Positions 1 to 64,000 of a stretch of DNA of 64,000 nt are shown here, one piece after another. This DNA is from Pigmentiphaga sp. NML030171 (GTDB lineage: Bacteria; Pseudomonadota; Gammaproteobacteria; Burkholderiales; Burkholderiaceae_B). The DNA lies in contig NZ_NINX01000029.1 of the NCBI RefSeq assembly GCF_002188635.1, positions 62,001-126,000 on the forward strand, read 5' to 3'. Under the pieces are notes generated by a model. It searched no databases and was not told the DNA's origin. It worked only from the letters and a program-made list of their open reading frames with translations. The position numbers and the translations under genes are program-made. The first letter of the stretch is position 1, and every line of letters starts with the position of its first letter.

Positions 1-7
1 CTCCAGA

Positions 8-1588
8 TTACCGCGCTGGCAGCTGGTAGCTCCAGGTCTCGGTCAACGCGCGCTTGCCCTCGACCAGCGCGGCCCGCATCTCGACCGGCCGTTTCGGGTC
101 CTTGACCTTGACTCGCAGCGTCAGGCGCCAGCCCTGGATGGCGGGATTGCGCTGCAGGACATTCTCGATCAGCTCGGCGTTGTCGCCCACGCTGACCTCG
201 GCGCCCACCGTGGCATCGGGCGAGAGCCGCGCCAGGACCGGTCCTTCGAAATCCACGATCAGGGCCGTGCTGCCGTCCAGGTGGCGGATCAGGTTGGCCT
301 GGCGGATCTCGCCGTCGGTCCGCAGCGTCTGCTTGACCCAACCCACGTCCTTCTCGATCAGCGCGGGTTCGTTCATCGTCCAGTGGATGCGGTAGTCGTG
401 GCGCATGGGCTGGCCCTTGGGCGGCACCACGTCCGGCGTCCAGAACGCGACGATGTTGTCATTGGTCTCGTCCGCCGTCGGGATCTCGACCAGCTCCACC
501 TTGCCCGGCCCCCAGTTGCCCTTGGGCTCGATCCACGCGCTGGGGCGCAGGTCGTAGCGGTCGGCCAGGTCCTCGTAGCGGGAGAACTCGTGCCCCCGCT
601 GCAGCAGGCCGAACCCCTTGGGATCGGTCACCTGGAATGAGCTGACCGACAGCGTGGGCGGGTTGTTCAGGGGCCGCCACAGCCATTCCCCGCTGCCGGT
701 GTGGATGGCCAGGCCGTTGGAATCATGCAGCGCCGGACGGAAGTTGTTGCCCCGCACGCCCTGGTTCGGCCCGTACAGGAACATGCTCGTCAGCGGCGCA
801 ACGCCCAGCTTGTTGATCTGGCCGCGCAGGAACACGCGCGACTCGACGTCCAGCACGGCGTCCTCGCCCGGCCGCAGCACGAAGCGGTAGGCGCCGGTGG
901 CGCGCGGCGAATCCATCAAGGCGTAGATCACCAGGAAGCGGTCCTGGGGCTTGGGCCGTTCGATCCAGAACTCGCGAAAGCGCGGGAACTCCTCGGCCAT
1001 GCCGTCCTTCCACGCGGTGTCCAGGGCCAGGCCCCGCGCCGACAGGCCGTAAACCTGGCCCTTGCCGATCACGCGGAAATAGCTCGCGCCCAGCATGCTC
1101 ATGATTTCGTCGTGCACGCCATCGCGATTGATGGGATAGAGCACGCGAAAGCCCGCGTAGCCCAGGTTGCGCGTCGTGTTCGCATCGAAGGACATGCCGC
1201 CGAAGTCGAACTTGGCGGGGTCGTACTTGATCTCGTGGACCTGGCCGTCGACCACCTCGTTGATGCCGACCGGCGTGGAGAAATGCATGCCCTGGTGGTA
1301 GAACGCCAACCTGAACGGCGTATCGCGGTCGTGCCACTCGAACTGGTCGCGGCGTGGCTGGATGCGCAGGTAATCGGCGAACTGCATCTTGCTGAAGGCC
1401 GGCGGCAGGTTGCTGACCGGGGCCTGGTAGGCCCGGTCGGCAAGCGTCCTGGCCCGCGCCGTCACGTCGTCGAGCGTAAAGGCGCTTGCCGTGGCCGCGC
1501 CCAGCAAGGACAACAAGACCGTGGCGATCCCGAGCGACACAGGCGCGAACCTGTTGCGCGCGAAGCTGGCTACGTCTGCAAAACCCAC
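8..1588 (-). CDS. opgG: Periplasmic glucan biosynthesis protein OpgG (MdoG)
   Basis: Full-length OpgG/MdoG family protein (526 residues; E. coli OpgG is about 510). It acts in the periplasm with the membrane glucosyltransferase OpgH to build osmoregulated periplasmic glucans. A hydrophobic segment at about residues 17-33 ends in an ATASA cleavage site near residue 36, and the mature protein opens with FTLDDV. The n-region has no twin arginine, which favours OpgG over the Tat-exported OpgD. The start is GTG at 1586-1588, chosen because AGGGAG lies about 8 nt upstream and the signal peptide follows at once. The stop is at 8-10, so opgH, the usual downstream partner, would lie outside the window. 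The gene is divergent from the beta-glucosidase gene. Confidence 0.93.
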
Positions 1589-1878
1589 TAGTTTCTCCCT
1601 GGAACGATGTGGACGGTGGAACCCCGAGTCGGGTTACGACCGCCGCAAGGCACGATGATTCCTCGATCCGGGGGTCCCGGACCGTCGCGGTTGTAACAAG
1701 CCGTCTGGCGCACCAACGCCCGCGCGCCCTGCCGCCACGCGGCCCGGGCGAAACGGAAAGTATCACAGCCGAACGCCGCGCCAGGGCGCACGAGGGCAGA
1801 ATCGCGCCGTGCACCCGTACAATCGGGCGACCTTCCGCGGCGCCGCGTCCCGCGTCGCCGCTCCCCAGGCCCGCCCCC
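1589..1878. other. Divergent intergenic region opgG / GH3 glucosidase
   Basis: About 290 bases between two divergent genes. It must hold promoters for both. The only element I can place firmly is the opgG ribosome binding site (AGGGAG, about 1596-1601 on the minus strand). A GATACT hexamer preceded by TGT on the minus strand near 1757-1765 could be an extended -10, but no convincing -35 accompanies it. If the glucosidase starts at GTG 1987 instead of ATG 1879, this region is about 110 bases longer. Confidence 0.4.
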
Positions 1879-4284
1879 ATGGAGGACGACCACTTGGCGC
1901 CAAGTTCATCCCATCGATTCCGCCTTCTCCCCCATCCTCCCCTGGCCCGCCCTTCGCGCGGGACGGCCGGCGCCGCTGGCCGGTCGGTGGCGAAGCGGCT
2001 CGCCCTGGGCCTGTGCGCCTTCCTGCTCGCTTCCGGCGGCGCCCGCGCCGCGGCCAACCCCGCGCTGCTGAACGACAAGGATGCCTTCATCGCCGACCTG
2101 ATGTCGCAGATGACGCTGGACGAGAAGATCGGCCAGCTGCGCCTGATCAGCATCGGCCCGGACATGCCGCGCGAGAAGATCGCCAAGGAGATCGCGGCCG
2201 GCCGCATAGGCGGCACGTTCAACTCGGTCATCCACGTCGACAACCGCATGATGCAGGATGCCGCCGCCAGGAAGAGCCGCCTCCGCATCCCGCTGTTCTT
2301 CGCCTATGACGTCGTGCACGGCCACCGGACCATCTTCCCCATCGGCCTGGGCCTGGCGTCGAGCTGGGACATGGGCGCGATCGAACGTGCCGCGCGCGTG
2401 TCCGCCATCGAGGCCGCCGCCGACAGCCTGGACATGACCTTCGCCCCCATGGTGGACATCTCGCGCGATCCGCGTTGGGGCCGCACCTCGGAAGGGTTCG
2501 GCGAAGACCCCTATCTGGTCTCACGCATCGCGCGGGCCACCGTCAAGGGCTACCAGGGCCCGTCGCCGGCGCGGGCCGACAGCATCATGGCCAGCGTCAA
2601 GCATTTCGCGCTGTACGGCGCGGTCGAAGGCGGCCGCGACTACAACGTCGTCGACATGAGCCCCCTGCGCATGTACCAGGACTACCTGCCCCCTTACCGC
2701 GCGGCCATCGACGCCGGAGCTGGCGGCGTGATGGTGGCGCTGAACTCCATCAACGGCATCCCCGCCAGCGCCAACACCTGGCTGCTGCAGGACCTGCTGC
2801 GCAAGGACTGGGGGTTCCGGGGCATCGCCATCAGCGACCATGGCGCCATCACCGAGCTGGTCCGCCACGGCGTGGCGCGCGACGACCGCGAGGCCGCGCG
2901 GCTTGCCATCAAGGCGGGCGTGGACATGAGCATGGCCGACACGCTGTACCTGCAGGAGCTGCCCGGCCTGGTCAAGTCGGGCGAAGTCACCGTCGCGGAG
3001 ATCGACCGCTCGGTGCGCAACGTACTGGGTGCCAAGTACGACATGGGCTTGTTCCACGACCCCTACCTGCGCATCGGCGCCGCGGCCGACGATCCGCCCG
3101 ACCTTTATGCCGAAAGCCGCATGCACCGCGCCGACGCGCGCGAGCTGGCGCGCAAATCGCTGGTCCTGCTGGAGAACCGCAACCAGACCCTTCCCCTGGC
3201 CAGGACGGCCACCGTCGCGCTGGTCGGTCCGCTGGCCGATTCGCCGCTGGACATGATGGGCAGCTGGTCGGCGGCCGGCAAGAGCGAATCCTCGATCACG
3301 CTGCGGCAAGGCATGGAAGAAGCCATGCGCGGCCAGGGCCGCCTGCTCTACGCGCGAGGGGCCAACGTCACCGATGATGCGCGCATCGTCGACTACCTGA
3401 ACTTCCTGAACTGGGACAACAAGGAAGTCTTCCAGGACCCGCGGCCGCCCGCCGACATGATCGCCGAAGCCGTCGGCATCGCCAGGCAGGCCGACGTCAT
3501 CGTCGCCGCGGTGGGCGAATCGCGCGGCATGTCGCATGAATCCTCCAGCCGCACCCGGCTGGACATTCCCGCCAGCCAGCGCGCGCTGCTGCATGCGCTC
3601 AAGGCCACGGGCAAGCCGCTGGTGCTGGTGCTGATGAACGGCCGGCCGCTGGACCTGCAATGGGAGAGCGCCAACGCCGATGCCCTGCTCGAGACCTGGT
3701 ACAGCGGCACCGAGGGCGGCCATGCGATCGCCGACGTCGTGTTCGGCGACTACAATCCCGCCGGCAAGCTGCCCATCTCCTTCCCCCGCTCGATCGGCCA
3801 GATTCCGACCTACTACAACCATCCCCGAGTGGGCCGGCCCTTCGTCGAAGGCAAGCCGGGCAACTATACCTCGCAGTACTTCGAGGAAAAGAACGGGCCG
3901 CTTTATCCGTTCGGGTACGGCTTGAGCTATACCGGCTTCAGCCTGTCGGACGTCGTGCTGGACAGCGCCACGATGGCCCGGGGCGGCAAGCTCGGGGCCC
4001 AGGTCAACCTGAAGAACACCGGCACGCGGCGCGGCGAGACGGTGGTGCAGCTATACATCCACGATGCCGCCGCCTCGGTCGTGCGGCCGGTGAAGGAGCT
4101 GCGGGGCTTCCAGCGCATCGCGCTGGAACCGGGCGAGACACGCACCGTGCGCTTCGAGATCGACGAGAACGACCTGAAGTTCTTCGATGCCCGCCTCCAG
4201 CACGTGGCGGAACCCGGAGACTTCGAGGTCCAGATCGGGCTGGATTCCCAGGACGTCAAGCGCGCCAGCTTCACGCTGCGCTGA
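1879..4284 (+). CDS. bglX: Glycoside hydrolase family 3 beta-glucosidase (BglX-like)
   Basis: Exported GH3 enzyme that releases terminal beta-linked glucose. Numbering from ATG 1879 (801 residues), the N-terminal TIM-barrel domain carries KHF(A)LYG (K241, H242) and the nucleophile motif ISDHGA with Asp320; the motifs match E. coli BglX closely. The second domain contains GESRGMSHESSS, where the acid/base glutamate is expected, and a fibronectin-III-like domain ends the protein (about 700-801). Start is uncertain: ATG 1879 gives a long positively charged leader, while an in-frame GTG at 1987 begins a textbook signal peptide (AKRLALGLCAFLL then ASGGARA). Neither has a good Shine-Dalgarno. It is divergent from opgG, so a role with periplasmic glucans is possible but inferred only from position. 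Confidence 0.9.
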   Translation: MEDDHLAPSSSHRFRLLPHPPLARPSRGTAGAAGRSVAKRLALGLCAFLLASGGARAAANPALLNDKDAFIADLMSQMTLDEKIGQLRLISIGPDMPREKIAKEIAAGRIGGTFNSVIHVDNRMMQDAAARKSRLRIPLFFAYDVVHGHRTIFPIGLGLASSWDMGAIERAARVSAIEAAADSLDMTFAPMVDISRDPRWGRTSEGFGEDPYLVSRIARATVKGYQGPSPARADSIMASVKHFALYGAVEGGRDYNVVDMSPLRMYQDYLPPYRAAIDAGAGGVMVALNSINGIPASANTWLLQDLLRKDWGFRGIAISDHGAITELVRHGVARDDREAARLAIKAGVDMSMADTLYLQELPGLVKSGEVTVAEIDRSVRNVLGAKYDMGLFHDPYLRIGAAADDPPDLYAESRMHRADARELARKSLVLLENRNQTLPLARTATVALVGPLADSPLDMMGSWSAAGKSESSITLRQGMEEAMRGQGRLLYARGANVTDDARIVDYLNFLNWDNKEVFQDPRPPADMIAEAVGIARQADVIVAAVGESRGMSHESSSRTRLDIPASQRALLHALKATGKPLVLVLMNGRPLDLQWESANADALLETWYSGTEGGHAIADVVFGDYNPAGKLPISFPRSIGQIPTYYNHPRVGRPFVEGKPGNYTSQYFEEKNGPLYPFGYGLSYTGFSLSDVVLDSATMARGGKLGAQVNLKNTGTRRGETVVQLYIHDAAASVVRPVKELRGFQRIALEPGETRTVRFEIDENDLKFFDARLQHVAEPGDFEVQIGLDSQDVKRASFTLR

Positions 4285-4289
4285 CCGCG

Positions 4290-4315
4290 GCGGGCCGCCC
4301 GCCGGGGCGGCCCGC
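4290..4315. terminator. Perfect GC-rich hairpin between convergent genes
   Basis: GCGGGCCGCC (4290-4299) and GGCGGCCCGC (4306-4315) form a perfect 10-bp stem with a 6-nt loop. It lies between the stop codons of the convergent glucosidase and Bug-receptor genes. There is no U-tract on either strand, so it is a probable bidirectional terminator or a 3'-end stabiliser rather than a canonical intrinsic terminator. Confidence 0.55.
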
Positions 4316-4317
4316 TG

Positions 4318-5283
4318 CTAGTCGGGCTTGATCTGGTGGGCGTCGATAACCTGCTTCCACTTGGCGCGCTCCTTCGCGGCATAGGCGCCGAAGGCGTCGC
4401 CCGACAGCTCCAGCGGCGCGCCGCCCAGGGCCTTGATCCGCTCGTCCACCTCCGGATCCTTCAGCGCCGCGGCGACGGCCGCGGCCAGCCGGTCCACCAC
4501 CGGTCGCGGCGTGGCGGCCGGCGCGAACAGGCCGAACCAGCCGGTGGCCTCGAAACCCGCGATGCCGCTCTCGGCCACGGTCGGCACATCGGGCACCAGG
4601 CTGCTGCGCGTGGCACCCGTGACCGCGAGCGGCTTGAGCCGACCGCCCTGGATCATGGGCAGCAAGGTATTGATGTCGCCTGACATGAATTGCACCACCC
4701 CGCTGGCGACGTCGTTCATCGCTGGCGAAGCGCCCTTGTAGGGAATGTGGACCATCTCCACCTTCGCCATCGTCTTGAGCAGTTCCCCTACCAGGTGGTT
4801 GGTAGTGCCCGTGCCGGGAGAAGCGAAATTGATGGCGCCAGGCTTGCGCCGGGCCAGTTCCACCAGCCCCTTCACATCATTGGCCGGCAGGTTGCGGTTC
4901 GCCACCAGCATGAACGGCACCGAGGCCACGGCAGCGACCGGCCGCAGGTCCCGGGCAGGGTCGTAAAGGAGCTTGGGATCAAGGCTGGGGCTGATGGCGA
5001 TCGGGCCATTGCTGCCCAGCAAGAGGGTATAGCCGTCGGCCGGCGCCCGCACCACGGCCAGCGACCCCAGCGCCCCGGCCGCTCCCGGCCGATTCTCGAC
5101 GATGACCGACTGCCCCAGTTGCTTGCCCAGCGACTGCGCCACGGCGCGCGCCACGGCGTCCGTCCCGCCCGCGGGCGCGAACGGCACCACCAGCTTGACC
5201 GGGGCCGAGGGAAAAGGTTGGGCCAGCGCCATGGGCAACGGCGCCGCCAGCAGCAACGACGCAAAAATGCCGAAGCGATGCAT
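4318..5283 (-). CDS. Bug-type tripartite tricarboxylate transporter substrate-binding protein
   Basis: Periplasmic solute receptor of the Bug/TctC family (321 residues). A signal peptide (MHRFGIF..., cleaved after ALA near residue 22) is followed by the family opening PVKLVVPFAPAGGTD, the ENRPGAAG segment, the HIPYKG motif and the VPDVPTVAESG motif. Start ATG 5281-5283 is chosen for an AGGAGA ribosome binding site 6-7 nt upstream and the signal peptide. No TctA/TctB membrane genes are adjacent, so it is an orphan receptor. It lies 56 nt downstream of the RraA-like gene on the same strand and is probably co-transcribed with it, suggesting that it binds the carboxylate handled by that enzyme. 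Confidence 0.92.
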   Translation of the reverse strand: MHRFGIFASLLLAAPLPMALAQPFPSAPVKLVVPFAPAGGTDAVARAVAQSLGKQLGQSVIVENRPGAAGALGSLAVVRAPADGYTLLLGSNGPIAISPSLDPKLLYDPARDLRPVAAVASVPFMLVANRNLPANDVKGLVELARRKPGAINFASPGTGTTNHLVGELLKTMAKVEMVHIPYKGASPAMNDVASGVVQFMSGDINTLLPMIQGGRLKPLAVTGATRSSLVPDVPTVAESGIAGFEATGWFGLFAPAATPRPVVDRLAAAVAAALKDPEVDERIKALGGAPLELSGDAFGAYAAKERAKWKQVIDAHQIKPD

Positions 5284-5339
5284 GAAAGTCTCCTGATCTT
5301 GTCGCGGGACGGCCCGCGCGGCCGTCCCCATGTCCGGTG

Positions 5340-6128
5340 TCAGTCGTAGCGCTTGCGGAAAAGGGGGCGCAATTCGGAAATGGGCGCCTTGGATACGATC
5401 AGTTCCCGCATCTTGTCCTCGGCACCGCCGACCTTCTCGGCCTCGTCGATCAAAGGCTCGATGAACTCGGCCGGGACCACGCAGATGCCTGAATCGTCAG
5501 CCACGATGAGGTCACCCGGATAGACCACGATGTCGTGCACGCGCACCGGTCCGTTGATCTCCATGGCCTCCATCCGGAACTTGCCGGTGATGGGGGTCAC
5601 GCCCGCGGCCCAGACCGGATAGTCGATCTCGCGAATGGCCGGCAGGTCGCGCACCGCGCCGTTGACGATCGCCCCGGCGAACCCGTGGGTCTTGGCCACC
5701 AGCGCCGATTGCCCGCCCATGTTCGAGACGTTCAGGTCGCCGCCGAAGTCGGCCACCAGCACGTCGCCCGGCTCGGACAGATAGTAGATCTCGCGCGTGG
5801 ACATCTTGATGGGCTCCTTGTCCAGGTAGCCCTGCGTGGGCGTCTTGCGCTCGGGCATGGAGCGCAGGGTGACGGCATGGCCCACGATCTTCCTGCCGCT
5901 TTGCAGCGGCTTGATGTGCGAAGCGGCGACCACCCCGCACACGCCGAAGCCGTCCAGCAGGTCGGACACGGTGGTGGTCAGGTCGGGCAGCGCCAGGTAA
6001 CGCTCCACGACCGCCCGCGAGACACGGGGAAACTTGATGCGAGTGATGCGTTCTACCGGCACTTGCCCCCAGATCCGGCCCTGTTCCCGATATTCCTCGT
6101 AGTCCTTCAGCACTTCCTCTCGGCGCAT
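5340..6128 (-). CDS. RraA-like (demethylmenaquinone methyltransferase family) aldolase/lyase
   Basis: Member of the RraA fold that includes 4-hydroxy-4-methyl-2-oxoglutarate and 4-carboxy-4-hydroxy-2-oxoadipate aldolases (262 residues). Visible family features are the GxxxxNGxxRD stretch (GAIVNGAVRDLPAI) and YPGDLIVADDSGICVVP, with an N-terminal extension relative to the roughly 160-residue RraA. Start ATG 6126-6128 has AAGGAAGG 6 nt upstream. It is first in a minus-strand pair with the Bug receptor and divergent from an IclR regulator, the usual arrangement for a small catabolic operon under its own regulator. The catalytic activity (pyruvate aldolase or decarboxylase) is family-based and the substrate is unknown. 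Confidence 0.82.
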   Translation of the reverse strand: MRREEVLKDYEEYREQGRIWGQVPVERITRIKFPRVSRAVVERYLALPDLTTTVSDLLDGFGVCGVVAASHIKPLQSGRKIVGHAVTLRSMPERKTPTQGYLDKEPIKMSTREIYYLSEPGDVLVADFGGDLNVSNMGGQSALVAKTHGFAGAIVNGAVRDLPAIREIDYPVWAAGVTPITGKFRMEAMEINGPVRVHDIVVYPGDLIVADDSGICVVPAEFIEPLIDEAEKVGGAEDKMRELIVSKAPISELRPLFRKRYD

Positions 6129-6229
6129 GATCCTTCCTTTGTTGGATAAAATTTTTCCCATATTAGGAGAAATAAATTTTTCCGTCAAAGAGAGAATTTT
6201 TACTATTCCCACAATTACGAAGAAGTGCG
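6129..6229. promoter_or_regulatory. AT-rich divergent promoter/operator region with repeated AATTTTT(C/A)C
   Basis: This short stretch is strikingly AT-rich compared with its surroundings. AATTTTTCC occurs at 6150-6158 and 6175-6183, and AATTTTTAC at 6195-6203, all in the same orientation (steps of 25 and 20 bases). It separates the RraA-like gene from the IclR regulator, so the repeats are candidate IclR-regulator binding sites or curved promoter DNA. Confidence 0.55.
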
Positions 6230-7141
6230 ATGTTGTGCGATCATAGGAAAATCCTGATCCCGCCGCCGCCGATGCCCGTCCGTTCCCCTTCTCCCGCAGC
6301 GCTCCCTCCCATCCCGACCGACGCCACGCCGCCGCCAGCCACAGGCGAAAGCGCGGTCGGCCGGCTGCTGACCATCCTGGATCTCTTCACCGCCGACAAC
6401 CTGCAGATCCAGGTGGACGAAGTTGCCGCCTGGCTGGGCGTGGGCCGCTCCACCTGTTATCGCTACCTGCAGGAACTGAGCGATCGCGGGCTGCTGGCGC
6501 AGCGGGGCAAGGGCCGCTATTCGCTGGGCTCGCGCATCGTCGAACTCGAAAGGCTGCTGCAGCAATCGGATCCGCTGCTCAACGCCGGCAAGTCGGTCAT
6601 GGCAGGTATGGCCGACATCTGCGACAACCGGGCGCTGCTGCTATGCACCCTGTACAACGATCGCGTCCTGTGTACCCATCAGGTGGGCTCCAGCCACATC
6701 ATCCACGAAGGGGAGCGCATGCCGCTGTATCGTGGCCGTGGATCCGCCTTCCCCCTGTTCCAGGGCGCCGGCTCGCAAGCCATCCTGGCCAACCTGGCTC
6801 CGCATCAGATTCGGGCCCTGTACCTGGCGAAGCAGGCCGAGATCGCCGAGTCGGGACTGGGCCAGGACTGGCAGGAATTCCGCAGCGCCCTCGCGACCAT
6901 CCGCAAGCAGGGTTACGTGGCTACGGTGGGCAAGCGCAATCCCCGCATCCTGGCACTGGCCGTTCCGGTACGCCATGTCGACGGGCAAGTCATGGGCAGC
7001 TTGCTGCTGCTGACCGCCCACACCGAGGCGGAACGCGCCCAGGCTCTGGCTCTCGTTCCCCGCCTGCAGGCGGAAGCGGCGCGGATAGGCGAGTTCGAGC
7101 AACGCCTGTCGAGCGGCGACACGGTTCCACCGGCCAACTGA
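6230..7141 (+). CDS. IclR family transcriptional regulator
   Basis: Protein of 303 residues with a proline-rich leader, an IclR-type winged HTH (about residues 42-100: AVGRLLTILDLF ... VGRSTCYRYLQELSDRGLL) and a C-terminal effector-binding domain (about 115-290), where the family segment GxxxP is represented by RGRGSAFPLFQG. IclR proteins bind small acids and control adjacent catabolic genes. Divergence from the RraA/Bug operon across an AT-rich repeat-bearing gap suggests that it regulates them. Start is uncertain: ATG 6230 or ATG 6272; neither has a strong ribosome binding site, and the conserved domain begins well after both. Confidence 0.88.
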   Translation: MLCDHRKILIPPPPMPVRSPSPAALPPIPTDATPPPATGESAVGRLLTILDLFTADNLQIQVDEVAAWLGVGRSTCYRYLQELSDRGLLAQRGKGRYSLGSRIVELERLLQQSDPLLNAGKSVMAGMADICDNRALLLCTLYNDRVLCTHQVGSSHIIHEGERMPLYRGRGSAFPLFQGAGSQAILANLAPHQIRALYLAKQAEIAESGLGQDWQEFRSALATIRKQGYVATVGKRNPRILALAVPVRHVDGQVMGSLLLLTAHTEAERAQALALVPRLQAEAARIGEFEQRLSSGDTVPPAN

Positions 7142-7170
7142 AGACGGGGCTCTGCGCCCGTGGCGGCGGG

Positions 7171-7210
7171 CACCCAAAACAAAAGGCCGTGGAGTTGCCT
7201 CCACGGCCTT
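7171..7210 (-). terminator. Intrinsic terminator after rpsQ
   Basis: On the minus strand AAGGCCGTGGA (7210-7200) pairs perfectly with TCCACGGCCTT (7193-7183) around a 6-nt loop, an 11-bp stem, and is followed by TTTTGTTTTGGG. This is a strong rho-independent terminator about 40 nt after the rpsQ stop. It marks the end of the S10 operon in this genome. Confidence 0.92.
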
Positions 7211-7249
7211 GCGCCGGACATCTCGCGATGCCCGTTCAGCCTGCGGGGA

Positions 7250-7513
7250 TCAGATGATCCGCGCGGCTTCGACCAGACGGACCACCGACCAGGCCTTGGT
7301 CTTGGAAACCGGACGGGTTTCCGAGATCTCGACCAGATCACCGGTCTTGTACTGGTTGGTTTCGTCGTGAGCGTGGTACTTGGCGGACCGGACGACGATC
7401 TTGCCGTACAGCGGGTGCTTGACCCGGCGTTCGACCATCACGGTTACCGTCTTGTCCATCTTGTCGCTGACCACACGACCGGTCAGCGTACGCTTCAGCT
7501 TGGTTTCGCTCAT
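7250..7513 (-). CDS. rpsQ: 30S ribosomal protein S17
   Basis: 87-residue S17, a primary 16S rRNA-binding protein of the small subunit. The hallmark [14 protein letters not shown], the VKHPLYGK segment and [13 protein letters not shown] are all present, at the family's normal length. It starts 2 nt after the rpmC stop. It is the last gene of the S10 operon here: a terminator follows where most bacteria continue into rplN. Confidence 0.98.
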
Positions 7514-7515
7514 GT

Positions 7516-7707
7516 TTACTTCCCGGCTTTCTCGCGCAGCACGGTACGGACACGCGCGATGTCGCGGCGCACCTTGCCGAGCTGGCTGGTGTTGGAAAGC
7601 TGCTGGGTAGCCAGCTGCATGCGCAGACTGAACTGAGCCCTAAGCAGACCCTCGAGCTCCTTGCCGAGCTCGCCGGCGTCCTTCGAACGGAGTTCGCTTG
7701 CCTTCAT
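7516..7707 (-). CDS. rpmC: 50S ribosomal protein L29
   Basis: 63-residue L29, which sits near the polypeptide exit tunnel and contacts L23. It has the usual all-helical layout with [18 protein letters not shown] at the N-terminus and the [28 protein letters not shown]-type second helix pair. It lies between rplP (10-nt gap) and rpsQ (2-nt gap) in the standard S10 order. Confidence 0.97.
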
Positions 7708-7717
7708 TGCTATCTCC

Positions 7718-8134
7718 TTACGTTCCGAGATGACGCGTCACGAAGACGGTCGAGATCGGAAGCTTGGCAGCCGCCAGGCGGAACGCCTCGCGCGCCAGTT
7801 CTTCGTTGACGCCTTCCATTTCATACAGCACCTTGCCGGGCTGGATCTCGGCGACCCAGTACTCCGGGTTGCCCTTGCCGTTACCCATCCGGACTTCGGC
7901 GGGCTTCTGCGAGATCGGCTTGTCCGGGAAGACGCGGATCCAGATACGGCCGCCACGCTTGATGTGGCGGGTGATGGCACGACGGGCCGACTCGATCTGG
8001 CGAGCGGTCAGGCGGCCACGACCCGTGGCCTTCAGACCGAATTCGCCGAACGAGACATTGGCGCCGCGCGTGGCCAGGCCGGTATTGCGGCCCTTTTGTT
8101 CCTTGCGGTATTTCCTGCGCGATGGCTGCAGCAT
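7718..8134 (-). CDS. rplP: 50S ribosomal protein L16
   Basis: 138-residue L16, a component of the central protuberance near the A- and P-site tRNA. Family segments [17 protein letters not shown] and [20 protein letters not shown] are intact. Start ATG 8132-8134 lies 2 nt after the rpsC stop, indicating translational coupling. Confidence 0.98.
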
Positions 8135-8136
8135 GC

Positions 8137-8991
8137 TTATTCTCCGTCTTTGGCAGGCGCGGCCGCGTCAGCAGCCGGCTTGCGCGGCGCACGCCGGGCA
8201 CCACCCTCGGGCGCGGCAGCAGCAGCTGCCTCGCCTTCGGGCCGGCGGCCGCCGCGACCACGACCAGCGCCGGGGCGGTTGCCCGGACGGTCGTTACGCG
8301 GGCCGCGGCGCGGCTTGCGCTCTTCGTCCTTGGTTGCTTCAGGGGCGGCGGCCAGCTCGGCCGAGCCCAGCGTGTCGCCCTTGTAGACCCACACCTTGAT
8401 GCCGATCAGACCATAGGTCGTACCGGCTTCGGACGTGCCGTAGTCGATGTTGGCGCGCAGGGTGTGCAGCGGCACACGGCCTTCGCGGTACCATTCGGTA
8501 CGGGCGATCTCGATGCCGTTCAGGCGACCGGCGCTCATGATCTTGATGCCCTGGGCACCCAGGCGCATGGCGTTCTGCATGGCGCGCTTCATCGCCCGGC
8601 GGAACATGATGCGCTTTTCGAGCTGCTGGGCGATCGAGTCGGCGATCAGCTGGGCGTCGATTTCCGGCTTGCGGATCTCTTCGATGTTGACGTGCACGGG
8701 CACGCCCATCAGACGCTGCAGATCGGCCTTCAGGATCTCGATGTCCTCGCCCTTCTTGCCGATCACGACGCCCGGACGAGCCGAGTAGACCGTGACGCGC
8801 GCGTTCTTGGCAGGACGCTCGATGACCACGCGACCCACGGAAGCGCCTTTCAGCTTCTTCTTCAGGTACTCGCGGACCTTGATGTCTTCCGCCAGCATGC
8901 CGGCGTAGGCGCTACCGCTGGCGTACCAGCGGGAGGACCAGTTACGGCTGACCGAGAGACGGAACCCGGTCGGGTGAATTTTCTGTCCCAT
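8137..8991 (-). CDS. rpsC: 30S ribosomal protein S3 with a long C-terminal tail
   Basis: 284-residue S3, part of the mRNA entry tunnel and helicase. The N-terminal domain opens [12 protein letters not shown], and the KH domain carries the [10 protein letters not shown] motif. The conserved protein ends near residue 230 (IKVWVYKGD). About 50 extra residues follow, rich in Arg, Gly, Pro, Ala and Glu ([16 protein letters not shown], alanine runs), making it longer than E. coli S3 (233 residues). The tail looks disordered. Basic S3 tails of this kind occur in related betaproteobacteria, so it is probably lineage-typical. Confidence 0.98.
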
Positions 8992-9000
8992 CGTGGCTCC

Positions 9001-9330
9001 TTAGCTGCCGACCTTGACCACGATGTGGCAAGTCTGCTTCTCGATCTTGACGCCGCGGCCTTTGGCGCGGGCGTCGAAACGCTTGAGCGACGCACCCTTG
9101 TCGACGTAGATGGTTTTCACCTTCAGTTCGTCGATGTCGGCACCGTCGTTGTGCTCGGCATTCGCGATGGCGGATTCGACCGCCTTCTTGATGATGCCGG
9201 CGGACTTCTTGGGCGTGAACGTAAGAATGTTGATGGCCTGGGCCACCGACTTGCCGCGGATCATATCCGCGACCAGACGGGCCTTCTGGGCCGACACGCG
9301 TACGCCACGAACAATCGCAGTGGTTTCCAT
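9001..9330 (-). CDS. rplV: 50S ribosomal protein L22
   Basis: 109-residue L22, whose beta-hairpin lines the exit tunnel and is a site of macrolide resistance mutations. It opens [20 protein letters not shown], and the hairpin [20 protein letters not shown] is complete with no deletion. It lies 5 nt after rpsS and 9 nt before rpsC on the minus strand. Confidence 0.98.
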
Positions 9331-9335
9331 CGCGC

Positions 9336-9611
9336 TTACCTCTTGGCCTTCTTGTCCGCAGCGTGACCCTTGAACGTACGGGTCAGCGCGAACTCGCCGA
9401 GTTTGTGACCGACCATGTTCTCGTTGACATACACGGGAACATGCTGGCGACCATTGTGAACCGCGATCGTCAGACCGATGAACTCGGGCAGGATCGTGGA
9501 ACGACGCGACCAGGTCTTGATCGGGCGCTTGTCTTTGCCGGCCGTGGCCGACTCAACCTTCTTCAGAAGGTGCAGGTCGACAAACGGGCCTTTTTTAATC
9601 GAACGTGACAT
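9336..9611 (-). CDS. rpsS: 30S ribosomal protein S19
   Basis: 91-residue S19, a head protein of the small subunit that binds with S13. [19 protein letters not shown] and the [14 protein letters not shown] segment are diagnostic, and the length is normal. It follows rplB by 12 nt. Confidence 0.98.
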
Positions 9612-9623
9612 GGCTCGCCTCGC

Positions 9624-10451
9624 TTACTTCTTCTTGCGCCGCTGGACGATCATATTGTTCGTCCGCTTGTTGCGGCGGGTCTTGAAACCCTTGGACGGAG
9701 TGCCCCAGGGGCTGACCGGCTCACGGGCTTCGCCAGTACGGCCTTCACCACCACCGTGCGGGTGGTCGATCGGGTTCATGGCAACACCGCGAACGGTGGG
9801 GCGAATGCCGCGCCAACGAGTGGCACCGGCCTTGCCGATCTGGCGCAGGCCATGCTCTTCGTTGCTGACTTCGCCGATGGTCGCACGGCACTCGATGTGC
9901 ACCTTGCGGACTTCGCCCGAACGCAGGCGAACCTGGGCATAGGTACCTTCACGAGCCAGCAGCACGGCCGATCCGCCTGCCGAACGCACCATCTGGGCGC
10001 CCTTGCCGGGGATCATTTCCACGCAGTGGATGGTGCTACCGACCGGGATGTTGCGGATCGGCAGGGCATTGCCAGCGCGGATGGGCGCTTCGCTACCGGA
10101 CACCAGCGTGGCGCCGACTTCAAGACCGCGCGGGGCGATGATGTAGCGACGTTCGCCGTCGGCATAGCACAACAGAGCGATGTGCGCCGTACGGTTGGGG
10201 TCGTATTCGATGCGCTCGACCTTGGCCGGGATGCCGTCCTTGGTGCGCTTGAAATCGACCACACGATAATGTTGCTTGTGACCACCGCCGCGATGACGCG
10301 TGGTGATATGGCCGTTGTTGTTGCGGCCGGCATTCTGCATCTGCTTTTCAAGCAGACTGTCGAGCGGGCGACCTTTGTGCAGGTGGGGGTGAACCACCTT
10401 CACCATCGCGCGGCGACCGGCGGAAGTCGGCTTCAGCTTGACGAGGGGCAT
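9624..10451 (-). CDS. rplB: 50S ribosomal protein L2
   Basis: 275-residue L2, required for subunit association and the peptidyl-transferase centre. The C-terminal HPHGGGEGR loop, which holds the functionally critical histidine, and the terminal [19 protein letters not shown] basic tail are both present. The start codon directly abuts the rplW stop (10452), so translation is coupled. Confidence 0.98.
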
Positions 10452-10751
10452 TTACTTCACCTCCTGCGCAAAGTCGATTTCCTGACCCGGCTTCAGCGAC
10501 ACGTACGCCTTGCGCTCGTTGCGGCGGCGACCGATGAAGCGGCCAAAGCGCTTGACTTTGCCCTTGGTATTGAGAACCTGCACGGACTCGACCTGCACCT
10601 TGAAGAGCAGTTCGACGGCAGCCTTGATTTCCGGCTTGGTGGCGTCTTGCAGGACGCGGAAAGCCACTTGCTGGTTCTTGTCGGCGATGAACGTGCTCTT
10701 TTCAGAGACGATCGGAGCCAGCAGAACCTGGAGCAGACGGTCGTTGCTCAT
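10452..10751 (-). CDS. rplW: 50S ribosomal protein L23
   Basis: 99-residue L23, the docking site for trigger factor and SRP at the tunnel exit. APIVSEKST near the N-terminus and [16 protein letters not shown] near the C-terminus match the family. Its ATG overlaps the rplD stop by 4 nt (10748-10751). Confidence 0.98.
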
Positions 10752-11371
10752 CCCAGCATCTCCTCGAGCTGAGCGATCGCGGGCTTGGTGATCAACACTT
10801 TGTTGTAGTGGATCAGCGACAGCGGATCGGCATAACGGGACTCGACCACCGCCACGTGCGGCAGGTTGCGCGTGGCCAGATAGAGGTTTTCGTCAACCGT
10901 ATCGGTAATGATGAGGACCGAGTTCAAGCCCAGGCTCTTGAGCTTGTCGGCGGCCACCTTGGTCTTGGGCGAATCGACCACGAAGTTCTCGACGATCGCG
11001 ATCCGGTCTTCGCGGGCCAGTTGCGACAGAATCGACCGCACACCGGCGCGGTACATCTTCTTGTTCACTTTCTGGCTGAAGTTCTCTTCAGGCGAATTCG
11101 GGAAAATGCGACCACCCCCACGCCACAGCGGCGACGAGGTCATACCGGCGCGAGCGCGGCCGGTACCCTTCTGGCGCCAGGGCTTCTTGGTGGAGTGCTT
11201 GACTTCCGTGCGGTCCTTCTGGGCGCGGTTGCCGCTGCGGGCGTTGGCCTGGTAGGCGACAACGACCTGGTGCACCAGCGCTTCGTTGAATTCGCGGCCG
11301 AAGACCGTATCGGGGGCGCTGACGGTCGCAGCGACCTGGCCCTGGTCATTCAGGAGCTTGAGATCTGCCAT
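10748..11371 (-). CDS. rplD: 50S ribosomal protein L4
   Basis: 207-residue L4. The tunnel-lining extended loop is recognisable ([25 protein letters not shown] written here in part as [11 protein letters not shown] and SPLWRGGG). In E. coli L4 is also the autogenous repressor of the S10 operon, acting on its leader RNA. Here a long structured leader precedes rplC, two genes upstream in the order rplC-rplD, which makes similar feedback plausible. It is 2 nt from rplC. Confidence 0.98.
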
Positions 11372-11373
11372 GT

Positions 11374-12054
11374 TCAGGCTCCTTTCACAGCGGGACGAAC
11401 GACGATGTTCGCGCCGGCATGGCCCGGGACGGCGCCACGGACCAGCAGCAGGCCGCGCTCGGCGTCCACGCGGATCACGTCGAGGTTCTGCACGGTGCGG
11501 GTGACGTCGCCATAGTGGCCGGCCATCTTCTTGCCCGGGAACACGCGGCCCGGATCCTGCGCCATACCGATGGAGCCGGCCGAGTTGTGCGACACCGAGT
11601 TACCGTGCGAAGCGCGGTTCGACGAGAAGTTGTGACGCTTGATCGCGCCCGAGAAGCCCTTACCGATGGTCGTGCCCGTCACGTCGACCTTCTGGCCGAC
11701 CGTGAAGACGGATTCCACGGTGATGACTGCGCCCGGAGCGAACTCGGCCGCTTTGGCCGGATCAAGGCGGAATTCTTTGAGCACGCTGCCCGCTTCGGCA
11801 CCCGCTTTCGCGAAATGGCCGGTAAGAGGCTTGGTGACGCGCGAAGCACGGCGCGTACCGAACGTGACCTGAACGGCGGCGTAACCGTCCGTTTGCGGGG
11901 ATTTGACCTGGGTCACACGGTTGTTCGACACGTCCAGCACGGTCACGGGGATGGACTCGCCATCGTCCGTGAAAATGCGGGTCATGCCAACCTTGCGACC
12001 CACCAGGCCGAGCCGGAATGCGGCTGGCGTGGAGGCCGTCGATTGGGTCGACAT
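11374..12054 (-). CDS. rplC: 50S ribosomal protein L3
   Basis: 226-residue L3, an early-assembly protein with a loop reaching the peptidyl-transferase centre. [14 protein letters not shown] opens the conserved part, and the central loop contains [24 protein letters not shown]. The start is ATG 12052-12054. An in-frame ATG 12 nt upstream (12064-12066) overlaps the GGAG ribosome binding site and is therefore unlikely to be used. It is the first gene after the strong promoter at 12274-12303, with a leader of about 213 nt. Confidence 0.97.
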
Positions 12055-12066
12055 CGTTTTCTCCAT

Positions 12067-12267
12067 TCCCGACTACGATTGGCCGGGGCTAAAAATGGCG
12101 TCGCACCGAAGTGCGGCACCGGACAGCAACGCCAAGGGCGCTGCGCCTACATTGATGCGATAGTGATTGCTGGCGGCACGACCCGGGAAAAATGCCGGGG
12201 AAACCCCGCCGGATCAATACGTGCCAAAAATACGTGCCAAAAGCCCATGGGCTCACCCACGGGCTAG
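12067..12267 (-). promoter_or_regulatory. Structured 5' leader of the rplC-rpsQ transcript
   Basis: About 200 noncoding bases lie between the promoter at 12274-12303 and rplC. On the minus strand they contain, in order, AGCCCGTGGG-TGAG-CCCATGGGCT followed by TTTT (12265-12238, a 10-bp stem with one G-T pair), a 13-bp tandem repeat (12216-12241), a GGGG-TTT-CCCC hairpin followed by ATTTTT (about 12209-12180), and GCCGCAC-TTCG-GTGCGAC (12116-12099), a 7-bp stem closed by a C(UUCG)G tetraloop. Hairpins followed by U-runs suggest attenuation or ribosomal-protein feedback. The role is inferred. Confidence 0.6.
12216..12241 (-). repeat. 13-bp perfect tandem repeat in the rplC leader
   Basis: AATACGTGCCAAA occurs twice back to back on the plus strand (12216-12228 and 12229-12241). 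In the transcript it reads TTTGGCACGTATT twice, directly 3' of the first hairpin. It may be an RNA-binding repeat or a simple duplication. Confidence 0.85.
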
Positions 12268-12273
12268 CCGGCT

Positions 12274-12303
12274 AGTATAGCCTGCGCCCGGCGGCCTTTT
12301 CAA
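12274..12303 (-). promoter_or_regulatory. Sigma-70 promoter for rplC-rplD-rplW-rplB-rpsS-rplV-rpsC-rplP-rpmC-rpsQ
   Basis: On the minus strand TTGAAA (12303-12298) and TATACT (12279-12274) are separated by 18 bases. The match is close to consensus in a GC-rich background. Transcription would begin near 12267. It lies directly after the rpsJ stop, so rpsJ appears to belong to the upstream str/tuf transcript while the rest of the S10 genes have their own promoter. Confidence 0.75.
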
Positions 12304-12324
12304 GCCCCGGGCGCAAATACCACG

Positions 12325-12636
12325 TCACTGCAAAGCGATTTCCACATCCACGCCAGCCGGCAGGTCCAGGCGCATCAGCGCGTCCACGGTCTTGTCGGTG
12401 GGATCCACGATGTCCATCAGGCGCTGATGGGTGCGGATCTCGAACTGGTCGCGCGACGTCTTGTTGACGTGCGGCGAACGCAGCAGATCGTAGCGGCGGA
12501 TACGGGTCGGCAGGGGAACCGGACCACGAACCACGGCACCCGTGCGCTTGGCGGTTTCGACGATCTCAGCGGCCGACTGGTCGATGAGCTTGTAATCGAA
12601 CGCCTTGAGGCGGATGCGAATCTTCTGCTTTTTCAT
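12325..12636 (-). CDS. rpsJ: 30S ribosomal protein S10 (NusE)
   Basis: 103-residue S10, a small-subunit protein that also serves as NusE in antitermination complexes. [21 protein letters not shown] and [22 protein letters not shown] are diagnostic, and length is standard. It is separated from tuf by 139 nt containing a hairpin-rich repeat, and from rplC by 270 nt with a new promoter and leader, which is unusual because rpsJ normally directly heads the S10 operon. Confidence 0.98.
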
Positions 12637-12662
12637 GAAACTGTCCTAAAGAGCGAGGTTGG

Positions 12663-12752
12663 ACCCCCCCTACGCGCTTACGCGCGCCCCCCAGGGGGGG
12701 CGACGCTGGCGGACCGGCAGAGCCGGATCCGCGGCGTCCTGGGTGGGGCCGT
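12663..12752. repeat. GC-rich hairpin repeat (REP-like) between tuf and rpsJ
   Basis: The element contains CGCGC-TTAC-GCGCG (12673-12686), CCCCCC-A-GGGGGG (12687-12699) and a larger hairpin whose outer arms are GACGC (12702-12706) and GCGTC (12734-12738), with inner arms CCGGC-AGA-GCCGG (12714-12726). Its opening CCCCCC(T)ACGCGC and the C-run/G-run hairpin resemble an intergenic repeat that I recall as common in Burkholderiales genomes. That identification is from memory and copy number cannot be judged here. Confidence 0.6.
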
Positions 12753-12754
12753 TT

Positions 12755-12775
12755 TTTTAAGGGAGACCCTTAAAA
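12755..12775. other. Hairpin immediately after tuf
   Basis: TTTTAAGGG (12755-12763) and CCCTTAAAA (12767-12775) form a perfect 9-bp stem with a 3-nt loop, ending at the base next to the tuf stop codon. On the minus strand the stem is followed by A residues, not U, so it is not a canonical terminator and should allow read-through to rpsJ. It may protect the 3' end of a processed tuf mRNA. Confidence 0.5.
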
Positions 12776-13966
<1,191 letters not shown>

Positions 13967-14021
13967 GTTCTCTCTTCCTGCAGTTTGCCTGGAGATTTAA
14001 CGATTACTTGCCTGTCGCCAA

Positions 14022-16124
14022 TTACTTGGCGCGGGCGCTGATGATTGCGTCGGCGACGTTCTTCGGCGCTTCCGCGTAGTGCTTGAACTCCATCGTGTAC
14101 GTCGCGCGACCCTGGGTCGCGGAACGCAGCGCGGTGGAATAACCGAACATCTCGGCCAGGGGAACCTCGGCCTTGATGATCTTGCCGCCGCCGACCATGT
14201 CGTCCATGCCCTGGACCATGCCGCGCCGCGAGGACAGGTCGCCCATCACGGTACCGGCGTAGTCTTCCGGCGTCTCGACTTCCACGGCCATCATGGGCTC
14301 GAGCAGCACAGGGTTGGCCTTGCGCATGCCTTCCTTGAAGGCCATCGAGGCGGCCATCTTGAACGCGTTTTCGTTCGAGTCCACGTCGTGGTACGAACCG
14401 AAGAACAGCGTCACCTTGACGTCCACCACCGGGTAGCCGGCCATCACGCCAGCCTGCAGGGTGTCGATACAACCCTTTTCCACGGCCGGAATGAATTCAC
14501 GGGGCACCACGCCGCCCTTGATGGCGTCGACGAACTCGAAGCCCTTGCCGGCTTCCTGGGGCTCGACCTTCAGCACCACGTGACCGTACTGGCCGCGGCC
14601 GCCCGACTGCTTGACGAACTTGCCTTCGGACTCTTCGCAGGTCTTGCGGATGGTTTCGCGGTAGGCCACCTGGGGCTTGCCCACGTTGGCTTCCACGCCG
14701 AATTCGCGCTTCATGCGGTCGACCAGGATTTCCAGGTGGAGCTCGCCCATGCCCGAAATGATGGTCTGGCCCGACTCTTCGTCGGTACGCACGCGGAACG
14801 ACGGATCCTCGGCGGCCAGGCGGTTCAGGGCGATGCCCATCTTCTCCTGGTCGGCCTTGGTCTTGGGTTCGACGGCCTGCGCGATCACGGGCTCGGGGAA
14901 CTCCATCTTTTCCAGCGTGACGATCGATTCCGGATCGCACAGCGTTTCGCCGGTCGTGACGTCCTTCAGGCCCACGGCCGCGGCGATGTCGCCCGCCAGA
15001 ACTTCCTTGATTTCCTCACGCTGGTTGGCGTGCATCTGCAGGATACGGCCGACGCGCTCTTTCTTGCCCTTGATCGCGTTGTAGACGGTGTCGCCGGAAG
15101 CCAGCACGCCCGAGTACACGCGGATGAAGGTCAGTTGGCCGACGAACGGGTCCGTCATCAGCTTGAACGCCAGCGCCGAGAACTTTTCCTTGTCGTCGGC
15201 CTTGCGGACCACGGGCTGGTCGTTCTCGTCGGTGCCGTCGACCGGGGGGATGTCGATCGGCGAAGGCAGGTAGTCGATGACCGCGTCCAGCATGGCCTGC
15301 ACGCCCTTGTTCTTGAAGGCGGTGCCGCACAGCATGGGCTGGATCTCGCCGGCGATGGTGCGCTGGCGGATGGCGGACTTGATCTCGGCTTCCGACAGTT
15401 CGCCGGATTCCAGATACTTGTTCATCAGCTCTTCGGACGACTCGGCGGCCGCCTCGACCAGCTTCTCGTGCCATTCGTTGCAGGTGTCGACCAGCTCGGC
15501 GGGGATGTCGCCGTATTCGAACTTGGTGCCCTGGCTGGCGTCATCCCACAGGATGGCCTTCATCTTGACCAGGTCGACCACGCCCTTGAACGAATCCTCG
15601 GCGCCGATCGGCACTTGCAGCGGGATCGGGTTGGCCTTCAGGCGCAGACGCATCTGCTCGTAGACCTTGAAGAAGTTCGCGCCGGTACGGTCCATCTTGT
15701 TGACGAACGCGAGACGGGGCACGCCGTACTTGTTGGCCTGGCGCCAGACGGTTTCCGACTGGGGCTGCACGCCGCCCACGGCGCAATACACCATGCAGGC
15801 GCCGTCCAGCACGCGCATGGAGCGCTCGACTTCAATCGTGAAGTCCACGTGCCCCGGGGTGTCGATGATGTTGAAGCGATGCTCGGGATAGTTGCCCGCC
15901 ATGCCCTTCCAGAAGCAGGTGGTGGCAGCCGAGGTGATCGTGATGCCGCGTTCCTGCTCCTGCTCCATCCAGTCCATCGTGGCGGCGCCGTCGTGCACTT
16001 CGCCGAGCTTGTGGTTGACGCCCGTATAGAACAGGATACGTTCGGTGGTGGTGGTCTTCCCTGCGTCGATGTGCGCAGAGATGCCGATGTTGCGGTAGCG
16101 CTCGATCGGGGTCTTGCGGGCCAT
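14022..16124 (-). CDS. fusA: Translation elongation factor G
   Basis: 700-residue EF-G, the ribosomal translocase GTPase. [27 protein letters not shown] and [10 protein letters not shown] give the G1, G3 and G4 motifs. The C-terminal domains are complete, ending in [13 protein letters not shown]. The start is ATG 16122-16124 ([14 protein letters not shown]), chosen because AAGGAAA lies upstream and the family begins here. A longer in-frame reading to 16181 has no homologous N-terminus. It sits between rpsG and tuf. Confidence 0.98.
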
Positions 16125-16202
16125 GATCGGATTTCCTTGGTGACTGGACTGGTTGGCCCGCGGCGATCGGCCGCGGGCCATTTGAGAAACGAAGAGTGCT
16201 GC

Positions 16203-16673
16203 TTACCAGCGGAAGTGGCTGAATGCCTTGTTGGCCTCGGCCATCTTGTGCGTGTCGTCGCGCTTCTTGACCGCGCCGCCGCGGCCCTCGGACGCATCCA
16301 TCAGCTCGCCGGCCAGGCGCAGGTCCATGGACTTCTCGCCACGCTTCTTGGCGGCCTCGCGAACCCAACGCATGGCCAAGGCCAGGCGGCGCACGGGGCG
16401 CACTTCAACCGGCACTTGGTAGTTGGCGCCGCCAACCCGGCGGCTCTTGACCTCGACGATGGGCTTGACGTTGCCGATCGCCTGACCGAACACCTCGATG
16501 GGGTCCTTGCCGGTCTTGGTCTGGATTTGTTCGAGGGCGCCGTAAACGATCCGCTCTGCGACGGCCTTCTTGCCGGAGAGCATGACGACGTTCATGAATT
16601 TGGCGAGTTCAACGCTGCCGAACTTGGGATCGGGCAGGATTTCACGCTTGGGTACTTCGCGACGACGAGGCAT
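16203..16673 (-). CDS. rpsG: 30S ribosomal protein S7
   Basis: 156-residue S7, the primary assembly protein of the 30S head and, in E. coli, the translational repressor of the str operon acting on the rpsL-rpsG gap. [20 protein letters not shown] and [15 protein letters not shown] are diagnostic. The rpsL-rpsG gap here is 152 nt, long enough for a comparable regulatory structure. Confidence 0.98.
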
Positions 16674-16825
16674 TTCTACTTCCTATGTCTTCAGTTGAAC
16701 CGCGGGGTTTCGCCTGCGGCCGTGGCCTGTCACGTTGGGCTTGCGCCCCGACGGGCCCCTTACTCGTGCCGCTCCTGCAATCCAGGATGCGGCGACGCAA
16801 CGGGTAAAGCTGCGAGACCTGGGGA
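16674..16825 (-). other. rpsL-rpsG intercistronic spacer
   Basis: 152 noncoding bases between the S12 and S7 genes. In E. coli the equivalent spacer is the S7 autoregulatory target. I see GC-rich self-complementary segments, for instance around the GGGGCCCGTCGGGGCGC stretch on the plus-strand complement, but no structure I can assign confidently. Confidence 0.3.
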
Positions 16826-17203
16826 TCAGGCCTTCTTGGGGCGCTTGGCGCCGTACTTCGAGCGGGCCTGCTTGCGATCCTTCACGCCTTGCAGGTCCAG
16901 CGAGCCGCGGACGATGTGGTAGCGCACACCCGGGAGATCCTTCACCCGGCCGCCACGCACCAGAACCACCGAGTGCTCCTGCAGGTTGTGGCCTTCGCCG
17001 CCGATGTACGAAATGACTTCGTAACCGTTGGTCAGGCGCACCTTCGCAACCTTACGCAGAGCCGAGTTCGGCTTCTTGGGGGTCGTGGTGTAGACACGGG
17101 TGCAGACGCCGCGACGCTGCGGGCTGCATTCAAGAGCGGGCGACTTGCTCTTGGCGTGGCTGGATTCGCGCGGCTTGCGCACGAGTTGGCTGATAGTTGG
17201 CAT
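16826..17203 (-). CDS. rpsL: 30S ribosomal protein S12
   Basis: 125-residue S12, the decoding-centre protein. [11 protein letters not shown] carries Lys43, and the C-terminal [15 protein letters not shown] carries Lys88; both are the wild-type residues whose substitution gives streptomycin resistance, so a sensitive allele is predicted. Start ATG 17201-17203 ([10 protein letters not shown]) has AGAGGG upstream. An upstream in-frame extension to 17272 has no family counterpart. It is the first gene of the str operon and follows a leader of about 310 nt. Confidence 0.98.
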
Positions 17204-17511
17204 AAGCCCTCTTCCGTAACCTTTTGGGGTCTTTTGGTTAGGTCTGGGGCCTACGTCACAAGGCCCAGACATCTACAACAAGCCATCCGGCAGCGCGGCC
17301 CCGAGCAGGAAGCCGCAACCGGGGCGAACCGGAAGAGGAACATGCACGGGCCGCACGATCGTGCGGCATGAAAACCTGCTGGGGGAGGAACGCCGCGACG
17401 CGGCTCTTGAGAAAGGCAGTGTTTGCGGGACATCCGGGCAATTTGTACCAGCCGGATATTGCAATTCTGCACATCAAAGAACGCGCGGCCCGGGCGAGCC
17501 GACTCCAGAGA
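17204..17511 (-). promoter_or_regulatory. Long 5' leader of the str operon
   Basis: About 308 noncoding bases between the promoter at 17519-17548 and rpsL. It includes the perfect 18-bp palindrome at 17350-17367 and, just before the ribosome binding site, an imperfect stem GTCTGGGGCC (17242-17251) with GGCCCAGAC (17262-17270). No short open frame with a good ribosome binding site is apparent. The function of the leader is unknown. Confidence 0.5.
17350..17367. other. Perfect 18-bp palindrome in the rpsL leader
   Basis: GCCGCACGATCGTGCGGC is fully self-complementary without a spacer. As DNA it could be a dimeric operator; as RNA it would form a tight hairpin about 150 nt downstream of the predicted transcription start. 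Confidence 0.7.
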
Positions 17512-17518
17512 GCTTGCC

Positions 17519-17548
17519 ATAATAGCGTGCACGGCGCGAGACTGTCAA
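17519..17548 (-). promoter_or_regulatory. Sigma-70 promoter of the str operon
   Basis: On the minus strand a perfect -35 TTGACA (17548-17543) and TATTAT (17524-17519) are spaced by 18 bases, giving a start near 17512. This is the best promoter match in the window and fits a highly expressed ribosomal operon. Confidence 0.8.
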
Positions 17549-17600
17549 CGACAGATCCGCTCGGGCGTACCGTGGCGGGCACACCGGCGGGCCGACTAGA

Positions 17601-18320
17601 ATGGCGCGTCGCCACCAGCAGCCGGCCCGCTCCATGCCTCGAACCAAGAAAGACGCCCCCGCTCCGCGCGGCGCCGGCCGGCCGGTCGACAGCCAGTCGG
17701 TAGGCCGGGATCGTATCATCGACTGCACCGTGGACCTGCTCGGGCGCCGCACCCCGGAAGAACTCACCATCCTCGAGATCGCCGCCGAAGCGGGCGTGAA
17801 CCGGGCGCTGGTGCGCTACTACTTCGGCGATCTGCGGGGTTTGCTGCACGAGGTGACCGAATTCCTGATGCGCCAGCTGCAGGACCGCATGGAGCGGGCG
17901 CTGCGGCAGCCGGGCTCCCTGCGGGAGCAACTCAAGGCGCGCCTGACGCTGCGTCTCGAGTTCATGCGGCAGCATCCCCATTTCGAGCGGCTGGCGCTGG
18001 CCGAGATCTACCATGCGCCCAGGACCGGGAACGAGGCCGGCGCGCCCACCCCCATCCAGCGCGTGACCGCGCGGGGGCTGGAGATCACCGCCATGCTCTT
18101 TCCGGAGGGCGTGCCGCCCGCCGTCGATCCGCGCTTCGTGCATCTAATATTGATAGGCGTGCCGGCCTTCGTCTCGACGGCGCAGCCGCTCATCGAGACG
18201 TTGTTCGGCACCGGCCCCCAGGCCGAGACGATGATAGACGCCTACGTCGACTTCGTCGCCCGCATGCTGGAGGACCAGATCCGGCCGGACGGCGGCGGAC
18301 GCCTCCCCTCGCCCACCTAG
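17601..18320 (+). CDS. TetR family transcriptional regulator
   Basis: 239-residue TetR-type repressor. The HTH (about residues 38-83: RDRIIDCTVDLLGRR ... AAEAGVNRALVRYYFGD) is canonical, and the C-terminal ligand-binding domain is divergent. An alternative start at ATG 17634 would remove an 11-residue basic leader. It lies immediately upstream of, and in the same direction as, the Rieske oxygenase operon. A perfect inverted repeat at 18378-18399 overlaps that operon's predicted transcription start, making this regulator its likely repressor. Confidence 0.88.
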   Translation: MARRHQQPARSMPRTKKDAPAPRGAGRPVDSQSVGRDRIIDCTVDLLGRRTPEELTILEIAAEAGVNRALVRYYFGDLRGLLHEVTEFLMRQLQDRMERALRQPGSLREQLKARLTLRLEFMRQHPHFERLALAEIYHAPRTGNEAGAPTPIQRVTARGLEITAMLFPEGVPPAVDPRFVHLILIGVPAFVSTAQPLIETLFGTGPQAETMIDAYVDFVARMLEDQIRPDGGGRLPSPT

Positions 18321-18343
18321 GGATTCCCCTGTCCGGTCCGGCG

Positions 18344-18372
18344 TTGACGCGCCCTCCCGGCCGTCTTATCCT
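18344..18372 (+). promoter_or_regulatory. Promoter of the Rieske oxygenase operon
   Basis: TTGACG (18344-18349) and TATCCT (18367-18372) are separated by 17 bases. The start would fall near 18379, inside the adjacent operator palindrome. Confidence 0.65.
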
Positions 18373-18377
18373 GACTT

Positions 18378-18399
18378 TAATTACCACTTATGGTAATTA
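18378..18399. promoter_or_regulatory. TetR-type operator palindrome
   Basis: Perfect 9-bp arms TAATTACCA (18378-18386) and TGGTAATTA (18391-18399) around CTTA. The AT-rich palindrome stands out from its GC-rich surroundings and overlaps the predicted transcription start of the Rieske operon, the classic placement for repression by the upstream TetR protein. Confidence 0.8.
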
Positions 18400-18437
18400 T
18401 TGCCGGGCCGAAGCGATGCATGCCCGGGGAGACAGCC

Positions 18438-19481
18438 TTGGAATATCTGCGCAATGCCTGGTATGCCGCCGCGGCCGAGGCCGAAATCACCCGGACGCCC
18501 CTGCGCCGGATGCTCCTGGACACGCCCGTCGTGCTGTTCCGCAGCCTGGACGGCAACCCCGTCGCCCTGCAGGATCGCTGCGCGCACCGCTTCGCGCCGC
18601 TGTCCCGGGGCACCCTGCTCGGCGACGAACTGCAGTGCGGCTACCACGGCCTGCGCTATGACCCCGGCGGCCGTTGCGTGCACAACCCGCACGGCCCCCG
18701 GATCCCCGCCCATGCCGACATACGCGCCTATCCTCTCGCATCGCGCTACGGCTTCATCTGGCTGTGGCCGGGCGATCCGGCGCTCGCCGACGCCGCGTTG
18801 CTGCCGGACCTTTCCCCGTTCGACCCGCGTCCGGGATATCGGACCCAATGGGGCTACCTGCGCATCGACGCGCATTACCAGCTCGTCATCGACAACCTGC
18901 TGGACCTCAGCCACGTCGAGTACCTGCACCCCGCCTTTGCCAGCGGCGGCGCCATCGGCAACACCCGCCACGAAGTCATCGAGGCGGACGGCGTGGTGCA
19001 CGCGAATCGCTGGAAACCGGGCTGCACCGTGAGCCCGCTGCTGGGCCGGTGCTGGGGCAGGCCCGATGCCATCGGCGACGCGCGGTCGTGCATACGCTGG
19101 CACCCTCCCTGCACCCTGTTCCTGGACGTCGGCGCCACCGAGACCGGCGCCGACCCCGGCGACGGAGTGACCTTGTCGTTCCTGCATCTGCCGACACCGG
19201 AAAGCGGCACCCGGACACACTACTTCTGGGCGGCGACGCGCAGCCACTCCCCGGACGACGACGAACTGACTGGCTGGATACAGGCGACCACCGAGCGCGC
19301 CTTCATGCTGGAAGACGAGCCGATGATCGAAGCGCAGCAGGACAACCTCGGGCCGGGCGCCGACATGGCGTCGCTGCATCCCGTCTACCTTGCTCCCGAC
19401 CTGGCGCCGGTCAAGGCGCGCCGGATTCTCGCGCGTCTGATCGAAGCCGAACGCGGCGCCCAGCCGGCAGGCATCCGGTAG
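18438..19481 (+). CDS. Rieske non-heme iron oxygenase, VanA-like
   Basis: Oxygenase component of the vanillate-demethylase-like family, expected to hydroxylate or O-demethylate an aromatic acid. Numbered from TTG 18438, the Rieske cluster ligands are C48/H50 (CAHR) and C67/H70 (CGYH); the mononuclear iron motif is D156-L-S-H159-V-E-Y-L-H164. TTG is preferred because GGGGAG lies 6 nt upstream and VanA-type proteins begin about seven residues before the conserved NAWY; ATG 18420 is the alternative. No reductase gene is adjacent, so electrons must come from elsewhere. It is first in a three-gene unit with a periplasmic receptor and a TauD-type dioxygenase. Substrate unknown. Confidence 0.88.
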   Translation: MEYLRNAWYAAAAEAEITRTPLRRMLLDTPVVLFRSLDGNPVALQDRCAHRFAPLSRGTLLGDELQCGYHGLRYDPGGRCVHNPHGPRIPAHADIRAYPLASRYGFIWLWPGDPALADAALLPDLSPFDPRPGYRTQWGYLRIDAHYQLVIDNLLDLSHVEYLHPAFASGGAIGNTRHEVIEADGVVHANRWKPGCTVSPLLGRCWGRPDAIGDARSCIRWHPPCTLFLDVGATETGADPGDGVTLSFLHLPTPESGTRTHYFWAATRSHSPDDDELTGWIQATTERAFMLEDEPMIEAQQDNLGPGADMASLHPVYLAPDLAPVKARRILARLIEAERGAQPAGIR

Positions 19482-19522
19482 CGCCGCGCCACCCCTGGTA
19501 ACCATGTGAAGGAGTACCCGTC

Positions 19523-20530
19523 ATGCTTCGTCCTCGCTCATCGATGCTGCGCGCCGCCGGGGCACTGGCCTGTTGCTGGGCGCTGGCCGGGACCGGCGCC
19601 CAGGCAGCGGCCACGCCCGAAGAGATCACGGTGCTGACGCCCGCTCCCCCCACCCTGCCCGGGTTCGCTCCCTGGATATTGGCGCAGGCCCGCGGCTACT
19701 ACCGGGACCGGGGCCTGAAGGTCAACCTGATGGCGGCCAACGGCGGCGGGGTCCAGGTGGCCAAGCAGGTGGGCGCGGGCATCGCGCTGGCCGGCAGCTC
19801 GGTGGGCGACGCGCCGCTGTTTCTGCGGCCCAACGGCATTCCCATCAAGGTGGTGGCCGTGCTGGGCGGCCACTCCCTGATGCAGGTCGTGGTCCACGAC
19901 GACGACGCCCGCATCAAGACGCCGGCGGACCTGCGCGGCAAGACGGTCACGGTCGGCTCGTATACCGACTCGATCTATTACAGCTTCCTGGGCATGCTCA
20001 AGCACTATGGCGTGGACAAGAAGGCCGTGAACATCCAGGCCGCCGGCCCGACCGGCGTCTGGAAACTGTTCGCCACCCGCGAGGCCGACGCCATGGTCGC
20101 CACGCCCGACTGGGCCCTGGCGGCGGTCAACGCGGGCGCCAAGGTGCGCGTGTTCTACGGCGACCAGGTATTCCCCGGCCTTCCCCAGGCCATCGTGGCC
20201 TCGGACGAAACGATACGCACCCGGCCCGACCTGGTCGAGAAAGTGGTCGGCGCCACCCTGCGCGCCATGCGCGAGATCATGCAGGACCCCGCCGCCGCCG
20301 TGGACGACTTCGTCGCCGCCGTACCCGCCTACCAGGACAAGCGCGACTATGTCGCGCAGATCATCGGCGCCTATGCCCGCGACGTCTATCCCGGGCAGGC
20401 CGTGCCCGGCAAGATGGACCCCGCCCTGCTGCAGCGGCTGCAGGACTTCTATGTCAAGGAAGGCTTGCTGGCCAGGCGCGCACCGCTGGAAGACTTCTAT
20501 ACCGACCGCTTCGTCGGCAAGGCGCCCTAG
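19523..20530 (+). CDS. ABC-type periplasmic substrate-binding protein (NMT1/SsuA-like)
   Basis: 335-residue secreted receptor. A signal peptide (hydrophobic residues about 10-28, AQA cleavage) is followed by the NMT1/THI5-like fold: the PGFAPWILAQARGYYRDRGL opening, a GxxVxxG region and LRGKTVTVGSYTDSIYY. Family members feed ABC importers for aliphatic sulfonates, taurine, aromatic acids or pyrimidine precursors. No permease or ATPase gene is adjacent, so it is an orphan and must borrow a transporter or act as a sensor. It lies between the Rieske oxygenase (41-nt gap) and the TauD-type dioxygenase (22-nt gap). Confidence 0.87.
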   Translation: MLRPRSSMLRAAGALACCWALAGTGAQAAATPEEITVLTPAPPTLPGFAPWILAQARGYYRDRGLKVNLMAANGGGVQVAKQVGAGIALAGSSVGDAPLFLRPNGIPIKVVAVLGGHSLMQVVVHDDDARIKTPADLRGKTVTVGSYTDSIYYSFLGMLKHYGVDKKAVNIQAAGPTGVWKLFATREADAMVATPDWALAAVNAGAKVRVFYGDQVFPGLPQAIVASDETIRTRPDLVEKVVGATLRAMREIMQDPAAAVDDFVAAVPAYQDKRDYVAQIIGAYARDVYPGQAVPGKMDPALLQRLQDFYVKEGLLARRAPLEDFYTDRFVGKAP

Positions 20531-20552
20531 CGCCGCATCGTCCGGAGACATC

Positions 20553-21368
20553 ATGCTGATCCGCCCCCTTACGCCGGCCATAGGTTCGGAAGTGCTGGAC
20601 ATAGACCTTGCCGACGCGACCCAGGTCACCCGCCATGCCGACCGGCTGCGCGCCCTCCTGGCCGAGCGCCAGGTCATCTTCTTCCGCGAGCAGCGTCTCT
20701 CGCCCGATGCCCAGGTGTTCTTCTCGCAGGTGTTCGGCGACGTCGAACCGGTGTCATCGACCTTTCCGTCGCACCCCGCCAATCCCTACGTGGAAATGCT
20801 CGTCACCCGCGGCAAGGAGACCGGCACCGATATCTGGCACGCCGATCTGACCTGGCAGCCTCGCCCGCCGGTGGCCGCCTGCCTGTATGCGGTCGAGGTG
20901 CTCGAGGTGGGCGGAGACACCATGTGGGCCAGCATGACGGCCGCGCACGATTCCCTGGACGAAGGACTGCGGCGCTACCTGGCCGGCATGACCGCCGTCC
21001 ACCATTGGGAAGCTCCCGCCCTGGTGAACAACCTCAAGCGCCAGCCCGACGGCGACGAGAAGTACCACGCCATGCGCCGCCGCTACCCCCCTGTGGACCA
21101 GCCCGTCTTCCTGCCCCATCCCGCCACGGGCAAGCGCGTGGTTTTCGTCAACAGCCTGTACACGACGCGAATCAACCAGATGGGGCACGACGACGGCGCG
21201 CACATGCTGTCCTTCCTGGCCGGCCTGGCCCGCGTGCCGGAATGGCAGGTGCGGTTCAACTGGCGCAAGGGCTCGGTGGCCGTGTGGGACAACCTGGCCA
21301 CCCAGCACTATGCGATCAACGACTACTACCCCTCGCCGCGGACCATGCACCGCGTGTCCATCCGCTAG
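20553..21368 (+). CDS. TauD/TfdA family 2-oxoglutarate-dependent dioxygenase
   Basis: 271-residue Fe(II)/2-oxoglutarate dioxygenase. The facial triad is visible as H96-x-D98 (IWHADLTW) and the distal H252 (ATQHYAIND), with R267 (MHRVSIR) positioned to bind 2-oxoglutarate. The family oxidises taurine, alkyl sulfonates, sulfate esters or aryloxyalkanoates. Start ATG 20553 has CGGAGA upstream. Encoded with an SsuA-like receptor and a VanA-like Rieske oxygenase, it suggests uptake and two-step oxidation of one aromatic or sulfonated compound. Confidence 0.9.
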   Translation: MLIRPLTPAIGSEVLDIDLADATQVTRHADRLRALLAERQVIFFREQRLSPDAQVFFSQVFGDVEPVSSTFPSHPANPYVEMLVTRGKETGTDIWHADLTWQPRPPVAACLYAVEVLEVGGDTMWASMTAAHDSLDEGLRRYLAGMTAVHHWEAPALVNNLKRQPDGDEKYHAMRRRYPPVDQPVFLPHPATGKRVVFVNSLYTTRINQMGHDDGAHMLSFLAGLARVPEWQVRFNWRKGSVAVWDNLATQHYAINDYYPSPRTMHRVSIR

Positions 21369-21394
21369 CATCCCGCGGCCCGGCATGCGCAGGC

Positions 21395-22627
21395 TCAGTT
21401 CCGACCCCGCACTTCCGGCGGCTCCTGCACCTCGGGAGTGGCCGCGGCCAGGATCTCCGAGCGGTTTCCGCTTCGGGGCGGATAGATGCGCTCGCGATTG
21501 ATGGTCCGTTTGGTCGCCTTGGCCGCATCCTTCGTCGAGATGACCCGGCGGTCCCAGCCTCCGGTATAGACGGCGCCCCACTCGCCCAGGTCCAGCACGG
21601 TCACGTACCAGTCGATGTGCAAGGGCAACATGGGTTCGCCAAGCAGATCCGCCGCAACGTTGTAGCCCGCGTAGCGGCCCATCGGCCGGCCATGCTGGCA
21701 GGACATGACCGAGGCATGTTCGCCGTCCAGCACCGCCCGGGCCGCATCGCCTGCGGCGAAGACGTGCGGCATTCCCCGCACGCGCATGAACTCGTCCACC
21801 TCCAGGCGACCGAGCCTGTCCCTTGCCGCCGGCAAAGCGCCGCCCAGGTCGCTGGCGCGCATGCCGGCGCACCAGACGACAGTCGACGCCTCGATCCGCT
21901 GCCCACCGGCCAGCGTCGCGCCATGCGCATCCAGCGAGGCGATGGATACGCTCGTGTGCATCTCCACGCCCAGGGAGGCCAGCGCCTCGACGATGACAGG
22001 CCGCGCCTCGTCGCCCATGTCCGGGCCGATGAGCGGGCTGGCATCGGCCAAGACGACCCGAGGTGCCGGCCGGTCGTGCGCCAGGGCCGACAGTTTCGCC
22101 AGCCTGGCCGGCAATTCGGATGCCAGTTCGATTCCGGTCAGCCCCGCCCCCACGACCAGCACATGCAGCCGGTCCGCGTCGCGGCCGTCCTGCGCCAGCG
22201 CGCGTAGGTGCGCATCGAGCCGCTTGGCGCCATGGTAGGTATCGATATCGAAGGAATGCTCAACCAGGCCGGGAATAGATGGCCGCTGCACGCTGCTGCC
22301 CAACGCGTAGACGAGGCGGTCGTAGCGAACCGTGAAGACACCTGCGCTCGTGCGCACATCGACCACACGGCGCTCGGTATCGACGCCTGTGACCACGCCC
22401 CGGAGGTGCTCCACGCCTATCGGATCCAGTACCAGGGAGAACGGCACGATGGTGGCATCGAGGTCCTCTTCGTAATTGCGGACGCGAATACTGTGAAAAT
22501 CGTGCTGGTCGATCAGAGTCACGCGCACGGCATCCGGGCCGACGCCGTGCTCCTCCAGTTTCCTGGCGGCTCCAATCGCACTCCACAGGCCGGCGAAGCC
22601 GCCGCCCAATACCACGATGCGTTTCAT
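21395..22627 (-). CDS. FAD-dependent pyridine nucleotide oxidoreductase, NDH-2-like
   Basis: 410-residue flavoprotein of the type II NADH dehydrogenase/sulfide-quinone reductase superfamily. FAD motif GGGFAG (about residues 8-13), NAD(P)H motif VVGAGLTGIELA (about 158-169) and the late FAD motif VFAAGDAA (about 290) are present. NDH-2 enzymes pass electrons from NADH to quinone at the membrane. The C-terminus is soluble-looking, with no clear amphipathic helix that I can assign. It starts 40 nt after livF with an AAGGAGC site and is probably co-transcribed with the importer, an uncommon pairing. Confidence 0.85.
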   Translation of the reverse strand: MKRIVVLGGGFAGLWSAIGAARKLEEHGVGPDAVRVTLIDQHDFHSIRVRNYEEDLDATIVPFSLVLDPIGVEHLRGVVTGVDTERRVVDVRTSAGVFTVRYDRLVYALGSSVQRPSIPGLVEHSFDIDTYHGAKRLDAHLRALAQDGRDADRLHVLVVGAGLTGIELASELPARLAKLSALAHDRPAPRVVLADASPLIGPDMGDEARPVIVEALASLGVEMHTSVSIASLDAHGATLAGGQRIEASTVVWCAGMRASDLGGALPAARDRLGRLEVDEFMRVRGMPHVFAAGDAARAVLDGEHASVMSCQHGRPMGRYAGYNVAADLLGEPMLPLHIDWYVTVLDLGEWGAVYTGGWDRRVISTKDAAKATKRTINRERIYPPRSGNRSEILAAATPEVQEPPEVRGRN

Positions 22628-22667
22628 CTAGACAGCTCCTTTGCTTCAAACATGACAGTCCGGCGCG

Positions 22668-23408
22668 CTACATGCCGATGTAGTCGCGCACCAGTTCGGG
22701 TCGGTCCCGCAAGGCTTGTGAGGAGCCTCGCCACACGACGGCGCCCTTCTCGAGGATGTAATGGCGGTCCGCCACCCGCATCAGCGGCCCCAGGTTCTTG
22801 TCGATCACCAGCAGCGCCAGCCCGCGCCGCTTGAGCAGTTCGATGCAGCGCCAGATGTCGCCTCGGACCAGCGGCGCCAGCCCTTCGGTGGCTTCGTCCA
22901 GGATCAGCAGTTCCGGGGCTGTCATCAACGCGCGGCCGATGGCGAGCATCTGCTGTTCGCCGCCGGAGAGGTGGCATCCCAGATGATGCTCCCGCTCGCG
23001 CAGGCGGGGAAACATGCCGTAGATATCGTCCAGGGACCAGCCGGCATCCCGCATCGCCGGCGCCCGGGCCGTGGCGAGCAGGTTCTCGCGTACCGTCAGG
23101 TTGGGAAAGATGCGCCGGCCCTCCGGTACCAGCCCCAGACCGACCCGTGCTCTCTGGTGCGCGGCCAGCGGCCGCAAGCTGCGGCCCCGCCATCGGACGT
23201 CGCCTCCCCGCAGGCGCAACAACCCCATGATGGACTTGACGGTAGTGGACTTGCCCATGCCATTGCGGCCTAGCAAGGCGACGCACTCACCGGCGTGGAT
23301 CTCGAGGTCTATGCCGAACAAAACCTGGCTGGCCTCATAAGCCGCCTCGACACCGCGCAGGCTGAGCAACGGCGCCACACCCTCATTCGTCCCGGCGCGT
23401 TCAGTCAT
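22668..23408 (-). CDS. livF: Branched-chain amino-acid-type ABC transporter ATPase LivF
   Basis: 246-residue ATPase of the HAAT (branched-chain amino acid) class. Walker A GRNGMGKST, signature LSGGEQQ and Walker B LLILDEATEG are intact. ATG 23406-23408 overlaps the livG stop (ATGACTGA), indicating coupled translation; an upstream in-frame extension is discounted. In this cluster of a catabolic genome the ligand may be an aromatic acid or amide rather than leucine. Confidence 0.93.
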   Translation of the reverse strand: MTERAGTNEGVAPLLSLRGVEAAYEASQVLFGIDLEIHAGECVALLGRNGMGKSTTVKSIMGLLRLRGGDVRWRGRSLRPLAAHQRARVGLGLVPEGRRIFPNLTVRENLLATARAPAMRDAGWSLDDIYGMFPRLREREHHLGCHLSGGEQQMLAIGRALMTAPELLILDEATEGLAPLVRGDIWRCIELLKRRGLALLVIDKNLGPLMRVADRHYILEKGAVVWRGSSQALRDRPELVRDYIGM

Positions 23409-24150
23409 TCCCGTCTCCCAGGTACGCGGCACGCACCTCGTCGTTGCCGCGTATTTCCCGCGGCGTGCCGCAGGCGATCACACGGCCGTACGACAACACA
23501 GTGATACGGTCGGCCAGCGCGAAAACCGCATCCATGTCGTGCTCGACCAGGACGATGCTGTAGGCACCCTTGAGCTCGCGCAACATGTCGACCAGCCCGG
23601 CCGATTCCTGGCGGCTCATGCCCGCCATCGGCTCGTCCAGCAGCAGCACCTCGGGGCGCATCGCGAGTGCCATCGCGATCTCCAGCTGGCGCATCTCGCC
23701 GTGGGCCAGCGCACCAGCCGACCGGCCAGCCGCGTACGCCAGCCCGACCCGGCCCAGCGCCACCCGGGCCGGCCCGACCAGGCCCGCATCCCGGCGTGCC
23801 GGCCGCCAGAAGCGGAAACTGTGTCCCTGCCCGGCCTGGACCGCCAGCATGACGTTTTCCAGCACGGAGAATTCCCGGAACACCGAGGTGATCTGATAGG
23901 AACGCCCGACGCCGCCCAGGGCCCGCTGATGGACCGGTGCCCGCGTGATGTCGCGCCCCTTCAGCGAGATCATGCCTGCGTCCGGCGCGATTTCGCCGGC
24001 CAATTGATGGATGAACGTGGTCTTGCCCGCGCCGTTGGGGCCGATGATGGCATGCAGTTCTCCCCGCTCCAGGGTCATGCAAAGCTCGTCGGTCACCTTC
24101 AGCGCCCCGTAGCGCTTGACCAGCCGGTGCGCCGCCAGGATCTCAGCCAT
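23401..24150 (-). CDS. livG: Branched-chain amino-acid-type ABC transporter ATPase LivG
   Basis: 249-residue ATPase. Walker A GPNGAGKTT, an atypical signature LAHGEMRQ (usually LSxGxxR) and Walker B LLLDEPMAG are seen. It overlaps livM by 8 nt and livF by 8 nt. The substituted signature is common in LivG proteins and does not imply loss of function. Confidence 0.93.
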   Translation of the reverse strand: MAEILAAHRLVKRYGALKVTDELCMTLERGELHAIIGPNGAGKTTFIHQLAGEIAPDAGMISLKGRDITRAPVHQRALGGVGRSYQITSVFREFSVLENVMLAVQAGQGHSFRFWRPARRDAGLVGPARVALGRVGLAYAAGRSAGALAHGEMRQLEIAMALAMRPEVLLLDEPMAGMSRQESAGLVDMLRELKGAYSIVLVEHDMDAVFALADRITVLSYGRVIACGTPREIRGNDEVRAAYLGDGND

Positions 24151-25183
24151 CGGTGTCCTCCCGGCCCGCCAGGGCGCCGTACAGCCCGCGCCGCGCGAAC
24201 AGCACCACGGCCACCACGAATACGCCGAACACGCCCAGCCAGTGCGTACGGATCAGGTCTGCCGCGCCCGCCGGCAGGTCGAGCGGCATGCCCGAGAGAA
24301 ACTCCTCCAGCAGCACGAAGGCCGCCGCCCCCACGATCGGCCCCAGCAGCGTTGCCATGCCGCCCAGCACGCACATCAGTACCAGATCTCCCGAAAGAGT
24401 CCAGCTCATGTACGAAGGCGATGCGAAGCGGGCCAGGTTGGCCAGCAGCACCCCCGCCATCACCACGATCATCGCTGACAGCACGTAGGCGGCAAGCCGG
24501 TAGCGCAGCAAGGGAAATCCCAGGGCTCGCATGCGGCGCGGATTCTGGCGGCTGCCGCGCAGCACCAAGCCGAAGCGCGAATCAGTCAGCCGCTTGCACA
24601 GGGCGCAGATGATCGCCAGCACGGCCAGCACCAGCAGGTAGAACTGGTAGGGATCGTCCAGCGACAGGCCAGGCACGCGGCTGTGCGACGCGATGGTCAA
24701 CCCGTCGTCGCCGCCGTACTGCTTGAGGCTGATCGCCAGGAAATAGAACATCTGGGCGAAAGCCAGCGTGATCATGATGAACGCCATGCCGCTCGTCTTC
24801 AGGCAAACGAGTCCCACGATCAGCGCCACGGCCGCGCCGGCGGCCAACGCCACCGCCAGGTGGGCAAGACCCGAGTCAACGCCGTGGGCCGACAGGATGC
24901 CCACCGAGTAGGCACCAATGCCCAGATACATCGCATGGCCCAGGCTAACCATGCCGCCGTACCCGAGTACCAGGTTCAGGCCCACGGCCGCCAGGCCGAG
25001 GATCATGATGCGCGCGACCAGGCCGAGCCAGAACGGCTGGCCCAGCAGATGGGCGGCCGCCGGCACCGCGCACAGCGCCAGGAAGATCGCCGCGGCCGGA
25101 GCGGCACGGCGGAAGGCCTTCCCGCGGGCCCCGGCGCTCGCACCGTAGGGTGGCGTGTCCTTGGCGTACAGGGTCAAGTTCAT
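24143..25183 (-). CDS. livM: Branched-chain amino-acid-type ABC transporter permease LivM
   Basis: 346-residue permease with about eight to ten hydrophobic segments from residue 30 on. The family loop GxNxxxGyxGMVSLGHAMY is present as LNLVLGYGGMVSLGHAMYLG. The EAA-like contact region near GSRQNPRRMRALGFP faces the ATPases. It overlaps livH by 4 nt (ATGA). Confidence 0.93.
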   Translation of the reverse strand: MNLTLYAKDTPPYGASAGARGKAFRRAAPAAAIFLALCAVPAAAHLLGQPFWLGLVARIMILGLAAVGLNLVLGYGGMVSLGHAMYLGIGAYSVGILSAHGVDSGLAHLAVALAAGAAVALIVGLVCLKTSGMAFIMITLAFAQMFYFLAISLKQYGGDDGLTIASHSRVPGLSLDDPYQFYLLVLAVLAIICALCKRLTDSRFGLVLRGSRQNPRRMRALGFPLLRYRLAAYVLSAMIVVMAGVLLANLARFASPSYMSWTLSGDLVLMCVLGGMATLLGPIVGAAAFVLLEEFLSGMPLDLPAGAADLIRTHWLGVFGVFVVAVVLFARRGLYGALAGREDTDG

Positions 25184-26100
25184 GCATGCCTCACTGGGAA
25201 GAGTCCGTGCGGACGCATGGCCAGGACCAGCGCCATCAGCAGATAGATCAGCATGGAAGCGACCGCCGGTCCCGCAGCCTGGGCGAAGACCTTGCCCACC
25301 AAGGCATCGAAAACCGCCGGCAGGAAGGCGCGCCCCAGCGTGTCGATCAGGCCAACCAGCAGCGCTCCGTAGAAGGCCCCGCGTATGGAGCCGATGCCAC
25401 CGGTCACGATGACCACCAGCGTCAGCACCAGCACGGGCTCGCCCATGCCGGGCTGCACCGACAGGATGGGCCCGGCCATCACGCCAGCCAGCCCCGCAAG
25501 ACCGGCTCCCAATCCAAAGATCAACGCATTGAGCAGGCGGATGTTGACTCCCATCGCGCCAACCATTTCCGCATCGGCCGCGCCGGCGCGTATCAGCATG
25601 CCCACGCGCGTCCGGTTGATCAGGACATAGAGCCCGAGACCCGCCACGAGCCCGACCGCGATGATGGCGAACCGGTATGCGGGATACGGGAAGCCGAACA
25701 GCTCGACTGTTCCGGACAGCGCCGGCGGCACGTTGATGTAGACCGGAGCCGGCCCCCAGAAGAAGCGCACGATCTCGTTGAACACCAGGATCAGGCCGAA
25801 GGTGGCCAGCACCTGGTCCAGATGGTCGCGCGTGTACAAGCCGGCCAGCACCATGCGGTCGACGGCCAGGCCGATCAGCATGGTAGCCGGCACGGCCAGC
25901 AGCAGCGCAAGCAGGAAGGAATCGGACGCGCCCAGCATGACCGCCGCCAGATAGGCGCCCATCATGTAGAGCGATCCATGCGCGAGGTTGACGAAGTTCA
26001 TGATCCCGAACACCAGCGTCAGGCCGGCCGACATCAGAAACAGCAGGATCCCGAACTGCAGGCCATTCAGCACCTGGGTGGCGATGAGTTGAGCGTTCAT
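25180..26100 (-). CDS. livH: Branched-chain amino-acid-type ABC transporter permease LivH
   Basis: 306-residue permease with the family N-terminus NGLQFGILLFLMSAGLTLVFG and the FVNLAHGSLYMMGAY motif, followed by multiple membrane helices. It begins 10 nt after the receptor gene stop and pairs with LivM to form the membrane channel. Confidence 0.94.
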   Translation of the reverse strand: MNAQLIATQVLNGLQFGILLFLMSAGLTLVFGIMNFVNLAHGSLYMMGAYLAAVMLGASDSFLLALLLAVPATMLIGLAVDRMVLAGLYTRDHLDQVLATFGLILVFNEIVRFFWGPAPVYINVPPALSGTVELFGFPYPAYRFAIIAVGLVAGLGLYVLINRTRVGMLIRAGAADAEMVGAMGVNIRLLNALIFGLGAGLAGLAGVMAGPILSVQPGMGEPVLVLTLVVIVTGGIGSIRGAFYGALLVGLIDTLGRAFLPAVFDALVGKVFAQAAGPAVASMLIYLLMALVLAMRPHGLFPVRHA

Positions 26101-26110
26101 GGCACGGGCT

Positions 26111-27298
26111 TCATTCCATCGGGCATTCGGCGTGATAGGCGTCGCGATGATTCTTCAGCGGGGTCGCGATGGTCTTGAGCGTGACGCGGCCGCGCGCATC
26201 CTTCACCACTTCGAACACGTGCATGTCTTGGACGGGAAAGTTGTTGTTGCCAAACTTGAACGGACCGCGCACCGACGGAAATTCGGCCTGCCTGAGCGCC
26301 GCCATGAAGGCGCTCTTGTCCTCGACGCGGCCGCCCACCTTCCTCAACGCCGAATCCAGCAATTGCGCGCCGTCGTAGCTCTGCGCCGCGTAGTGGGAAG
26401 GAATGCGGCCGTACTTCTTCTCGAATCCGGCAACGAAGACGCGATTGGCCTCGTTGTCCAGGTCCGGCCCCCAGGCGGTGCCGGTGATCACCCCCAGGGC
26501 GCTTTCGCGCTGGGCAGGAAGATTGATGGCGTCGGTGGTGGACGCGGACAGCACCGGTATCCGACCCAGCAGACCCGCCTGCTGGTACTGGCGCAGGAAG
26601 TTCACGCCCAGCCCGCCCGGATAAAAGACGAACACGGCATCGGGCTTCCTGGCCGCGATCTGCGTCAGCTCGGCCGAGAAATCTTGCTGGCTGAGCGGGG
26701 TATAGACCTCGTCCAGCAGCGGCTCCTTGTAGTAGCGCTTGAAGCCGGTCACGAAATCGAAGCCCGACTGGTAGTTGGGCACCATGGTGATGATCCGCTT
26801 GTAGCCCTTGGACGCGGCATAGTGGCCCACGACCTCGGCCTGCTGGTCGTTCTGCCAGGACGTGCTGAAGAAATAGGGCGAGCACGCCTTGCCTGCCAGT
26901 TGGCTAGGCCCGGCATTGGTGCCAATCAGGAAGACTTGTTTCTGGGTGATGCGCGGATGCACGGCCAGCATGACATTCGAGAATGTCACGCCGACGATGA
27001 TGGGCACGTCGTTGCGGCCCGTCAGGCTTTCGGTCAGTTGCACGCCCACCTCGGGCTTGAGCTGACTGTCGGCCTTGATCACGCTGATATCCCGGCCGCC
27101 CAGCTTGCCGCCGTTGCGGTCCAGATAGAGCATGAAGCCGTCGTACATGTCCTGTCCCAGCGCCGCTTGCGGACCGGACAGTTCGGCCATGAAGCCGATC
27201 TTCAGCTTCTCCTGACCGGCCGCATGCGCGGCCGGCAGGGTCGCCAGGGTCACGCAGGTCCCCAGGCAGGCGCCCATCAGGCGATGATGCATTTTCAT
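26111..27298 (-). CDS. Branched-chain amino-acid-type ABC transporter substrate-binding protein
   Basis: 395-residue periplasmic receptor (peripla_BP_6 / LivK class). A signal peptide (MKMHHRLMGACLGTC..., AHAAG cleavage near residue 26) precedes KIGFMAELSGPQAALGQDM, the typical opening of this family. Start ATG 27296-27298 has a strong AAGGAGA site. It heads the five-gene transporter operon and is divergent from an Rrf2 regulator. Ligand unknown; members bind amino acids, amides, urea or aromatic acids. Confidence 0.92.
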   Translation of the reverse strand: MKMHHRLMGACLGTCVTLATLPAAHAAGQEKLKIGFMAELSGPQAALGQDMYDGFMLYLDRNGGKLGGRDISVIKADSQLKPEVGVQLTESLTGRNDVPIIVGVTFSNVMLAVHPRITQKQVFLIGTNAGPSQLAGKACSPYFFSTSWQNDQQAEVVGHYAASKGYKRIITMVPNYQSGFDFVTGFKRYYKEPLLDEVYTPLSQQDFSAELTQIAARKPDAVFVFYPGGLGVNFLRQYQQAGLLGRIPVLSASTTDAINLPAQRESALGVITGTAWGPDLDNEANRVFVAGFEKKYGRIPSHYAAQSYDGAQLLDSALRKVGGRVEDKSAFMAALRQAEFPSVRGPFKFGNNNFPVQDMHVFEVVKDARGRVTLKTIATPLKNHRDAYHAECPME

Positions 27299-27424
27299 GA
27301 TGTCTCCTTCCGCCCGCCTTGTCGCGAACGCTGTCGTTACCGGCCGCATCTCGTCGTTTCCGGCTTTATATCTAGATATTCAATGACCAGATTACGAAGC
27401 GGATTCTGGGCCCGTTCCAGAAGC

Positions 27425-27453
27425 TAGTCAATCACAATCTGGATGTGTATAGT
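27425..27453 (+). promoter_or_regulatory. Candidate promoter of the Rrf2 regulator gene
   Basis: TAGTCA (27425-27430) and TATAGT (27448-27453) are 17 bases apart. The -10 lies within the spacer of the inverted repeat at 27436-27460, so a bound regulator would block it. Confidence 0.45.
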
Positions 27454-27460
27454 CCGGATT
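27436..27460. promoter_or_regulatory. Inverted repeat, likely Rrf2 operator
   Basis: AATCTGGA (27436-27443) and TCCGGATT (27453-27460) are inverted with 7 of 8 positions matching and a 9-nt spacer. It sits between the divergent receptor gene and the Rrf2 gene and covers the candidate -10 of the latter. Confidence 0.6.
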
Positions 27461-27480
27461 ATCCATTACGAGGCATAGCC

Positions 27481-27951
27481 ATGAGGATGAGCGAAGGCGT
27501 GGAGTGGGGCCTGCATTGCTGCGTGGCCCTGGGCTGGATAGGACAGGACGAAGTGGTCTCCACCGCCAGGCTGGCGGCCAAGTTCGGCCTGCCCGCCGCC
27601 TATCTGAACAAGTCGCTGCAAGCGCTCGCGCGGGCCGGCATCCTGGCCTCCTCGGCGGGACCCAAGGGGGGCTTTCGCCTGGCGCGCCCGCCGGCCCGGA
27701 TCACCCTGCTCGAAGTGGTCGATGCGATCGAGGGCCAGGAGGCGGCCTTCCGTTGCTCCGAGATCCGCCGCAACGGCGAAGGCGCAGCTCCCGCGGCCGA
27801 ATGCCGCCGGCCCTGCGCGATCGCCTCGGCCATGCGCGATGCCGAGGCCGCCTGGCGCAAGGAACTGTCGCGCCAGACGATCGCCATGATCATGGACAAG
27901 GCACCCCGGACGGCGGCGGAACGCACGGTTCGCTGGCACGCGTACGCCTGA
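27481..27951 (+). CDS. Rrf2 family transcriptional regulator
   Basis: 156-residue Rrf2 protein. The winged HTH runs from about 4 to 75 (MSEGVEWGLHCC ... AAYLNKSLQALARAGIL ... GPKGGFRLAR). Cysteines at 92, 108 and 112 (C-x15-C-x3-C) sit where IscR/NsrR-type members bind an iron-sulfur cluster, although the spacing differs from those proteins. Start ATG 27481 is used because the family begins with MRMSEGVEW-like sequence and an earlier in-frame ATG lies inside the operator. It is divergent from the Liv-type importer and upstream of catalase, so either could be its target. Confidence 0.87.
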   Translation: MRMSEGVEWGLHCCVALGWIGQDEVVSTARLAAKFGLPAAYLNKSLQALARAGILASSAGPKGGFRLARPPARITLLEVVDAIEGQEAAFRCSEIRRNGEGAAPAAECRRPCAIASAMRDAEAAWRKELSRQTIAMIMDKAPRTAAERTVRWHAYA

Positions 27952-28031
27952 TGTAACGTCTTGATACACAAGGTCGAGCTGGCTTTGCGCGCCCCGTCAC
28001 GACTTCTTGGCTAGGATGGACCATCGTAGGG

Positions 28032-28052
28032 CAAAGACCGCAAGCGTCTTTG
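28032..28052 (+). other. Small hairpin in the catalase leader
   Basis: CAAAGAC (28032-28038) pairs with GTCTTTG (28046-28052) across a 7-nt loop, about 40 nt before the catalase start. It could influence mRNA stability; no regulator is implied by sequence alone. Confidence 0.35.
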
Positions 28053-28089
28053 GACACGACACACCAACCCTGCCCCTCAGGAGCCCACG

Positions 28090-29547
28090 ATGAGCGACAA
28101 GACTTCCCTCCCCGGCCACAGCACCACCGGCGCCGGGGCCCCCGCGCCCAGCGACCGCAACTCGCTGACTGTCGGCAGCGACGGCCCCCTGGTCCTGCAC
28201 GATGTGCATTTCCTCGAACAGATGGCGCACTTCAACCGGGAAAAAGTCCCCGAGCGCCAGCCCCACGCCAAGGGCTCGGGCGCCTTCGGCGTGTTCGAGA
28301 CCACCGAGGACGTCTCCCGCTACACCAAGGCGGCCTTGTTCCAGAAAGGCTGCAGGACGGAGATGCTGGCCCGGTTCTCGACGGTGGCCGGCGAGTCCGG
28401 CAGCCCCGACACCTGGCGCGACGTGCGCGGTTTCTCGCTGAAGTTCTACACCACCGAGGGCAACTACGACCTGGTCGGCAACAACACGCCCGTGTTCTTC
28501 GTGCGCGATCCGATGAAGTTCCCCCACTTCATCCGCAGCCAGAAGCGCCTGCCCGATTCCGGCCTGCGCGACGCCCACATGCAGTGGGACTTCTGGACGA
28601 ACAATCCGGAAAGCGCGCACCAGGTCACCTACCTGATGGGCGACCGCGGCATCCCGCAGTCCTGGCGCCACATGAACGGCTTCGGGTCGCACACCTACAT
28701 GTGGGTCAACGCGGCGGGCGAGAAATTCTGGGTGAAGTACCACTTCCACAACCAGCAGGGCGAGAAGAACCTGACCAACGAGGAAGCCGCCCGCATCGCC
28801 GGCATGGACGCCGACTACCACCGGCGCGACCTGTTCGAGGCGATCGCGCGCGGGGACCATCCCAAGTGGGTGATGTCGGTGCAGGTCATGCCGTACGCCC
28901 AGGCCAAGACCTACCGCTTCAATCCCTTCGACCTGACCAAGGTGTGGCCGCACAAGGACTACCCGCTGATCAAGGTCGGCGTGATGACCCTGAACCGCAA
29001 CCCGGCCAATTTCTTCGCCGAGATCGAACAGGCCGCCTTCTCGCCCGGCAACACCGTGCCGGGCATCGGCCTGTCGCCCGACAAGATGCTGCTGGGCCGC
29101 GCCTTCGCCTACAACGACGCGCATCGCGCCCGCATCGGCACGAACTTCCACCAGTTGCCCGTGAACCGTCCGAAGGTGCCGGTCAACACCTACATGTTCG
29201 ACGGCAACATGACCTATGAACATGCGGGCAATGCCGCCACCTACGCGCCCAACAGCCAGGGGCGCGCCTGGGCCGACGGCGGCGCGGCGCCGGAGGAAAG
29301 CTGGGAGGTCGACACCAGCCTGGTGCGCGAGGCCTACAAGCTGCGCAAGGACGACGACGACTTCGGCCAGGCCGGCACGCTGGTGCGCGACGTATTCGAT
29401 GACGCCCAGCGCCAGCGACTGGTCGATACCGTGGTGGGCACGCTGAAGTCCGGCGTGCGCGCGCCGGTGCTCGAGCGGGTGTTCGACTACTGGAAGAAGG
29501 TCGACGCCGACATCGGCCGCCGCATCGAGGCCCAGTACAAGGCCTAG
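28090..29547 (+). CDS. katA: Catalase (clade 3 small-subunit monofunctional)
   Basis: 485-residue heme catalase that converts hydrogen peroxide to water and oxygen. The essential distal histidine is H59 ([14 protein letters not shown]) and the distal Asn is in [11 protein letters not shown] (about 131-132). The proximal tyrosine lies in [12 protein letters not shown] (about 340). The length fits the small-subunit class with NADPH site, and no signal peptide is seen. It follows the Rrf2 gene by about 140 nt and is closed by a GC-rich hairpin. No OxyR box could be confidently placed upstream. Confidence 0.96.
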
Positions 29548-29585
29548 GTACCCGGGCCGGGCCCCGCCTCCCGGCCTGGTCCCGT

Positions 29586-29612
29586 CCGGCGGCGCTTTTC
29601 GCGCGCCGCCGG
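29586..29612 (+). terminator. Hairpin after catalase
   Basis: CCGGCGGCGC (29586-29595) and GCGCCGCCGG (29603-29612) make a perfect 10-bp stem with a 7-nt loop, followed by a C/T-rich tract rather than pure T. Probable transcription terminator for katA. Confidence 0.6.
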
Positions 29613-29737
29613 CCCCTCCCCCCTTTCCCGCCATCTGGCCCGGAACTTGCAAGCAGACAGGCCGATGACCGGCCGGCGCACTCATCCGGGGCACGCATTC
29701 CTCGCCATTAGGTGATTCCCCCAATGAGCGGCCGGCC

Positions 29738-29782
29738 AAATACTCAGTACAGTGAGCATATTGTTCAGCCTACTGAGTATTT
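29738..29782. promoter_or_regulatory. Paired MarR-type operators upstream of the pic operon
   Basis: AAATACTCAGTA (29738-29749) and TACTGAGTATTT (29771-29782) are perfect 12-bp inverted arms, 33 bp from start to start, i.e. about three helical turns. Each contains the near-palindromic core TACT(C/G)AGTA. The identical core recurs before the MarR gene at 44235-44243. The site lies 67 bases before the first gene of the operon, so repression by that MarR protein is the natural reading. Confidence 0.8.
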
Positions 29783-29848
29783 TGGTGCATCACGGCACAC
29801 ATCCAGTGCGCCCTACTGATCCGATCAACCGACCCCTGCGAGTTCCCC

Positions 29849-30832
29849 ATGCTGACCAAGATGCCCTTCCACCTGCTGTGCTCCCTGGCCCTCGCCGCCC
29901 TCCTGCCCGTGGCGAAGGCAGAGGTCAAGGCAGCTCCCACCTTCCCCGTCAAGACGGTCGAGATCACCGTGCCCTACGCCGTGGGCGGCGGGGTCGACAT
30001 GCTGGCCCGGCTCATCGGCGACCAGCTCGGCAAGCTGGGCCAGCCCGTCATCGTCGACAACAAGGCCGGCGCCGGCAGCACCGTGGGTACCCGCATCGTC
30101 GCGGGCAAGCCCAAGGACGGCCACTCCCTGCTGATGATGAACGACGCCTATTCCCTGGCGCCCGCCATCTACAAGAACCTGGGCTACGACCCCAAGAAGG
30201 ATCTGGCGGCGGTGATCAATGTCGCCTACGCTCCCATGCTGGTGGTCGTGCCGGCGTCTTCCCGCTTCAAGACCCTGGCCGACGTGGTGGCGGCGGGCCG
30301 CCAGCCGGGTTCCAAGCTATCGTACGGCTCCTGCGGCGCCGGCACCGACCCGCACCTGGCGGGCGAGATGATGAACATCGAATTCAAGATGAGCAACGTG
30401 CACGTTCCGTACAAAGGCTGTGGCCCCGCCCTGGTCGACGTCCTGGGCGGCCAGGTGGACCTGGCGGTGGTCACCATCTCCGGCGCGCTGACCTACATTT
30501 CCTCGGGCAAGCTGCGCGCGCTGGCCATCACCTCCAGCGAACGCTCGAAAGCGGTGCCCGACGTGCCCACCGTGGCCGAGAGCGGCGCGCCCGGCTTCAA
30601 CCTCAGCCAGTGGCAGGGCCTGGCGGTGCCTGGCGGCACGCCGGACAACATCAAGATGGACATCTACAAGACGGTGTCGGCCATCATGAAGACCGACGCC
30701 ATGCGCAAGCGGCTGGAGGACCTGGGCTACACCACCGCGGACGAAGGCCCCGCCGCGTTCCAGAAGATCGTCAACGACGACATCGACCGTTTCGCCGCGC
30801 TGGCCAGGAAGATCGGCCTGAGCGCGGATTGA
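29849..30832 (+). CDS. Bug-type substrate-binding protein of the picolinate operon
   Basis: 327-residue TctC-family periplasmic receptor. A signal peptide (MLTKMPFHLLCSLALAALLPVAKA) precedes KTVEITVPYAVGGGVDMLARL, and HVPYKGCGPALVDV and VPDVPTVAESGAPGF are family motifs. It is the first gene after the paired MarR operators and runs into the catabolic genes, so picolinate or a related pyridine carboxylate is its likely ligand (inference). No TctAB partner is encoded in the cluster. Confidence 0.9.
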   Translation: MLTKMPFHLLCSLALAALLPVAKAEVKAAPTFPVKTVEITVPYAVGGGVDMLARLIGDQLGKLGQPVIVDNKAGAGSTVGTRIVAGKPKDGHSLLMMNDAYSLAPAIYKNLGYDPKKDLAAVINVAYAPMLVVVPASSRFKTLADVVAAGRQPGSKLSYGSCGAGTDPHLAGEMMNIEFKMSNVHVPYKGCGPALVDVLGGQVDLAVVTISGALTYISSGKLRALAITSSERSKAVPDVPTVAESGAPGFNLSQWQGLAVPGGTPDNIKMDIYKTVSAIMKTDAMRKRLEDLGYTTADEGPAAFQKIVNDDIDRFAALARKIGLSAD

Positions 30833-30862
30833 GGCTTCCCGCATCCACGACAAGGAAAACCG

Positions 30863-31855
30863 ATGAACAAACTGAACATCAGCCTCTCCGTAGGCAACTA
30901 CGACCGCACCCAGGCCCTGTTCGACGGCCGCGTGGCCATCGAGGGCTGCAACGTGCGCGCCGTGCCGCTGGAGCCGGAAGAGGCCTTCCACCGCGCCTTC
31001 CGCTACGAGGAATTCGACGTGACGGAAATCTCGATGAGCAGCCACATGATGACCACGGCCCGCGGCGACAACAAGTACGTCGCGGTACCCGCCTTCCTGT
31101 CGCGGGTCTTCCGGCAGTCGGGCATCTACGTGCGCACCGACCGCGGCATCCAGCGTCCGCAGGACCTCAAGGGCAAGACCATAGGCGTGCCCGAGTACCA
31201 GATCACCGCGAACGTCTGGATCCGCGGCATCCTCGAGGATGAGTACGGCGTCAAGCCGGCCGACATCAAGTGGCGGCGCGGCGGCGTCGAGGAACCGGGC
31301 CGGGGCGAACGCGCGCCCATCGAACTGGATCCGTCCATCGACCTGAAGCAGATTCCCGACGACAAGACGCTGTCGGGCATGCTGGAGTCCGGCGAGATCG
31401 ACGGCTACATCGGCGCCCGCGCGCCGTCCTGCTTCCTGCGCGGCGCGCCCAACGTGGGCCGCCTGTTCGGCGACTACATCGAGGCCGAGAAGGACTACTT
31501 CCGCCGCACCCGTATCTTCCCCATCATGCACATGGTCGGCATACGCAAGTCGCTGGTGGAAGAGAACCCCTGGCTGCCCGTCAGCGTCTACAAGGCCTTC
31601 CTGAAGGCCAAGGCCCTGGCCGTCAAGGAGCTGGACGAGATCTGCCACCTGGCCGTCACCCTGCCCTGGATGGTCCACCACCACAACGAGGCCAAGGCGC
31701 TGATGGGCGAGGACTACTGGCCTTACGGCCTGCCCGCCAACCACCACGTCATCGAGACCTTCGCTCGCTATCACCACGAGCAGGGCCTGTCGCGCCGGCG
31801 GGTCGCGCCCGAGGAGCTGTTCGCCGCCTCGTCCCTCGACCTGTCCAAGATCTGA
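30863..31855 (+). CDS. 4,5-dihydroxyphthalate decarboxylase-like protein
   Basis: 330-residue protein resembling the 4,5-dihydroxyphthalate decarboxylase (Pht5-like) group, which shares the fold of periplasmic binding proteins. Visible segments are LSVGNYDRTQALFDGRV, FDVTEISMSSHMM, LKGKTIGVPEYQITANVWIRG and FPIMHMVGIRKSL. There is no signal peptide, consistent with a cytoplasmic enzyme. Good AAGGAAAA site upstream. It is not part of the pic pathway as I know it (decarboxylation is assigned to the amidohydrolase PicC), so its role in the operon is open: alternative decarboxylase, ligand carrier or an activity on a related diacid such as a pyridine dicarboxylate. Confidence 0.8.
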   Translation: MNKLNISLSVGNYDRTQALFDGRVAIEGCNVRAVPLEPEEAFHRAFRYEEFDVTEISMSSHMMTTARGDNKYVAVPAFLSRVFRQSGIYVRTDRGIQRPQDLKGKTIGVPEYQITANVWIRGILEDEYGVKPADIKWRRGGVEEPGRGERAPIELDPSIDLKQIPDDKTLSGMLESGEIDGYIGARAPSCFLRGAPNVGRLFGDYIEAEKDYFRRTRIFPIMHMVGIRKSLVEENPWLPVSVYKAFLKAKALAVKELDEICHLAVTLPWMVHHHNEAKALMGEDYWPYGLPANHHVIETFARYHHEQGLSRRRVAPEELFAASSLDLSKI

Positions 31856-31862
31856 AGGCGCC

Positions 31863-32726
31863 ATGAAAGCTCCCGCTGTCGACTACGTGGCGCCGCGCAG
31901 CCTTGACGAAGCGCTGCAATGCCTGGCCGGCGTTGACAACGCGCGGGTGCTGGCGGGCGGCCAGTCGCTGATGGCCATGCTGAACATGCGGTTCGCGTTC
32001 CCGGACTGCCTGGTGGATATCAACCGCATCCCGGAACTGGCCTACCTGCGGGACGAGGGCGACACGATCCGGATCGGCGCCATGACACGACAGCGGGACG
32101 TCGAGTTCTCGGACCTGGTCCGCGACCGGCTGCCCATCCTGCGCGAGGCGATCCTGAACGTCGGCCACCGGCAGACGCGCAATCGCGGCACCGTCGGCGG
32201 CAGCTTGTGCCAGCTCGACCCCTCGGCCGAGATCCCCACCATCGCCATGGCCCTGGACGCGCAATTGCACGTGGCCAGCGCCGCCGGCACGCGCAGCCTG
32301 GCGATGGCGGACTTTCCCGCCGGCTACATGACGCCGGCGCTGGAGGCCGACGAGATGCTGGTGGGCGTGTCGATGCAGCCCTGGGAGCCGGGACACGGCT
32401 GGAGCTTCCTGGAGTTCTCCCGGCGGCACGGCGACTTCGCCATCGCATCGGCCGCCGTGCTGCTGCGCTTCGGCCCGGACGCGCGGGTGGACCGCTGCTC
32501 CATCACCCTGGGCGGCGTATCGACGGCGCCCGTGCGCATGGGGCAGGCCGAACAGGCGCTGCTGGGCACCAAGGCCGAGGCGGCCGACATCGAACGCGCC
32601 GCCGCGCTGTGCGGCGCGGTGGATGCCAGTTCCGACGCCTACGTGCCCGGCTGGTACCGCCAGCGGCTGGCGCGCGTCCTGTCCAGCCGCGCGATCACCC
32701 GCGCGCTCGAGCGCGCAACGAGATGA
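31863..32726 (+). CDS. Molybdenum hydroxylase FAD-binding subunit (CoxM-like), picolinate dehydrogenase
   Basis: 287-residue FAD subunit of a xanthine-dehydrogenase family hydroxylase. AGGQSLMAMLNMR and TVGGSLCQLDPSAEIP are the two FAD-binding motifs of the CoxM/CutM group. It passes electrons from the [2Fe-2S] subunit to an acceptor. Together with the next two genes it forms the L-S-M enzyme that hydroxylates a heteroaromatic ring with water as oxygen donor; in the pic pathway this is PicA, picolinate to 6-hydroxypicolinate. The stop overlaps the next start (ATGA). Confidence 0.9.
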   Translation: MKAPAVDYVAPRSLDEALQCLAGVDNARVLAGGQSLMAMLNMRFAFPDCLVDINRIPELAYLRDEGDTIRIGAMTRQRDVEFSDLVRDRLPILREAILNVGHRQTRNRGTVGGSLCQLDPSAEIPTIAMALDAQLHVASAAGTRSLAMADFPAGYMTPALEADEMLVGVSMQPWEPGHGWSFLEFSRRHGDFAIASAAVLLRFGPDARVDRCSITLGGVSTAPVRMGQAEQALLGTKAEAADIERAAALCGAVDASSDAYVPGWYRQRLARVLSSRAITRALERATR

Positions 32727-33241
32727 GATTCCCCATGGCAACGACGCAAGATCCCCGCCCCGTGCACCTGTCCGTCAACGGCAAGCCCTGCCAGGGCATG
32801 GCCGCGCCGCGCCTGCACCTGGCCGATTTCCTGCGCGGCGAACTGAAGCTGACCGGCACTCACGTCGGCTGCGAGCACGGCGTTTGCGGCGCCTGTACGG
32901 TGCTGGTGGACGGTGTCTCGGCGCGCAGTTGCCTGATGCTCGCGGTCCAGGGCGAGGGCTGCGCCATCACCACCGTCGAAGGCCTGGCTGCCGACGAGCA
33001 CGAGCTCCATCCGCTGCAGCAGGCCTTCCATGAACTGCACGCGCTGCAATGCGGCTTCTGCACGCCCGGCATCCTGATGTCGCTGTCCGAGCTGCTGGCT
33101 GCGAACCCCGATCCGGACGAGGACACCGTGCGCGACGTGCTGTCGGGCCACCTGTGCCGTTGCACGGGCTACCAGAACATCGTGGCCGCGGCGCTGCGCG
33201 CCGCCCGGCTCCTGCGCGAACGAGACGGCCATGCACGCTGA
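32723..33241 (+). CDS. Molybdenum hydroxylase [2Fe-2S] subunit (CoxS-like), picolinate dehydrogenase
   Basis: 172-residue iron-sulfur subunit. The plant-type ferredoxin cluster motif is [16 protein letters not shown] plus a further Cys, and the C-terminal helical cluster has QCGFCTPG and [12 protein letters not shown]. Start ATG 32723 overlaps the previous stop; ATG 32735 is an alternative. The 3' end overlaps the large subunit gene by 11 nt. It carries electrons from the molybdenum centre to FAD. Confidence 0.92.
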
Positions 33242-35606
33242 GCGCCAACTGACCGCCATCCCCGGCATGGGTGCGAGCCCGGGCCGCATCGAGGACGAGA
33301 CGCTGCTGCGGGGCAAGGCCTGCTTCCTGGACGACGTGCCCGTCCCCGATGCGCTGCATGCCTGCTTCGTGCGCAGTCCGCATGCCCACGCGCGGCTGCG
33401 CGGCATCGACGCGGGCCAGGCGCGCGCCCTGCCCGGCGTCGTCGCGGTCTATACCCGCCAGGACCTGTTCGGGCACATCACCTCGTGGCGCATGCCGCTG
33501 GGCTTTCCGCTGGCGGCCCTGCCCGAGGACACCACTCCCTTCGCGCTGGCCGGCGACGAGGTCGCCTTCGTGGGCGAGGCCTATGCGGTGGTGGTGGCCC
33601 GGACGCGGCACGAGGCCGAGGACGCCGCGGCCGCCGTGCAGGCGGAGTTCGAGGTCCTGCCCGCCGTCGCGGACTGCCGCCAGGCCGTGCGCGGCGATGC
33701 TCCCCGGGTGCGTACCGAGCTGGCCAGCAACGTGCTGCAGGACTACACCCTGGCCTACGGCGACTGCGACGCCGCCTTCGCCCGCGCCGACATCGTGCTG
33801 GACGACGAATTCCAAGTCCATCGGGGCTGCGGCCATCCCATGGAGGGCCGCGGCGTGGTGGCCGCGCTCGATCCCGCCACCGGCATGCTGACCGTCTGGT
33901 CCTCGACCCAGATGGCGCACGAACTGCACTACACCATCGCCCACATGCTGGACCAGCCCGAGGACCAGCTGCGGGTGATCACCCCCGACGTGGGCGGCGG
34001 CTTCGGCGCCAAGTTCATGATCTACCCCGAGGAAATCGTGGTGCCCGCCGTCGCCCGCGCGCTGGGCCGACCGGTCAAGTGGGTGGAGGACCGCCGCGAG
34101 AACTTCCTGACCACCATCCAGGAACGCGACCAGTTCTGGCGCATCTCGGTGGCCGCCGACCGCGATGGACGCATGCTGGGCGTGCGCGGCGGCTTCGTCC
34201 ACGACCACGGCGCCTACACGCCCCAGGGCACCAACGTCCCGTACAACGCCGCCTCGTCCATGACCGGGCCCTACGTCGTGCCCGCCTTCTCGCTGCACGT
34301 ACAGGTGGCCTACACCAACAAGGTACCGGTCGCCACCATACGCGGCGCCGGCTATCCGCAGGCGGCCTTCGTCATGGAACGCATGATGGACCGCCTGGCA
34401 TCCGCCGCGGGAATCGACCGGCTCGAATGCCGCCGGCGCAATCTCATCCCCCCGGAAAAGATTCCCTACACCAAGCCGCTCAAGTCGCGCGCCGGCGTGC
34501 CGCTGGTCATCGACAGCGGCGACTTCCCGGCCCTGCAAGCCACGGCCGCCCGGGCCATCGACTACGAGGGCTTCGCGCGGCGGCAGGAGGAATCGGCCCG
34601 CGCCGGCCTGCTGCGCGGCATCGCGATCGCCAACAGCGTCAAGCCCACCGGGCGCGGCCCCTACGAGAGCGCGCGCGTCCGCGTCCATCCGTCCGGCCGC
34701 ATCGTCGTCCACACCGGCGCCCTCGCCATGGGCCAGGGCATCAAGACCACGCTGGCGCAATTGTGCGCCGCGCACCTGGGCGTGGAGCCGCAGGCGGTGG
34801 AGGTCTCGGCGGGCGATACGGGCCTCTCCGGCTACGGCATGGGCGGCTTCGCCAGCCGCCAGGCCATGATGGCCGGCTCGGCCGTCTCCGAGGCCGCGGC
34901 CAAGGTCAGGGACAAGGCGCTGGCCACGGCCGCCGCCGTGCTCGGTGTGAGCGCGGATGAACTGATGCTGAGCCAGGGCGAGGTCCATACGCCGGACTTC
35001 GCCAGGCGCGTCCCGCTGGCCCGGCTGGCCATGCTGCTCAAGGGCGTGCCCGGTTATGCGCTGCCGGTCCCCGGCGACCCGGGCCTGGATGCGACCGTGC
35101 ATTTCCACTGCGATGCGCAGGCCTACGCCGGCTCTTCCCACGCCTGCGAGGTCGAAGTCGATCCGTTGACGGGCGCCATCCACGTGCGGCGCTACGTGGC
35201 CGTGCAGGACAGCGGCAATCTGATCAATCCGCAGATCGCGCACGGCCAGGTGCATGGCGGCGTGGTGCACGGCATCGGCAACGCGCTGTTCGAATGGATG
35301 GGCTACGACGACAACGCCCAGCCCCTGACCACGACTTTCGCGGAATACCTGTTGCCCACCGCGCCGGAGGTGCCTCCCATCGAGGTCATCTTCCAGCCCT
35401 CGCCCACGCGCTTGAACCCGCTGGGAGTCAAGGGCATAGGCGAATGCGCGACGCTGGCGGTTGCCGCCGCCGTGATAGGCGCCGTCGAGCACGCGCTGGA
35501 CGGCCACGGCGTGCGCATCACCGAATTCCCGCTGACCCCGGTGCGCCTGGCCGAGCTGCTCGATCCGCCGGCCCGGGACACGACGGCACCCAGCGCCAAC
35601 CCCTGA
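33231..35606 (+). CDS. Molybdenum hydroxylase large subunit (CoxL-like), picolinate dehydrogenase
   Basis: 791-residue molybdopterin-binding catalytic subunit. The segment RIEDETLLRGKACFLDDV opens the family, GGGFGAKF contacts the cofactor, and KGIGECATLAVAAAVIGAVEHAL near residue 750 contains the conserved catalytic glutamate (GE). Members hydroxylate N-heteroaromatic carbons. Position in a cluster with 2,5-dihydroxypyridine genes supports picolinate 6-hydroxylation (PicA). Nicotinate dehydrogenase NicAB is an alternative, but no NicC-type flavin monooxygenase is encoded. Confidence 0.92.
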   Translation: MHAERQLTAIPGMGASPGRIEDETLLRGKACFLDDVPVPDALHACFVRSPHAHARLRGIDAGQARALPGVVAVYTRQDLFGHITSWRMPLGFPLAALPEDTTPFALAGDEVAFVGEAYAVVVARTRHEAEDAAAAVQAEFEVLPAVADCRQAVRGDAPRVRTELASNVLQDYTLAYGDCDAAFARADIVLDDEFQVHRGCGHPMEGRGVVAALDPATGMLTVWSSTQMAHELHYTIAHMLDQPEDQLRVITPDVGGGFGAKFMIYPEEIVVPAVARALGRPVKWVEDRRENFLTTIQERDQFWRISVAADRDGRMLGVRGGFVHDHGAYTPQGTNVPYNAASSMTGPYVVPAFSLHVQVAYTNKVPVATIRGAGYPQAAFVMERMMDRLASAAGIDRLECRRRNLIPPEKIPYTKPLKSRAGVPLVIDSGDFPALQATAARAIDYEGFARRQEESARAGLLRGIAIANSVKPTGRGPYESARVRVHPSGRIVVHTGALAMGQGIKTTLAQLCAAHLGVEPQAVEVSAGDTGLSGYGMGGFASRQAMMAGSAVSEAAAKVRDKALATAAAVLGVSADELMLSQGEVHTPDFARRVPLARLAMLLKGVPGYALPVPGDPGLDATVHFHCDAQAYAGSSHACEVEVDPLTGAIHVRRYVAVQDSGNLINPQIAHGQVHGGVVHGIGNALFEWMGYDDNAQPLTTTFAEYLLPTAPEVPPIEVIFQPSPTRLNPLGVKGIGECATLAVAAAVIGAVEHALDGHGVRITEFPLTPVRLAELLDPPARDTTAPSANP

Positions 35607-35623
35607 CTCCGATCGCAGACGCC

Positions 35624-36412
35624 ATGGAATTCACCAATCACTTTCACGTCCCCCTGCCGCTGGAAGAAACCTGGAAACTGATGCTGGACGTTCCCCGCAT
35701 CCTGCCGTGCCTGCCCGGGGCCCGGCTCAAGGAAGCGCTGGGCGACGACAAGTACCTGGGCTCGGTATCGGTCAAGCTGGGCCCCATCAAGCTGGCCTTC
35801 GACGGCCAGGCCGAGCTGGTGCGCAAGGACGACGAGCGGCACATCGCCTGGCTGCGCGGTTCCGGCCTCGACCCCAAGGGCCGCGGCTCGGCCCAGTCGG
35901 AATTCAGCTTCGCGCTGGTGCCGGCCGCGGGTGGCGGCACCGACGTCACCGTCGCCACCCAGCTGCAACTGTCGGGCGCGGTAGCGCAGTACGGACGCGG
36001 CAGCGGCATGATCGCCGAAGTGGCGGGCCACATCCTCAAGCAGTTCGAGCACAACCTGGCTGCATCGCTGCAGGACGACGCCGATGCGGCCGAACCGGCG
36101 GCACCCATGCCCGGCACTCCCGCCCAGCCCGCCGCCACGGCGCCGGGCGAACCGGCCGCGCCCCGGCTGGCCGCGGTTCCGGGCAGCGCGCCCGCTTCGC
36201 CCGAAGCCCAGGCCCTGCTGCTGCAGGCGCAGGCCGTGCTGGCCCAGGCGCAGGCCGTGCTGGCGGCCACGCAGCAGGCCCTGAACCAGAACCGGCGCGG
36301 CGCGGGCCGAACCGCGCCGCCGCCCCAGGAGCTGAACATGCTCAGCATAGGCATGAAGGCCTTCTGGTCCCAGTTCAAGCAAGGCGTGGGAGGGCTGTTC
36401 GGCCGCCGCTAG
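35624..36412 (+). CDS. CoxG-like SRPBCC domain protein
   Basis: 262-residue CoxG-family protein. The SRPBCC (START-like) domain spans about 1-150 (MEFTNHFHVPLPLEETWKLM, LPCLPGARLKE). It is followed by a Pro/Ala-rich linker and an Ala/Gln-rich helix encoded partly by a 21-bp tandem DNA repeat (36224-36265), then NMLSIGMKAFWSQFKQGVGGLFG, which may be amphipathic and membrane-associated. In carboxydotrophs CoxG helps anchor CO dehydrogenase to the membrane, so here it probably docks or matures the molybdenum hydroxylase encoded just upstream. Confidence 0.86.
   Translation: MEFTNHFHVPLPLEETWKLMLDVPRILPCLPGARLKEALGDDKYLGSVSVKLGPIKLAFDGQAELVRKDDERHIAWLRGSGLDPKGRGSAQSEFSFALVPAAGGGTDVTVATQLQLSGAVAQYGRGSGMIAEVAGHILKQFEHNLAASLQDDADAAEPAAPMPGTPAQPAATAPGEPAAPRLAAVPGSAPASPEAQALLLQAQAVLAQAQAVLAATQQALNQNRRGAGRTAPPPQELNMLSIGMKAFWSQFKQGVGGLFGRR
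36224..36265 (+). repeat. 21-bp tandem repeat inside the coxG-like gene
   Basis: CAGGCGCAGGCCGTGCTGGC plus one base occurs twice in tandem (36224-36244, 36245-36265), differing only at the last base. It encodes QAQAVLA twice and could vary in copy number by slippage without breaking the frame. Confidence 0.85.
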
Positions 36413-36473
36413 CCGCGGGCCCCGTGCGCGGGGCCGCACGATGAAGATCAGCATACTGACCAATGGAAACATC

Positions 36474-36782
36474 ATGAACTGGACACGAATCGCCGCGGTG
36501 GACGAGGTCGAAGACGACGCCGGCATGCCGTTCAAGCTGGACGGCCGCGAACTCGCCCTGTTCCGCAGCGGCGGCGAATTCTTCGCCGCCGACAACGTCT
36601 GCACCCATCAATATGCGCTGCTGACCGACGGCTATGTCGAGGACGGCTGCGTGGAATGCCCGCTGCACCAGGCGCAGTTCGACCTGCGCACCGGCGAGCC
36701 GCGCTGTGCGCCGGCCACGCAGCCGATCCGCATCTATCCCGTCAAGGTCGAGGACGAGGCCGTCTATGTCGCCGTCGAATGA
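36474..36782 (+). CDS. Rieske [2Fe-2S] ferredoxin of the oxygenase system
   Basis: 102-residue Rieske ferredoxin of the NirD/BphF type. The cluster ligands are in VCTHQYALL (C-T-H) and CPLHQAQF (C-P-L-H). It transfers electrons from the ferredoxin reductase to the ring-hydroxylating oxygenase encoded nearby. Start ATG 36474 has a GGAAAC sequence upstream; ATG 36441 is possible but adds residues without family counterpart. It matches one component of the four-component 6-hydroxypicolinate monooxygenase PicB. Confidence 0.88.
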   Translation: MNWTRIAAVDEVEDDAGMPFKLDGRELALFRSGGEFFAADNVCTHQYALLTDGYVEDGCVECPLHQAQFDLRTGEPRCAPATQPIRIYPVKVEDEAVYVAVE

Positions 36783-38043
36783 CGCCTCCGCGCCCCTGGT
36801 CATCGTCGGCGCGGGCCAGGCCGGCGCCATGGCGGCGCGTGCCCTGCGCGAGCTCGGCCATGCCGGGAAGGTGGTCCTGATCGGCGACGAGCCCCATGCG
36901 CCCTACGAGCGCCCGCCCCTTTCCAAGGCCGTGCTGGCCGACGAACAGCCGCCGGACGTCAACCTGTTGCCCGAGCCCTTCCTGGCCCAGTCCGGCATCG
37001 TGCTGCAACCGGGCCGGCGTGTCGTCCGCCTCGATGCCGCGCGGCGCGAACTGCACCTGGACGACGGCGCGGTCCAGGCTTATCGCGCCTGCCTGCTTGC
37101 CACCGGCGGCGACGTCCGCGTCTTGCCGGCCCTGCCTCCCGGTACGCCGGGCGTCCACTACCTGCGCACGCTGGACGACGCGCAGCGCCTGCGCGCGGCC
37201 CTGCGCACCGCGCGCAGCCTGCTGGTGACAGGCGGCGGCTTCCTGGGACTGGAGATCGCCTCCACCGCCCGTGCGCTGGGCCTGGACGTCACCGTGATGG
37301 AACTGGGGCCGGCGCTGCTGGGCCGGGCGATGCCGCCCGAGGTCTCCCGCTGGCTGGCCGCGCGCGCCCGGGCCCACGGCGTACGCCTGCATCTGGGCGC
37401 GCAGCCGTCGGGCCTCGTGCCCGTCGCCGGCGGGATCGCCGCCACGCTGGCGGACGCGGGCGTGTTGCGGGCGGACCTGGCGGTGGTCGCCGTGGGCCAG
37501 GTACCCAACGTGGCGCTGGCGCGCGAAGCCGGATTGCTGATCGATGCCGGCAACGGCGGCATCCGGGTCGACGAGCGCTGCCGCACCAGCGCCGAAGGGG
37601 TCTACGCCGCGGGCGATTGCGCCAGCGGCCGGGATGCCGCCACCGGCACGCACCGCCGCCTGGAATCCTGGCAGAACGCCAACGAACAGGCGCGCATCGC
37701 CGCCGCGGCGATGCTGGGCCAGGACGCCGAGCCGCCCCCGCCTCCCTGGTTCTGGACCGATCAGTTCGGCTGCAACATCCAGATGCTGGGCCACGGCGCG
37801 CCCGGCCTGGCCTATCGCCTGCGCGGCCAGCTCCCGGAAGGCCGGGACCCGGGCAAGGCCATGCTTTTCGGCATCGAGGGCGGGCGCCTGGTCCATGTCA
37901 TCGCCATCAACGCCGGCGGCGACCTGCGCGCCTTCCGAAGCGTGCTGGGACGCCCCCTGGCCTGCGCGCCGGAAGCGCTGGCCGATCCCGGCATCCCCGC
38001 CAAACAGCTCGCGCGCCTGGCCCTGGGCCCGGCGTCCGCCTAG
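36766..38043 (+). CDS. Ferredoxin reductase of the Rieske oxygenase system
   Basis: 425-residue FAD/NAD(P)H-dependent reductase of the rubredoxin/BphA4 class. The FAD motif is VIVGAGQAGAMAA (about 11-23), followed by YERPPLSKA and the NADH motif LVTGGGFLGLEIAST. The FAD-closing motif is EGVYAAGDCAS (near 285). The C-terminal domain (WFWTDQFGCNIQMLG) matches the family. It overlaps the ferredoxin gene by 17 nt, indicating coupled synthesis. Reductase component of PicB by context. Confidence 0.9.
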   Translation: MSPSNDASAPLVIVGAGQAGAMAARALRELGHAGKVVLIGDEPHAPYERPPLSKAVLADEQPPDVNLLPEPFLAQSGIVLQPGRRVVRLDAARRELHLDDGAVQAYRACLLATGGDVRVLPALPPGTPGVHYLRTLDDAQRLRAALRTARSLLVTGGGFLGLEIASTARALGLDVTVMELGPALLGRAMPPEVSRWLAARARAHGVRLHLGAQPSGLVPVAGGIAATLADAGVLRADLAVVAVGQVPNVALAREAGLLIDAGNGGIRVDERCRTSAEGVYAAGDCASGRDAATGTHRRLESWQNANEQARIAAAAMLGQDAEPPPPPWFWTDQFGCNIQMLGHGAPGLAYRLRGQLPEGRDPGKAMLFGIEGGRLVHVIAINAGGDLRAFRSVLGRPLACAPEALADPGIPAKQLARLALGPASA

Positions 38044-38064
38044 GGACCAACGAAAGGAAGCACC

Positions 38065-39360
38065 ATGTACAAGAACCAGGAAATCCTCGACTACACGGTC
38101 GGCGCGAAGAACCGTCCCGCCGACGACTATGCCTGGCCGGCGGACGACCACCTGATCCCCGACTGGGTCTACACCAGCCAATCGGTGTACGAGCGCGAGA
38201 TGGAGCGCATCTTCAAGGGCCGTTCGTGGAACTTCGTCGCCCTGGAGGCCGAGATCCCCAATCCGGGCGACTACAAGCGCTCCTACGTCGGTCCCGTGCC
38301 GGTCGTGGTCTCGCGCGCCGACGACGGCAGCATCCACGTCTTCGAGAACCGTTGCGCGCACCGGGGCGCGGAATTCTGCCGCAGCAGCCGTGGCCACGCG
38401 AAGGAGTTCGTCTGCCCCTACCACCAGTGGTCCTACGACCTCAAGGGCAACCTCCAAGGCATTCCCTTCAAGCGCGGCGTGAACAAGCAAGGCGGCATGC
38501 CGCGCGAGTTCCGCAACGAGGACCATGGCCTGTTCAAGCTGCGCGTCACGACCCGGCACGGCGTGGTCTTCGCCTCGTACTCGGCCGACGTGGAGCCGCT
38601 GGAGGAATACCTGACGCCCGAGATCCTGAAGGACTTCGACGTCGTCTTCCCCGGCAAGCCGCTCAGGATCCTGGGCTATTACAAGAACGAGCTGCCCTGC
38701 AACTGGAAGATGTATCACGAGAACCTGAAGGATCCGTACCACGCCACGCTGCTGCACTCGTTCCTGGTGGTGTTCGGCCTGCTGGTGGCAGGCAACGACT
38801 CGGCCATGATCGCCGACCCCGTGCACCACCGGCACGGCACCATGGCCTCGGCCAAGAAGGAAGACAAGTACGCCGCCGTCAGCGAGGAAAACAAGAAGGA
38901 GATGCGCTCCTTCCACGACGGCATGCGGCTGCAGGACGACCGTTTCCTGGAGTTCGTGAAGGAATTCGACTCGCCCTGGTCGGTGACCATGCAGACCATC
39001 TGGCCCAACCTGGTCGTGCAGCGCGAGATGAACACGCTGGGCGTGCGCCAGATCGTGCCCAACGGCCCCCACAGCATGCTGATGATCTGGACCATGTTCG
39101 GCTACGAGGACGACACGCCCGAGATGACCCGGCATCGCCTGCGCCAGGGCAACCTGATGGGGCCGGCGGGCTTCCTGGGCCTGGAGGACAACGAGGCCAT
39201 GAAGTTCGTGCAGGAGGGCGTGCGCCGCAGCAGCCTGGACACGAACGTCGTGAAACTGGACGCGGGCAACGTCGGCACGGCCACGTCGCTGATATCGGAA
39301 GCCGCCATACGCGGCATGTATCGCTACTACCGCGAAGTCATGGGATGGGAAAAGGCATGA
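38065..39360 (+). CDS. Aromatic ring-hydroxylating oxygenase alpha subunit (PicB component)
   Basis: 431-residue oxygenase large subunit. Rieske ligands are C97/H99 (CAHRG) and C117/H120 (CPYHQW). The mononuclear iron is held by H226 and H231, with the bridging D223 (LKDPYHATLLH). Together with the beta subunit, ferredoxin and reductase it makes a complete three-protein electron chain. In the described pic pathway a four-component monooxygenase converts 6-hydroxypicolinate to 3,6-dihydroxypicolinate; this gene set fits that, although assignment to the exact reaction is by context. AAGGAA site upstream. Confidence 0.9.
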   Translation: MYKNQEILDYTVGAKNRPADDYAWPADDHLIPDWVYTSQSVYEREMERIFKGRSWNFVALEAEIPNPGDYKRSYVGPVPVVVSRADDGSIHVFENRCAHRGAEFCRSSRGHAKEFVCPYHQWSYDLKGNLQGIPFKRGVNKQGGMPREFRNEDHGLFKLRVTTRHGVVFASYSADVEPLEEYLTPEILKDFDVVFPGKPLRILGYYKNELPCNWKMYHENLKDPYHATLLHSFLVVFGLLVAGNDSAMIADPVHHRHGTMASAKKEDKYAAVSEENKKEMRSFHDGMRLQDDRFLEFVKEFDSPWSVTMQTIWPNLVVQREMNTLGVRQIVPNGPHSMLMIWTMFGYEDDTPEMTRHRLRQGNLMGPAGFLGLEDNEAMKFVQEGVRRSSLDTNVVKLDAGNVGTATSLISEAAIRGMYRYYREVMGWEKA

Positions 39361-39878
39361 TGACATTGCAGCTTTCAGGATATGCGCCCTCGCGGGTGGA
39401 CGCACGGCGGGCGGCGGAGCTGCGGCCGCTGGTCGAGCATTTCAACATCGAGTATTGCGCGGTGCTGGACAGCGGCCACATCGAGGAATGGCCACGCTTC
39501 TTCGCCGAGGACTGCATCTACCGGATCACCGCGCGCGAGAACGCCGAGCTGGGCATGCCGGTAGGGCTGGTCTATGCCGAGGGGCGCCCCATGCTGCACG
39601 ACCGGGCGGTAGCGATCTCGCGCACGCAGATGTTCGCGCCCCGCACCATGACCCACCTGCTGTCCGCCCCCCGCATCGTCGGCGAGGAAGGACAGGAAAT
39701 CTGGGCCCAATGCAATTACGTGCTGCTGCAGACCCTGGTGGAGGGGCCCACCACGCTGCACCTGGCCGGCACCTACCACGACCGGTTCGTCCGCGACGGC
39801 GACGAACTGCTGCTGCGGGAGAGGCAGGTGATCCACGAATCGTCGGTGATCGCCAACGACCTGGTCTATCCCGTCTAG
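39357..39878 (+). CDS. Aromatic ring-hydroxylating oxygenase beta subunit (PicB component)
   Basis: 173-residue small subunit with the SnoaL/cystatin-like fold of dioxygenase beta subunits (LRPLVEHFNIEYCAVLDSGHIEEWPRFF split here as EHFNIEYCAVLDSG; FAEDCIYRI; HLAGTYHDRFV). It is structural and supports the alpha hexamer. The start ATG at 39357 overlaps the alpha stop (ATGA), with a second ATG next to it. Its stop TAG is embedded in the ribosome binding site of the following decarboxylase gene. Confidence 0.88.
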   Translation: MMTLQLSGYAPSRVDARRAAELRPLVEHFNIEYCAVLDSGHIEEWPRFFAEDCIYRITARENAELGMPVGLVYAEGRPMLHDRAVAISRTQMFAPRTMTHLLSAPRIVGEEGQEIWAQCNYVLLQTLVEGPTTLHLAGTYHDRFVRDGDELLLRERQVIHESSVIANDLVYPV

Positions 39879-39889
39879 GAGGAATGGAA

Positions 39890-40852
39890 TTGACTACCCT
39901 ACGCAAGATCGCGCTGGAAGAACACTTCATGATGCCCGGCTTCGAGACCTACTCGAAGGCATTCCTGAACTTCATCGACCCGGCCACCATGAAGGAACTG
40001 GGCCAGCGTCTGGCCGACTTCGACACGCTCAGACTCGATGAAATGGATCGGGCGGGCATCGAGCTGGTCGTGCTGTCCCAGTCCGGACCGGGCGTGCAGG
40101 CCGAACCCGACACCACGCTCGCACTGCGCCGGGCGCGCGAGAACAACGACTTCCTGGCCGAGCGGATCGCGCGGCGGCCGGACCGCTATGCGGGCTTCGC
40201 CATGCTGCCCATGCACGATCCGCTCGAAGCAGCGCGCGAACTGGAACGCTGCGTGAAGCAGCTGGGATTCAAGGGCTCGCTGGTGAACGGCCACACACTG
40301 GGACGCTACTACGAAGGCCGCGAATACGATCCGTTCTGGGAACGGATGCAGGAGCTGGACGTGCCCATGTACCTGCACCCCATTGACCCGTGGAAGCCGC
40401 TGCACGCGCTGGACGGCGCGCCGGTGCTGGCCGGCGCCAGCTGGGGCTGGGGCGTCGAGACCGCCAGCCACGCGCTGCGCATGGTGTTCGGCGGCGTGTT
40501 CGACCGCTTCCCCCGGCTCAAGGTCATCCTGGGCCACATGGGCGAGGGCCTGCCCTTCCAGCGCTGGCGCTTCGACAGCCGCTTCGCCGCCTACCCCTAT
40601 GGCGTCAGCCTGCAGCGGCGGCCGTCGGAATACATCGGCACCAACCTGCTCATCACCACCTCGGGCGTGTGCTCGCATCCGACGCTGGTCGGCGCGGTGG
40701 GCGAGATGGGCGTGGACGCCGTGATGTTCTCGGTCGACTACCCCTACGAATCGACCGAAGCCGCCGCCCGCTTCATCGACACCGCGCCCCTGGAACCCGC
40801 CCAGCTCGAAGCCATCTGCCATGGCAACGCGGCGCGGATCCTGGGCCTGTGA
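39890..40852 (+). CDS. picC: Amidohydrolase-2 family decarboxylase (3,6-dihydroxypicolinate decarboxylase PicC)
   Basis: 320-residue metal-dependent decarboxylase of the ACMSD / gamma-resorcylate decarboxylase group. From the TTG start, E10 and H12 of IALEEHF are metal ligands, MYLHPIDPW and GHMGEGLPF supply the other histidines, and FSVDYPYE supplies the aspartate. TTG 39890 is favoured because AGGAGG ends 7 nt before it, whereas ATG 39884 would be only 1 nt from it. In the pic pathway PicC removes the carboxyl group of 3,6-dihydroxypicolinate to give 2,5-dihydroxypyridine, which the downstream genes then open. This gene is the main reason for choosing a picolinate rather than nicotinate pathway. 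Confidence 0.88.
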   Translation: MTTLRKIALEEHFMMPGFETYSKAFLNFIDPATMKELGQRLADFDTLRLDEMDRAGIELVVLSQSGPGVQAEPDTTLALRRARENNDFLAERIARRPDRYAGFAMLPMHDPLEAARELERCVKQLGFKGSLVNGHTLGRYYEGREYDPFWERMQELDVPMYLHPIDPWKPLHALDGAPVLAGASWGWGVETASHALRMVFGGVFDRFPRLKVILGHMGEGLPFQRWRFDSRFAAYPYGVSLQRRPSEYIGTNLLITTSGVCSHPTLVGAVGEMGVDAVMFSVDYPYESTEAAARFIDTAPLEPAQLEAICHGNAARILGL

Positions 40853-40874
40853 ACCGCATCCGACGGAGACTCCC

Positions 40875-41630
40875 ATGACCAAGCCGCTGTTTCGCATCGG
40901 GCAGATCGTGCCCAGTTCCAATACCACCATGGAAACGGAGATCCCGGCCATGCTGGCCGCGCGCCAGCAGATCCGGCCGGAGCGCTTCACCTTCCACTCC
41001 AGCCGCATGCGCATGAAGCACGTGGTCAAGGAGGAGCTGGCCGCCATGGACGCCGAGTCCGACCGCTGCGCCGTCGAACTGAGCGACGCCCGCGTCGACG
41101 TGCTGGGCTATGCCTGCCTGGTCGCCATCATGGCGATGGGGCGCGGCTATCACCGGCAGTCCGAGGCCCGCCTGAAGAACCATACCGCCGCCAACGGCGG
41201 CGACGCGCCCGTCATCACCAGCGCGGGCGCGCTGATCGAGGGGCTCAAGGTGATCGGCGCCCGGCGCATCGTGGTGGTGGCTCCCTACATGAAGCCGCTG
41301 ACCGAACTGGTGGTCGACTACATCCGCCACGAGGGCTTCGAAGTCGCCGACTACCGTGCCCTGGAAATCCCAGACAACCTCGAGGTCGGACGCCACGACC
41401 CCGAGAACCTGCCGGCCATCGTCGCGCAGATGGACACCAGCCAGGTCGATGCCATCGTGCTGTCGGCCTGCGTCCAGATGCCCTCCCTGCCCGTGGTGGC
41501 CAAGGTCGAGGCGCAGACCGGCAAGCCGGTCCTCACGGCCGCCATCGCCACGACCTATGCCATGCTCAAGGCCCTGGACCTCGAACGCGTCGTGCCGGGG
41601 GCCGGCGCGCTGCTGTCCGGCGCCTACTGA
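40875..41630 (+). CDS. picG: Maleate cis-trans isomerase (MaiA/NicE/PicG)
   Basis: 251-residue Asp/Glu racemase superfamily member. The two catalytic cysteines are C81 (GYACLVAIM) and C199 (LSACVQMPSL), spaced as in MaiA/NicE. The N-terminus RIGQIVPSSNTTME is characteristic. It converts maleate to fumarate, the last step before central metabolism. Ribosome binding site CGGAGA precedes ATG 40875. Confidence 0.92.
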   Translation: MTKPLFRIGQIVPSSNTTMETEIPAMLAARQQIRPERFTFHSSRMRMKHVVKEELAAMDAESDRCAVELSDARVDVLGYACLVAIMAMGRGYHRQSEARLKNHTAANGGDAPVITSAGALIEGLKVIGARRIVVVAPYMKPLTELVVDYIRHEGFEVADYRALEIPDNLEVGRHDPENLPAIVAQMDTSQVDAIVLSACVQMPSLPVVAKVEAQTGKPVLTAAIATTYAMLKALDLERVVPGAGALLSGAY

Positions 41631-41659
41631 CACGGCCTCTTCCTTCCAGCGAGCCTCTC

Positions 41660-42487
41660 ATGCCCGACAGCCAATTCCTCTACGGCGCCAACGTGCGCGC
41701 CAACGGCATCCGCCAGCATTACCTGCGCTACGGCGGCGCCGACGGCGAGCGCGCCTCGCGCGATCCCGTCATCGTCGTCCCCGGCATCACCAGCCCCGCC
41801 ATCACCTGGGGCTTCGTGGGCGAGCGCCTGGGCCGGCACTTCGACACCTATGTTCTCGATGTGCGCGGCCGCGGCCTGTCCACCGCCGCGCCCGGCCTGG
41901 ACTATAGCCTCGATGCCCAGGCCGAGGACCTCATCGCGCTGGCCGAGGCGCTGGGCCTGGCGCGCGCCAGCGTGGTGGGCCATTCCATGGGCGCCCGCAT
42001 CGGCCTGCGCGCCGCGCGCATCGGCATGCCCGCCATGGCCAGGCTGGTGGCGGTCGATCCGCCGGTATCCGGCCCCGGACGCCGCCCCTACCCCGCCAAG
42101 CTTCCCTGGTACGTCGACTCGATGAAGGCGGCGCGCGCCGGCATGGACTGGACCGCCATGCGCGAGGTCTGCCCCACCTGGACCGAGGAACAGCTGCGGC
42201 TGCGCGCCGAATGGCTGCACACCTGCGACGAGGAGGCGGTGCTGGCCAGCTTCGAAGGCTTTCACACCGACGACATCCACGCCGATCTTCCCGCGATCCG
42301 GCAGCCCGTGCTGCTGATGACCGCCGAGCGTGGCGGCGTGGTCGAGGATGCCGACGTCGCGGAATTCGGGCAGTTGCTGGCCTCGATGCGGGCCGTGCGC
42401 GTGCCCGGCGCCGGCCACATGATCCCGTGGGACAACGAGGAAGGCTTCTACCAGGCCTTCGGCACGTTCCTCGGCGTTTCGATCTGA
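41660..42487 (+). CDS. picE: N-formylmaleamate deformylase (NicD/PicE)
   Basis: 275-residue alpha/beta hydrolase. The nucleophile elbow is GHSMGAR with S109, and the catalytic histidine is H253 (GAGHMIPWD). The stretch ANGIRQHYLRYGG together with VVPGITSPAITWGFV is characteristic of NicD. It releases formate from N-formylmaleamate to give maleamate. It lies between the maleate isomerase and the ring-opening dioxygenase genes. Confidence 0.92.
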   Translation: MPDSQFLYGANVRANGIRQHYLRYGGADGERASRDPVIVVPGITSPAITWGFVGERLGRHFDTYVLDVRGRGLSTAAPGLDYSLDAQAEDLIALAEALGLARASVVGHSMGARIGLRAARIGMPAMARLVAVDPPVSGPGRRPYPAKLPWYVDSMKAARAGMDWTAMREVCPTWTEEQLRLRAEWLHTCDEEAVLASFEGFHTDDIHADLPAIRQPVLLMTAERGGVVEDADVAEFGQLLASMRAVRVPGAGHMIPWDNEEGFYQAFGTFLGVSI

Positions 42488-42521
42488 GATCCCTCTCCAC
42501 CTCCAGACCACAGGCAAGACC

Positions 42522-43559
42522 ATGGCCATCAGCGACTATCCGTTCATCGAAGCCTGGCGCCAGGTGCTGACGCTGTCCCGCCTGGAGGCGGGGCAGACCG
42601 TGACCATCCTGACCAGCGCGTCCACCCATCCGCAGACCCTGTCGTGCGCCACCATCGCCGCCCAGTCCCTGGGGGCTATCGTCAACCGGCTGGACCTGCC
42701 GCCGGTCAACGGCGAGAAGGCCCTGAGCCGGGACGCGCTGGCCTACCTGGGCACGACGCCCCTGACCGGCAACCACGCCGCCATCGCCGCCCTGAAGGCC
42801 AGCGACCTCGTCCTGGACCTGATGACCCTGCTCTTCTCGCCCGAACAGCACGAGATCCTGCAGACCGGCACCAAGATCCTGCTGGCGGTCGAACCGCCCG
42901 AAGTCCTGATGCGCATGGTCCCCACCCCGGAGGACAAGACCCGCGTCACCGCGGCGGCCGCGCGCATCCAGGCCGCCCGCGAAATGCGCGTGCGCTCGGC
43001 CGCCGGCACGGACCTGCGCTGCCCCCTGGGCGAATTCCCCGCCATCAGCGAATACGGTTTCGTCGACGAACCCGGCCGCTGGGACCACTGGCCCAGCGGC
43101 TTCGCGCTGACCTGGCCCAACGAAGGCGGCGCCAGCGGCCGCATCGTCATCGACCGGGGCGACATCCTGCTGCCCCAGAAATGCTACGTGGACGACCCCA
43201 TCACGCTCACGGTGGAGAACGGCTACGCGGTGCGCATCGAGGGCGGCCTGTCGGCCAGCCTGCTCGACGACTACATGGCGTCCTTCGACGACCCCGAGGC
43301 CTACGCGATCTCGCACATAGGCTGGGGTTTGCAGCCGCGCGCCCGCTGGTCCACGCTGGGGCTGTACGACCGCGAAGCCACCATAGGCATGGATGCCCGT
43401 GCCTTCGAAGGCAACTTCCTGTTCTCTCTCGGCCCCAACAACGAAGCCGGCGGAAGCCGCACCACCGCCTGCCACATCGACATCCCGCTGCGCCGCTGCA
43501 CCGTCAGCCTGGACGGGCGGGACATGGTCGCGGACGGCAAGGTCCTCGACCAGGCCTAG
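42522..43559 (+). CDS. picD: 2,5-dihydroxypyridine 5,6-dioxygenase (NicX/PicD)
   Basis: 345-residue extradiol-type dioxygenase that opens 2,5-dihydroxypyridine to N-formylmaleamate. The iron ligands are at H265 (ISHIGWGL), H318 and D320 (TACHIDIPLR), the same residue numbers established for NicX of Pseudomonas putida. The family is structurally unlike classical extradiol enzymes and resembles leucine aminopeptidase-like metalloproteins. This enzyme fixes 2,5-dihydroxypyridine as the pathway intermediate. Confidence 0.95.
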   Translation: MAISDYPFIEAWRQVLTLSRLEAGQTVTILTSASTHPQTLSCATIAAQSLGAIVNRLDLPPVNGEKALSRDALAYLGTTPLTGNHAAIAALKASDLVLDLMTLLFSPEQHEILQTGTKILLAVEPPEVLMRMVPTPEDKTRVTAAAARIQAAREMRVRSAAGTDLRCPLGEFPAISEYGFVDEPGRWDHWPSGFALTWPNEGGASGRIVIDRGDILLPQKCYVDDPITLTVENGYAVRIEGGLSASLLDDYMASFDDPEAYAISHIGWGLQPRARWSTLGLYDREATIGMDARAFEGNFLFSLGPNNEAGGSRTTACHIDIPLRRCTVSLDGRDMVADGKVLDQA

Positions 43560-43572
43560 ACACGGAGCCATC

Positions 43573-44205
43573 ATGCACAAGGAAATCTCGACCTACCAGC
43601 GCCAGGGATTCGGCGCCGATCTCGAACTGCGCGGACCGGCCGCGCTGCTCATCGTCGACTTCGTCAACGGTTTCGCCGACCCGGCCATGTTCGGCGGCGG
43701 CAACATCCGCGAAGCCATCGAGCGCACGACGGTGCTGCTGGCCGAGGCCCGCAGGCTCGGGTGGCCCGTGGCGCACACACGCATCGTGTTCGCCGACGAC
43801 GACGCCGATGGCAACGTATTCACCGAAAAGGTCCCCGGCCTGCTGAAACTGAAGGAACACGCCCCCGCCAGCGCCATCGTCCCCGAGCTGGCCCCGGCTC
43901 CGGGCGAACTCGTGGTGCGCAAGACGCTGCCCTCGGCCTTCTTCGGCACCACGCTGGCCGCATGGCTCGCGCAGCGCGGCGTGCGCACGCTGATCGTGGC
44001 CGGCGCGGTCACCAGCGGCTGCGTGCGCGCCAGCGTCGTGGACGCCATGTGCCATGGCCTGCGCCCCGTCGTCGCCTCGGACTGCGTGGGCGATCGGGCG
44101 CTCGGCCCGCACGAGGCCAACCTGTTCGACATGCAGCAGAAATACGCCGCCGTCATGCCGCGCGACGAGGTGCTGCAGGCGCTGGGGGCGGCCGCCAGCC
44201 GTTGA
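43573..44205 (+). CDS. picF: Maleamate amidohydrolase (NicF/PicF), isochorismatase fold
   Basis: 210-residue cysteine hydrolase. The catalytic triad is D29 (IVDFVNGF), K117 (VVRKTLPSAFFGT) and C150 (VTSGCVRASVVDA). It hydrolyses maleamate to maleate and ammonia, supplying the isomerase substrate. GGAG lies upstream of ATG 43573. It is the last catabolic gene before the regulator. Confidence 0.93.
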   Translation: MHKEISTYQRQGFGADLELRGPAALLIVDFVNGFADPAMFGGGNIREAIERTTVLLAEARRLGWPVAHTRIVFADDDADGNVFTEKVPGLLKLKEHAPASAIVPELAPAPGELVVRKTLPSAFFGTTLAAWLAQRGVRTLIVAGAVTSGCVRASVVDAMCHGLRPVVASDCVGDRALGPHEANLFDMQQKYAAVMPRDEVLQALGAAASR

Positions 44206-44229
44206 TTCCTGGGCCCGATGGGTGGTCCG

Positions 44230-44243
44230 CAGTATACTGAGTA
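44230..44243. promoter_or_regulatory. MarR-type operator upstream of picR
   Basis: CAGTATACTG (44230-44239) is a palindrome and overlaps TACTGAGTA (44235-44243), the same 9-mer found twice at 29738-29782. A TATACT -10 hexamer (44233-44238) lies inside it, so binding would block the regulator's own promoter. An ATG at 44247 is too close to that promoter to be the likely start. Confidence 0.75.
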
Positions 44244-44294
44244 AAAATGCGCCGGCCCCGCGCCGGCGCCGGTATACCTGTGAAGCACCCCACA

Positions 44295-44780
44295 ATGACC
44301 CAATCCCCCCCCTCGCACCCTTTCGATCCCGCCGAGCAGGTGCTCTGGTCGCGCGCGGGATACCTGGTCCGCCGCCTGAACCAGATCCACTATGCGATGT
44401 TCTTCGAGGAATGCAGCAACGAGATCACCCCGGTCCAGTACGGCATCCTGACCGCCCTGTCCCTGCAGCCGGGCAGCGACCAGAAGACGATCGGCCACGA
44501 ACTCGGGCTGGACCGCACCACCACGGCCGACGTCGTCAAGCGGCTCGAACGCAAGGGCTACCTGACGCGCCGCGTGGATCCCGACGACCGCCGCTCGCGG
44601 CAATCCTTCATCACCGAGGAAGGACTGCGCGTCATGGGCCAGTTGCAGGACGGAATGACACGCGCCCAGCAGCGGCTGATCGCCCCGCTCAGCAAGAAGG
44701 ACCAGGAAACCTTCATGCGCCTGCTTTCCAAGCTGGTGCAGGCCAACAACCACTACGGCCGCGCGGCCGCCGACCTCTGA
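44295..44780 (+). CDS. picR: MarR family repressor of the pic cluster
   Basis: 161-residue MarR protein. The winged HTH is about 35-105 (ITPVQYGILTALSL ... TIGHELGLDRTTTADVVKRLERKGYLTRRVDPDDRRSRQSF given here in parts), with dimerisation helices at both ends. NicR/BpsR/PicR proteins of this type repress pyridine-carboxylate genes and are released by the hydroxylated intermediate. ATG 44295 is chosen because the earlier ATG (44247) abuts the promoter and operator; GTG 44280 is another possibility. The 3' end overlaps the convergent lysR gene by 28 bases. Confidence 0.88.
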   Translation: MTQSPPSHPFDPAEQVLWSRAGYLVRRLNQIHYAMFFEECSNEITPVQYGILTALSLQPGSDQKTIGHELGLDRTTTADVVKRLERKGYLTRRVDPDDRRSRQSFITEEGLRVMGQLQDGMTRAQQRLIAPLSKKDQETFMRLLSKLVQANNHYGRAAADL

Positions 44781-46000
44781 TCCTTTTCCCCTGATTCGTC
44801 GCGGCACACCTGGCGGATCGCCTCGATCAGCAATTGCGCCCCCGGCGACGAATGCTCCTGCGTGCGGCGCAGGATGCCCATGGAACGCTCGGTGCCCGCC
44901 AGCACCACCGGCAACTCCACCAGGATGCCCGCCCGCAGTTCGTGCGGGAACAACTGGCGCGAAGCCGCAGACAGCATGTCGGTCTCCAGCAGCAGCCCCC
45001 GGATCAGGGAGATGTCCGACGACTCCACCGCCACCTGCGGTTCCGGCAACCCATGCTGCGCCAGGCACGCGCCCAAGGCCTCGCGCGTGGGCGTGCCCTG
45101 CCGGGGCAGCACCCATGCGGTCTCCATCAGGTCGGCCAGATCCAGGGCGGCAGCCGCGGCCAGCGGATGATCGCGGCGCGCCAGCACCACCATGGGCTCG
45201 CGCATCAACTGCTCGACCACCAGCGCGCTTTCCAGCGGCTCCACCGGCAGCGCGCCCACCAGGAAATCCACGTCGCCCAGCCGCAGGCCCGCTACCAGCG
45301 TGTCCATGGGCGCCTCCAGCGTGCGCACCTGGAGGCGCGGATGCCGGGCCAGCACACTGCCGATGGCCACCGGCAACACATACGGACGGCTGAACGGCAG
45401 CGCCCCGACCACCACCTGTCCTTCGATCACGCCCTTCAGCGCCGAGATCTCGGTGCCGGCCAGGCGCAACTGCGCCAATGCCCGCTTCACATGTGCCAGC
45501 AGCAGCTCGCCGCATTCGTTCAATGCGACGCCGGCATGCGCGCGGTCGAACAGGGGCACGCCGACACTGGCCTCGAGGTCGTACAGCGCCATGCTGGCGG
45601 CCGGCTGGGAAACGCCCACCGCCGCCGCCGCCGTGCTGATGTGCTTGCGCTCGGTAAAGGCGAACAACAGTTCCAGGCGCCGCTCGTGCACGGCCAACGA
45701 AAAGAACGGCGCGGTGCGCAACCGCGGCGCCGACTCGGGGTAGCGCTCGCACAACGTGTCGCAGGCTTGCTGCAGTTCGGCGAACGCCAACTCGGTCCGT
45801 CGGTGCAGCGCCTGGCCGAAGTCGGTCAGCAGCCACTGGCGCGCGCTGCGTTCGAACAGCGCGACGCCGAACCAGCCTTCCAGCTCCTGCACCGAACGCG
45901 ACACGGCCGACTGGGCGCGGCGCAGTTCCTCGCTCGCACGGGCCAGGTTGCCGTGGCGCACGACGGCCAGGAAGGGGCGCAGGTGCTTGGTGTGGAGCAT
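44753..46000 (-). CDS. LysR-type regulator with two N-terminal winged-HTH domains
   Basis: 415-residue regulator. HTH 1 spans about 5-65 (HLRPFLAVVRHGNLARASEELRR, SAVSRSVQELEGWFG). A second complete LysR-type HTH lies at about 105-170 (RRLELLFAFTERKHISTAAAAVG, SQPAASMALYDLEASVG). Then comes one LysR substrate-binding domain (about 185-400). Standard LysR proteins are about 300 residues with one HTH. ATG 45998-46000 shares a base with the stop of the upstream isochorismatase gene. A paralogue of the same architecture is at 53399-54655. Likely regulates its own operon (3-hydroxyanthranilate dioxygenase and amidase genes) and the divergent Bug gene. Confidence 0.88.
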   Translation of the reverse strand: MLHTKHLRPFLAVVRHGNLARASEELRRAQSAVSRSVQELEGWFGVALFERSARQWLLTDFGQALHRRTELAFAELQQACDTLCERYPESAPRLRTAPFFSLAVHERRLELLFAFTERKHISTAAAAVGVSQPAASMALYDLEASVGVPLFDRAHAGVALNECGELLLAHVKRALAQLRLAGTEISALKGVIEGQVVVGALPFSRPYVLPVAIGSVLARHPRLQVRTLEAPMDTLVAGLRLGDVDFLVGALPVEPLESALVVEQLMREPMVVLARRDHPLAAAAALDLADLMETAWVLPRQGTPTREALGACLAQHGLPEPQVAVESSDISLIRGLLLETDMLSAASRQLFPHELRAGILVELPVVLAGTERSMGILRRTQEHSSPGAQLLIEAIRQVCRDESGEKDQRSAAARP

Positions 46001-46665
46001 CAAAGGGCCGAAAGGGCGTCGGCAGGGGCGTGCTTGCCGAACAAACGCAGGAGCTCGACCGAGGTCGTGACCTCGCCAAAATTCACCCGGACCGTCGATA
46101 ACGTGCCCTCGTGGCCAGCCGCGTTACCGCTGCCCACGCAATCCTCCGCCACGACGATGTGATAGCCGAGGAAGAATCCGTGCCTGAGGGTCGAATCGAC
46201 GCAGACATTGGTGGCCACGCCCGCCATCACCAGCGTCCTGATACCCCGCTCCTGCAACTGCGCGTGCAGCCCGGTCTCGTGGAAACCGCTGAACGTGTGC
46301 TTGTCCACGACGATGTCCCCCTCCCGGGGTTGAATGCGGAAGAAGTCGGCGCCCCAGGTTCCCTCCATGCAGCAGCCCTCGGCATCCCGCATGGCGACGT
46401 GGGCCTCCGCCAGGTACTTGAAATCGTAGACCGAGCGCAACCATGCGACCGCAGCCCCCGATCGCCTGGCCCCGTCCGCCAATGCGCCGATCCGGTCGGC
46501 GATGGCGGCATTCTCGTCCACCCGGATGGGATGGCGGCCGCTTTCAGCCCGGGTGCGCTGCAGGTAGCCGCCCTGGGCGCAGAAATCGTTCTGCATATCG
46601 ACGATCACTAACGCCGTGTGTCGCGGCTGCGCTTTCTCCGCCAGGGTGCGTAGGATATTGCTCAT
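46000..46665 (-). CDS. Isochorismatase family cysteine hydrolase
   Basis: 221-residue member of the isochorismatase/nicotinamidase superfamily. Triad residues: Asp in LVIVDMQNDF, Lys in VVDKHTFSGFHET and Cys in GVATNVCVDST. The cis-peptide VATN region is intact. It probably hydrolyses an amide or carbamoyl group. It lies 12 nt after the 3-hydroxyanthranilate dioxygenase gene and is directly coupled to the lysR gene. Which amide is cleaved cannot be told from sequence. Confidence 0.87.
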   Translation of the reverse strand: MSNILRTLAEKAQPRHTALVIVDMQNDFCAQGGYLQRTRAESGRHPIRVDENAAIADRIGALADGARRSGAAVAWLRSVYDFKYLAEAHVAMRDAEGCCMEGTWGADFFRIQPREGDIVVDKHTFSGFHETGLHAQLQERGIRTLVMAGVATNVCVDSTLRHGFFLGYHIVVAEDCVGSGNAAGHEGTLSTVRVNFGEVTTSVELLRLFGKHAPADALSAL

Positions 46666-46677
46666 GGCCCCCCCCCT

Positions 46678-47211
46678 TCAACGGTCCGGCATGATGGTGC
46701 CGCACTTCTTGCAGGTGCGGAAATCGAGCGAACCCCAGAAATTGTCGTAGGCCCGCGATACCGGATCGGTACCGTAATCACTGACGATGAAGCGTTCCTC
46801 GTGCAGCAGATTGTCGCAAGAAGGGCAGAACCAATGGAAGCGGTCCACTTCGCCAGGCCGGCGCTTGCGCTCGACCACGAGCTGGAACGCATCGGGCGGG
46901 AAACGCGGCGAATGCGGCACCATGGGCGGCTGGTAAAGACAATGTCCTTCGGGAACCACCGCGACTTTCTCCACCCCCTCGGGCGTACGATAGTGCAGGT
47001 GCAGGTCCCCCTTCAGCGAATACTGCATCTCGTGGCTGGGATTCAGGTGGAACTCGCTGCGGTATTCACGGCCGCGCGCAATGAAGCACAGGCAGTCGTC
47101 CTCCTGCCACAACGGATAGGTCCGCCGCTCCTCGTTGTGCCGCAAGTGCTCCATGATTTCCTGCAAATCGATTTGCGGCATGTGCAATTGCAGGCTGGGA
47201 AATAGTTTCAT
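46678..47211 (-). CDS. nbaC: 3-hydroxyanthranilate 3,4-dioxygenase
   Basis: 177-residue cupin dioxygenase. Iron ligands H55, E61 and H100 and substrate-binding R103 and E114 are in the expected positions. The C-terminal rubredoxin-like iron site has C129/C132 (CPSC) and C167/C170 (CKKC), typical of the bacterial and yeast enzyme. The reaction opens 3-hydroxyanthranilate to 2-amino-3-carboxymuconate semialdehyde, which cyclises to quinolinate or, after decarboxylation, to picolinate. It is first in an operon with an isochorismatase-fold hydrolase and a twin-HTH LysR gene, not with other kynurenine genes, so the physiological substrate may be an analogue. Confidence 0.92.
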   Translation of the reverse strand: MKLFPSLQLHMPQIDLQEIMEHLRHNEERRTYPLWQEDDCLCFIARGREYRSEFHLNPSHEMQYSLKGDLHLHYRTPEGVEKVAVVPEGHCLYQPPMVPHSPRFPPDAFQLVVERKRRPGEVDRFHWFCPSCDNLLHEERFIVSDYGTDPVSRAYDNFWGSLDFRTCKKCGTIMPDR

Positions 47212-47273
47212 CGCTATGTCCTGGTAGTGAATCCCCCCATTCTCGGCTCCCCGCGGGGCTGGCGCCAGCCGGC

Positions 47274-47358
47274 AATGCTTCTGCCTGGGGCGAAAAAACT
47301 TATGCCCGCCCGCCGGCCATCAAAATGCTTCTGCCGGTCCCGAAAGCGCTTATGCCCC
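47274..47358. repeat. Two 35-bp direct-repeat regulatory units, 50 bp apart
   Basis: AATGCTTCTGCC begins at 47274 and 47324; CGAAA follows at 47291 and 47341; CTTATGCCC follows at 47299 and 47349. Within each unit the half-sites GCTTCTGCC and (G/A)CTTATGCC repeat in the same orientation 21 bp apart. The units lie between the divergent 3-hydroxyanthranilate dioxygenase operon and the Bug receptor gene. ATGCTT-N18-CTTAT recurs at 53329-53357. Likely operator for the twin-HTH LysR regulator (inference). Confidence 0.7.
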
Positions 47359-47441
47359 ATCCCCTCCGGCCTGCGGCAATGGCACAGTGGCGGGGCCACC
47401 CGCTGGTGGGGTGGCTTGCTCAACCTTCGGGAATCCGGACC

Positions 47442-48422
47442 ATGAAAACGCCAATCATCCATTCCGTGCTCGCGGCGATCACGCTGGCCCTGTGCGGCGC
47501 CGCGCCGACGCACGCCCAGGACTACCCCGCCAAACCCGTGCGGGTGGTCTCCACCTTCCCCGTGGGCAGCGGCCCCGACGCCGCGCTGCGGCTGGTGGCC
47601 GACCGGCTGTCGCAGAAATGGGGACAGCCCGTCATGGTCGAGAACAAGCCGGGCGGCAACGGCTTCATCGCCATCGACGCCGCCAAGCGCAGTCCCGCCG
47701 ACGGCTACACCCTGCTCCAGATGGACAACGCGCAGACCAGCGCCCATCCCTACCTGTTCAAGAAACTGCCCTACGACCTGATGCGCGACTTCGAGCCCAT
47801 CACGCCCATGCTGCGCAACTACTTCTTCGTAGTGGTACCGGTGGACAGCCCCTTCCGCGGCACCGGCGACCTGCTCCAGGCGGCGCGCGCCAAACCCGGC
47901 TCGGTCACCTACGGTTCGTGGTTCGTCGGCAGCCCCGGCCACATCGGCGGCGCCATGCTGGAACAGGGAGCGGGCGTGGAAATGATGCACGTCCCGTACA
48001 AGGACATGGGACAACTCTACGCCGCGGTGGCCAACAAGGAACTGGCCTGGGCCTTCGGCAGCGGCGGCAGCGCCGGCCCCCTGCAGCGCGCCGGCAAGGT
48101 CCGCTACCTGGCCGTCTCGGCGCCCCGGCGGCTGGCGGGCTTCCCGGACGTCCCCACCATCGCGGAATCCGGCGGACCGGCGGACTTCGACCTGGCGGGA
48201 TCGGTCGCGCTGCTGGCGCCCAAGGGCACGCCCGCGGCGGTCGCCGACAAGATCCAGCGCGACGTGGCGCAGGTATTGCGCGACCCGGAGGTCCTCAAGC
48301 GCTACGACGCGATGTTCTACGAGCCCTACGTGCTGGAACGCGCCGAGTACGTGAAGGAGCTGGCCGACGAGACCCGGCGGTTCGGGCAGGTGCTCAAGCG
48401 CTTGAATATCGCGCTGGATTGA
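47442..48422 (+). CDS. Bug-type tripartite tricarboxylate transporter substrate-binding protein
   Basis: 326-residue TctC-family receptor. A signal peptide (MKTPIIHSVLAAITLALCGAA, cleavage after THA near residue 24) precedes KPVRVVSTFPVGSGPDAALRL; other motifs are ENKPGGNG, HVPYKDMG and FPDVPTIAESG. Start ATG 47442 is used because the signal peptide begins there; an upstream in-frame extension covers the repeated regulatory units. It is divergent from the 3-hydroxyanthranilate dioxygenase operon and convergent with an isochorismatase-fold gene. An orphan receptor with no membrane subunits nearby. Confidence 0.92.
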   Translation: MKTPIIHSVLAAITLALCGAAPTHAQDYPAKPVRVVSTFPVGSGPDAALRLVADRLSQKWGQPVMVENKPGGNGFIAIDAAKRSPADGYTLLQMDNAQTSAHPYLFKKLPYDLMRDFEPITPMLRNYFFVVVPVDSPFRGTGDLLQAARAKPGSVTYGSWFVGSPGHIGGAMLEQGAGVEMMHVPYKDMGQLYAAVANKELAWAFGSGGSAGPLQRAGKVRYLAVSAPRRLAGFPDVPTIAESGGPADFDLAGSVALLAPKGTPAAVADKIQRDVAQVLRDPEVLKRYDAMFYEPYVLERAEYVKELADETRRFGQVLKRLNIALD

Positions 48423-48431
48423 AACGCCCGG

Positions 48432-49142
48432 TTAGGCCGACGCGCCGAAGTGCCCCAGGATGTCCGCCGTATCCAGCACGTCGGCATACTTCGCATGCAT
48501 GTCCAGCAGGCTCATCGCATGGCTGGATTGCAGGCGGTCGAAGCAGGCGTCGGCAGCCACGGCGATGCGGTAGTTGGCGCTGAAGCCATCCACCACGGTG
48601 GCACGCACGCAGCCCGAGGTGCTGCCGCCCGCCACCACCAGCGAATCCGCACCCAGCAGGGTCAGGTAGGACTGCAGCGGCGTCGAGAAGAACGCCGACG
48701 GCTTCTGCTTGCCGATGACGAGGTCGCTGGGCTGCGGAGCGATTTCCTCGACGATCTCGTCATGATGCCGATCGGATTGGGACACCGGAGCCTCTTGCGG
48801 CCGCGATCGTGCATGCTTCCACAGCCACGAACCCATGTCCCATTTGTCGTCCCGGTACGCGCCCCGCGTGTAGATGACGGGCCGCTGCTGCGCGCGAAAG
48901 GCGGCCAGCAGTTCGCGGATGCGGTCGATGGCGTCCCAGCTTGCCTCGCCGCAAGAGTTGGGCCAGCGGCGAACGGAGTCGGTGATGGGTTCGCGCCGGT
49001 CGCCGCAAAAACCATAGGTGGCGTCGACGATCACCAGGGCCGGGCACGCGCCGAATCCCATGCGGGCGCCGTAGCCGGACAGCTCGATGATCTCACGGTC
49101 GCGCGGCGTCAGGTACGAATACAGCGATTCGAGCGTGGCCAT
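48432..49142 (-). CDS. Isochorismatase / N-carbamoylsarcosine amidase-like cysteine hydrolase
   Basis: 236-residue member of the same superfamily as the two genes at 43573 and 46000. Triad: Asp in VIVDATYGF, Lys in IGKQKPSAFFST and Cys in STSGCVRATVVDG. The insertion around WPNSCGEASWDAIDRI and the longer N-terminus are seen in N-carbamoylsarcosine-amidase-like proteins. Start ATG 49140-49142 has GAGGAGG about 8 nt upstream. It is the last gene of the damaged ABC-transporter/aldolase operon but is itself intact. Confidence 0.86.
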   Translation of the reverse strand: MATLESLYSYLTPRDREIIELSGYGARMGFGACPALVIVDATYGFCGDRREPITDSVRRWPNSCGEASWDAIDRIRELLAAFRAQQRPVIYTRGAYRDDKWDMGSWLWKHARSRPQEAPVSQSDRHHDEIVEEIAPQPSDLVIGKQKPSAFFSTPLQSYLTLLGADSLVVAGGSTSGCVRATVVDGFSANYRIAVAADACFDRLQSSHAMSLLDMHAKYADVLDTADILGHFGASA

Positions 49143-49155
49143 GTCCAGGGCCTCC

Positions 49156-49880
49156 TCAGGCGAACAGCGCGGCATCGCCGCGGGCCTTTTCCTGCCACGC
49201 GAGCTTGCGGACGAAGTAGTTCCAGGAATGCTCGATGTGGACGGGCGTCATGATCTGTTCGCGCCGGCGCCGCCGCACGGGCGGCATGGGGAAGGTCGCT
49301 TCGGCGCGCATCTGCGAACCCAGCACGTGGATGCGCGCGGCGCGCTCCAGGAAGACCCCCACGCAGACGGCATGGGCGATGGACGTGCCGCAAAAGGTGA
49401 CGCCGTGATTGGCCATCAGCACGGCGAAATGCGGTCCCAGGGTGCGGGCCAGCGCGGCGCCCTCTTCCTCGGTCTTGAGCAGCGCGGCCTCGTCCCGGTG
49501 GCAGGGCAGTTCGTCGAAGTAGTCGGCATCCAGCGTGAACGGCGCCAGCGCGGTGCCGAACGACGACAGGATGCTGGCGTGGAAGGGATGGGTATGGGCG
49601 ACGACGTTGACGTCGGGCCGCGCCTTCAGGATCTCGGAATGGATGGGCACTCAGAATGGCGCCCCCCTTCCCCTTCCAGCTTGGCGCCATCGTGGCCGAC
49701 CAGCACGAAGTCGGCGGCGGACAGGATCTCGCCCAGGCCGCGCGCGTTGCGCTTGAGCCAGAAGCCGCGCCCTTGCGGATCGCGCAGCGACAGGTGGCCC
49801 AGGGTCATGTCGCCATGGCCTTCCATTTCCAGGACGCGGCAGGCCGTCGCCAGTTGTTCCAGTTGTTCGTCGATAGACAT
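49156..49880 (-). pseudogene. Class II aldolase/adducin family protein, frameshifted
   Basis: The N-terminal part (49880 to about 49649: MSIDEQLEQLATACRVLEMEGHGDMT, HDGAKLEGEG, HSE) and the C-terminal part (PIHSEILKARPDVNVVAHTHPFHASIL onward to 49156) are in different frames. The family reads HSEWPIHxEILK across the junction; here TGG has lost one G near 49648, and the total of 725 bases is one short of 242 codons. The zinc ligands HTHP and a later HGVTFCG histidine are in the downstream part. Unless this is a sequencing error the gene is inactive. It once belonged to the transporter operon and would have cleaved or dehydrated a sugar- or hydroxy-acid. Confidence 0.85.
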
Positions 49881-49890
49881 CGTGGGAGCC

Positions 49891-50691
49891 TCAATGGGAA
49901 GGACGGGAACTCCGGGCCGCGCCGTCGGGCTCCCAGAAGATGATCCTGCCGCGCACGGCGACGAGCAGACGGTCGAGGGTGAAGCCGATCAGCGCCACGG
50001 CGATCACGCCGGCGTAGGACTCGGCATACATGAAGGAAGCCGACGCGTAGGCGATGTAGTAGCCCAGCCCGGTGCTGTCGCCGATCATTTCGGTGATGAT
50101 CACGACCACCATGGACAGGGGCAGCGCGACCCGTATGCCCGACATGATGGCGGGCAGCGCCGCCGGCAGTAGCACGCGCAGGAAGATGCGCACGGACCCG
50201 GCCCCCATGTTGCGGGCGCTCCAGACCAGGCGCGGCGCCACGGCGCGGATGCCGAAATAGGTGTTGACCGCGATGGGGAAGGTGCACTCCAGCGCGATCA
50301 GCGCGATCTTCGACGGCGAGCCGAAGCCCAGCAGCAGGATGAAGACCGGGTACAACGCGATCTTGGGAACCGGGTAGCCGAACGAGAAGATGGGTTCCAC
50401 CATCCATTCGAACCAGCGGCTGCGGGCCATGAGCACCCCCAGCAGTACGCCGATGACGATGGCCAGGCCGAAGCCGCTCAGGGCGCGCGAGAACGAGATG
50501 GAGGCGTGATAGACCAGGTCGCCGTTGGCCAGCCCTTCCACGAAGGCCCGGCCCACCTTCACGATGGAAGGCATCAGCCGCGGCGACACCCATCCCGAAC
50601 GGGACAACAGCTCCCAGGCCACGGCCAGGACCGACAGCGGATACAGCGGCGCCATGGCTTGCCGGGCGAAAGCGCGCAGACGCTCAACCAT
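49891..50691 (-). CDS. ABC transporter permease (SsuC/TauC family)
   Basis: 266-residue permease with about six membrane helices. The EAA loop of the family is recognisable (VWSARNMGAGSVRIFLRVLLPAALP in part: ARNMGAG, PAALPAIMSGIRVALP). It overlaps the second permease gene by 8 nt. Two SsuC-like permeases in one operon imply a heterodimeric channel. The reading frame is intact although neighbouring genes are damaged. Confidence 0.9.
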   Translation of the reverse strand: MVERLRAFARQAMAPLYPLSVLAVAWELLSRSGWVSPRLMPSIVKVGRAFVEGLANGDLVYHASISFSRALSGFGLAIVIGVLLGVLMARSRWFEWMVEPIFSFGYPVPKIALYPVFILLLGFGSPSKIALIALECTFPIAVNTYFGIRAVAPRLVWSARNMGAGSVRIFLRVLLPAALPAIMSGIRVALPLSMVVVIITEMIGDSTGLGYYIAYASASFMYAESYAGVIAVALIGFTLDRLLVAVRGRIIFWEPDGAARSSRPSH

Positions 50692-51487
50692 CGCGGGCCT
50701 CCCCGGGATACTTGTCCGCCAGCAGGCGGCGGCGGATGGCCAGCAGGATGCGGTCGCTGGCGAAGCCCATCAGGCCGATGGCCAGGATGGCCGTGTACAT
50801 CCAGTCATAGCGCATGGCCTCCTCGGCGCGCACGACCATGTCGCCCAGGCCGTCGTGCGACCCCACCATCTCGGCGGCGAACAGCACGATGAACGAAAGC
50901 GCGAGCCCGGAGCGCAGGCCGGTGAAGATCTGCGGCAGCGCGGCCGGGAAGATGACGCGCCTGAAGATGTAGGCAGGTCCCGCCCCCATGTTGCGCGCCG
51001 CCCAGATCAGGGATACGGGGGTGGCGCGCGCGCCGTACAAGGTGTTGATGAAAGTCGGAAAGAAGACCGCCAACGTGATGAGGGCGATTTTCGAGACATC
51101 GCCGAAGCCCAGCCAGGTGATGATGACCGGCAGCAGCGCCACCTTGGGCACCGGATACAGCGTGGAGACGAGCGGATCGAAGAAGGCGCGCGCCTGCTGC
51201 CACACCGCGCTCAGGAGTCCGATCGCAACCCCCAGCGCGGCCCCCATGAAAAAGCCGCTGTAGGAGCGCACGCCGGACGCCATCGCGTCGCGGATGAGCT
51301 CGCCGCTTGCCAGCAGTTCCCAGGTCGTCGCGGCGATGTCGGTCGGCGCCACGACGTAGCGGGGCGCGCCCGGCTGGCCTGCCGCCAGTTGCATGGCAAC
51401 CAGCAGCGCCACCGGCAGGGACCAGCCCGCGAGCCAGCGCAGCGCGCGGTTCGAACCGCCCGCCGCGGTGGAGCGTATCGCGCTCAT
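50684..51487 (-). CDS. ABC transporter permease (SsuC/TauC family)
   Basis: 267-residue permease. The YPVPKVALLPVIITWLGFGDVSKIA motif (seen as YPVPKVALLP and WLGFGDVSKIA) and the EAA region WAARNMGAGPAYIFRRVIFPAALPQI are typical. Start ATG 51485-51487 overlaps the ATPase stop (ATGA). Intact frame, paralogous to the gene at 49891-50691. Confidence 0.9.
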   Translation of the reverse strand: MSAIRSTAAGGSNRALRWLAGWSLPVALLVAMQLAAGQPGAPRYVVAPTDIAATTWELLASGELIRDAMASGVRSYSGFFMGAALGVAIGLLSAVWQQARAFFDPLVSTLYPVPKVALLPVIITWLGFGDVSKIALITLAVFFPTFINTLYGARATPVSLIWAARNMGAGPAYIFRRVIFPAALPQIFTGLRSGLALSFIVLFAAEMVGSHDGLGDMVVRAEEAMRYDWMYTAILAIGLMGFASDRILLAIRRRLLADKYPGEARDG

Positions 51488-52279
51488 GAGCCTTCCCGGG
51501 CGCGCAGGACCTCGTCGCGCAGCATGTCCCAGATCCTGGCGTGGTAGTCCATGAACTCGGGCGACTTGCGGATGGAGGCGTCGCGCGGGCGCGGCAGCTC
51601 GACGCGCAGGTCGGCCTTGATGCGTCCCGGGCGCGCCGTGAAGACGATGATCCGGTCGCTCAGGTAGATGGCCTCTTCGATGTCGTGCGTGACGAACAGC
51701 ACGGTGCGGCGGTCCTGCTGCCAGATGTCGGTCAGCTCTTCCTGCATGAGTTCGCGCGTCTGCGCGTCCAGGGCGCCGAACGGCTCGTCCATCAGCAGCA
51801 TCTTGGGTTCGTAGGCCAGCGTGCGCGCCAGGGCCACGCGCTGCCGCATGCCGCCCGACAGTTCGCCCGGATACGCGTTCTCGAACCTGGCGAGCCCGAC
51901 CATGGCGATGTACTTGCGCGCGATCTCCAGGCGCCGCGCCTTGGGCAGGCCCTGCACTTCCAGCGACCAGGCCACGTTGCCCAGCACCGTGCGCCAGGGA
52001 AAGAGCGCATAGTCCTGGAACAGCATGCCCCGGTCGGGCCCCGGCTCCGAGACCGGGCGCCCGGCCAGGCTGATCGTGCCGCTGGTGCGCGGCTCGAAGC
52101 CGCCCACCATGTGCAGGAAGGTGCTCTTGCCGCAGCCCGACGGCCCGACGATACTGACGAATTCGCCCTCGGCGATGGACAGGTCGAAATCCTCCAGCGC
52201 GGTCACGGCCTAGCCGTTGCGCAGGAAGCGCTTGCCGACGCCCCCGGGCCTGCAGGTAGTGGGTCGCGTCGGCGTTCAT
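51484..52279 (-). pseudogene. ABC transporter ATPase (SsuB/TauB family), frameshift and nonsense near the N-terminus
   Basis: The original start is ATG 52277-52279, overlapping the receptor stop. It reads MNADATHYLQARG in frame; then one extra base in the C5 run at 52241-52245 shifts the frame away from the expected VGKRFLRNG, and in that restored frame an in-frame TAG (52212-52210) interrupts just before AVTALEDF. The total of 796 bases is one more than 265 codons. The remainder is a good ATPase (GPSGCGKST, LSGGMRQR, LLMDEPFGALD) and could be translated from GTG 52206, giving a protein lacking about 25 residues, including the first beta strands that hold the A-loop aromatic residue. Probably inactive. 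Confidence 0.82.
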
Positions 52280-53250
52280 TTCGGCAGATAGCTCATATCC
52301 ACGACCTTGGCGGGATCCAGGTCGTCCATGTAGCCGAAGTCCTTCAGTTCCTTCACCATCCTGCGCATGGAATCCATGTCGACCTTGCCGTCCAGCGGGT
52401 GCAGGTACTTGCGCATGCCCAGCGACACGTCCAACGGAATGTTGACGAACTTCGCATCGATCAGTTGCTGGTGGCTTTCGCGCGGACGGTTGACGTAGAA
52501 GTCGGTAGCCTTGACCAGATCGGCCAGGAACGCGCGCAGCGCGGCGGGATGCTTGGCGGCGAACTCCTCCTTGACCAGCAGCAGCATCAGGTCTTCCTGC
52601 TGCCCGATGCCGTCGGTGGACGTGAATACCGTGCGCATGCCGCCACGCTTTTCCTCGAAGGCGGCGAAAGGCTGCGGAAAGGCGCCGATGTCCAGCTTGC
52701 CGGCCCGCACCGCCTCGCCCTGGCTGGGGAAGGGAAGAGCCACCCACTTGACGTCGCGCTGCGGATTCAGGCCATGCTTCTTGAGCGCCAGCCGGGCCCA
52801 GATCTCCGCCGACGAGCGGGCGCCATTGATCCCGATGGTCTTGCCCTTGAGGTCGGCGATCGTCTTGATGGGCGAACCGTCGAGCACCATGTACCGGGTG
52901 GCGAAGCCTTGCGCGCCGCCCTAGCGGGACAGCGACGCGACGATCTTGAACTTGATGCCCTGGGCCGCGGCCATCATGACGCTGTGCGCCGATCCGGTGG
53001 CGACGTCCAGCTCGCCAGCTTCGAATGCTTGAAAACGTTTATCGGTGCCTCTGAAAAGCGTGTATTCGAGCTTGTAGTCCCGGCCCTGCCCGGGCGTGAC
53101 GGCCGGCGAAGCCTTCATGGTCCAGAGAGGCTCCTCGGCCGAGGAGCCATGTCCCACCCTGATGGTCACGACTTCCGCGCGGCTGGCTGCCGAGCCCAGG
53201 AAACACAAGGATAAAGCGGCACAGCAGAGCGTTCTCACCAAGATGTTCAT
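52276..53250 (-). pseudogene. ABC transporter substrate-binding protein (NMT1/TauA-like), nonsense mutation
   Basis: A single frame of 325 codons is interrupted by an in-frame TAG at 52923-52921. The first part has a signal peptide (MNILVRTLCCAALSLCFLG, SRA cleavage) and receptor lobe 1 up to IKFKIVASLSR; the second continues GGAQGFATRYMVLDG and ends in DPAKVVDMSYLPK. The length is normal for the family if the stop is ignored. Ribosome binding site AGGGAGGA precedes ATG 53248-53250. It is the first gene of the operon and is divergent from the second twin-HTH LysR gene. Confidence 0.85.
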
Positions 53251-53328
53251 GACGCGGTCCTCCCTAGGATAGTCATTGCTCCGTCATGCCGGATTGTAGG
53301 ATCTTGCCGCTGCGGAAAGGAGCAAGTT

Positions 53329-53360
53329 ATGCTTGCGTGGACAGCAATTTTTCTTATCGG
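53329..53360. promoter_or_regulatory. LysR-type regulatory site resembling the 47274-47358 units
   Basis: ATGCTT (53329-53334), 18 bases, then CTTAT (53353-53357): the same words and spacing as both units at 47274-47358. Half-sites GCTTGCGTG and TCTTATCGG start 21 bp apart. The site lies between the damaged transporter operon and its divergent twin-HTH LysR gene. Confidence 0.5.
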
Positions 53361-53398
53361 ACGGATTTCCCCGCCCAGGAATCGAGCGCTACCCGGCC

Positions 53399-54655
53399 AT
53401 GCAAGACAAGAACCATATGCGGCACCTGCGGGCGCTGATCGCGGTGGTGGAGGAAGGCAGCATTGCCCGCGCCGCGCAGCGGTTGCTGCGCACGCCGTCG
53501 GCGGTGGCCAGCTCCATCCGACAGCTCGAGACGAGCTTCGATGCCACGCTGTTCGAGCGCCAGTCAGCAGGCATGGCGCCTACGCCGTTCGGACAGGCGG
53601 CCTACCGGCGCGCGTGCCGCATCGAGGCCGAATTGCAGCTGGCCGCCGCGGAACTCGCGCCCTACCGGGTATCCGTCAATGCCCCGCTGTTCGCCATGCT
53701 GGTCGGGGAGCGTCAATTGACCGCGCTGGTCCGTTTGCGCGAGATGGGCCACATGCCCAGCGTGGCGGCGGTGATGGGCTTGACGCAACCCGCGGTCAGC
53801 GCCCTGCTCAGGCAGGCAGAAGCCTCGCTCAAGCTGCGCCTGTTCCGCCGCGCCGCCAAGGGCATGGCCGTCACCGAAGCGGGCGAGCTGCTGCTGTTCC
53901 GCGTCAGGCGGGTGCTGGCCGAACTGCGGCACCTGGAGGCCGACATCGCTCAGCAGCGCGGCGAAATGGCCGGCCGCGTCATGTTCGCGGCATTGCCTTC
54001 CATGCGCACGCGGGTGCTTCCCCAAGCCATCGCGGCATTGGTCGGCAAGCATCCGAATGTCCAGATCTCCATGGTGGACGCACCCTTCGAGATCCTGTTC
54101 GCGGGCGTGCACTCCGGCGAGATCGATTTCATCCTGACCGGCCTCAATGCCAACTACTCGCATCGGGACTTCCTGATTCGCGTGATCGGCCGCGACCGCC
54201 TGGTCGTGGTCGCCCGCGCGGGCCATCCGCTGTGCGCGCGGGAACGCGTCGAGATTGCCGACCTGGTGCGCTACCCCTGGGTGCTGCGGGATCGCGGCGC
54301 GCCGACGCGCGAGTTGCTGAACGACTTGTTCTGGCAGCTGGGGATCGAAGCGCCGCACGTGGCGGTGCAGGCGGGAGACCTCGGCTTGTTGCGGGGCCTC
54401 CTGCAGCATAGCGATGTGGTATCGGCGGTCTCGCCCGAATACCTGAGCTACGAGATTGCCTCGGGCGCCGTCAAGGTGCTGGACGTCGAGCTTCCCCATA
54501 CCGGCCGCGAGATCGGCTTCATCCTGCGGCGCGATGCGCAGCCTTCCCTCTTGTGCGAGAAGCTGATGCAGCACATCGAGGCAGCGACGGCGGGCACGCT
54601 GGCACCCGCCGCCCCCTCGCCGACCGGAGCCAGGACGGCTGTCACCCCAGGTTGA
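53399..54655 (+). CDS. LysR-type regulator with two N-terminal winged-HTH domains (paralogue)
   Basis: 418-residue regulator collinear with the protein at 44753-46000. HTH 1 is about 8-68 (HLRALIAVVEEGSIARAAQRL, PSAVASSIRQLETSF) and HTH 2 about 103-170 (RQLTALVRLREMGHMPSVAAVMG, TQPAVSALLRQAEASLKLRLF), then one effector domain. Shared blocks with the paralogue include PTRE.L and the final ...GDLGLLRGLLQHSD / SDISLIRGLLLETD region. ATG 53399 is the start, because earlier in-frame codons run through the putative operator. It is divergent from the damaged ABC/aldolase operon; its 3' end overlaps the convergent Bug gene by 14 bases. Confidence 0.88.
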   Translation: MQDKNHMRHLRALIAVVEEGSIARAAQRLLRTPSAVASSIRQLETSFDATLFERQSAGMAPTPFGQAAYRRACRIEAELQLAAAELAPYRVSVNAPLFAMLVGERQLTALVRLREMGHMPSVAAVMGLTQPAVSALLRQAEASLKLRLFRRAAKGMAVTEAGELLLFRVRRVLAELRHLEADIAQQRGEMAGRVMFAALPSMRTRVLPQAIAALVGKHPNVQISMVDAPFEILFAGVHSGEIDFILTGLNANYSHRDFLIRVIGRDRLVVVARAGHPLCARERVEIADLVRYPWVLRDRGAPTRELLNDLFWQLGIEAPHVAVQAGDLGLLRGLLQHSDVVSAVSPEYLSYEIASGAVKVLDVELPHTGREIGFILRRDAQPSLLCEKLMQHIEAATAGTLAPAAPSPTGARTAVTPG

Positions 54656-55628
54656 CGCCGCTGCGTTTGACCACCTCCCCCCAATAGCGGTATTCGCTGC
54701 GCACGTACTCGTTGGCTTCCTGCGGGCTTTGGCTGCTGCGCGGCAACGCGCCTATGGTGCGCAGGCGGTCCTTGAAATCCTGGGTCTGCACGATCTGGCT
54801 CAGGGCCTCGAAGTTGCGGTCGACCAGCTTCTTCGGCACGCCGGCGGGATACATGAGCATCAACCAGGTCACCGCGGTGAACTTGGGAATGCCTTGCTCC
54901 ATCAGCGTGGGGGCGGCCAGCACGCCATCCAGGCGCTGCGCGCTGCCCGCGCCCAGCACACGCAGCTTGCCAGATTCGACCAACGGCTTGGTGGCCGCCG
55001 CGGTCTCCAGGGCGATCGACACCGTTCCCGCCATGACGTCGGTCAGTCCACGCGAACTGCCCTGGTACGGCACGTGAACGATGTCCACGCCCGCATAGCG
55101 CTTGAACTCCTCCATCGCCAGGTGCGACACGGTGCCGTTGCCCGACGACGCATTGGTCAGCTTGCCGGGGTTCGCCTTCGCATAGGCGATGAGTTCGGCG
55201 ACGTTCCTGGCGGGCACGGCGGGATTGGCCACCAGGACGAACGGCAGATCGCCGACCAGGCCGATGGCCTCGAAGTCCTTGGTGGAATCGTAGGCGACGC
55301 TCTTGTACATGTGCGGATTGGTCGCCACTGCCGACATGTGGGCCAGCATCATCACGCTGCCGTCGCTGGGGGCCTTGGCGAGATAGCCCAGGCCCAGGCT
55401 TCCTCCCTGGCCCGGCTTGTTCTCCACGATGTAGTTGTCGCCGGTCGCGGCCGCGAGCTTCTCGGCCAGCATGCGCGCCACGATGTCGGTGGCCTGGCCC
55501 GGCGGGAAGCCCACCAGTATCCTTACCGTCTTGCCGGTCGATGGCGCCTGCGCGTAGGCGTCGCTCAAAAGCACCGATGCCGCGCTGGCCAGCAGAAACC
55601 TGCGGCGCCCTGCTTGCGTAGTCTCCAT
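54642..55628 (-). CDS. Bug-type tripartite tricarboxylate transporter substrate-binding protein
   Basis: 328-residue TctC-family receptor. The leader METTQAGRRRFLLASAASVLL has a Tat-like RRxFL motif and a cleavage site at YAQA. Family motifs: KTVRILVGFPPGQATDIVAR, ENKPGQGGSLG, HVPYQGSSRGL. It is the last gene of the second molybdenum-hydroxylase operon, 25 nt after the CoxG-like gene, so its ligand is probably the substrate of that pathway. Confidence 0.92.
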   Translation of the reverse strand: METTQAGRRRFLLASAASVLLSDAYAQAPSTGKTVRILVGFPPGQATDIVARMLAEKLAAATGDNYIVENKPGQGGSLGLGYLAKAPSDGSVMMLAHMSAVATNPHMYKSVAYDSTKDFEAIGLVGDLPFVLVANPAVPARNVAELIAYAKANPGKLTNASSGNGTVSHLAMEEFKRYAGVDIVHVPYQGSSRGLTDVMAGTVSIALETAAATKPLVESGKLRVLGAGSAQRLDGVLAAPTLMEQGIPKFTAVTWLMLMYPAGVPKKLVDRNFEALSQIVQTQDFKDRLRTIGALPRSSQSPQEANEYVRSEYRYWGEVVKRSGVNLG

Positions 55629-55653
55629 GGATGTTCCCTCATTCTTGTTTCGA

Positions 55654-56319
55654 CTATGAGATGACCACCGCCCCGGCCAGCGTTGCCGCCACGCCAAGGG
55701 CGAAGGCCACGATCAGCCACCAGCCGGGAACGCGCGTCGCCCCATCCGGCTCGGCCCGCGGCGGCACGGGCGCTGCCCGGACCGGGTCCGCCGTACTCGC
55801 GGGTCCGGCATCGGCGGTGGCCCGGCCCGCCGGGCTGCGCTTCCCGGGAGCACCGCTTCCGGCCGGCGCGGCCGGCTCCTCCGGTGCGAACTGCTTGCGG
55901 AAGGCCTTGAAGAAATCGTCGGAAATCTTCCTGGCCACGCTGTCGATCAGGCGCGCGCCCACTTGCGCCAGCTTCCCGCCGACCTGCGCCTGCGCCGCGT
56001 AGGTCAGCTCCGTACCGGCGCCGGCCTCCTTCAGATCGACCGAGGCCGATCCCTTGCCGAACCCCATCGCGCCACCCTGCCCCTCGAATACCATGACGCA
56101 GGAAGCGGGAGGCACGGCTTCGGTCAGGCGCAGCGAGCCGTTGAAACGCGGCCGGAGCGGCCCGATGGCGGCGGTGATCACGATGCGAAACTCATCGGGG
56201 CCCGCCTGCTCGACCGACTCGCATCCCGGAAGGCAGCGCTTGAGCGTGCCGGGATCGTTCAAGGCCTTCCAGACGTCGGCGCGGGGAGCGGCGATGACTT
56301 GGGTACCGGTGATTTCCAT
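55654..56319 (-). CDS. CoxG-like SRPBCC protein with C-terminal membrane anchor
   Basis: 221-residue CoxG-family protein. The SRPBCC domain covers about 1-145 (MEITGTQVIAAPRADVWKALNDP, LKRCLPGCESVEQ). A Pro/Ala/Gly linker follows, and a single C-terminal hydrophobic helix (WWLIVAFALGVAATLAGAVV, about 200-220) should anchor it in the membrane. In carboxydotrophs CoxG recruits CO dehydrogenase to the membrane; here the visible anchor makes the same job likely for the molybdenum hydroxylase of this operon. It is 13 nt from the crotonase gene. Confidence 0.87.
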   Translation of the reverse strand: MEITGTQVIAAPRADVWKALNDPGTLKRCLPGCESVEQAGPDEFRIVITAAIGPLRPRFNGSLRLTEAVPPASCVMVFEGQGGAMGFGKGSASVDLKEAGAGTELTYAAQAQVGGKLAQVGARLIDSVARKISDDFFKAFRKQFAPEEPAAPAGSGAPGKRSPAGRATADAGPASTADPVRAAPVPPRAEPDGATRVPGWWLIVAFALGVAATLAGAVVIS

Positions 56320-56332
56320 GAACGCCTCGATG

Positions 56333-57067
56333 TCAGCCGTGCTTGCGCTTCATGGCCGCCGCCGTATTGACCATGGAGTGAAGGGCCCGCGCGTACTCGA
56401 TGGCGCCAAGCTCGTCCATGCGGGGCGCGACGTGCAGATACTCCTTCAGCCCCAGGATGGCCGGCCGGGGACGGCTCGTCAGCACTTCGCAGAAGCGGGC
56501 GAGTTCGGCGTCGAGTTTGTCGGCGGGAACGACGGTGCTGACCAGTCCGTAGGCCATGGCGCGATGGGCGTCGATGAAATCGGCGGAATAGGCCATCCAG
56601 AGGATGGCGTTGCGATTGACGCGGTCGTACAGCGCCGACATGACCATGGTCGGCATCACGTTGTGCGCGATCTCGGGGATATTGAAGGTCGCGGTATCGC
56701 TGGCGAACGAAACGTCGCAAAGCGCCGCGATGGCGGTGCCGAACCCCATCGCCCGGCCTTCGATGGCGGCAATGACCGGCACCTGCGCGTTGCGTATGGC
56801 CTTGTAGCTGTTGAAGATCGCGTCGTACTCCGGGCGGCGCGCATAGGCCTCGGGAGACGGCGCGGGGGATCCCGGGTCGCGGGCGCGCCCGGTGCAGAAG
56901 TCCGGCCCCGCGCTGCGCAGCACGACGGCATCCGAGGTGTGATGCGCGTTGAGAATGGCATCGGCGAACGCCACTGCCATCGCGTCCGTCACTCCGTTGT
57001 CCTGCGGGCGGTTGAAGGTAATGCGAAGAATACGGCCGTCCTGCTCTATCGAGAGTTGTTCGCTCAT
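56333..57067 (-). CDS. Enoyl-CoA hydratase/isomerase family protein
   Basis: 244-residue crotonase-fold protein. The oxyanion-hole regions are GPDFCTGRA and AIEGRAMGFGT. The second catalytic glutamate is retained (NIPEIAHN), but the first one, normally in GGG.E at the MGFGTAIA position, is replaced by Ala. That points to an isomerase, hydrolase or decarboxylase-like crotonase rather than a standard hydratase. It follows the alpha/beta hydrolase gene in the operon. The lack of a CoA ligase gene in the operon leaves the CoA-ester source open. Confidence 0.84.
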   Translation of the reverse strand: MSEQLSIEQDGRILRITFNRPQDNGVTDAMAVAFADAILNAHHTSDAVVLRSAGPDFCTGRARDPGSPAPSPEAYARRPEYDAIFNSYKAIRNAQVPVIAAIEGRAMGFGTAIAALCDVSFASDTATFNIPEIAHNVMPTMVMSALYDRVNRNAILWMAYSADFIDAHRAMAYGLVSTVVPADKLDAELARFCEVLTSRPRPAILGLKEYLHVAPRMDELGAIEYARALHSMVNTAAAMKRKHG

Positions 57068-57115
57068 GTACTGCCTCCTGAGGTGGAAAGGAAATTGGTC
57101 GACCGCCGGGTGGGC

Positions 57116-57958
57116 TCAATGGCCGATGCGGACGCGATCGAGATGGCGCAACAATGCGTCCTGGAATGCGGCGGGCTGGTCGATATTGGGCAAATGGCCG
57201 GCGTCGGGAATCACCTCGATTCCCGCCCCGTGGATAAGCGTCTGCAAATGCCGCATGGCATCGGGCAGGGGGCCGTCGTTGGCCCCCACCAGCAGCGTCG
57301 TCGGCACCGCGATGCCGCCGACATCGCCCAGATAGTCCAGCCCCTGGATCGCCTGTGCGCACCCGACGAACCCGGCGACCGAGGTGGCGGCCGCCTGACG
57401 CCGGAAACGCCCGGCAATTTCGGGATGCGCGCCCACGAAGGACCGGCCGAACCAGCGCTCGATCGTGGAATCCGCGAGCGCGGCGGTGCCCCTCTCGCGC
57501 GCAACGGCGATGCGCTCGGCCCAGACCAGTTGCAGGTCCGGCGGCGTATCGGCCCGTGCGTCGCACAGGCAAAGGCTCGACAGCCGGCCTGCATGCCGGA
57601 TGCCCAGGCCGAATCCGCTCATGCCACCCAGCGAGAGCCCCACATAATGGACGCGCTCGATGCCCAGTGCGTCGAGCACCGCGATCGTATCGTCCGCCAG
57701 CTCGTCCATGGTGCAAGGTCCGGCAGGCGGCTGGGTATCCCCGTGCCCGCGCGTATCGGCCCGGATCACCCGGTATCCCCGCGCCGCCAGCAAGGCTGCC
57801 TCGCTGTCCCACATCATGCTGGACGACAGGATGGAGTGGGTCATGAATACGGGTGCTCCCGCCGGGTCGCCCTCGACCAGAACGGCGATCTCGCCCGCCG
57901 GACCGGCCACCCGCAGCGTTTCGCGCCGCGCCTTCGCGGCGTTGTCCGACTTTGCCAT
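57116..57958 (-). CDS. Alpha/beta hydrolase (3-oxoadipate enol-lactonase-like)
   Basis: 280-residue alpha/beta hydrolase of the PcaD/ring-cleavage hydrolase type. The nucleophile is in GLSLGGMSG and the catalytic histidine in PDAGHLPNIDQP near residue 255; the oxyanion region is MTHSILSSSMMWDS. ATG 57956-57958 shares one base with the stop of the large-subunit gene, so the two are translationally coupled. It may hydrolyse a lactone or amide formed after ring hydroxylation. Confidence 0.86.
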   Translation of the reverse strand: MAKSDNAAKARRETLRVAGPAGEIAVLVEGDPAGAPVFMTHSILSSSMMWDSEAALLAARGYRVIRADTRGHGDTQPPAGPCTMDELADDTIAVLDALGIERVHYVGLSLGGMSGFGLGIRHAGRLSSLCLCDARADTPPDLQLVWAERIAVARERGTAALADSTIERWFGRSFVGAHPEIAGRFRRQAAATSVAGFVGCAQAIQGLDYLGDVGGIAVPTTLLVGANDGPLPDAMRHLQTLIHGAGIEVIPDAGHLPNIDQPAAFQDALLRHLDRVRIGH

Positions 57959-60399
57959 CACGCCTTCTCCATTTCCGGAATTTCGGAGTGCGCGGGCGAT
58001 ACCCGCTGTCCGCCCGAGGCACGCCGCAACGCATTCCAGATCGCCTGCGGCGTCATGGGCAGGGCGTCGATGCTGGCCCCCACCGGGGCCAGCGCGTCGT
58101 TGATCGCGCTGGCGATCGCCGCCGGGCTGCCCAGATAGCCCGCCTCTCCCGATCCCTTCTGGCCGAACTCCGTCAGCGGCGACGGCGTGCAATGGTCGAC
58201 GATGGTGACGGCGGGAACCTCCAGCGCGCTCGGCAGTAGGTAGTCCATAAAGGTGCCGGCAAGCAGCTGGCCCTCCTCCGAAAAGACGAACTTCTCCATC
58301 ATCGCCGCCCCCAATCCGTGCGCGATCCCGCCGTAGGTCATCCCATGGACCACGTCCGGGCTGATCATCACGCCGCAATCGTGTCCGCACACGTAGCGGT
58401 GGAAAGTCGCCTTGCCGGTATCCGGATCGATGCTGACCAGCACGACGTGCGACTCGAACGAATGGCAGGGATACATCTGCACCCGGCCATCCTCGGTGGG
58501 CATCTTTCCGCCCGTGGGCACCTCCCAGACGAACTTCTCCTGCAGCCCCGGCTCGGTGCCCTCGGGAAGCTTGTGGAACATGCGGTGCGCAATCTCCACC
58601 AGGTTGTCCCAGGACATGCGCCGCTGGGAATCGGACTTCGCTACGACGTCGCCGCCGTCGTACGACAATTGCTCTTCCGGCAATCCGAGATTGTGCGCGG
58701 CAATGCGCAGCAACTTGGCGCGCAGCTTCTTGGCGGCGCCGGCCGCCGCCCCGCCCAGCATGATGGCCATGCGGCTGCCGACCGGACTATTCGACGGCAA
58801 GGCGTTGAGCGAGTCGGCGTGCAGGACGCGGATGCCGTCCGGCTCGCGCTGCAGGATCTCCCCCACCACGGTGGAGACCAGGGTCTCGTGCGCCTGGCCC
58901 GAGGTCGACGTTCCCATCAGCGCCGTCACCGAACCGGACAGGTCGATGCGCACCAGGCAGGAGTCCATCCACGTGGTCGTCGTGTTCTTGGGATTGAACA
59001 ACGGTTCGAAGGCCGAGTTGCCTCCCGAGGGTTCGAGGCAGGTCGAGACGCCGATGCCGGCCAGCAATCCGCGCTTGCGCAACTCGTCGCGCTGCCGCTG
59101 GATCTGCTCGAGCGAGGCCGCATCCAGCGCCTTGCCGAGGACCGTCGCGTAGTCTCCCGAATCGTAGGTGGTGCCGCTGGGTATCAGATAGGGGAATTCG
59201 TCCTTGCCGATGAGGTTGCGGCGGCGCAGCTCGACGCGGTCCAGCCCCAGGAAACGCGCCACCTTGTCCATGCCGGTCTCGATGGCATAGTTGGTCGGGG
59301 ATTGGCCGAACCCGCGTACCGCCTCCTGGGGGGTCTTGTTGGTCATCACCGATACGGCGTCGTATTCCACGCTGGCGATCCGGTACGGGCCGACGATCGC
59401 GCCCACCGGCTTGCCCAGCTGCAGCGGCGCCCGGCCCGAATAGGCGCCGATATCGTCCACCGCGCGCATCCGCATGGACTTGACGATGCCGTCGCCGTCG
59501 AACGCCAGCGTCACGTCGAAGACGCGGTCCGGCCCCTGCATGTCGCCGCCGCGCATGTTCTCCAGCCGGTCCTCGATGAACCGGACGGGGCGGCCCAGTT
59601 TTCTCGCCAGGTAGCCCACCAGCACCGAATGCTTGATGCCGCGCTTGACCCCGTAGCTGCCGCCGACGTCCACGTCGTAGTGCACGCGCACAGCGTTGCC
59701 CGGCAGGCGCAACGCCCGGGCCAGCAGATCGGGATACTTCGGCATCTGGATGGACGCCCAGACGTCGAGGATGCCGGTCGCGTCGTTCCACCAGGCGCTG
59801 ACCGCGAACGTCTCGATAGGCACGGTGGCGCTGCGCGCCCAGTGCACGCGATACGACAGCTTGTGGGGAGCCTGGGCGAAATGCTCGTCCACCTCGCCCC
59901 AATTGAAGACGCGGCGGAAGATCACGTTGGACCCATGCAGCGGATGCACCTGGGGAGCGCCGGGCTCCATCGCGGCCAGCGGATCGACGACGTGATCGAT
60001 GGGTTCGTACTCGACAATCACCGCCTCGGCCGCGTCTTCGGCCAAGGCGCGGGTATCGGCCACGACCGCGGCCACCCACTCCCCGGCGTAGCGGGCCACG
60101 CCGTGGGCGAGCGGAAACCGCTTCACCTGCGGCGCGTCGACGCCGGGCAGCATGGCATCGGTATGCGCGCAAAGCTCCTCGCCAGTCAGGACGGCATGCA
60201 CGCCAGGCATGGCCAGCGCCCCGGAGGCGTCGATGGACCGTATCCTGGCATGCGCATGCGGGCTCGCGACGATGGCCACGTGCAGCACGTCGGGCAGTTG
60301 TATGTCGGCGGCGTAGCGCCCTTGCCCGGTCACGAAACGGCGGTGCTCGACGGCGCGGCGGTGCTTGCCGATATAGCGGAATTTCCCCGGATCAGTCAT
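57958..60399 (-). CDS. Molybdenum hydroxylase large subunit (CoxL-like), second system
   Basis: 813-residue xanthine dehydrogenase family molybdopterin subunit. FRYIGKHRRAVEHRRFVTGQGRYAADI opens the family; the cofactor segment is DVGGSYGVKRG and the catalytic glutamate is in GSGEAGYLGSPAAIASAINDAL. Compared with the picolinate enzyme's GGGFGAKF loop, this enzyme has GGSYGVKR, so substrate recognition probably differs. Start ATG 60397-60399 overlaps the small-subunit stop by 8 nt. Confidence 0.92.
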   Translation of the reverse strand: MTDPGKFRYIGKHRRAVEHRRFVTGQGRYAADIQLPDVLHVAIVASPHAHARIRSIDASGALAMPGVHAVLTGEELCAHTDAMLPGVDAPQVKRFPLAHGVARYAGEWVAAVVADTRALAEDAAEAVIVEYEPIDHVVDPLAAMEPGAPQVHPLHGSNVIFRRVFNWGEVDEHFAQAPHKLSYRVHWARSATVPIETFAVSAWWNDATGILDVWASIQMPKYPDLLARALRLPGNAVRVHYDVDVGGSYGVKRGIKHSVLVGYLARKLGRPVRFIEDRLENMRGGDMQGPDRVFDVTLAFDGDGIVKSMRMRAVDDIGAYSGRAPLQLGKPVGAIVGPYRIASVEYDAVSVMTNKTPQEAVRGFGQSPTNYAIETGMDKVARFLGLDRVELRRRNLIGKDEFPYLIPSGTTYDSGDYATVLGKALDAASLEQIQRQRDELRKRGLLAGIGVSTCLEPSGGNSAFEPLFNPKNTTTTWMDSCLVRIDLSGSVTALMGTSTSGQAHETLVSTVVGEILQREPDGIRVLHADSLNALPSNSPVGSRMAIMLGGAAAGAAKKLRAKLLRIAAHNLGLPEEQLSYDGGDVVAKSDSQRRMSWDNLVEIAHRMFHKLPEGTEPGLQEKFVWEVPTGGKMPTEDGRVQMYPCHSFESHVVLVSIDPDTGKATFHRYVCGHDCGVMISPDVVHGMTYGGIAHGLGAAMMEKFVFSEEGQLLAGTFMDYLLPSALEVPAVTIVDHCTPSPLTEFGQKGSGEAGYLGSPAAIASAINDALAPVGASIDALPMTPQAIWNALRRASGGQRVSPAHSEIPEMEKA

Positions 60400-60883
60400 G
60401 CGACGACTCCTGTGCCGTCGCATGCTGGACGGCGTCCACGATCTGTTGATAACCGGTGCACCGGCACAGGTTGCCGCTGATGGCCTCGCGGATCTGCGCC
60501 TCGTCCGGACGGGGGTGGCGCGCCACGAGCGCGTGGCACGCGACCAGCATGCCTGGCGTGCAATAACCGCACTGCAGCGCATGCTTTTCGCAGAAGGCGT
60601 CCTGGATCGCGGACAGCCGCCCCCGTTCCGGCGCCAGCCCCTCCACGGTCGTTACCGAAAGGCCGTCGGCCTGGACCGCGAACATGCAGCAGGACCTGAC
60701 GGGTTCTCCGTCCAGCAGGACCGAACACGCGCCGCAGACACCGTGCTCACAGCCGATATGGGTACCGGTCAGCTTCAGCGTGTCGCGCAGGAAGTCCACC
60801 AGGGTGGTGCGCGGCTCGACCTGGGCCTGCCGCACGACGCCATTCACATTGATGGAAATGTTCATGAGTCGGGAAAATGCCAT
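60392..60883 (-). CDS. Molybdenum hydroxylase [2Fe-2S] subunit (CoxS-like), second system
   Basis: 163-residue iron-sulfur subunit. Cluster motifs [25 protein letters not shown] and [12 protein letters not shown] are intact. ATG 60881-60883 lies 2 nt after the FAD-subunit stop and has GGAG about 9 nt upstream; ATG 60865 is an alternative closer to the family start. Confidence 0.92.
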   Translation of the reverse strand: MAFSRLMNISINVNGVVRQAQVEPRTTLVDFLRDTLKLTGTHIGCEHGVCGACSVLLDGEPVRSCCMFAVQADGLSVTTVEGLAPERGRLSAIQDAFCEKHALQCGYCTPGMLVACHALVARHPRPDEAQIREAISGNLCRCTGYQQIVDAVQHATAQESSHD

Positions 60884-60885
60884 GG

Positions 60886-61776
60886 CTACACGCTCCGTAC
60901 CGAAGACTGGGCCGATTGCGCGGCCCGGCGCAGGACGCGTACCGCCAGGACGGCCGCCAGGTGGCGCCGGTATTCGGCGGTCGCGTGCAGGTCGCTGCCT
61001 GGCTCGCATGCCGCGGCCGCATCCTCGGCCACGTCACGCAGCAGATCATCGTCCAGCCGCTGCCCTTCCAGGCGCTGCGCCAGCTCGGGAAAACTGCGGG
61101 GAACGCCATCCACGCCGCCGAGGCCGAACGCGGCGCGCCGGCAGACGCCCGACGCATCGACACGGACCTGCGCCGCAGCCGAAGCCATGGCGAAGTCTCC
61201 GTGCCGTATCGCGATCTCGTCGAATGCACAACCGGTGCCGCGCGCGTCCCACACGGGCCACTCGATGGCGGTCAGGCACTCCGTGTCGCGCGTGTCGGTA
61301 AACATGGGCCCCAGGAAAAACTCGCCGGCGGCGACACTGCGTTCGCCTTCGTCCTGGCTTGTCAGGCGCAGTCTCGCGTCCAGCACGAGGGCGGCCAGCG
61401 GCAGCTCGGCGGACGGGTCGGCATGCACCAGGCTGCCGCCCACGGTGCCACGGTTGCGCGTCTGGCCGTGCCCCACCCAGCGCAACGCGGCGGCGACCAA
61501 GGGGATGTGCGCATGCAGCGAGACCTCGTCCTCCAGGGTGCGCTGGCGCACCACGGCGCCGGTCACCACGGCAGTGTCCGAAACGTCCAGCGACTGCAGG
61601 GCGGACACCCGGTGAATGTCCACCAGCAGCGCGGGGCGCGCCAGGCGCATGGCCATCATCGGCACCAGGCTCTGGCCTCCGGCCAGCAGCTTGGCCTCGT
61701 ACCCATGCTGGTGCAGGAGTTCGAGCGCGTGGTCCAGGCCCTCGGCACGCACATAGTCGAAAGGAGCGGCTTTCAC
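60886..61776 (-). CDS. Molybdenum hydroxylase FAD-binding subunit (CoxM-like), second system
   Basis: 296-residue FAD subunit. LAGGQSLVPMMAMR and TVGGSLVHADPSAELP are the FAD motifs. The start is GTG 61774-61776 (KAAPFDYVRAEGLD follows), preceded by AAGGAGC in the minus orientation is not seen, so the start rests on family alignment. First gene of the seven-gene minus-strand operon that runs to 54642 and divergent from a GcvA-like LysR gene. Confidence 0.9.
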   Translation of the reverse strand: MKAAPFDYVRAEGLDHALELLHQHGYEAKLLAGGQSLVPMMAMRLARPALLVDIHRVSALQSLDVSDTAVVTGAVVRQRTLEDEVSLHAHIPLVAAALRWVGHGQTRNRGTVGGSLVHADPSAELPLAALVLDARLRLTSQDEGERSVAAGEFFLGPMFTDTRDTECLTAIEWPVWDARGTGCAFDEIAIRHGDFAMASAAAQVRVDASGVCRRAAFGLGGVDGVPRSFPELAQRLEGQRLDDDLLRDVAEDAAAACEPGSDLHATAEYRRHLAAVLAVRVLRRAAQSAQSSVRSV

Positions 61777-61911
61777 GATAGTATGTATGGGTGGCCGAGC
61801 GAGAGAAAACCTGAGGGCCCGGCGGGGTTGGCGCAGGCCGGCTCCGCCGGCGTGCTGGATTCGTTTTGCATGGGCTGCAGTGTGAAGGCGGGCCGCTCTC
61901 GCGGCAAAGTA

Positions 61912-61936
61912 ATAATCTTCACGTGGCGTGAGTTAT
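61912..61936. promoter_or_regulatory. LysR-type operator candidate in the coxM-lysR gap
   Basis: TCACG (61919-61923), TGG, CGTGA (61927-61931) form a perfect inverted repeat, flanked by ATAA (61912-61915) and TTAT (61933-61936). It overlaps a TATAGT hexamer (61934-61939) in front of the lysR gene, the usual autoregulatory position. Confidence 0.55.
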
Positions 61937-61970
61937 AGTCACGCCGGCCAGAGCAGCAACAGGAGACTTC

Positions 61971-62900
61971 ATGAGAAAGCTGCCCCCGCTCAACGCCGTG
62001 CGGGCGTTCGAGGTGGCCGCGCGCCACGTGAGCTTTACCAAGGCCGCGGCGGAACTGAACGTCACGCACGGCGCAGTCAGCCGCCAGGTGGCCCTGCTCG
62101 AGGAGTGGCTGGGCGTCGCGCTCTTTCACCGCGCGCCCTCGCAGCTGACGCTCACCGAGGCCGGCCGCGGCTATCTCAACGAGGTCTCGGCGGTGTTCGA
62201 CCGCCTGGCCACGGCATCGATGTATGTCATGCAGCAGGCGGCGCCCATCGTGCTGCGCGTCAATGCCCCGCCCACCTTCACCATGCGCTGGCTGATCGCG
62301 CGCATGTCCGTATTCCAGCGCAGGCGTCCGGACGTCGAGGTCCGCCTGACCACTTCGCTGGCGCCGCCGAATTTCCAGGAGAACACCTACGACATTGCCA
62401 TCCGGGGGCAGCACGGGCCGCTGGACGATTGCCGGTCCATTCCCTTCATGACGGAGATCATCGCCCCCATCTGTCACGTCGACCTGCAGGAGAGCCTGAG
62501 GCTCGCGCACCCGCGCGACCTCGAAGCGCATACCCTCATCAGCTATGCCACGGAACCCTACGCGTGGAGCGAATGGCTGGAAGCCGCCGGCGTTCCGGGC
62601 CTGAAGCCCGCCAATACGCTGGGCTTCGAACAGATGTACTTCGCCCTGCAGGCGGCCTCCGAGGGGCTCGGGCTGGCCATGGTCCCGCTGTTCCTGGCCA
62701 TCGACGAGATCCTCGCCGGCCGACTGTGCGTGCCCTTCGGTCCCCTGGGCGTGAAGCGGCGCACGTACTACGCCAACAGCGCCGCGACGCTCAAGGCGCA
62801 GACGCTGACCGGCGACTTCTGCGACTGGCTGCAGCAGGAAGGCCGCGACACCGAGCAATCGATCACGGCCTGGGCGGCGAGCCAAGGGTGGACGTTTTGA
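61971..62900 (+). CDS. LysR family transcriptional regulator (GcvA-like)
   Basis: 309-residue single-HTH LysR regulator. HTH about 6-66 (PPLNAVRAFEVAARHVSFTKAA, HGAVSRQVALLEEWLG) and substrate-binding domain about 92-300. The opening RKLPPLNAVRAFE places it in the GcvA/AmpR group. AGGAGA lies 6 nt before ATG 61971. It is divergent from the second molybdenum-hydroxylase operon and probably controls it. Unlike the two twin-HTH regulators in this window it has the standard architecture. Confidence 0.92.
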   Translation: MRKLPPLNAVRAFEVAARHVSFTKAAAELNVTHGAVSRQVALLEEWLGVALFHRAPSQLTLTEAGRGYLNEVSAVFDRLATASMYVMQQAAPIVLRVNAPPTFTMRWLIARMSVFQRRRPDVEVRLTTSLAPPNFQENTYDIAIRGQHGPLDDCRSIPFMTEIIAPICHVDLQESLRLAHPRDLEAHTLISYATEPYAWSEWLEAAGVPGLKPANTLGFEQMYFALQAASEGLGLAMVPLFLAIDEILAGRLCVPFGPLGVKRRTYYANSAATLKAQTLTGDFCDWLQQEGRDTEQSITAWAASQGWTF

Positions 62901-62919
62901 ACGCCGCTGGATTTCCGGC

Positions 62920-63885
62920 CTACTGCGGCGTGATGCCGGCGTCCTTGACGATCTGTCCGTAGCGCCGGGTTTCCTGGCGCACGAATTCCGCGAATGCCTG
63001 GGGCGGACGGCCGTCCGGCTCGAAGCCTCCCTTCTCCAGCACGCTCGCGACTTCGGGCGCCTTGAGCGCCTTGGCGACCTCGGCGGCGATCCTGTTCACC
63101 ACCTCGGGCGGGGTGCCGGCCGGCGCGAACCACCCCGCCCAGGTCCCCATGACGACGAAGTCGTCGATACCCGCTTCTTTCATAGTCGGGATATCGGGAA
63201 ATTCCTTGGACCGGCTTTCGCCGGTGAACGCGATGGGGCGGATCTTGCCCGACTGGACGTACGGCGTCACCGTGGGCGGGGACAGCATCATGACGTCCAC
63301 CTGCCCGGCGGCGATGGCATTGAGCGAGCTCGCGCTGCCCTTGAACGGGATGTGCAGCATGTCGACGCGGGCCTTCTTGGCGAACCCCGCCGCCGCCAGG
63401 TGCAGGGCATTGCCGATGCCCGGGGATCCGTACGTGAGCTCCTTCTTGCGCGCCAGCTCGATCAGCCCGGCAACGTCATGGACCGGCAGCCCTTGCCGCA
63501 CGACCAGCAGGTAGCCGGTTCCGACGGCCAGGTTGGTAACGGGCACGAACGTCCTGGACATGTCGTAGGGCGTCTTCTTGTGTATGAACGTGTTGATGAC
63601 GATCGACGGCGACGTGTGCAGGATGGTATAGCCATCGGGCGCGGCCTTGGCCGCATCGGCGGTGCCGATCAAGGCATTCGCGCCCGCCTTGTTATCGACC
63701 ACGATGCCCCATTCGGACTGCTTGTCGATCTGGGCGGCGACCACGCGGCCCAGCGTGTCGATGGTTCCGCCCGCCTCGAAAGGCACCACCAGGCGGATGG
63801 GCCTGGCCGGGAACTCGGCCGCGGCAGCCGGCACGGCGGGGATCGCCAGGGCGCCCGCCATCATGAGCATGCGCATCGCGTGCAT
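62920..63885 (-). CDS. Bug-type tripartite tricarboxylate transporter substrate-binding protein
   Basis: 321-residue TctC-family receptor. A signal peptide (MHAMRMLMMAGALAIPAVP, cleavage at AAAA) precedes RPIRLVVPFEAGGTIDTLGR; other motifs are DNKAGANALIGT, HIPFKGSASSL and FPDIPTMKEAG. Start ATG 63885 is preferred because GGAG lies about 10 nt upstream, overlapping an alternative in-frame ATG at 63900. It is convergent with the GcvA-like gene (19-nt gap) and appears to be transcribed alone. Confidence 0.9.
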   Translation of the reverse strand: MHAMRMLMMAGALAIPAVPAAAAEFPARPIRLVVPFEAGGTIDTLGRVVAAQIDKQSEWGIVVDNKAGANALIGTADAAKAAPDGYTILHTSPSIVINTFIHKKTPYDMSRTFVPVTNLAVGTGYLLVVRQGLPVHDVAGLIELARKKELTYGSPGIGNALHLAAAGFAKKARVDMLHIPFKGSASSLNAIAAGQVDVMMLSPPTVTPYVQSGKIRPIAFTGESRSKEFPDIPTMKEAGIDDFVVMGTWAGWFAPAGTPPEVVNRIAAEVAKALKAPEVASVLEKGGFEPDGRPPQAFAEFVRQETRRYGQIVKDAGITPQ

Positions 63886-64000
63886 TGTCGTCGTCTCCAT
63901 GTCTCGGGCTCTCGAAGCCTTCGCGGGAAGGCGCTGTCCCGTTCGATGATGTCGCCGCATGCCGGACGGCATGCAGGCCTGGACGAAAATATAGGCACGC
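63886..64000. other. Upstream region of the last Bug gene, window end
   Basis: About 115 bases to the window edge. It should contain the promoter of the Bug receptor gene, but I see no convincing -35/-10 pair and no further coding sequence. Confidence 0.3.

Follow-up and report, generated by a model that had tools for sequence, protein, structure and literature searches.

The effector domains of LysR-type regulators pair through a two-fold axis, which would favour inverted half-sites in their operators unless the linkers are flexible. The sites of AraC/XylS regulators are direct repeats roughly 21 bp apart, with both half-sites pointing the same way, about two turns from each other. AraC/XylS proteins carry two HTH motifs per chain (PMC5882156), and BenR sites consist of repeated sequences (PMC6449761). 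Within the LysR family, the operators of GalR, an activator of gallate catabolism in Pseudomonas (Pseudomonas putida KT2440 and Pseudomonas sp. NGC7), have been predicted to comprise an RBS and an ABS with a common 7-base word, and the portion of that paper available to us makes no mention of two HTHs or of a direct repeat (PMC9942251). Ordinary LysR operators combine an RBS and an ABS with T-N11-A dyads. One example is the operator of BhbR1 from Pigmentiphaga kullae H8, a 302-aa activator whose RBS is a dyad (ATA-N9-TAT) and whose footprint extends over 54 bp, between -22 and -75 (PMC12016517).

Here, we analysed a window of 64,000 nt from Pigmentiphaga sp. NML030171 (contig NZ_NINX01000029.1, GCF_002188635.1), in which conserved same-direction sites with a 21-bp spacing, an unusual layout for the LysR family, accompany two LysR-type regulators with two HTHs per chain (twin-HTH), P0001 and P0002. 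Judging from sequence comparisons, these sites are quite probably the activator operators of the two paralogous regulators, each read by its own LysR. A targeted literature search returned no title or abstract on DNA recognition by twin-HTH LysRs among the matches listed.

The seven GalR-like proteins that we fetched for comparison (GalR-like, and not the KT2440 GalR) are annotated as LysR and are 399-412 aa long, and the one from P. oryzihabitans matches LysR models in two stretches. The block upstream of their genes has 21 as its best direct offset (P21 0.01 and 0.006), like both operator classes here, but it is weak over all offsets (P 0.18 and 0.13), with offset 22 close behind. GalR also differs from P0001 and P0002 in words and target genes: the gallate genes (galA/galB) are not among the direct neighbours of P0001, which encode an isochorismatase, a 3-HAO-like cupin, a MarR protein and TctC, and P0002 adjoins an ABC transport cluster. 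BhbR1 (PMC12016517) resembles P0001 and P0002 in being an activator (activation being predicted for the latter two), in the position of its site upstream of the -35 region and in having two sub-sites; however, it has 302 aa and a dyad RBS, whereas the sub-sites of P0001 and P0002 are direct copies and the proteins carry an extra HTH. The AraC/XylS regulators are analogous only, and Pfam detected no AraC-type domain in P0001 or P0002.

Domain architecture of P0001 and P0002

Each protein matches Pfam HTH_1 in two stretches together with LysR_substrate, which identifies both as LysR-type regulators and bears out an earlier note on this DNA, which had placed a twin-HTH LysR at each locus. These were the only Pfam domains detected at E ≤0.001. 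A structure model of P0001, used for secondary structure only and of moderate confidence (pLDDT 68.7, pTM 0.60), predicts a pair of winged HTHs, with a 27-residue helix after each, and both HTHs look intact from sequence and model. The best NCBIfam match of both proteins is the PcaQ model TIGR02424 (219.5 bits for P0001 and 177.4 for P0002), below its curated cut-off of 303.8; this model is also the best for a GalR-like protein (210 bits) and for one of the more distant P0001 relatives described below (cluster C, 212.8). The best TIGR02424 stretch spans the second HTH and the effector domain, and the model, at 300 positions, has space for one HTH, whereas P0001 and P0002 have two.

Operators and putative targets at the two loci

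P0001 (44753-46000, minus strand, ATG at 46000) is the terminal gene of a cupin-isochorismatase-lysR run, in which the cupin is 3-hydroxyanthranilate dioxygenase-like (46678-47211, minus strand, Pfam 3-HAO) and the isochorismatase-family hydrolase (46000-46665, minus strand) is conserved together with the cupin and the P0001-type LysR. A TctC-type solute receptor (Pfam TctC) is encoded at 47442-48422 on the plus strand, and a MarR protein gene lies at 44295-44780. Operator 1 (47271-47306, plus strand; half-sites 47271-47285 and 47291-47306, 21 bp apart) is nearer the cupin gene, its predicted target, and operator 2, situated 50 bp downstream (47321-47356, plus strand; half-sites 47321-47335 and 47341-47356, also 21 bp apart), is nearer its own predicted target, tctC. 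The conserved TGGCACAGT close to tctC was considered as a sigma-54 element and rejected by eye, its spacing being wrong, and a search of plasmid DNA with the 47-kb region as the query gave matches only inside the tctC part of the query.

At the 53-kb locus, the P0002-type operator (53322-53359, plus strand; half-sites 53322-53338 and 53343-53359, 21 bp apart) accompanies P0002 (53399-54655, plus strand), which is divergent from an ABC transport operon. The predicted target is a putative ABC solute-binding protein (52276-53250, minus strand, in two pieces, 52276-52890 and 52921-53250), for which the function was taken from genome context and the model's neighbours. It is probable, from sequence, that this site is the operator of P0002.

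In the mechanism we propose, P0001 would read the two operators at 47 kb, of which one would serve the cupin-isochorismatase-lysR operon and the other tctC, and a further operator at a remote operon for a liv transporter; P0002 would read its own 53-kb operator and thereby serve the ABC transport operon that is divergent from it. An operator would comprise two half-sites, each about 14-16 bp long and pointing the same way, with 21 bp (two helical turns) from one to the other, and is predicted to lie between about -36 and -75 relative to its promoter. Given this position and the two-turn spacing, a regulator dimer or tetramer would occupy one DNA face and contact RNA polymerase upon ligand binding. 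We infer the neighbouring LysR as the binder, activation over repression, the promoter positions, the oligomeric state and the ligand.

Two related operator classes

Exact matches to ATGCTT-N18-CTTAT occur on the plus strand of the window at 47275-47303, 47325-47353 and 53329-53357, each with a CTT-to-CTT distance of 21 bp, and allowing one mismatch on both strands of the window added no further match. Dinucleotide shuffles of the window (n = 100) gave a mean of 0.18 matches and never three or more, and the whole genome (5.86 Mb) contains four exact matches compared with none for the reversed-pattern control, the fourth being in the livJ/livH intergenic region of the remote liv operon (C1:177867). 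The three units with identical words and spacing that had been noticed earlier are thus well supported, but the proposal that they form a single operator common to both loci is not. Comparison across the genus revealed a longer motif in the 47-kb units, AAAATGCTTCTGCC-N~6-CGAAANNRCTTATGCC, to which the 53-kb site has three mismatches; this is background level (nine matches with ≤3 mismatches in the genome and nine in the reversed control), and the 53-kb site is therefore a separate operator class with words and spacing in common. Moreover, a P0001 matrix scored ≤6.6 on six P0002 upstream regions from the genus, below the 99% random-window level of 8.5, and one operator for both regulators was ruled out because the matrix misses the P0002 region. 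By sequence, the matches are two related operators, not one.

That two real but unrelated operators share two short words by chance appears unlikely. The long 47-kb motif does stop short of 53329, ATTCTT replaces ATGCTT at the 53-kb-type site in four of six Pigmentiphaga orthologs, and the P0002 direct repeat derives largely from CTT words. Nonetheless, three matches stand against 0.18 expected, both classes have 21 as their best offset, and the same words and spacing recur upstream of P0002 orthologs from another genus, with ATGCTT again at one (L156) and a one-base change at the other (L157). Plain chance had been favoured for 53329 after the background-level result with the long motif and was dropped as the block proved to be conserved in P0002 orthologs.

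Linkage of operators and regulators across genomes

A P0001 ortholog (at least 74% identity) is present in 8 of 11 genus genomes, and all eight carry at least one long-motif site with no mismatch beside cupin/tctC, plus a second there at 0-2 mismatches. The three genomes without P0001 have no exact site and four matches at 1-2 mismatches (versus three in the reversed control), the best being one 1-mismatch match. Inserted genes split the two units in two genomes (G005 and G004), where each unit remains with its own target, and Ramlibacter terrae, from another family, has a P0001 relative (80% identity in the best segment) and carries the site in reverse orientation. A matrix built from 27 sites, all anchored on CTTATG or CTTATA, located a site upstream of all four cluster-C relatives of P0001 (50-55% identity), whose genes are transcribed divergently from those for the same cupin and isochorismatase, and upstream of a further relative, L169 (41%), with scores of 22.7-29.3; the maxima were 6.4 in 26 single-HTH LysR upstream regions and 11.1 in 400 random windows. 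In four other genera, P0001 relatives have such a site upstream. Close liv orthologs (at least 95%) were seen only in genomes with P0001 (G006 has a 61% relative), so the liv locus offers no regulator-free control; in G009, P0001 and the liv genes are present and the liv site is absent.

Two genera share the P0002 block, CAAGTTATKCTTG...CAATTTTTCTTAT, in the upstream regions of their orthologs: it is kept in all six Pigmentiphaga orthologs (88-100% identity) and in two orthologs of another genus (74-75%), and Variovorax has a similar block with the same spacing. Each operator class hence follows orthologs of the adjoining twin-HTH LysR across species and genera, in agreement with the earlier pairing of sites and regulators; this linkage, like the words, the spacing and the direct-repeat statistics, is directly observed. 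Candidate operators are now at hand for two twin-HTH LysRs, along with natural variants (a split pair, a reversed site and a missing site).

It is very unlikely that another regulator, such as the MarR protein, acts on the 47-kb sites. The MarR gene is linked in five genomes (G000, G002, G003, G005 and G007), and a 26% relative lies near L169; yet no ortholog was matched in the stretches fetched from G004, G008 and G009, or in the regions up to about 1.5 kb from the four cluster-C LysRs, though the sites are present in all of these.

Direct repetition and its possible origins

In the P0001 class, direct offset 21 scored 13.5, compared with 3.3 for the next best, and none of 2,000 column shuffles did as well. 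The signal is partly due to selection, because the liv and ruv sites were found by a pattern of CTT in both halves and CTTATG or CTTATA served as the anchor for all 27 sites. When the liv and ruv sites were removed and CTT columns masked, offset 21 scored 7.5 (1/2,000 shuffles), and cluster C plus L169 alone gave 0/2,000, or 21/2,000 with CTT masked. A weaker whole-site inverted signal (P 0.02; 0.003 and 0.011 in a further test) means that direct repetition is not the sole symmetry of these sites, although the halves resemble one another more closely directly than inverted. For the P0002 class, 21 bp was also the best offset (99/2,000 over all offsets and 6/2,000 for a preset 21), but masking CTT words gave 948/2,000 and 71/2,000, indicating that this repeat depends largely on them. 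The claim of same-direction half-sites at 21 bp therefore holds firmly for P0001 and on weaker statistics for P0002. In a separate analysis of the L114-type pair alone, 21 was the best offset, but with P 0.10 preset and 0.91 over all offsets.

The further suggestion that such half-sites fit tandem HTHs is an insufficient pointer, as direct half-sites alone do not indicate two HTHs per chain: an ordinary LysR tetramer on RBS and ABS fits a 21-bp tandem too. In such an operator, which we give not quite an even chance, the half-sites would be degenerate dimer boxes, an RBS and an ABS separated by two turns; a tetramer would bind them with one HTH per chain, and the second HTH would be irrelevant to the layout. 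This is consistent with the predicted GalR RBS and ABS and their shared word (PMC9942251), with the predicted site positions, which are those of LysR activators, and with an internal dyad in P0001 half-site 1 (P 0.012; 0/1,000 for cluster C plus L169). However, no significant dyad was detected in P0001 half-site 2 (P 0.40) or in the P0002 half-sites (P 0.09 and 0.27), the halves are more alike directly, and both HTHs look intact.

These same half-sites without a significant dyad, and their direct repetition, would also suit an arrangement like that of AraC/XylS proteins, in which the two different HTHs of a chain bind one asymmetric half-site and two chains sit head to tail, 21 bp apart. We regard this as possible, but well short of probable. 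The model predicts two full winged-HTH modules with long helices of their own, BenR sites are repeated (PMC6449761), and HTH-A and HTH-B have diverged consistently in their recognition helices, Arg being present at P0001 position 36 in 22 of the 29 rows and in none of them at the matching position of HTH-B. Conversely, half-site 1 of P0001 has its internal dyad, the HTH-A recognition helix in the P0002 class is no more conserved than the remaining HTH-A (0.54 vs 0.59), the structure model is of moderate confidence, two-fold effector pairing would favour inverted half-sites, and the layout is absent at other twin-HTH LysRs. More speculatively still, a subset of twin-HTH LysRs may have left the dyad operator of the family, with the diverged HTHs of each chain on an asymmetric half-site and chains stacked head to tail on 21-bp direct repeats, an AraC/XylS logic built from LysR parts. 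If the layout does depend on the second HTH, a very large regulator family would have altered its DNA-reading geometry through duplication of the reading head.

Other twin-HTH regulators and single-HTH controls

A general twin-HTH operator was rejected. The motif is mostly missing beside other twin-HTH regulators, the test put forward in the earlier note (P0001 matrix, 5 of 47 loci), and is absent upstream of the third twin-HTH LysR of the same genome, so the general claim fails. The 47 loci do not include L182 or the Pigmentiphaga P0001 loci, the latter having their sites in front of the cupin gene, and a match at L174 (18.1) was not counted, as it falls in the coding sequence of a neighbouring gene. 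Upstream blocks of the third twin-HTH gene (best direct offset 14 in one analysis and 19 in another), cluster A and Caballeronia are conserved without a 21-bp repeat. Clusters B and D have no well-conserved block (information 22 and 21 vs 32-52 elsewhere) and carry little weight for this reason.

For single-HTH controls, 80 LysR genes were drawn from a larger list, of which 68 fell into 10 ortholog sets of at least three and 12 were dropped; blocks were chosen by the same automatic finder in twin and single sets. In cluster C, the operator escaped the finder, which settled on a different block that appears to be coding. Offset 21 was best in 4 of 10 twin-HTH sets (P0002, GalR, P0001 cupin side and Paraburkholderia, the last with a coding-looking block by eye) and in 3 of 10 single-HTH sets (S3, S8 and S9; P21 0.124, 0.010 and 0.052), so offset rank alone cannot separate the two, as an ordinary LysR operator would have it. 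Against that explanation, two of the three single-HTH blocks (that with P21 0.010 being one of them) seem by eye to be protein-coding, where 21 is a codon multiple, and the third has P21 0.052. Scores were 10.9, 10.2, 7.1 and 6.1 in the twin sets and 2.0, 6.3 and 6.6 in the single sets.

Twin-HTH LysRs are not rare in the family of the window, with matches (E ≤1e-75) in 13 of 61 sampled genomes. Twin-HTH relatives also occur on plasmids, from Burkholderia to Pantoea.

Predicted operators at the two twin-HTH LysR loci

Two LysR-type regulators, P0001 (44753-46000, minus strand) and P0002 (53399-54655, plus strand), each comprise two HTH_1 stretches (HTH-A, then HTH-B) and a LysR effector domain. 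As the earlier note had observed, the pattern ATGCTT-N18-CTTAT occurs at both loci. A scan of the window placed exact matches at 47275 and 47325, between a cupin (3-HAO-like) gene and tctC, and at 53329, upstream of P0002 and a divergent ABC operon, all with a CTT-to-CTT spacing of 21 bp (3 matches observed, 0.18 expected by shuffling the window). One further exact match was found in the same genome, between livJ and livH (C1:177867, equal to L083:7868), and the reversed-pattern control gave no matches across that genome. The proposal that both loci share one operator held for the words and their spacing, but not for a single class of site. The 47-kb sites in Pigmentiphaga, of the family Alcaligenaceae, have in common a motif that extends beyond the two words, ATGCTT-N10-CNAAA-N3-CTTATG. 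Its sole mismatch-free copies in the genome of the window are both 47-kb units and the liv site, with no matches at 1 or 2 mismatches. The site at 53329 differs from it by 3 mismatches, a level at which the reversed control is equally common (9 and 9 matches in this genome). Conservation indicates that the predicted operators are real and form two classes, the P0001 and P0002 types.

Among 11 Pigmentiphaga genomes, all eight with a P0001 ortholog carry a 0-mismatch site beside the cupin/tctC genes and a second there at 0-2 mismatches, whereas the three without gave 4 matches at 1-2 mismatches versus 3 for the reversed control. P0001-type sites also occur at liv operons in six genomes and, in genome G004, upstream of another tctC. 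Orthologs of the liv genes with at least 95% identity were found only in P0001-bearing genomes; genome G009 has liv genes and lacks the liv site. The site between livJ and livH, in an operon followed by an apparent amidase gene, points to a remote member of a putative P0001 regulon.

Inserted genes part the two units in two genomes, over about 7 kb in G005 and about 4.7 kb in G004, leaving one at the cupin side and the other at tctC, and the site is in reverse orientation in Ramlibacter terrae (Comamonadaceae), where gene calling split the P0001 relative into two pieces. This makes the two units putative operators that are independent of each other and tolerate either orientation. The presence in R. 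terrae of the cupin-isochorismatase-twin-HTH LysR set together with its predicted operator (L151:5725-9250) suggests horizontal transfer.

Direct-repeat layout

Same-direction half-sites 21 bp apart, as the earlier note had claimed, are well supported for the predicted P0001-type operators. In a self-comparison matrix built from 27 sites in 6 groups, direct offset 21 scored 13.5 (runner-up 3.3), and none of 2000 column permutations did as well, whatever the offset. Among inverted arrangements the top score was 8.35 (P 0.02). Because some of these sites came from a pattern already holding CTT twice, the test was rerun on 20 sites from orthologous intergenic regions only, giving 11.8 versus 3.8 (0/2000) and, with CTT columns masked, 7.5 versus 3.4 (1/2000). 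The matrix also detects sites outside its building set. Four lie upstream of the cluster C genes, which encode P0001 relatives of 50-55% identity in four further genera and diverge from the genes for the same cupin and isochorismatase; a fifth lies upstream of another relative (L169). Background maxima were 6.4 in 26 single-HTH upstream regions and 11.1 in 400 random windows. These five sites alone were again best at offset 21 (0/2000; with CTT masked, 21/2000 over all offsets and 0/2000 at preset 21).

For the P0002 class, CAAGTTATKCTTG...CAGCAATTTTTCTTATCGG is kept upstream of 6/6 Pigmentiphaga orthologs (88-100% identity), the first word being ATGCTT in G000 and G008 and ATTCTT in the other four. 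Two orthologs (74-75% identity), both in another genus, show CCAAGTTATGCTT...CCAAATTTTTCTTAT or the same with one base changed; this block is a 13-base direct repeat whose copies, 21 bp apart, agree at 10 positions. Similar blocks in the same frame accompany two Variovorax proteins (43% identity) and paralogs in G008 and G009. Across 12 sequences in 4 groups (2000 shuffles), offset 21 was best (99/2000 over all offsets, 6/2000 at preset 21); masking CTT columns weakened this to 948/2000 and 71/2000, so the repeat depends largely on the CTT words. The claimed layout, favored at the preset offset and weaker over all offsets, is moderately supported for these putative operators.

Proteins encoded at ~53300-60900 share 98-100% identity with their G008 counterparts (L080), and those at 46.0-50.7 kb about 90-97%; a recent exchange between species is possible. 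Downstream of the predicted P0002-type operator, genes of the ABC transport cluster (49156-49880, 51484-52206 and 52276-53250) look broken, an aldolase-like and a solute-binding protein gene both being split in two and an ATPase shortened. Their counterparts are intact in other genomes of the genus, and either decay or assembly errors may be responsible.

Putative promoter placement and protein features

By eye, bottom-strand -10-like elements were identified for the cupin operon (GAGAAT, 47244-47239; kept in 8 Pigmentiphaga cupin-side regions, not seen in the Ramlibacter region) and the ABC operon (TACAAT, 53298-53293; kept in 6 Pigmentiphaga P0002 regions, not seen in those of the other genus), with no clear -10 found for tctC. 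These elements would put the predicted operators between about -36 and -75, a position typical of activators, and the regulators may activate from there.

The structure model predicts a pair of winged HTHs, with a 27-residue helix behind each of them (61-87 and 163-189; mean pLDDT 68.7). Among 39 PDB sequences matching the two-HTH region, the best stretches span one HTH each; 5xxp_A is given at query 4-174, yet only 69 residues of the chain are covered. Recognition-helix identities for HTH-A and HTH-B are 0.69 and 0.77 in the P0001 class, 0.54 and 0.65 in the P0002 class, and 0.78 and 0.83 in the GalR class, and only P0002 HTH-A falls below its own whole-domain identity. Between HTH-A and HTH-B the recognition helix has diverged: Arg occupies P0001 position 36, in HTH-A, in 22/29 rows and the HTH-B equivalent in 0/29. 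Such divergence would fit two different HTHs reading one asymmetric half-site, and fits equally well a changed role of one HTH.

Distribution among twin-HTH LysRs

The fit of same-direction half-sites to a protein with two tandem HTHs, as the earlier note had proposed, may hold for some of these regulators; a general twin-HTH layout proved too wide a claim. The third twin-HTH LysR of this genome (C1:302346, L084) has a highly conserved upstream block, GCTGCCATAATGCCGATAAAAAAATAAGATGGCATTTG, with no 21-bp direct repeat; the block is probably the operator of this regulator, with a layout that differs in being, by eye, inverted (TGCCAT...ATGGCA). Upstream blocks of cluster A (other twin-HTH LysRs) and Caballeronia likewise had no 21-bp repeat. 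Offset 21 ranked best in 3/10 single-HTH sets versus 4/10 twin-HTH sets, without clean separation, although the top twin-HTH scores exceed the single-HTH ones. Hence, the layout belongs to only some twin-HTH LysRs.

No title or abstract on DNA recognition by twin-HTH LysRs was found in the literature searched, with subscription journals mostly outside its scope; an ordinary LysR is described in Pigmentiphaga (PMC12016517). For GalR, an RBS and an ABS are predicted or cited in PMC9942251 and PMC12314914, the former stating that GalR binding sites were until then uncharacterised and giving an ABS that shares a 7-base word with the RBS. Upstream blocks of seven GalR-like regulators from gammaproteobacterial plasmids are also best at offset 21 (P 0.01 at the preset offset and 0.18 across all offsets); six of these genes are divergent from an annotated galB and the seventh from a PIG-L-type hydrolase gene that takes the position of galB.
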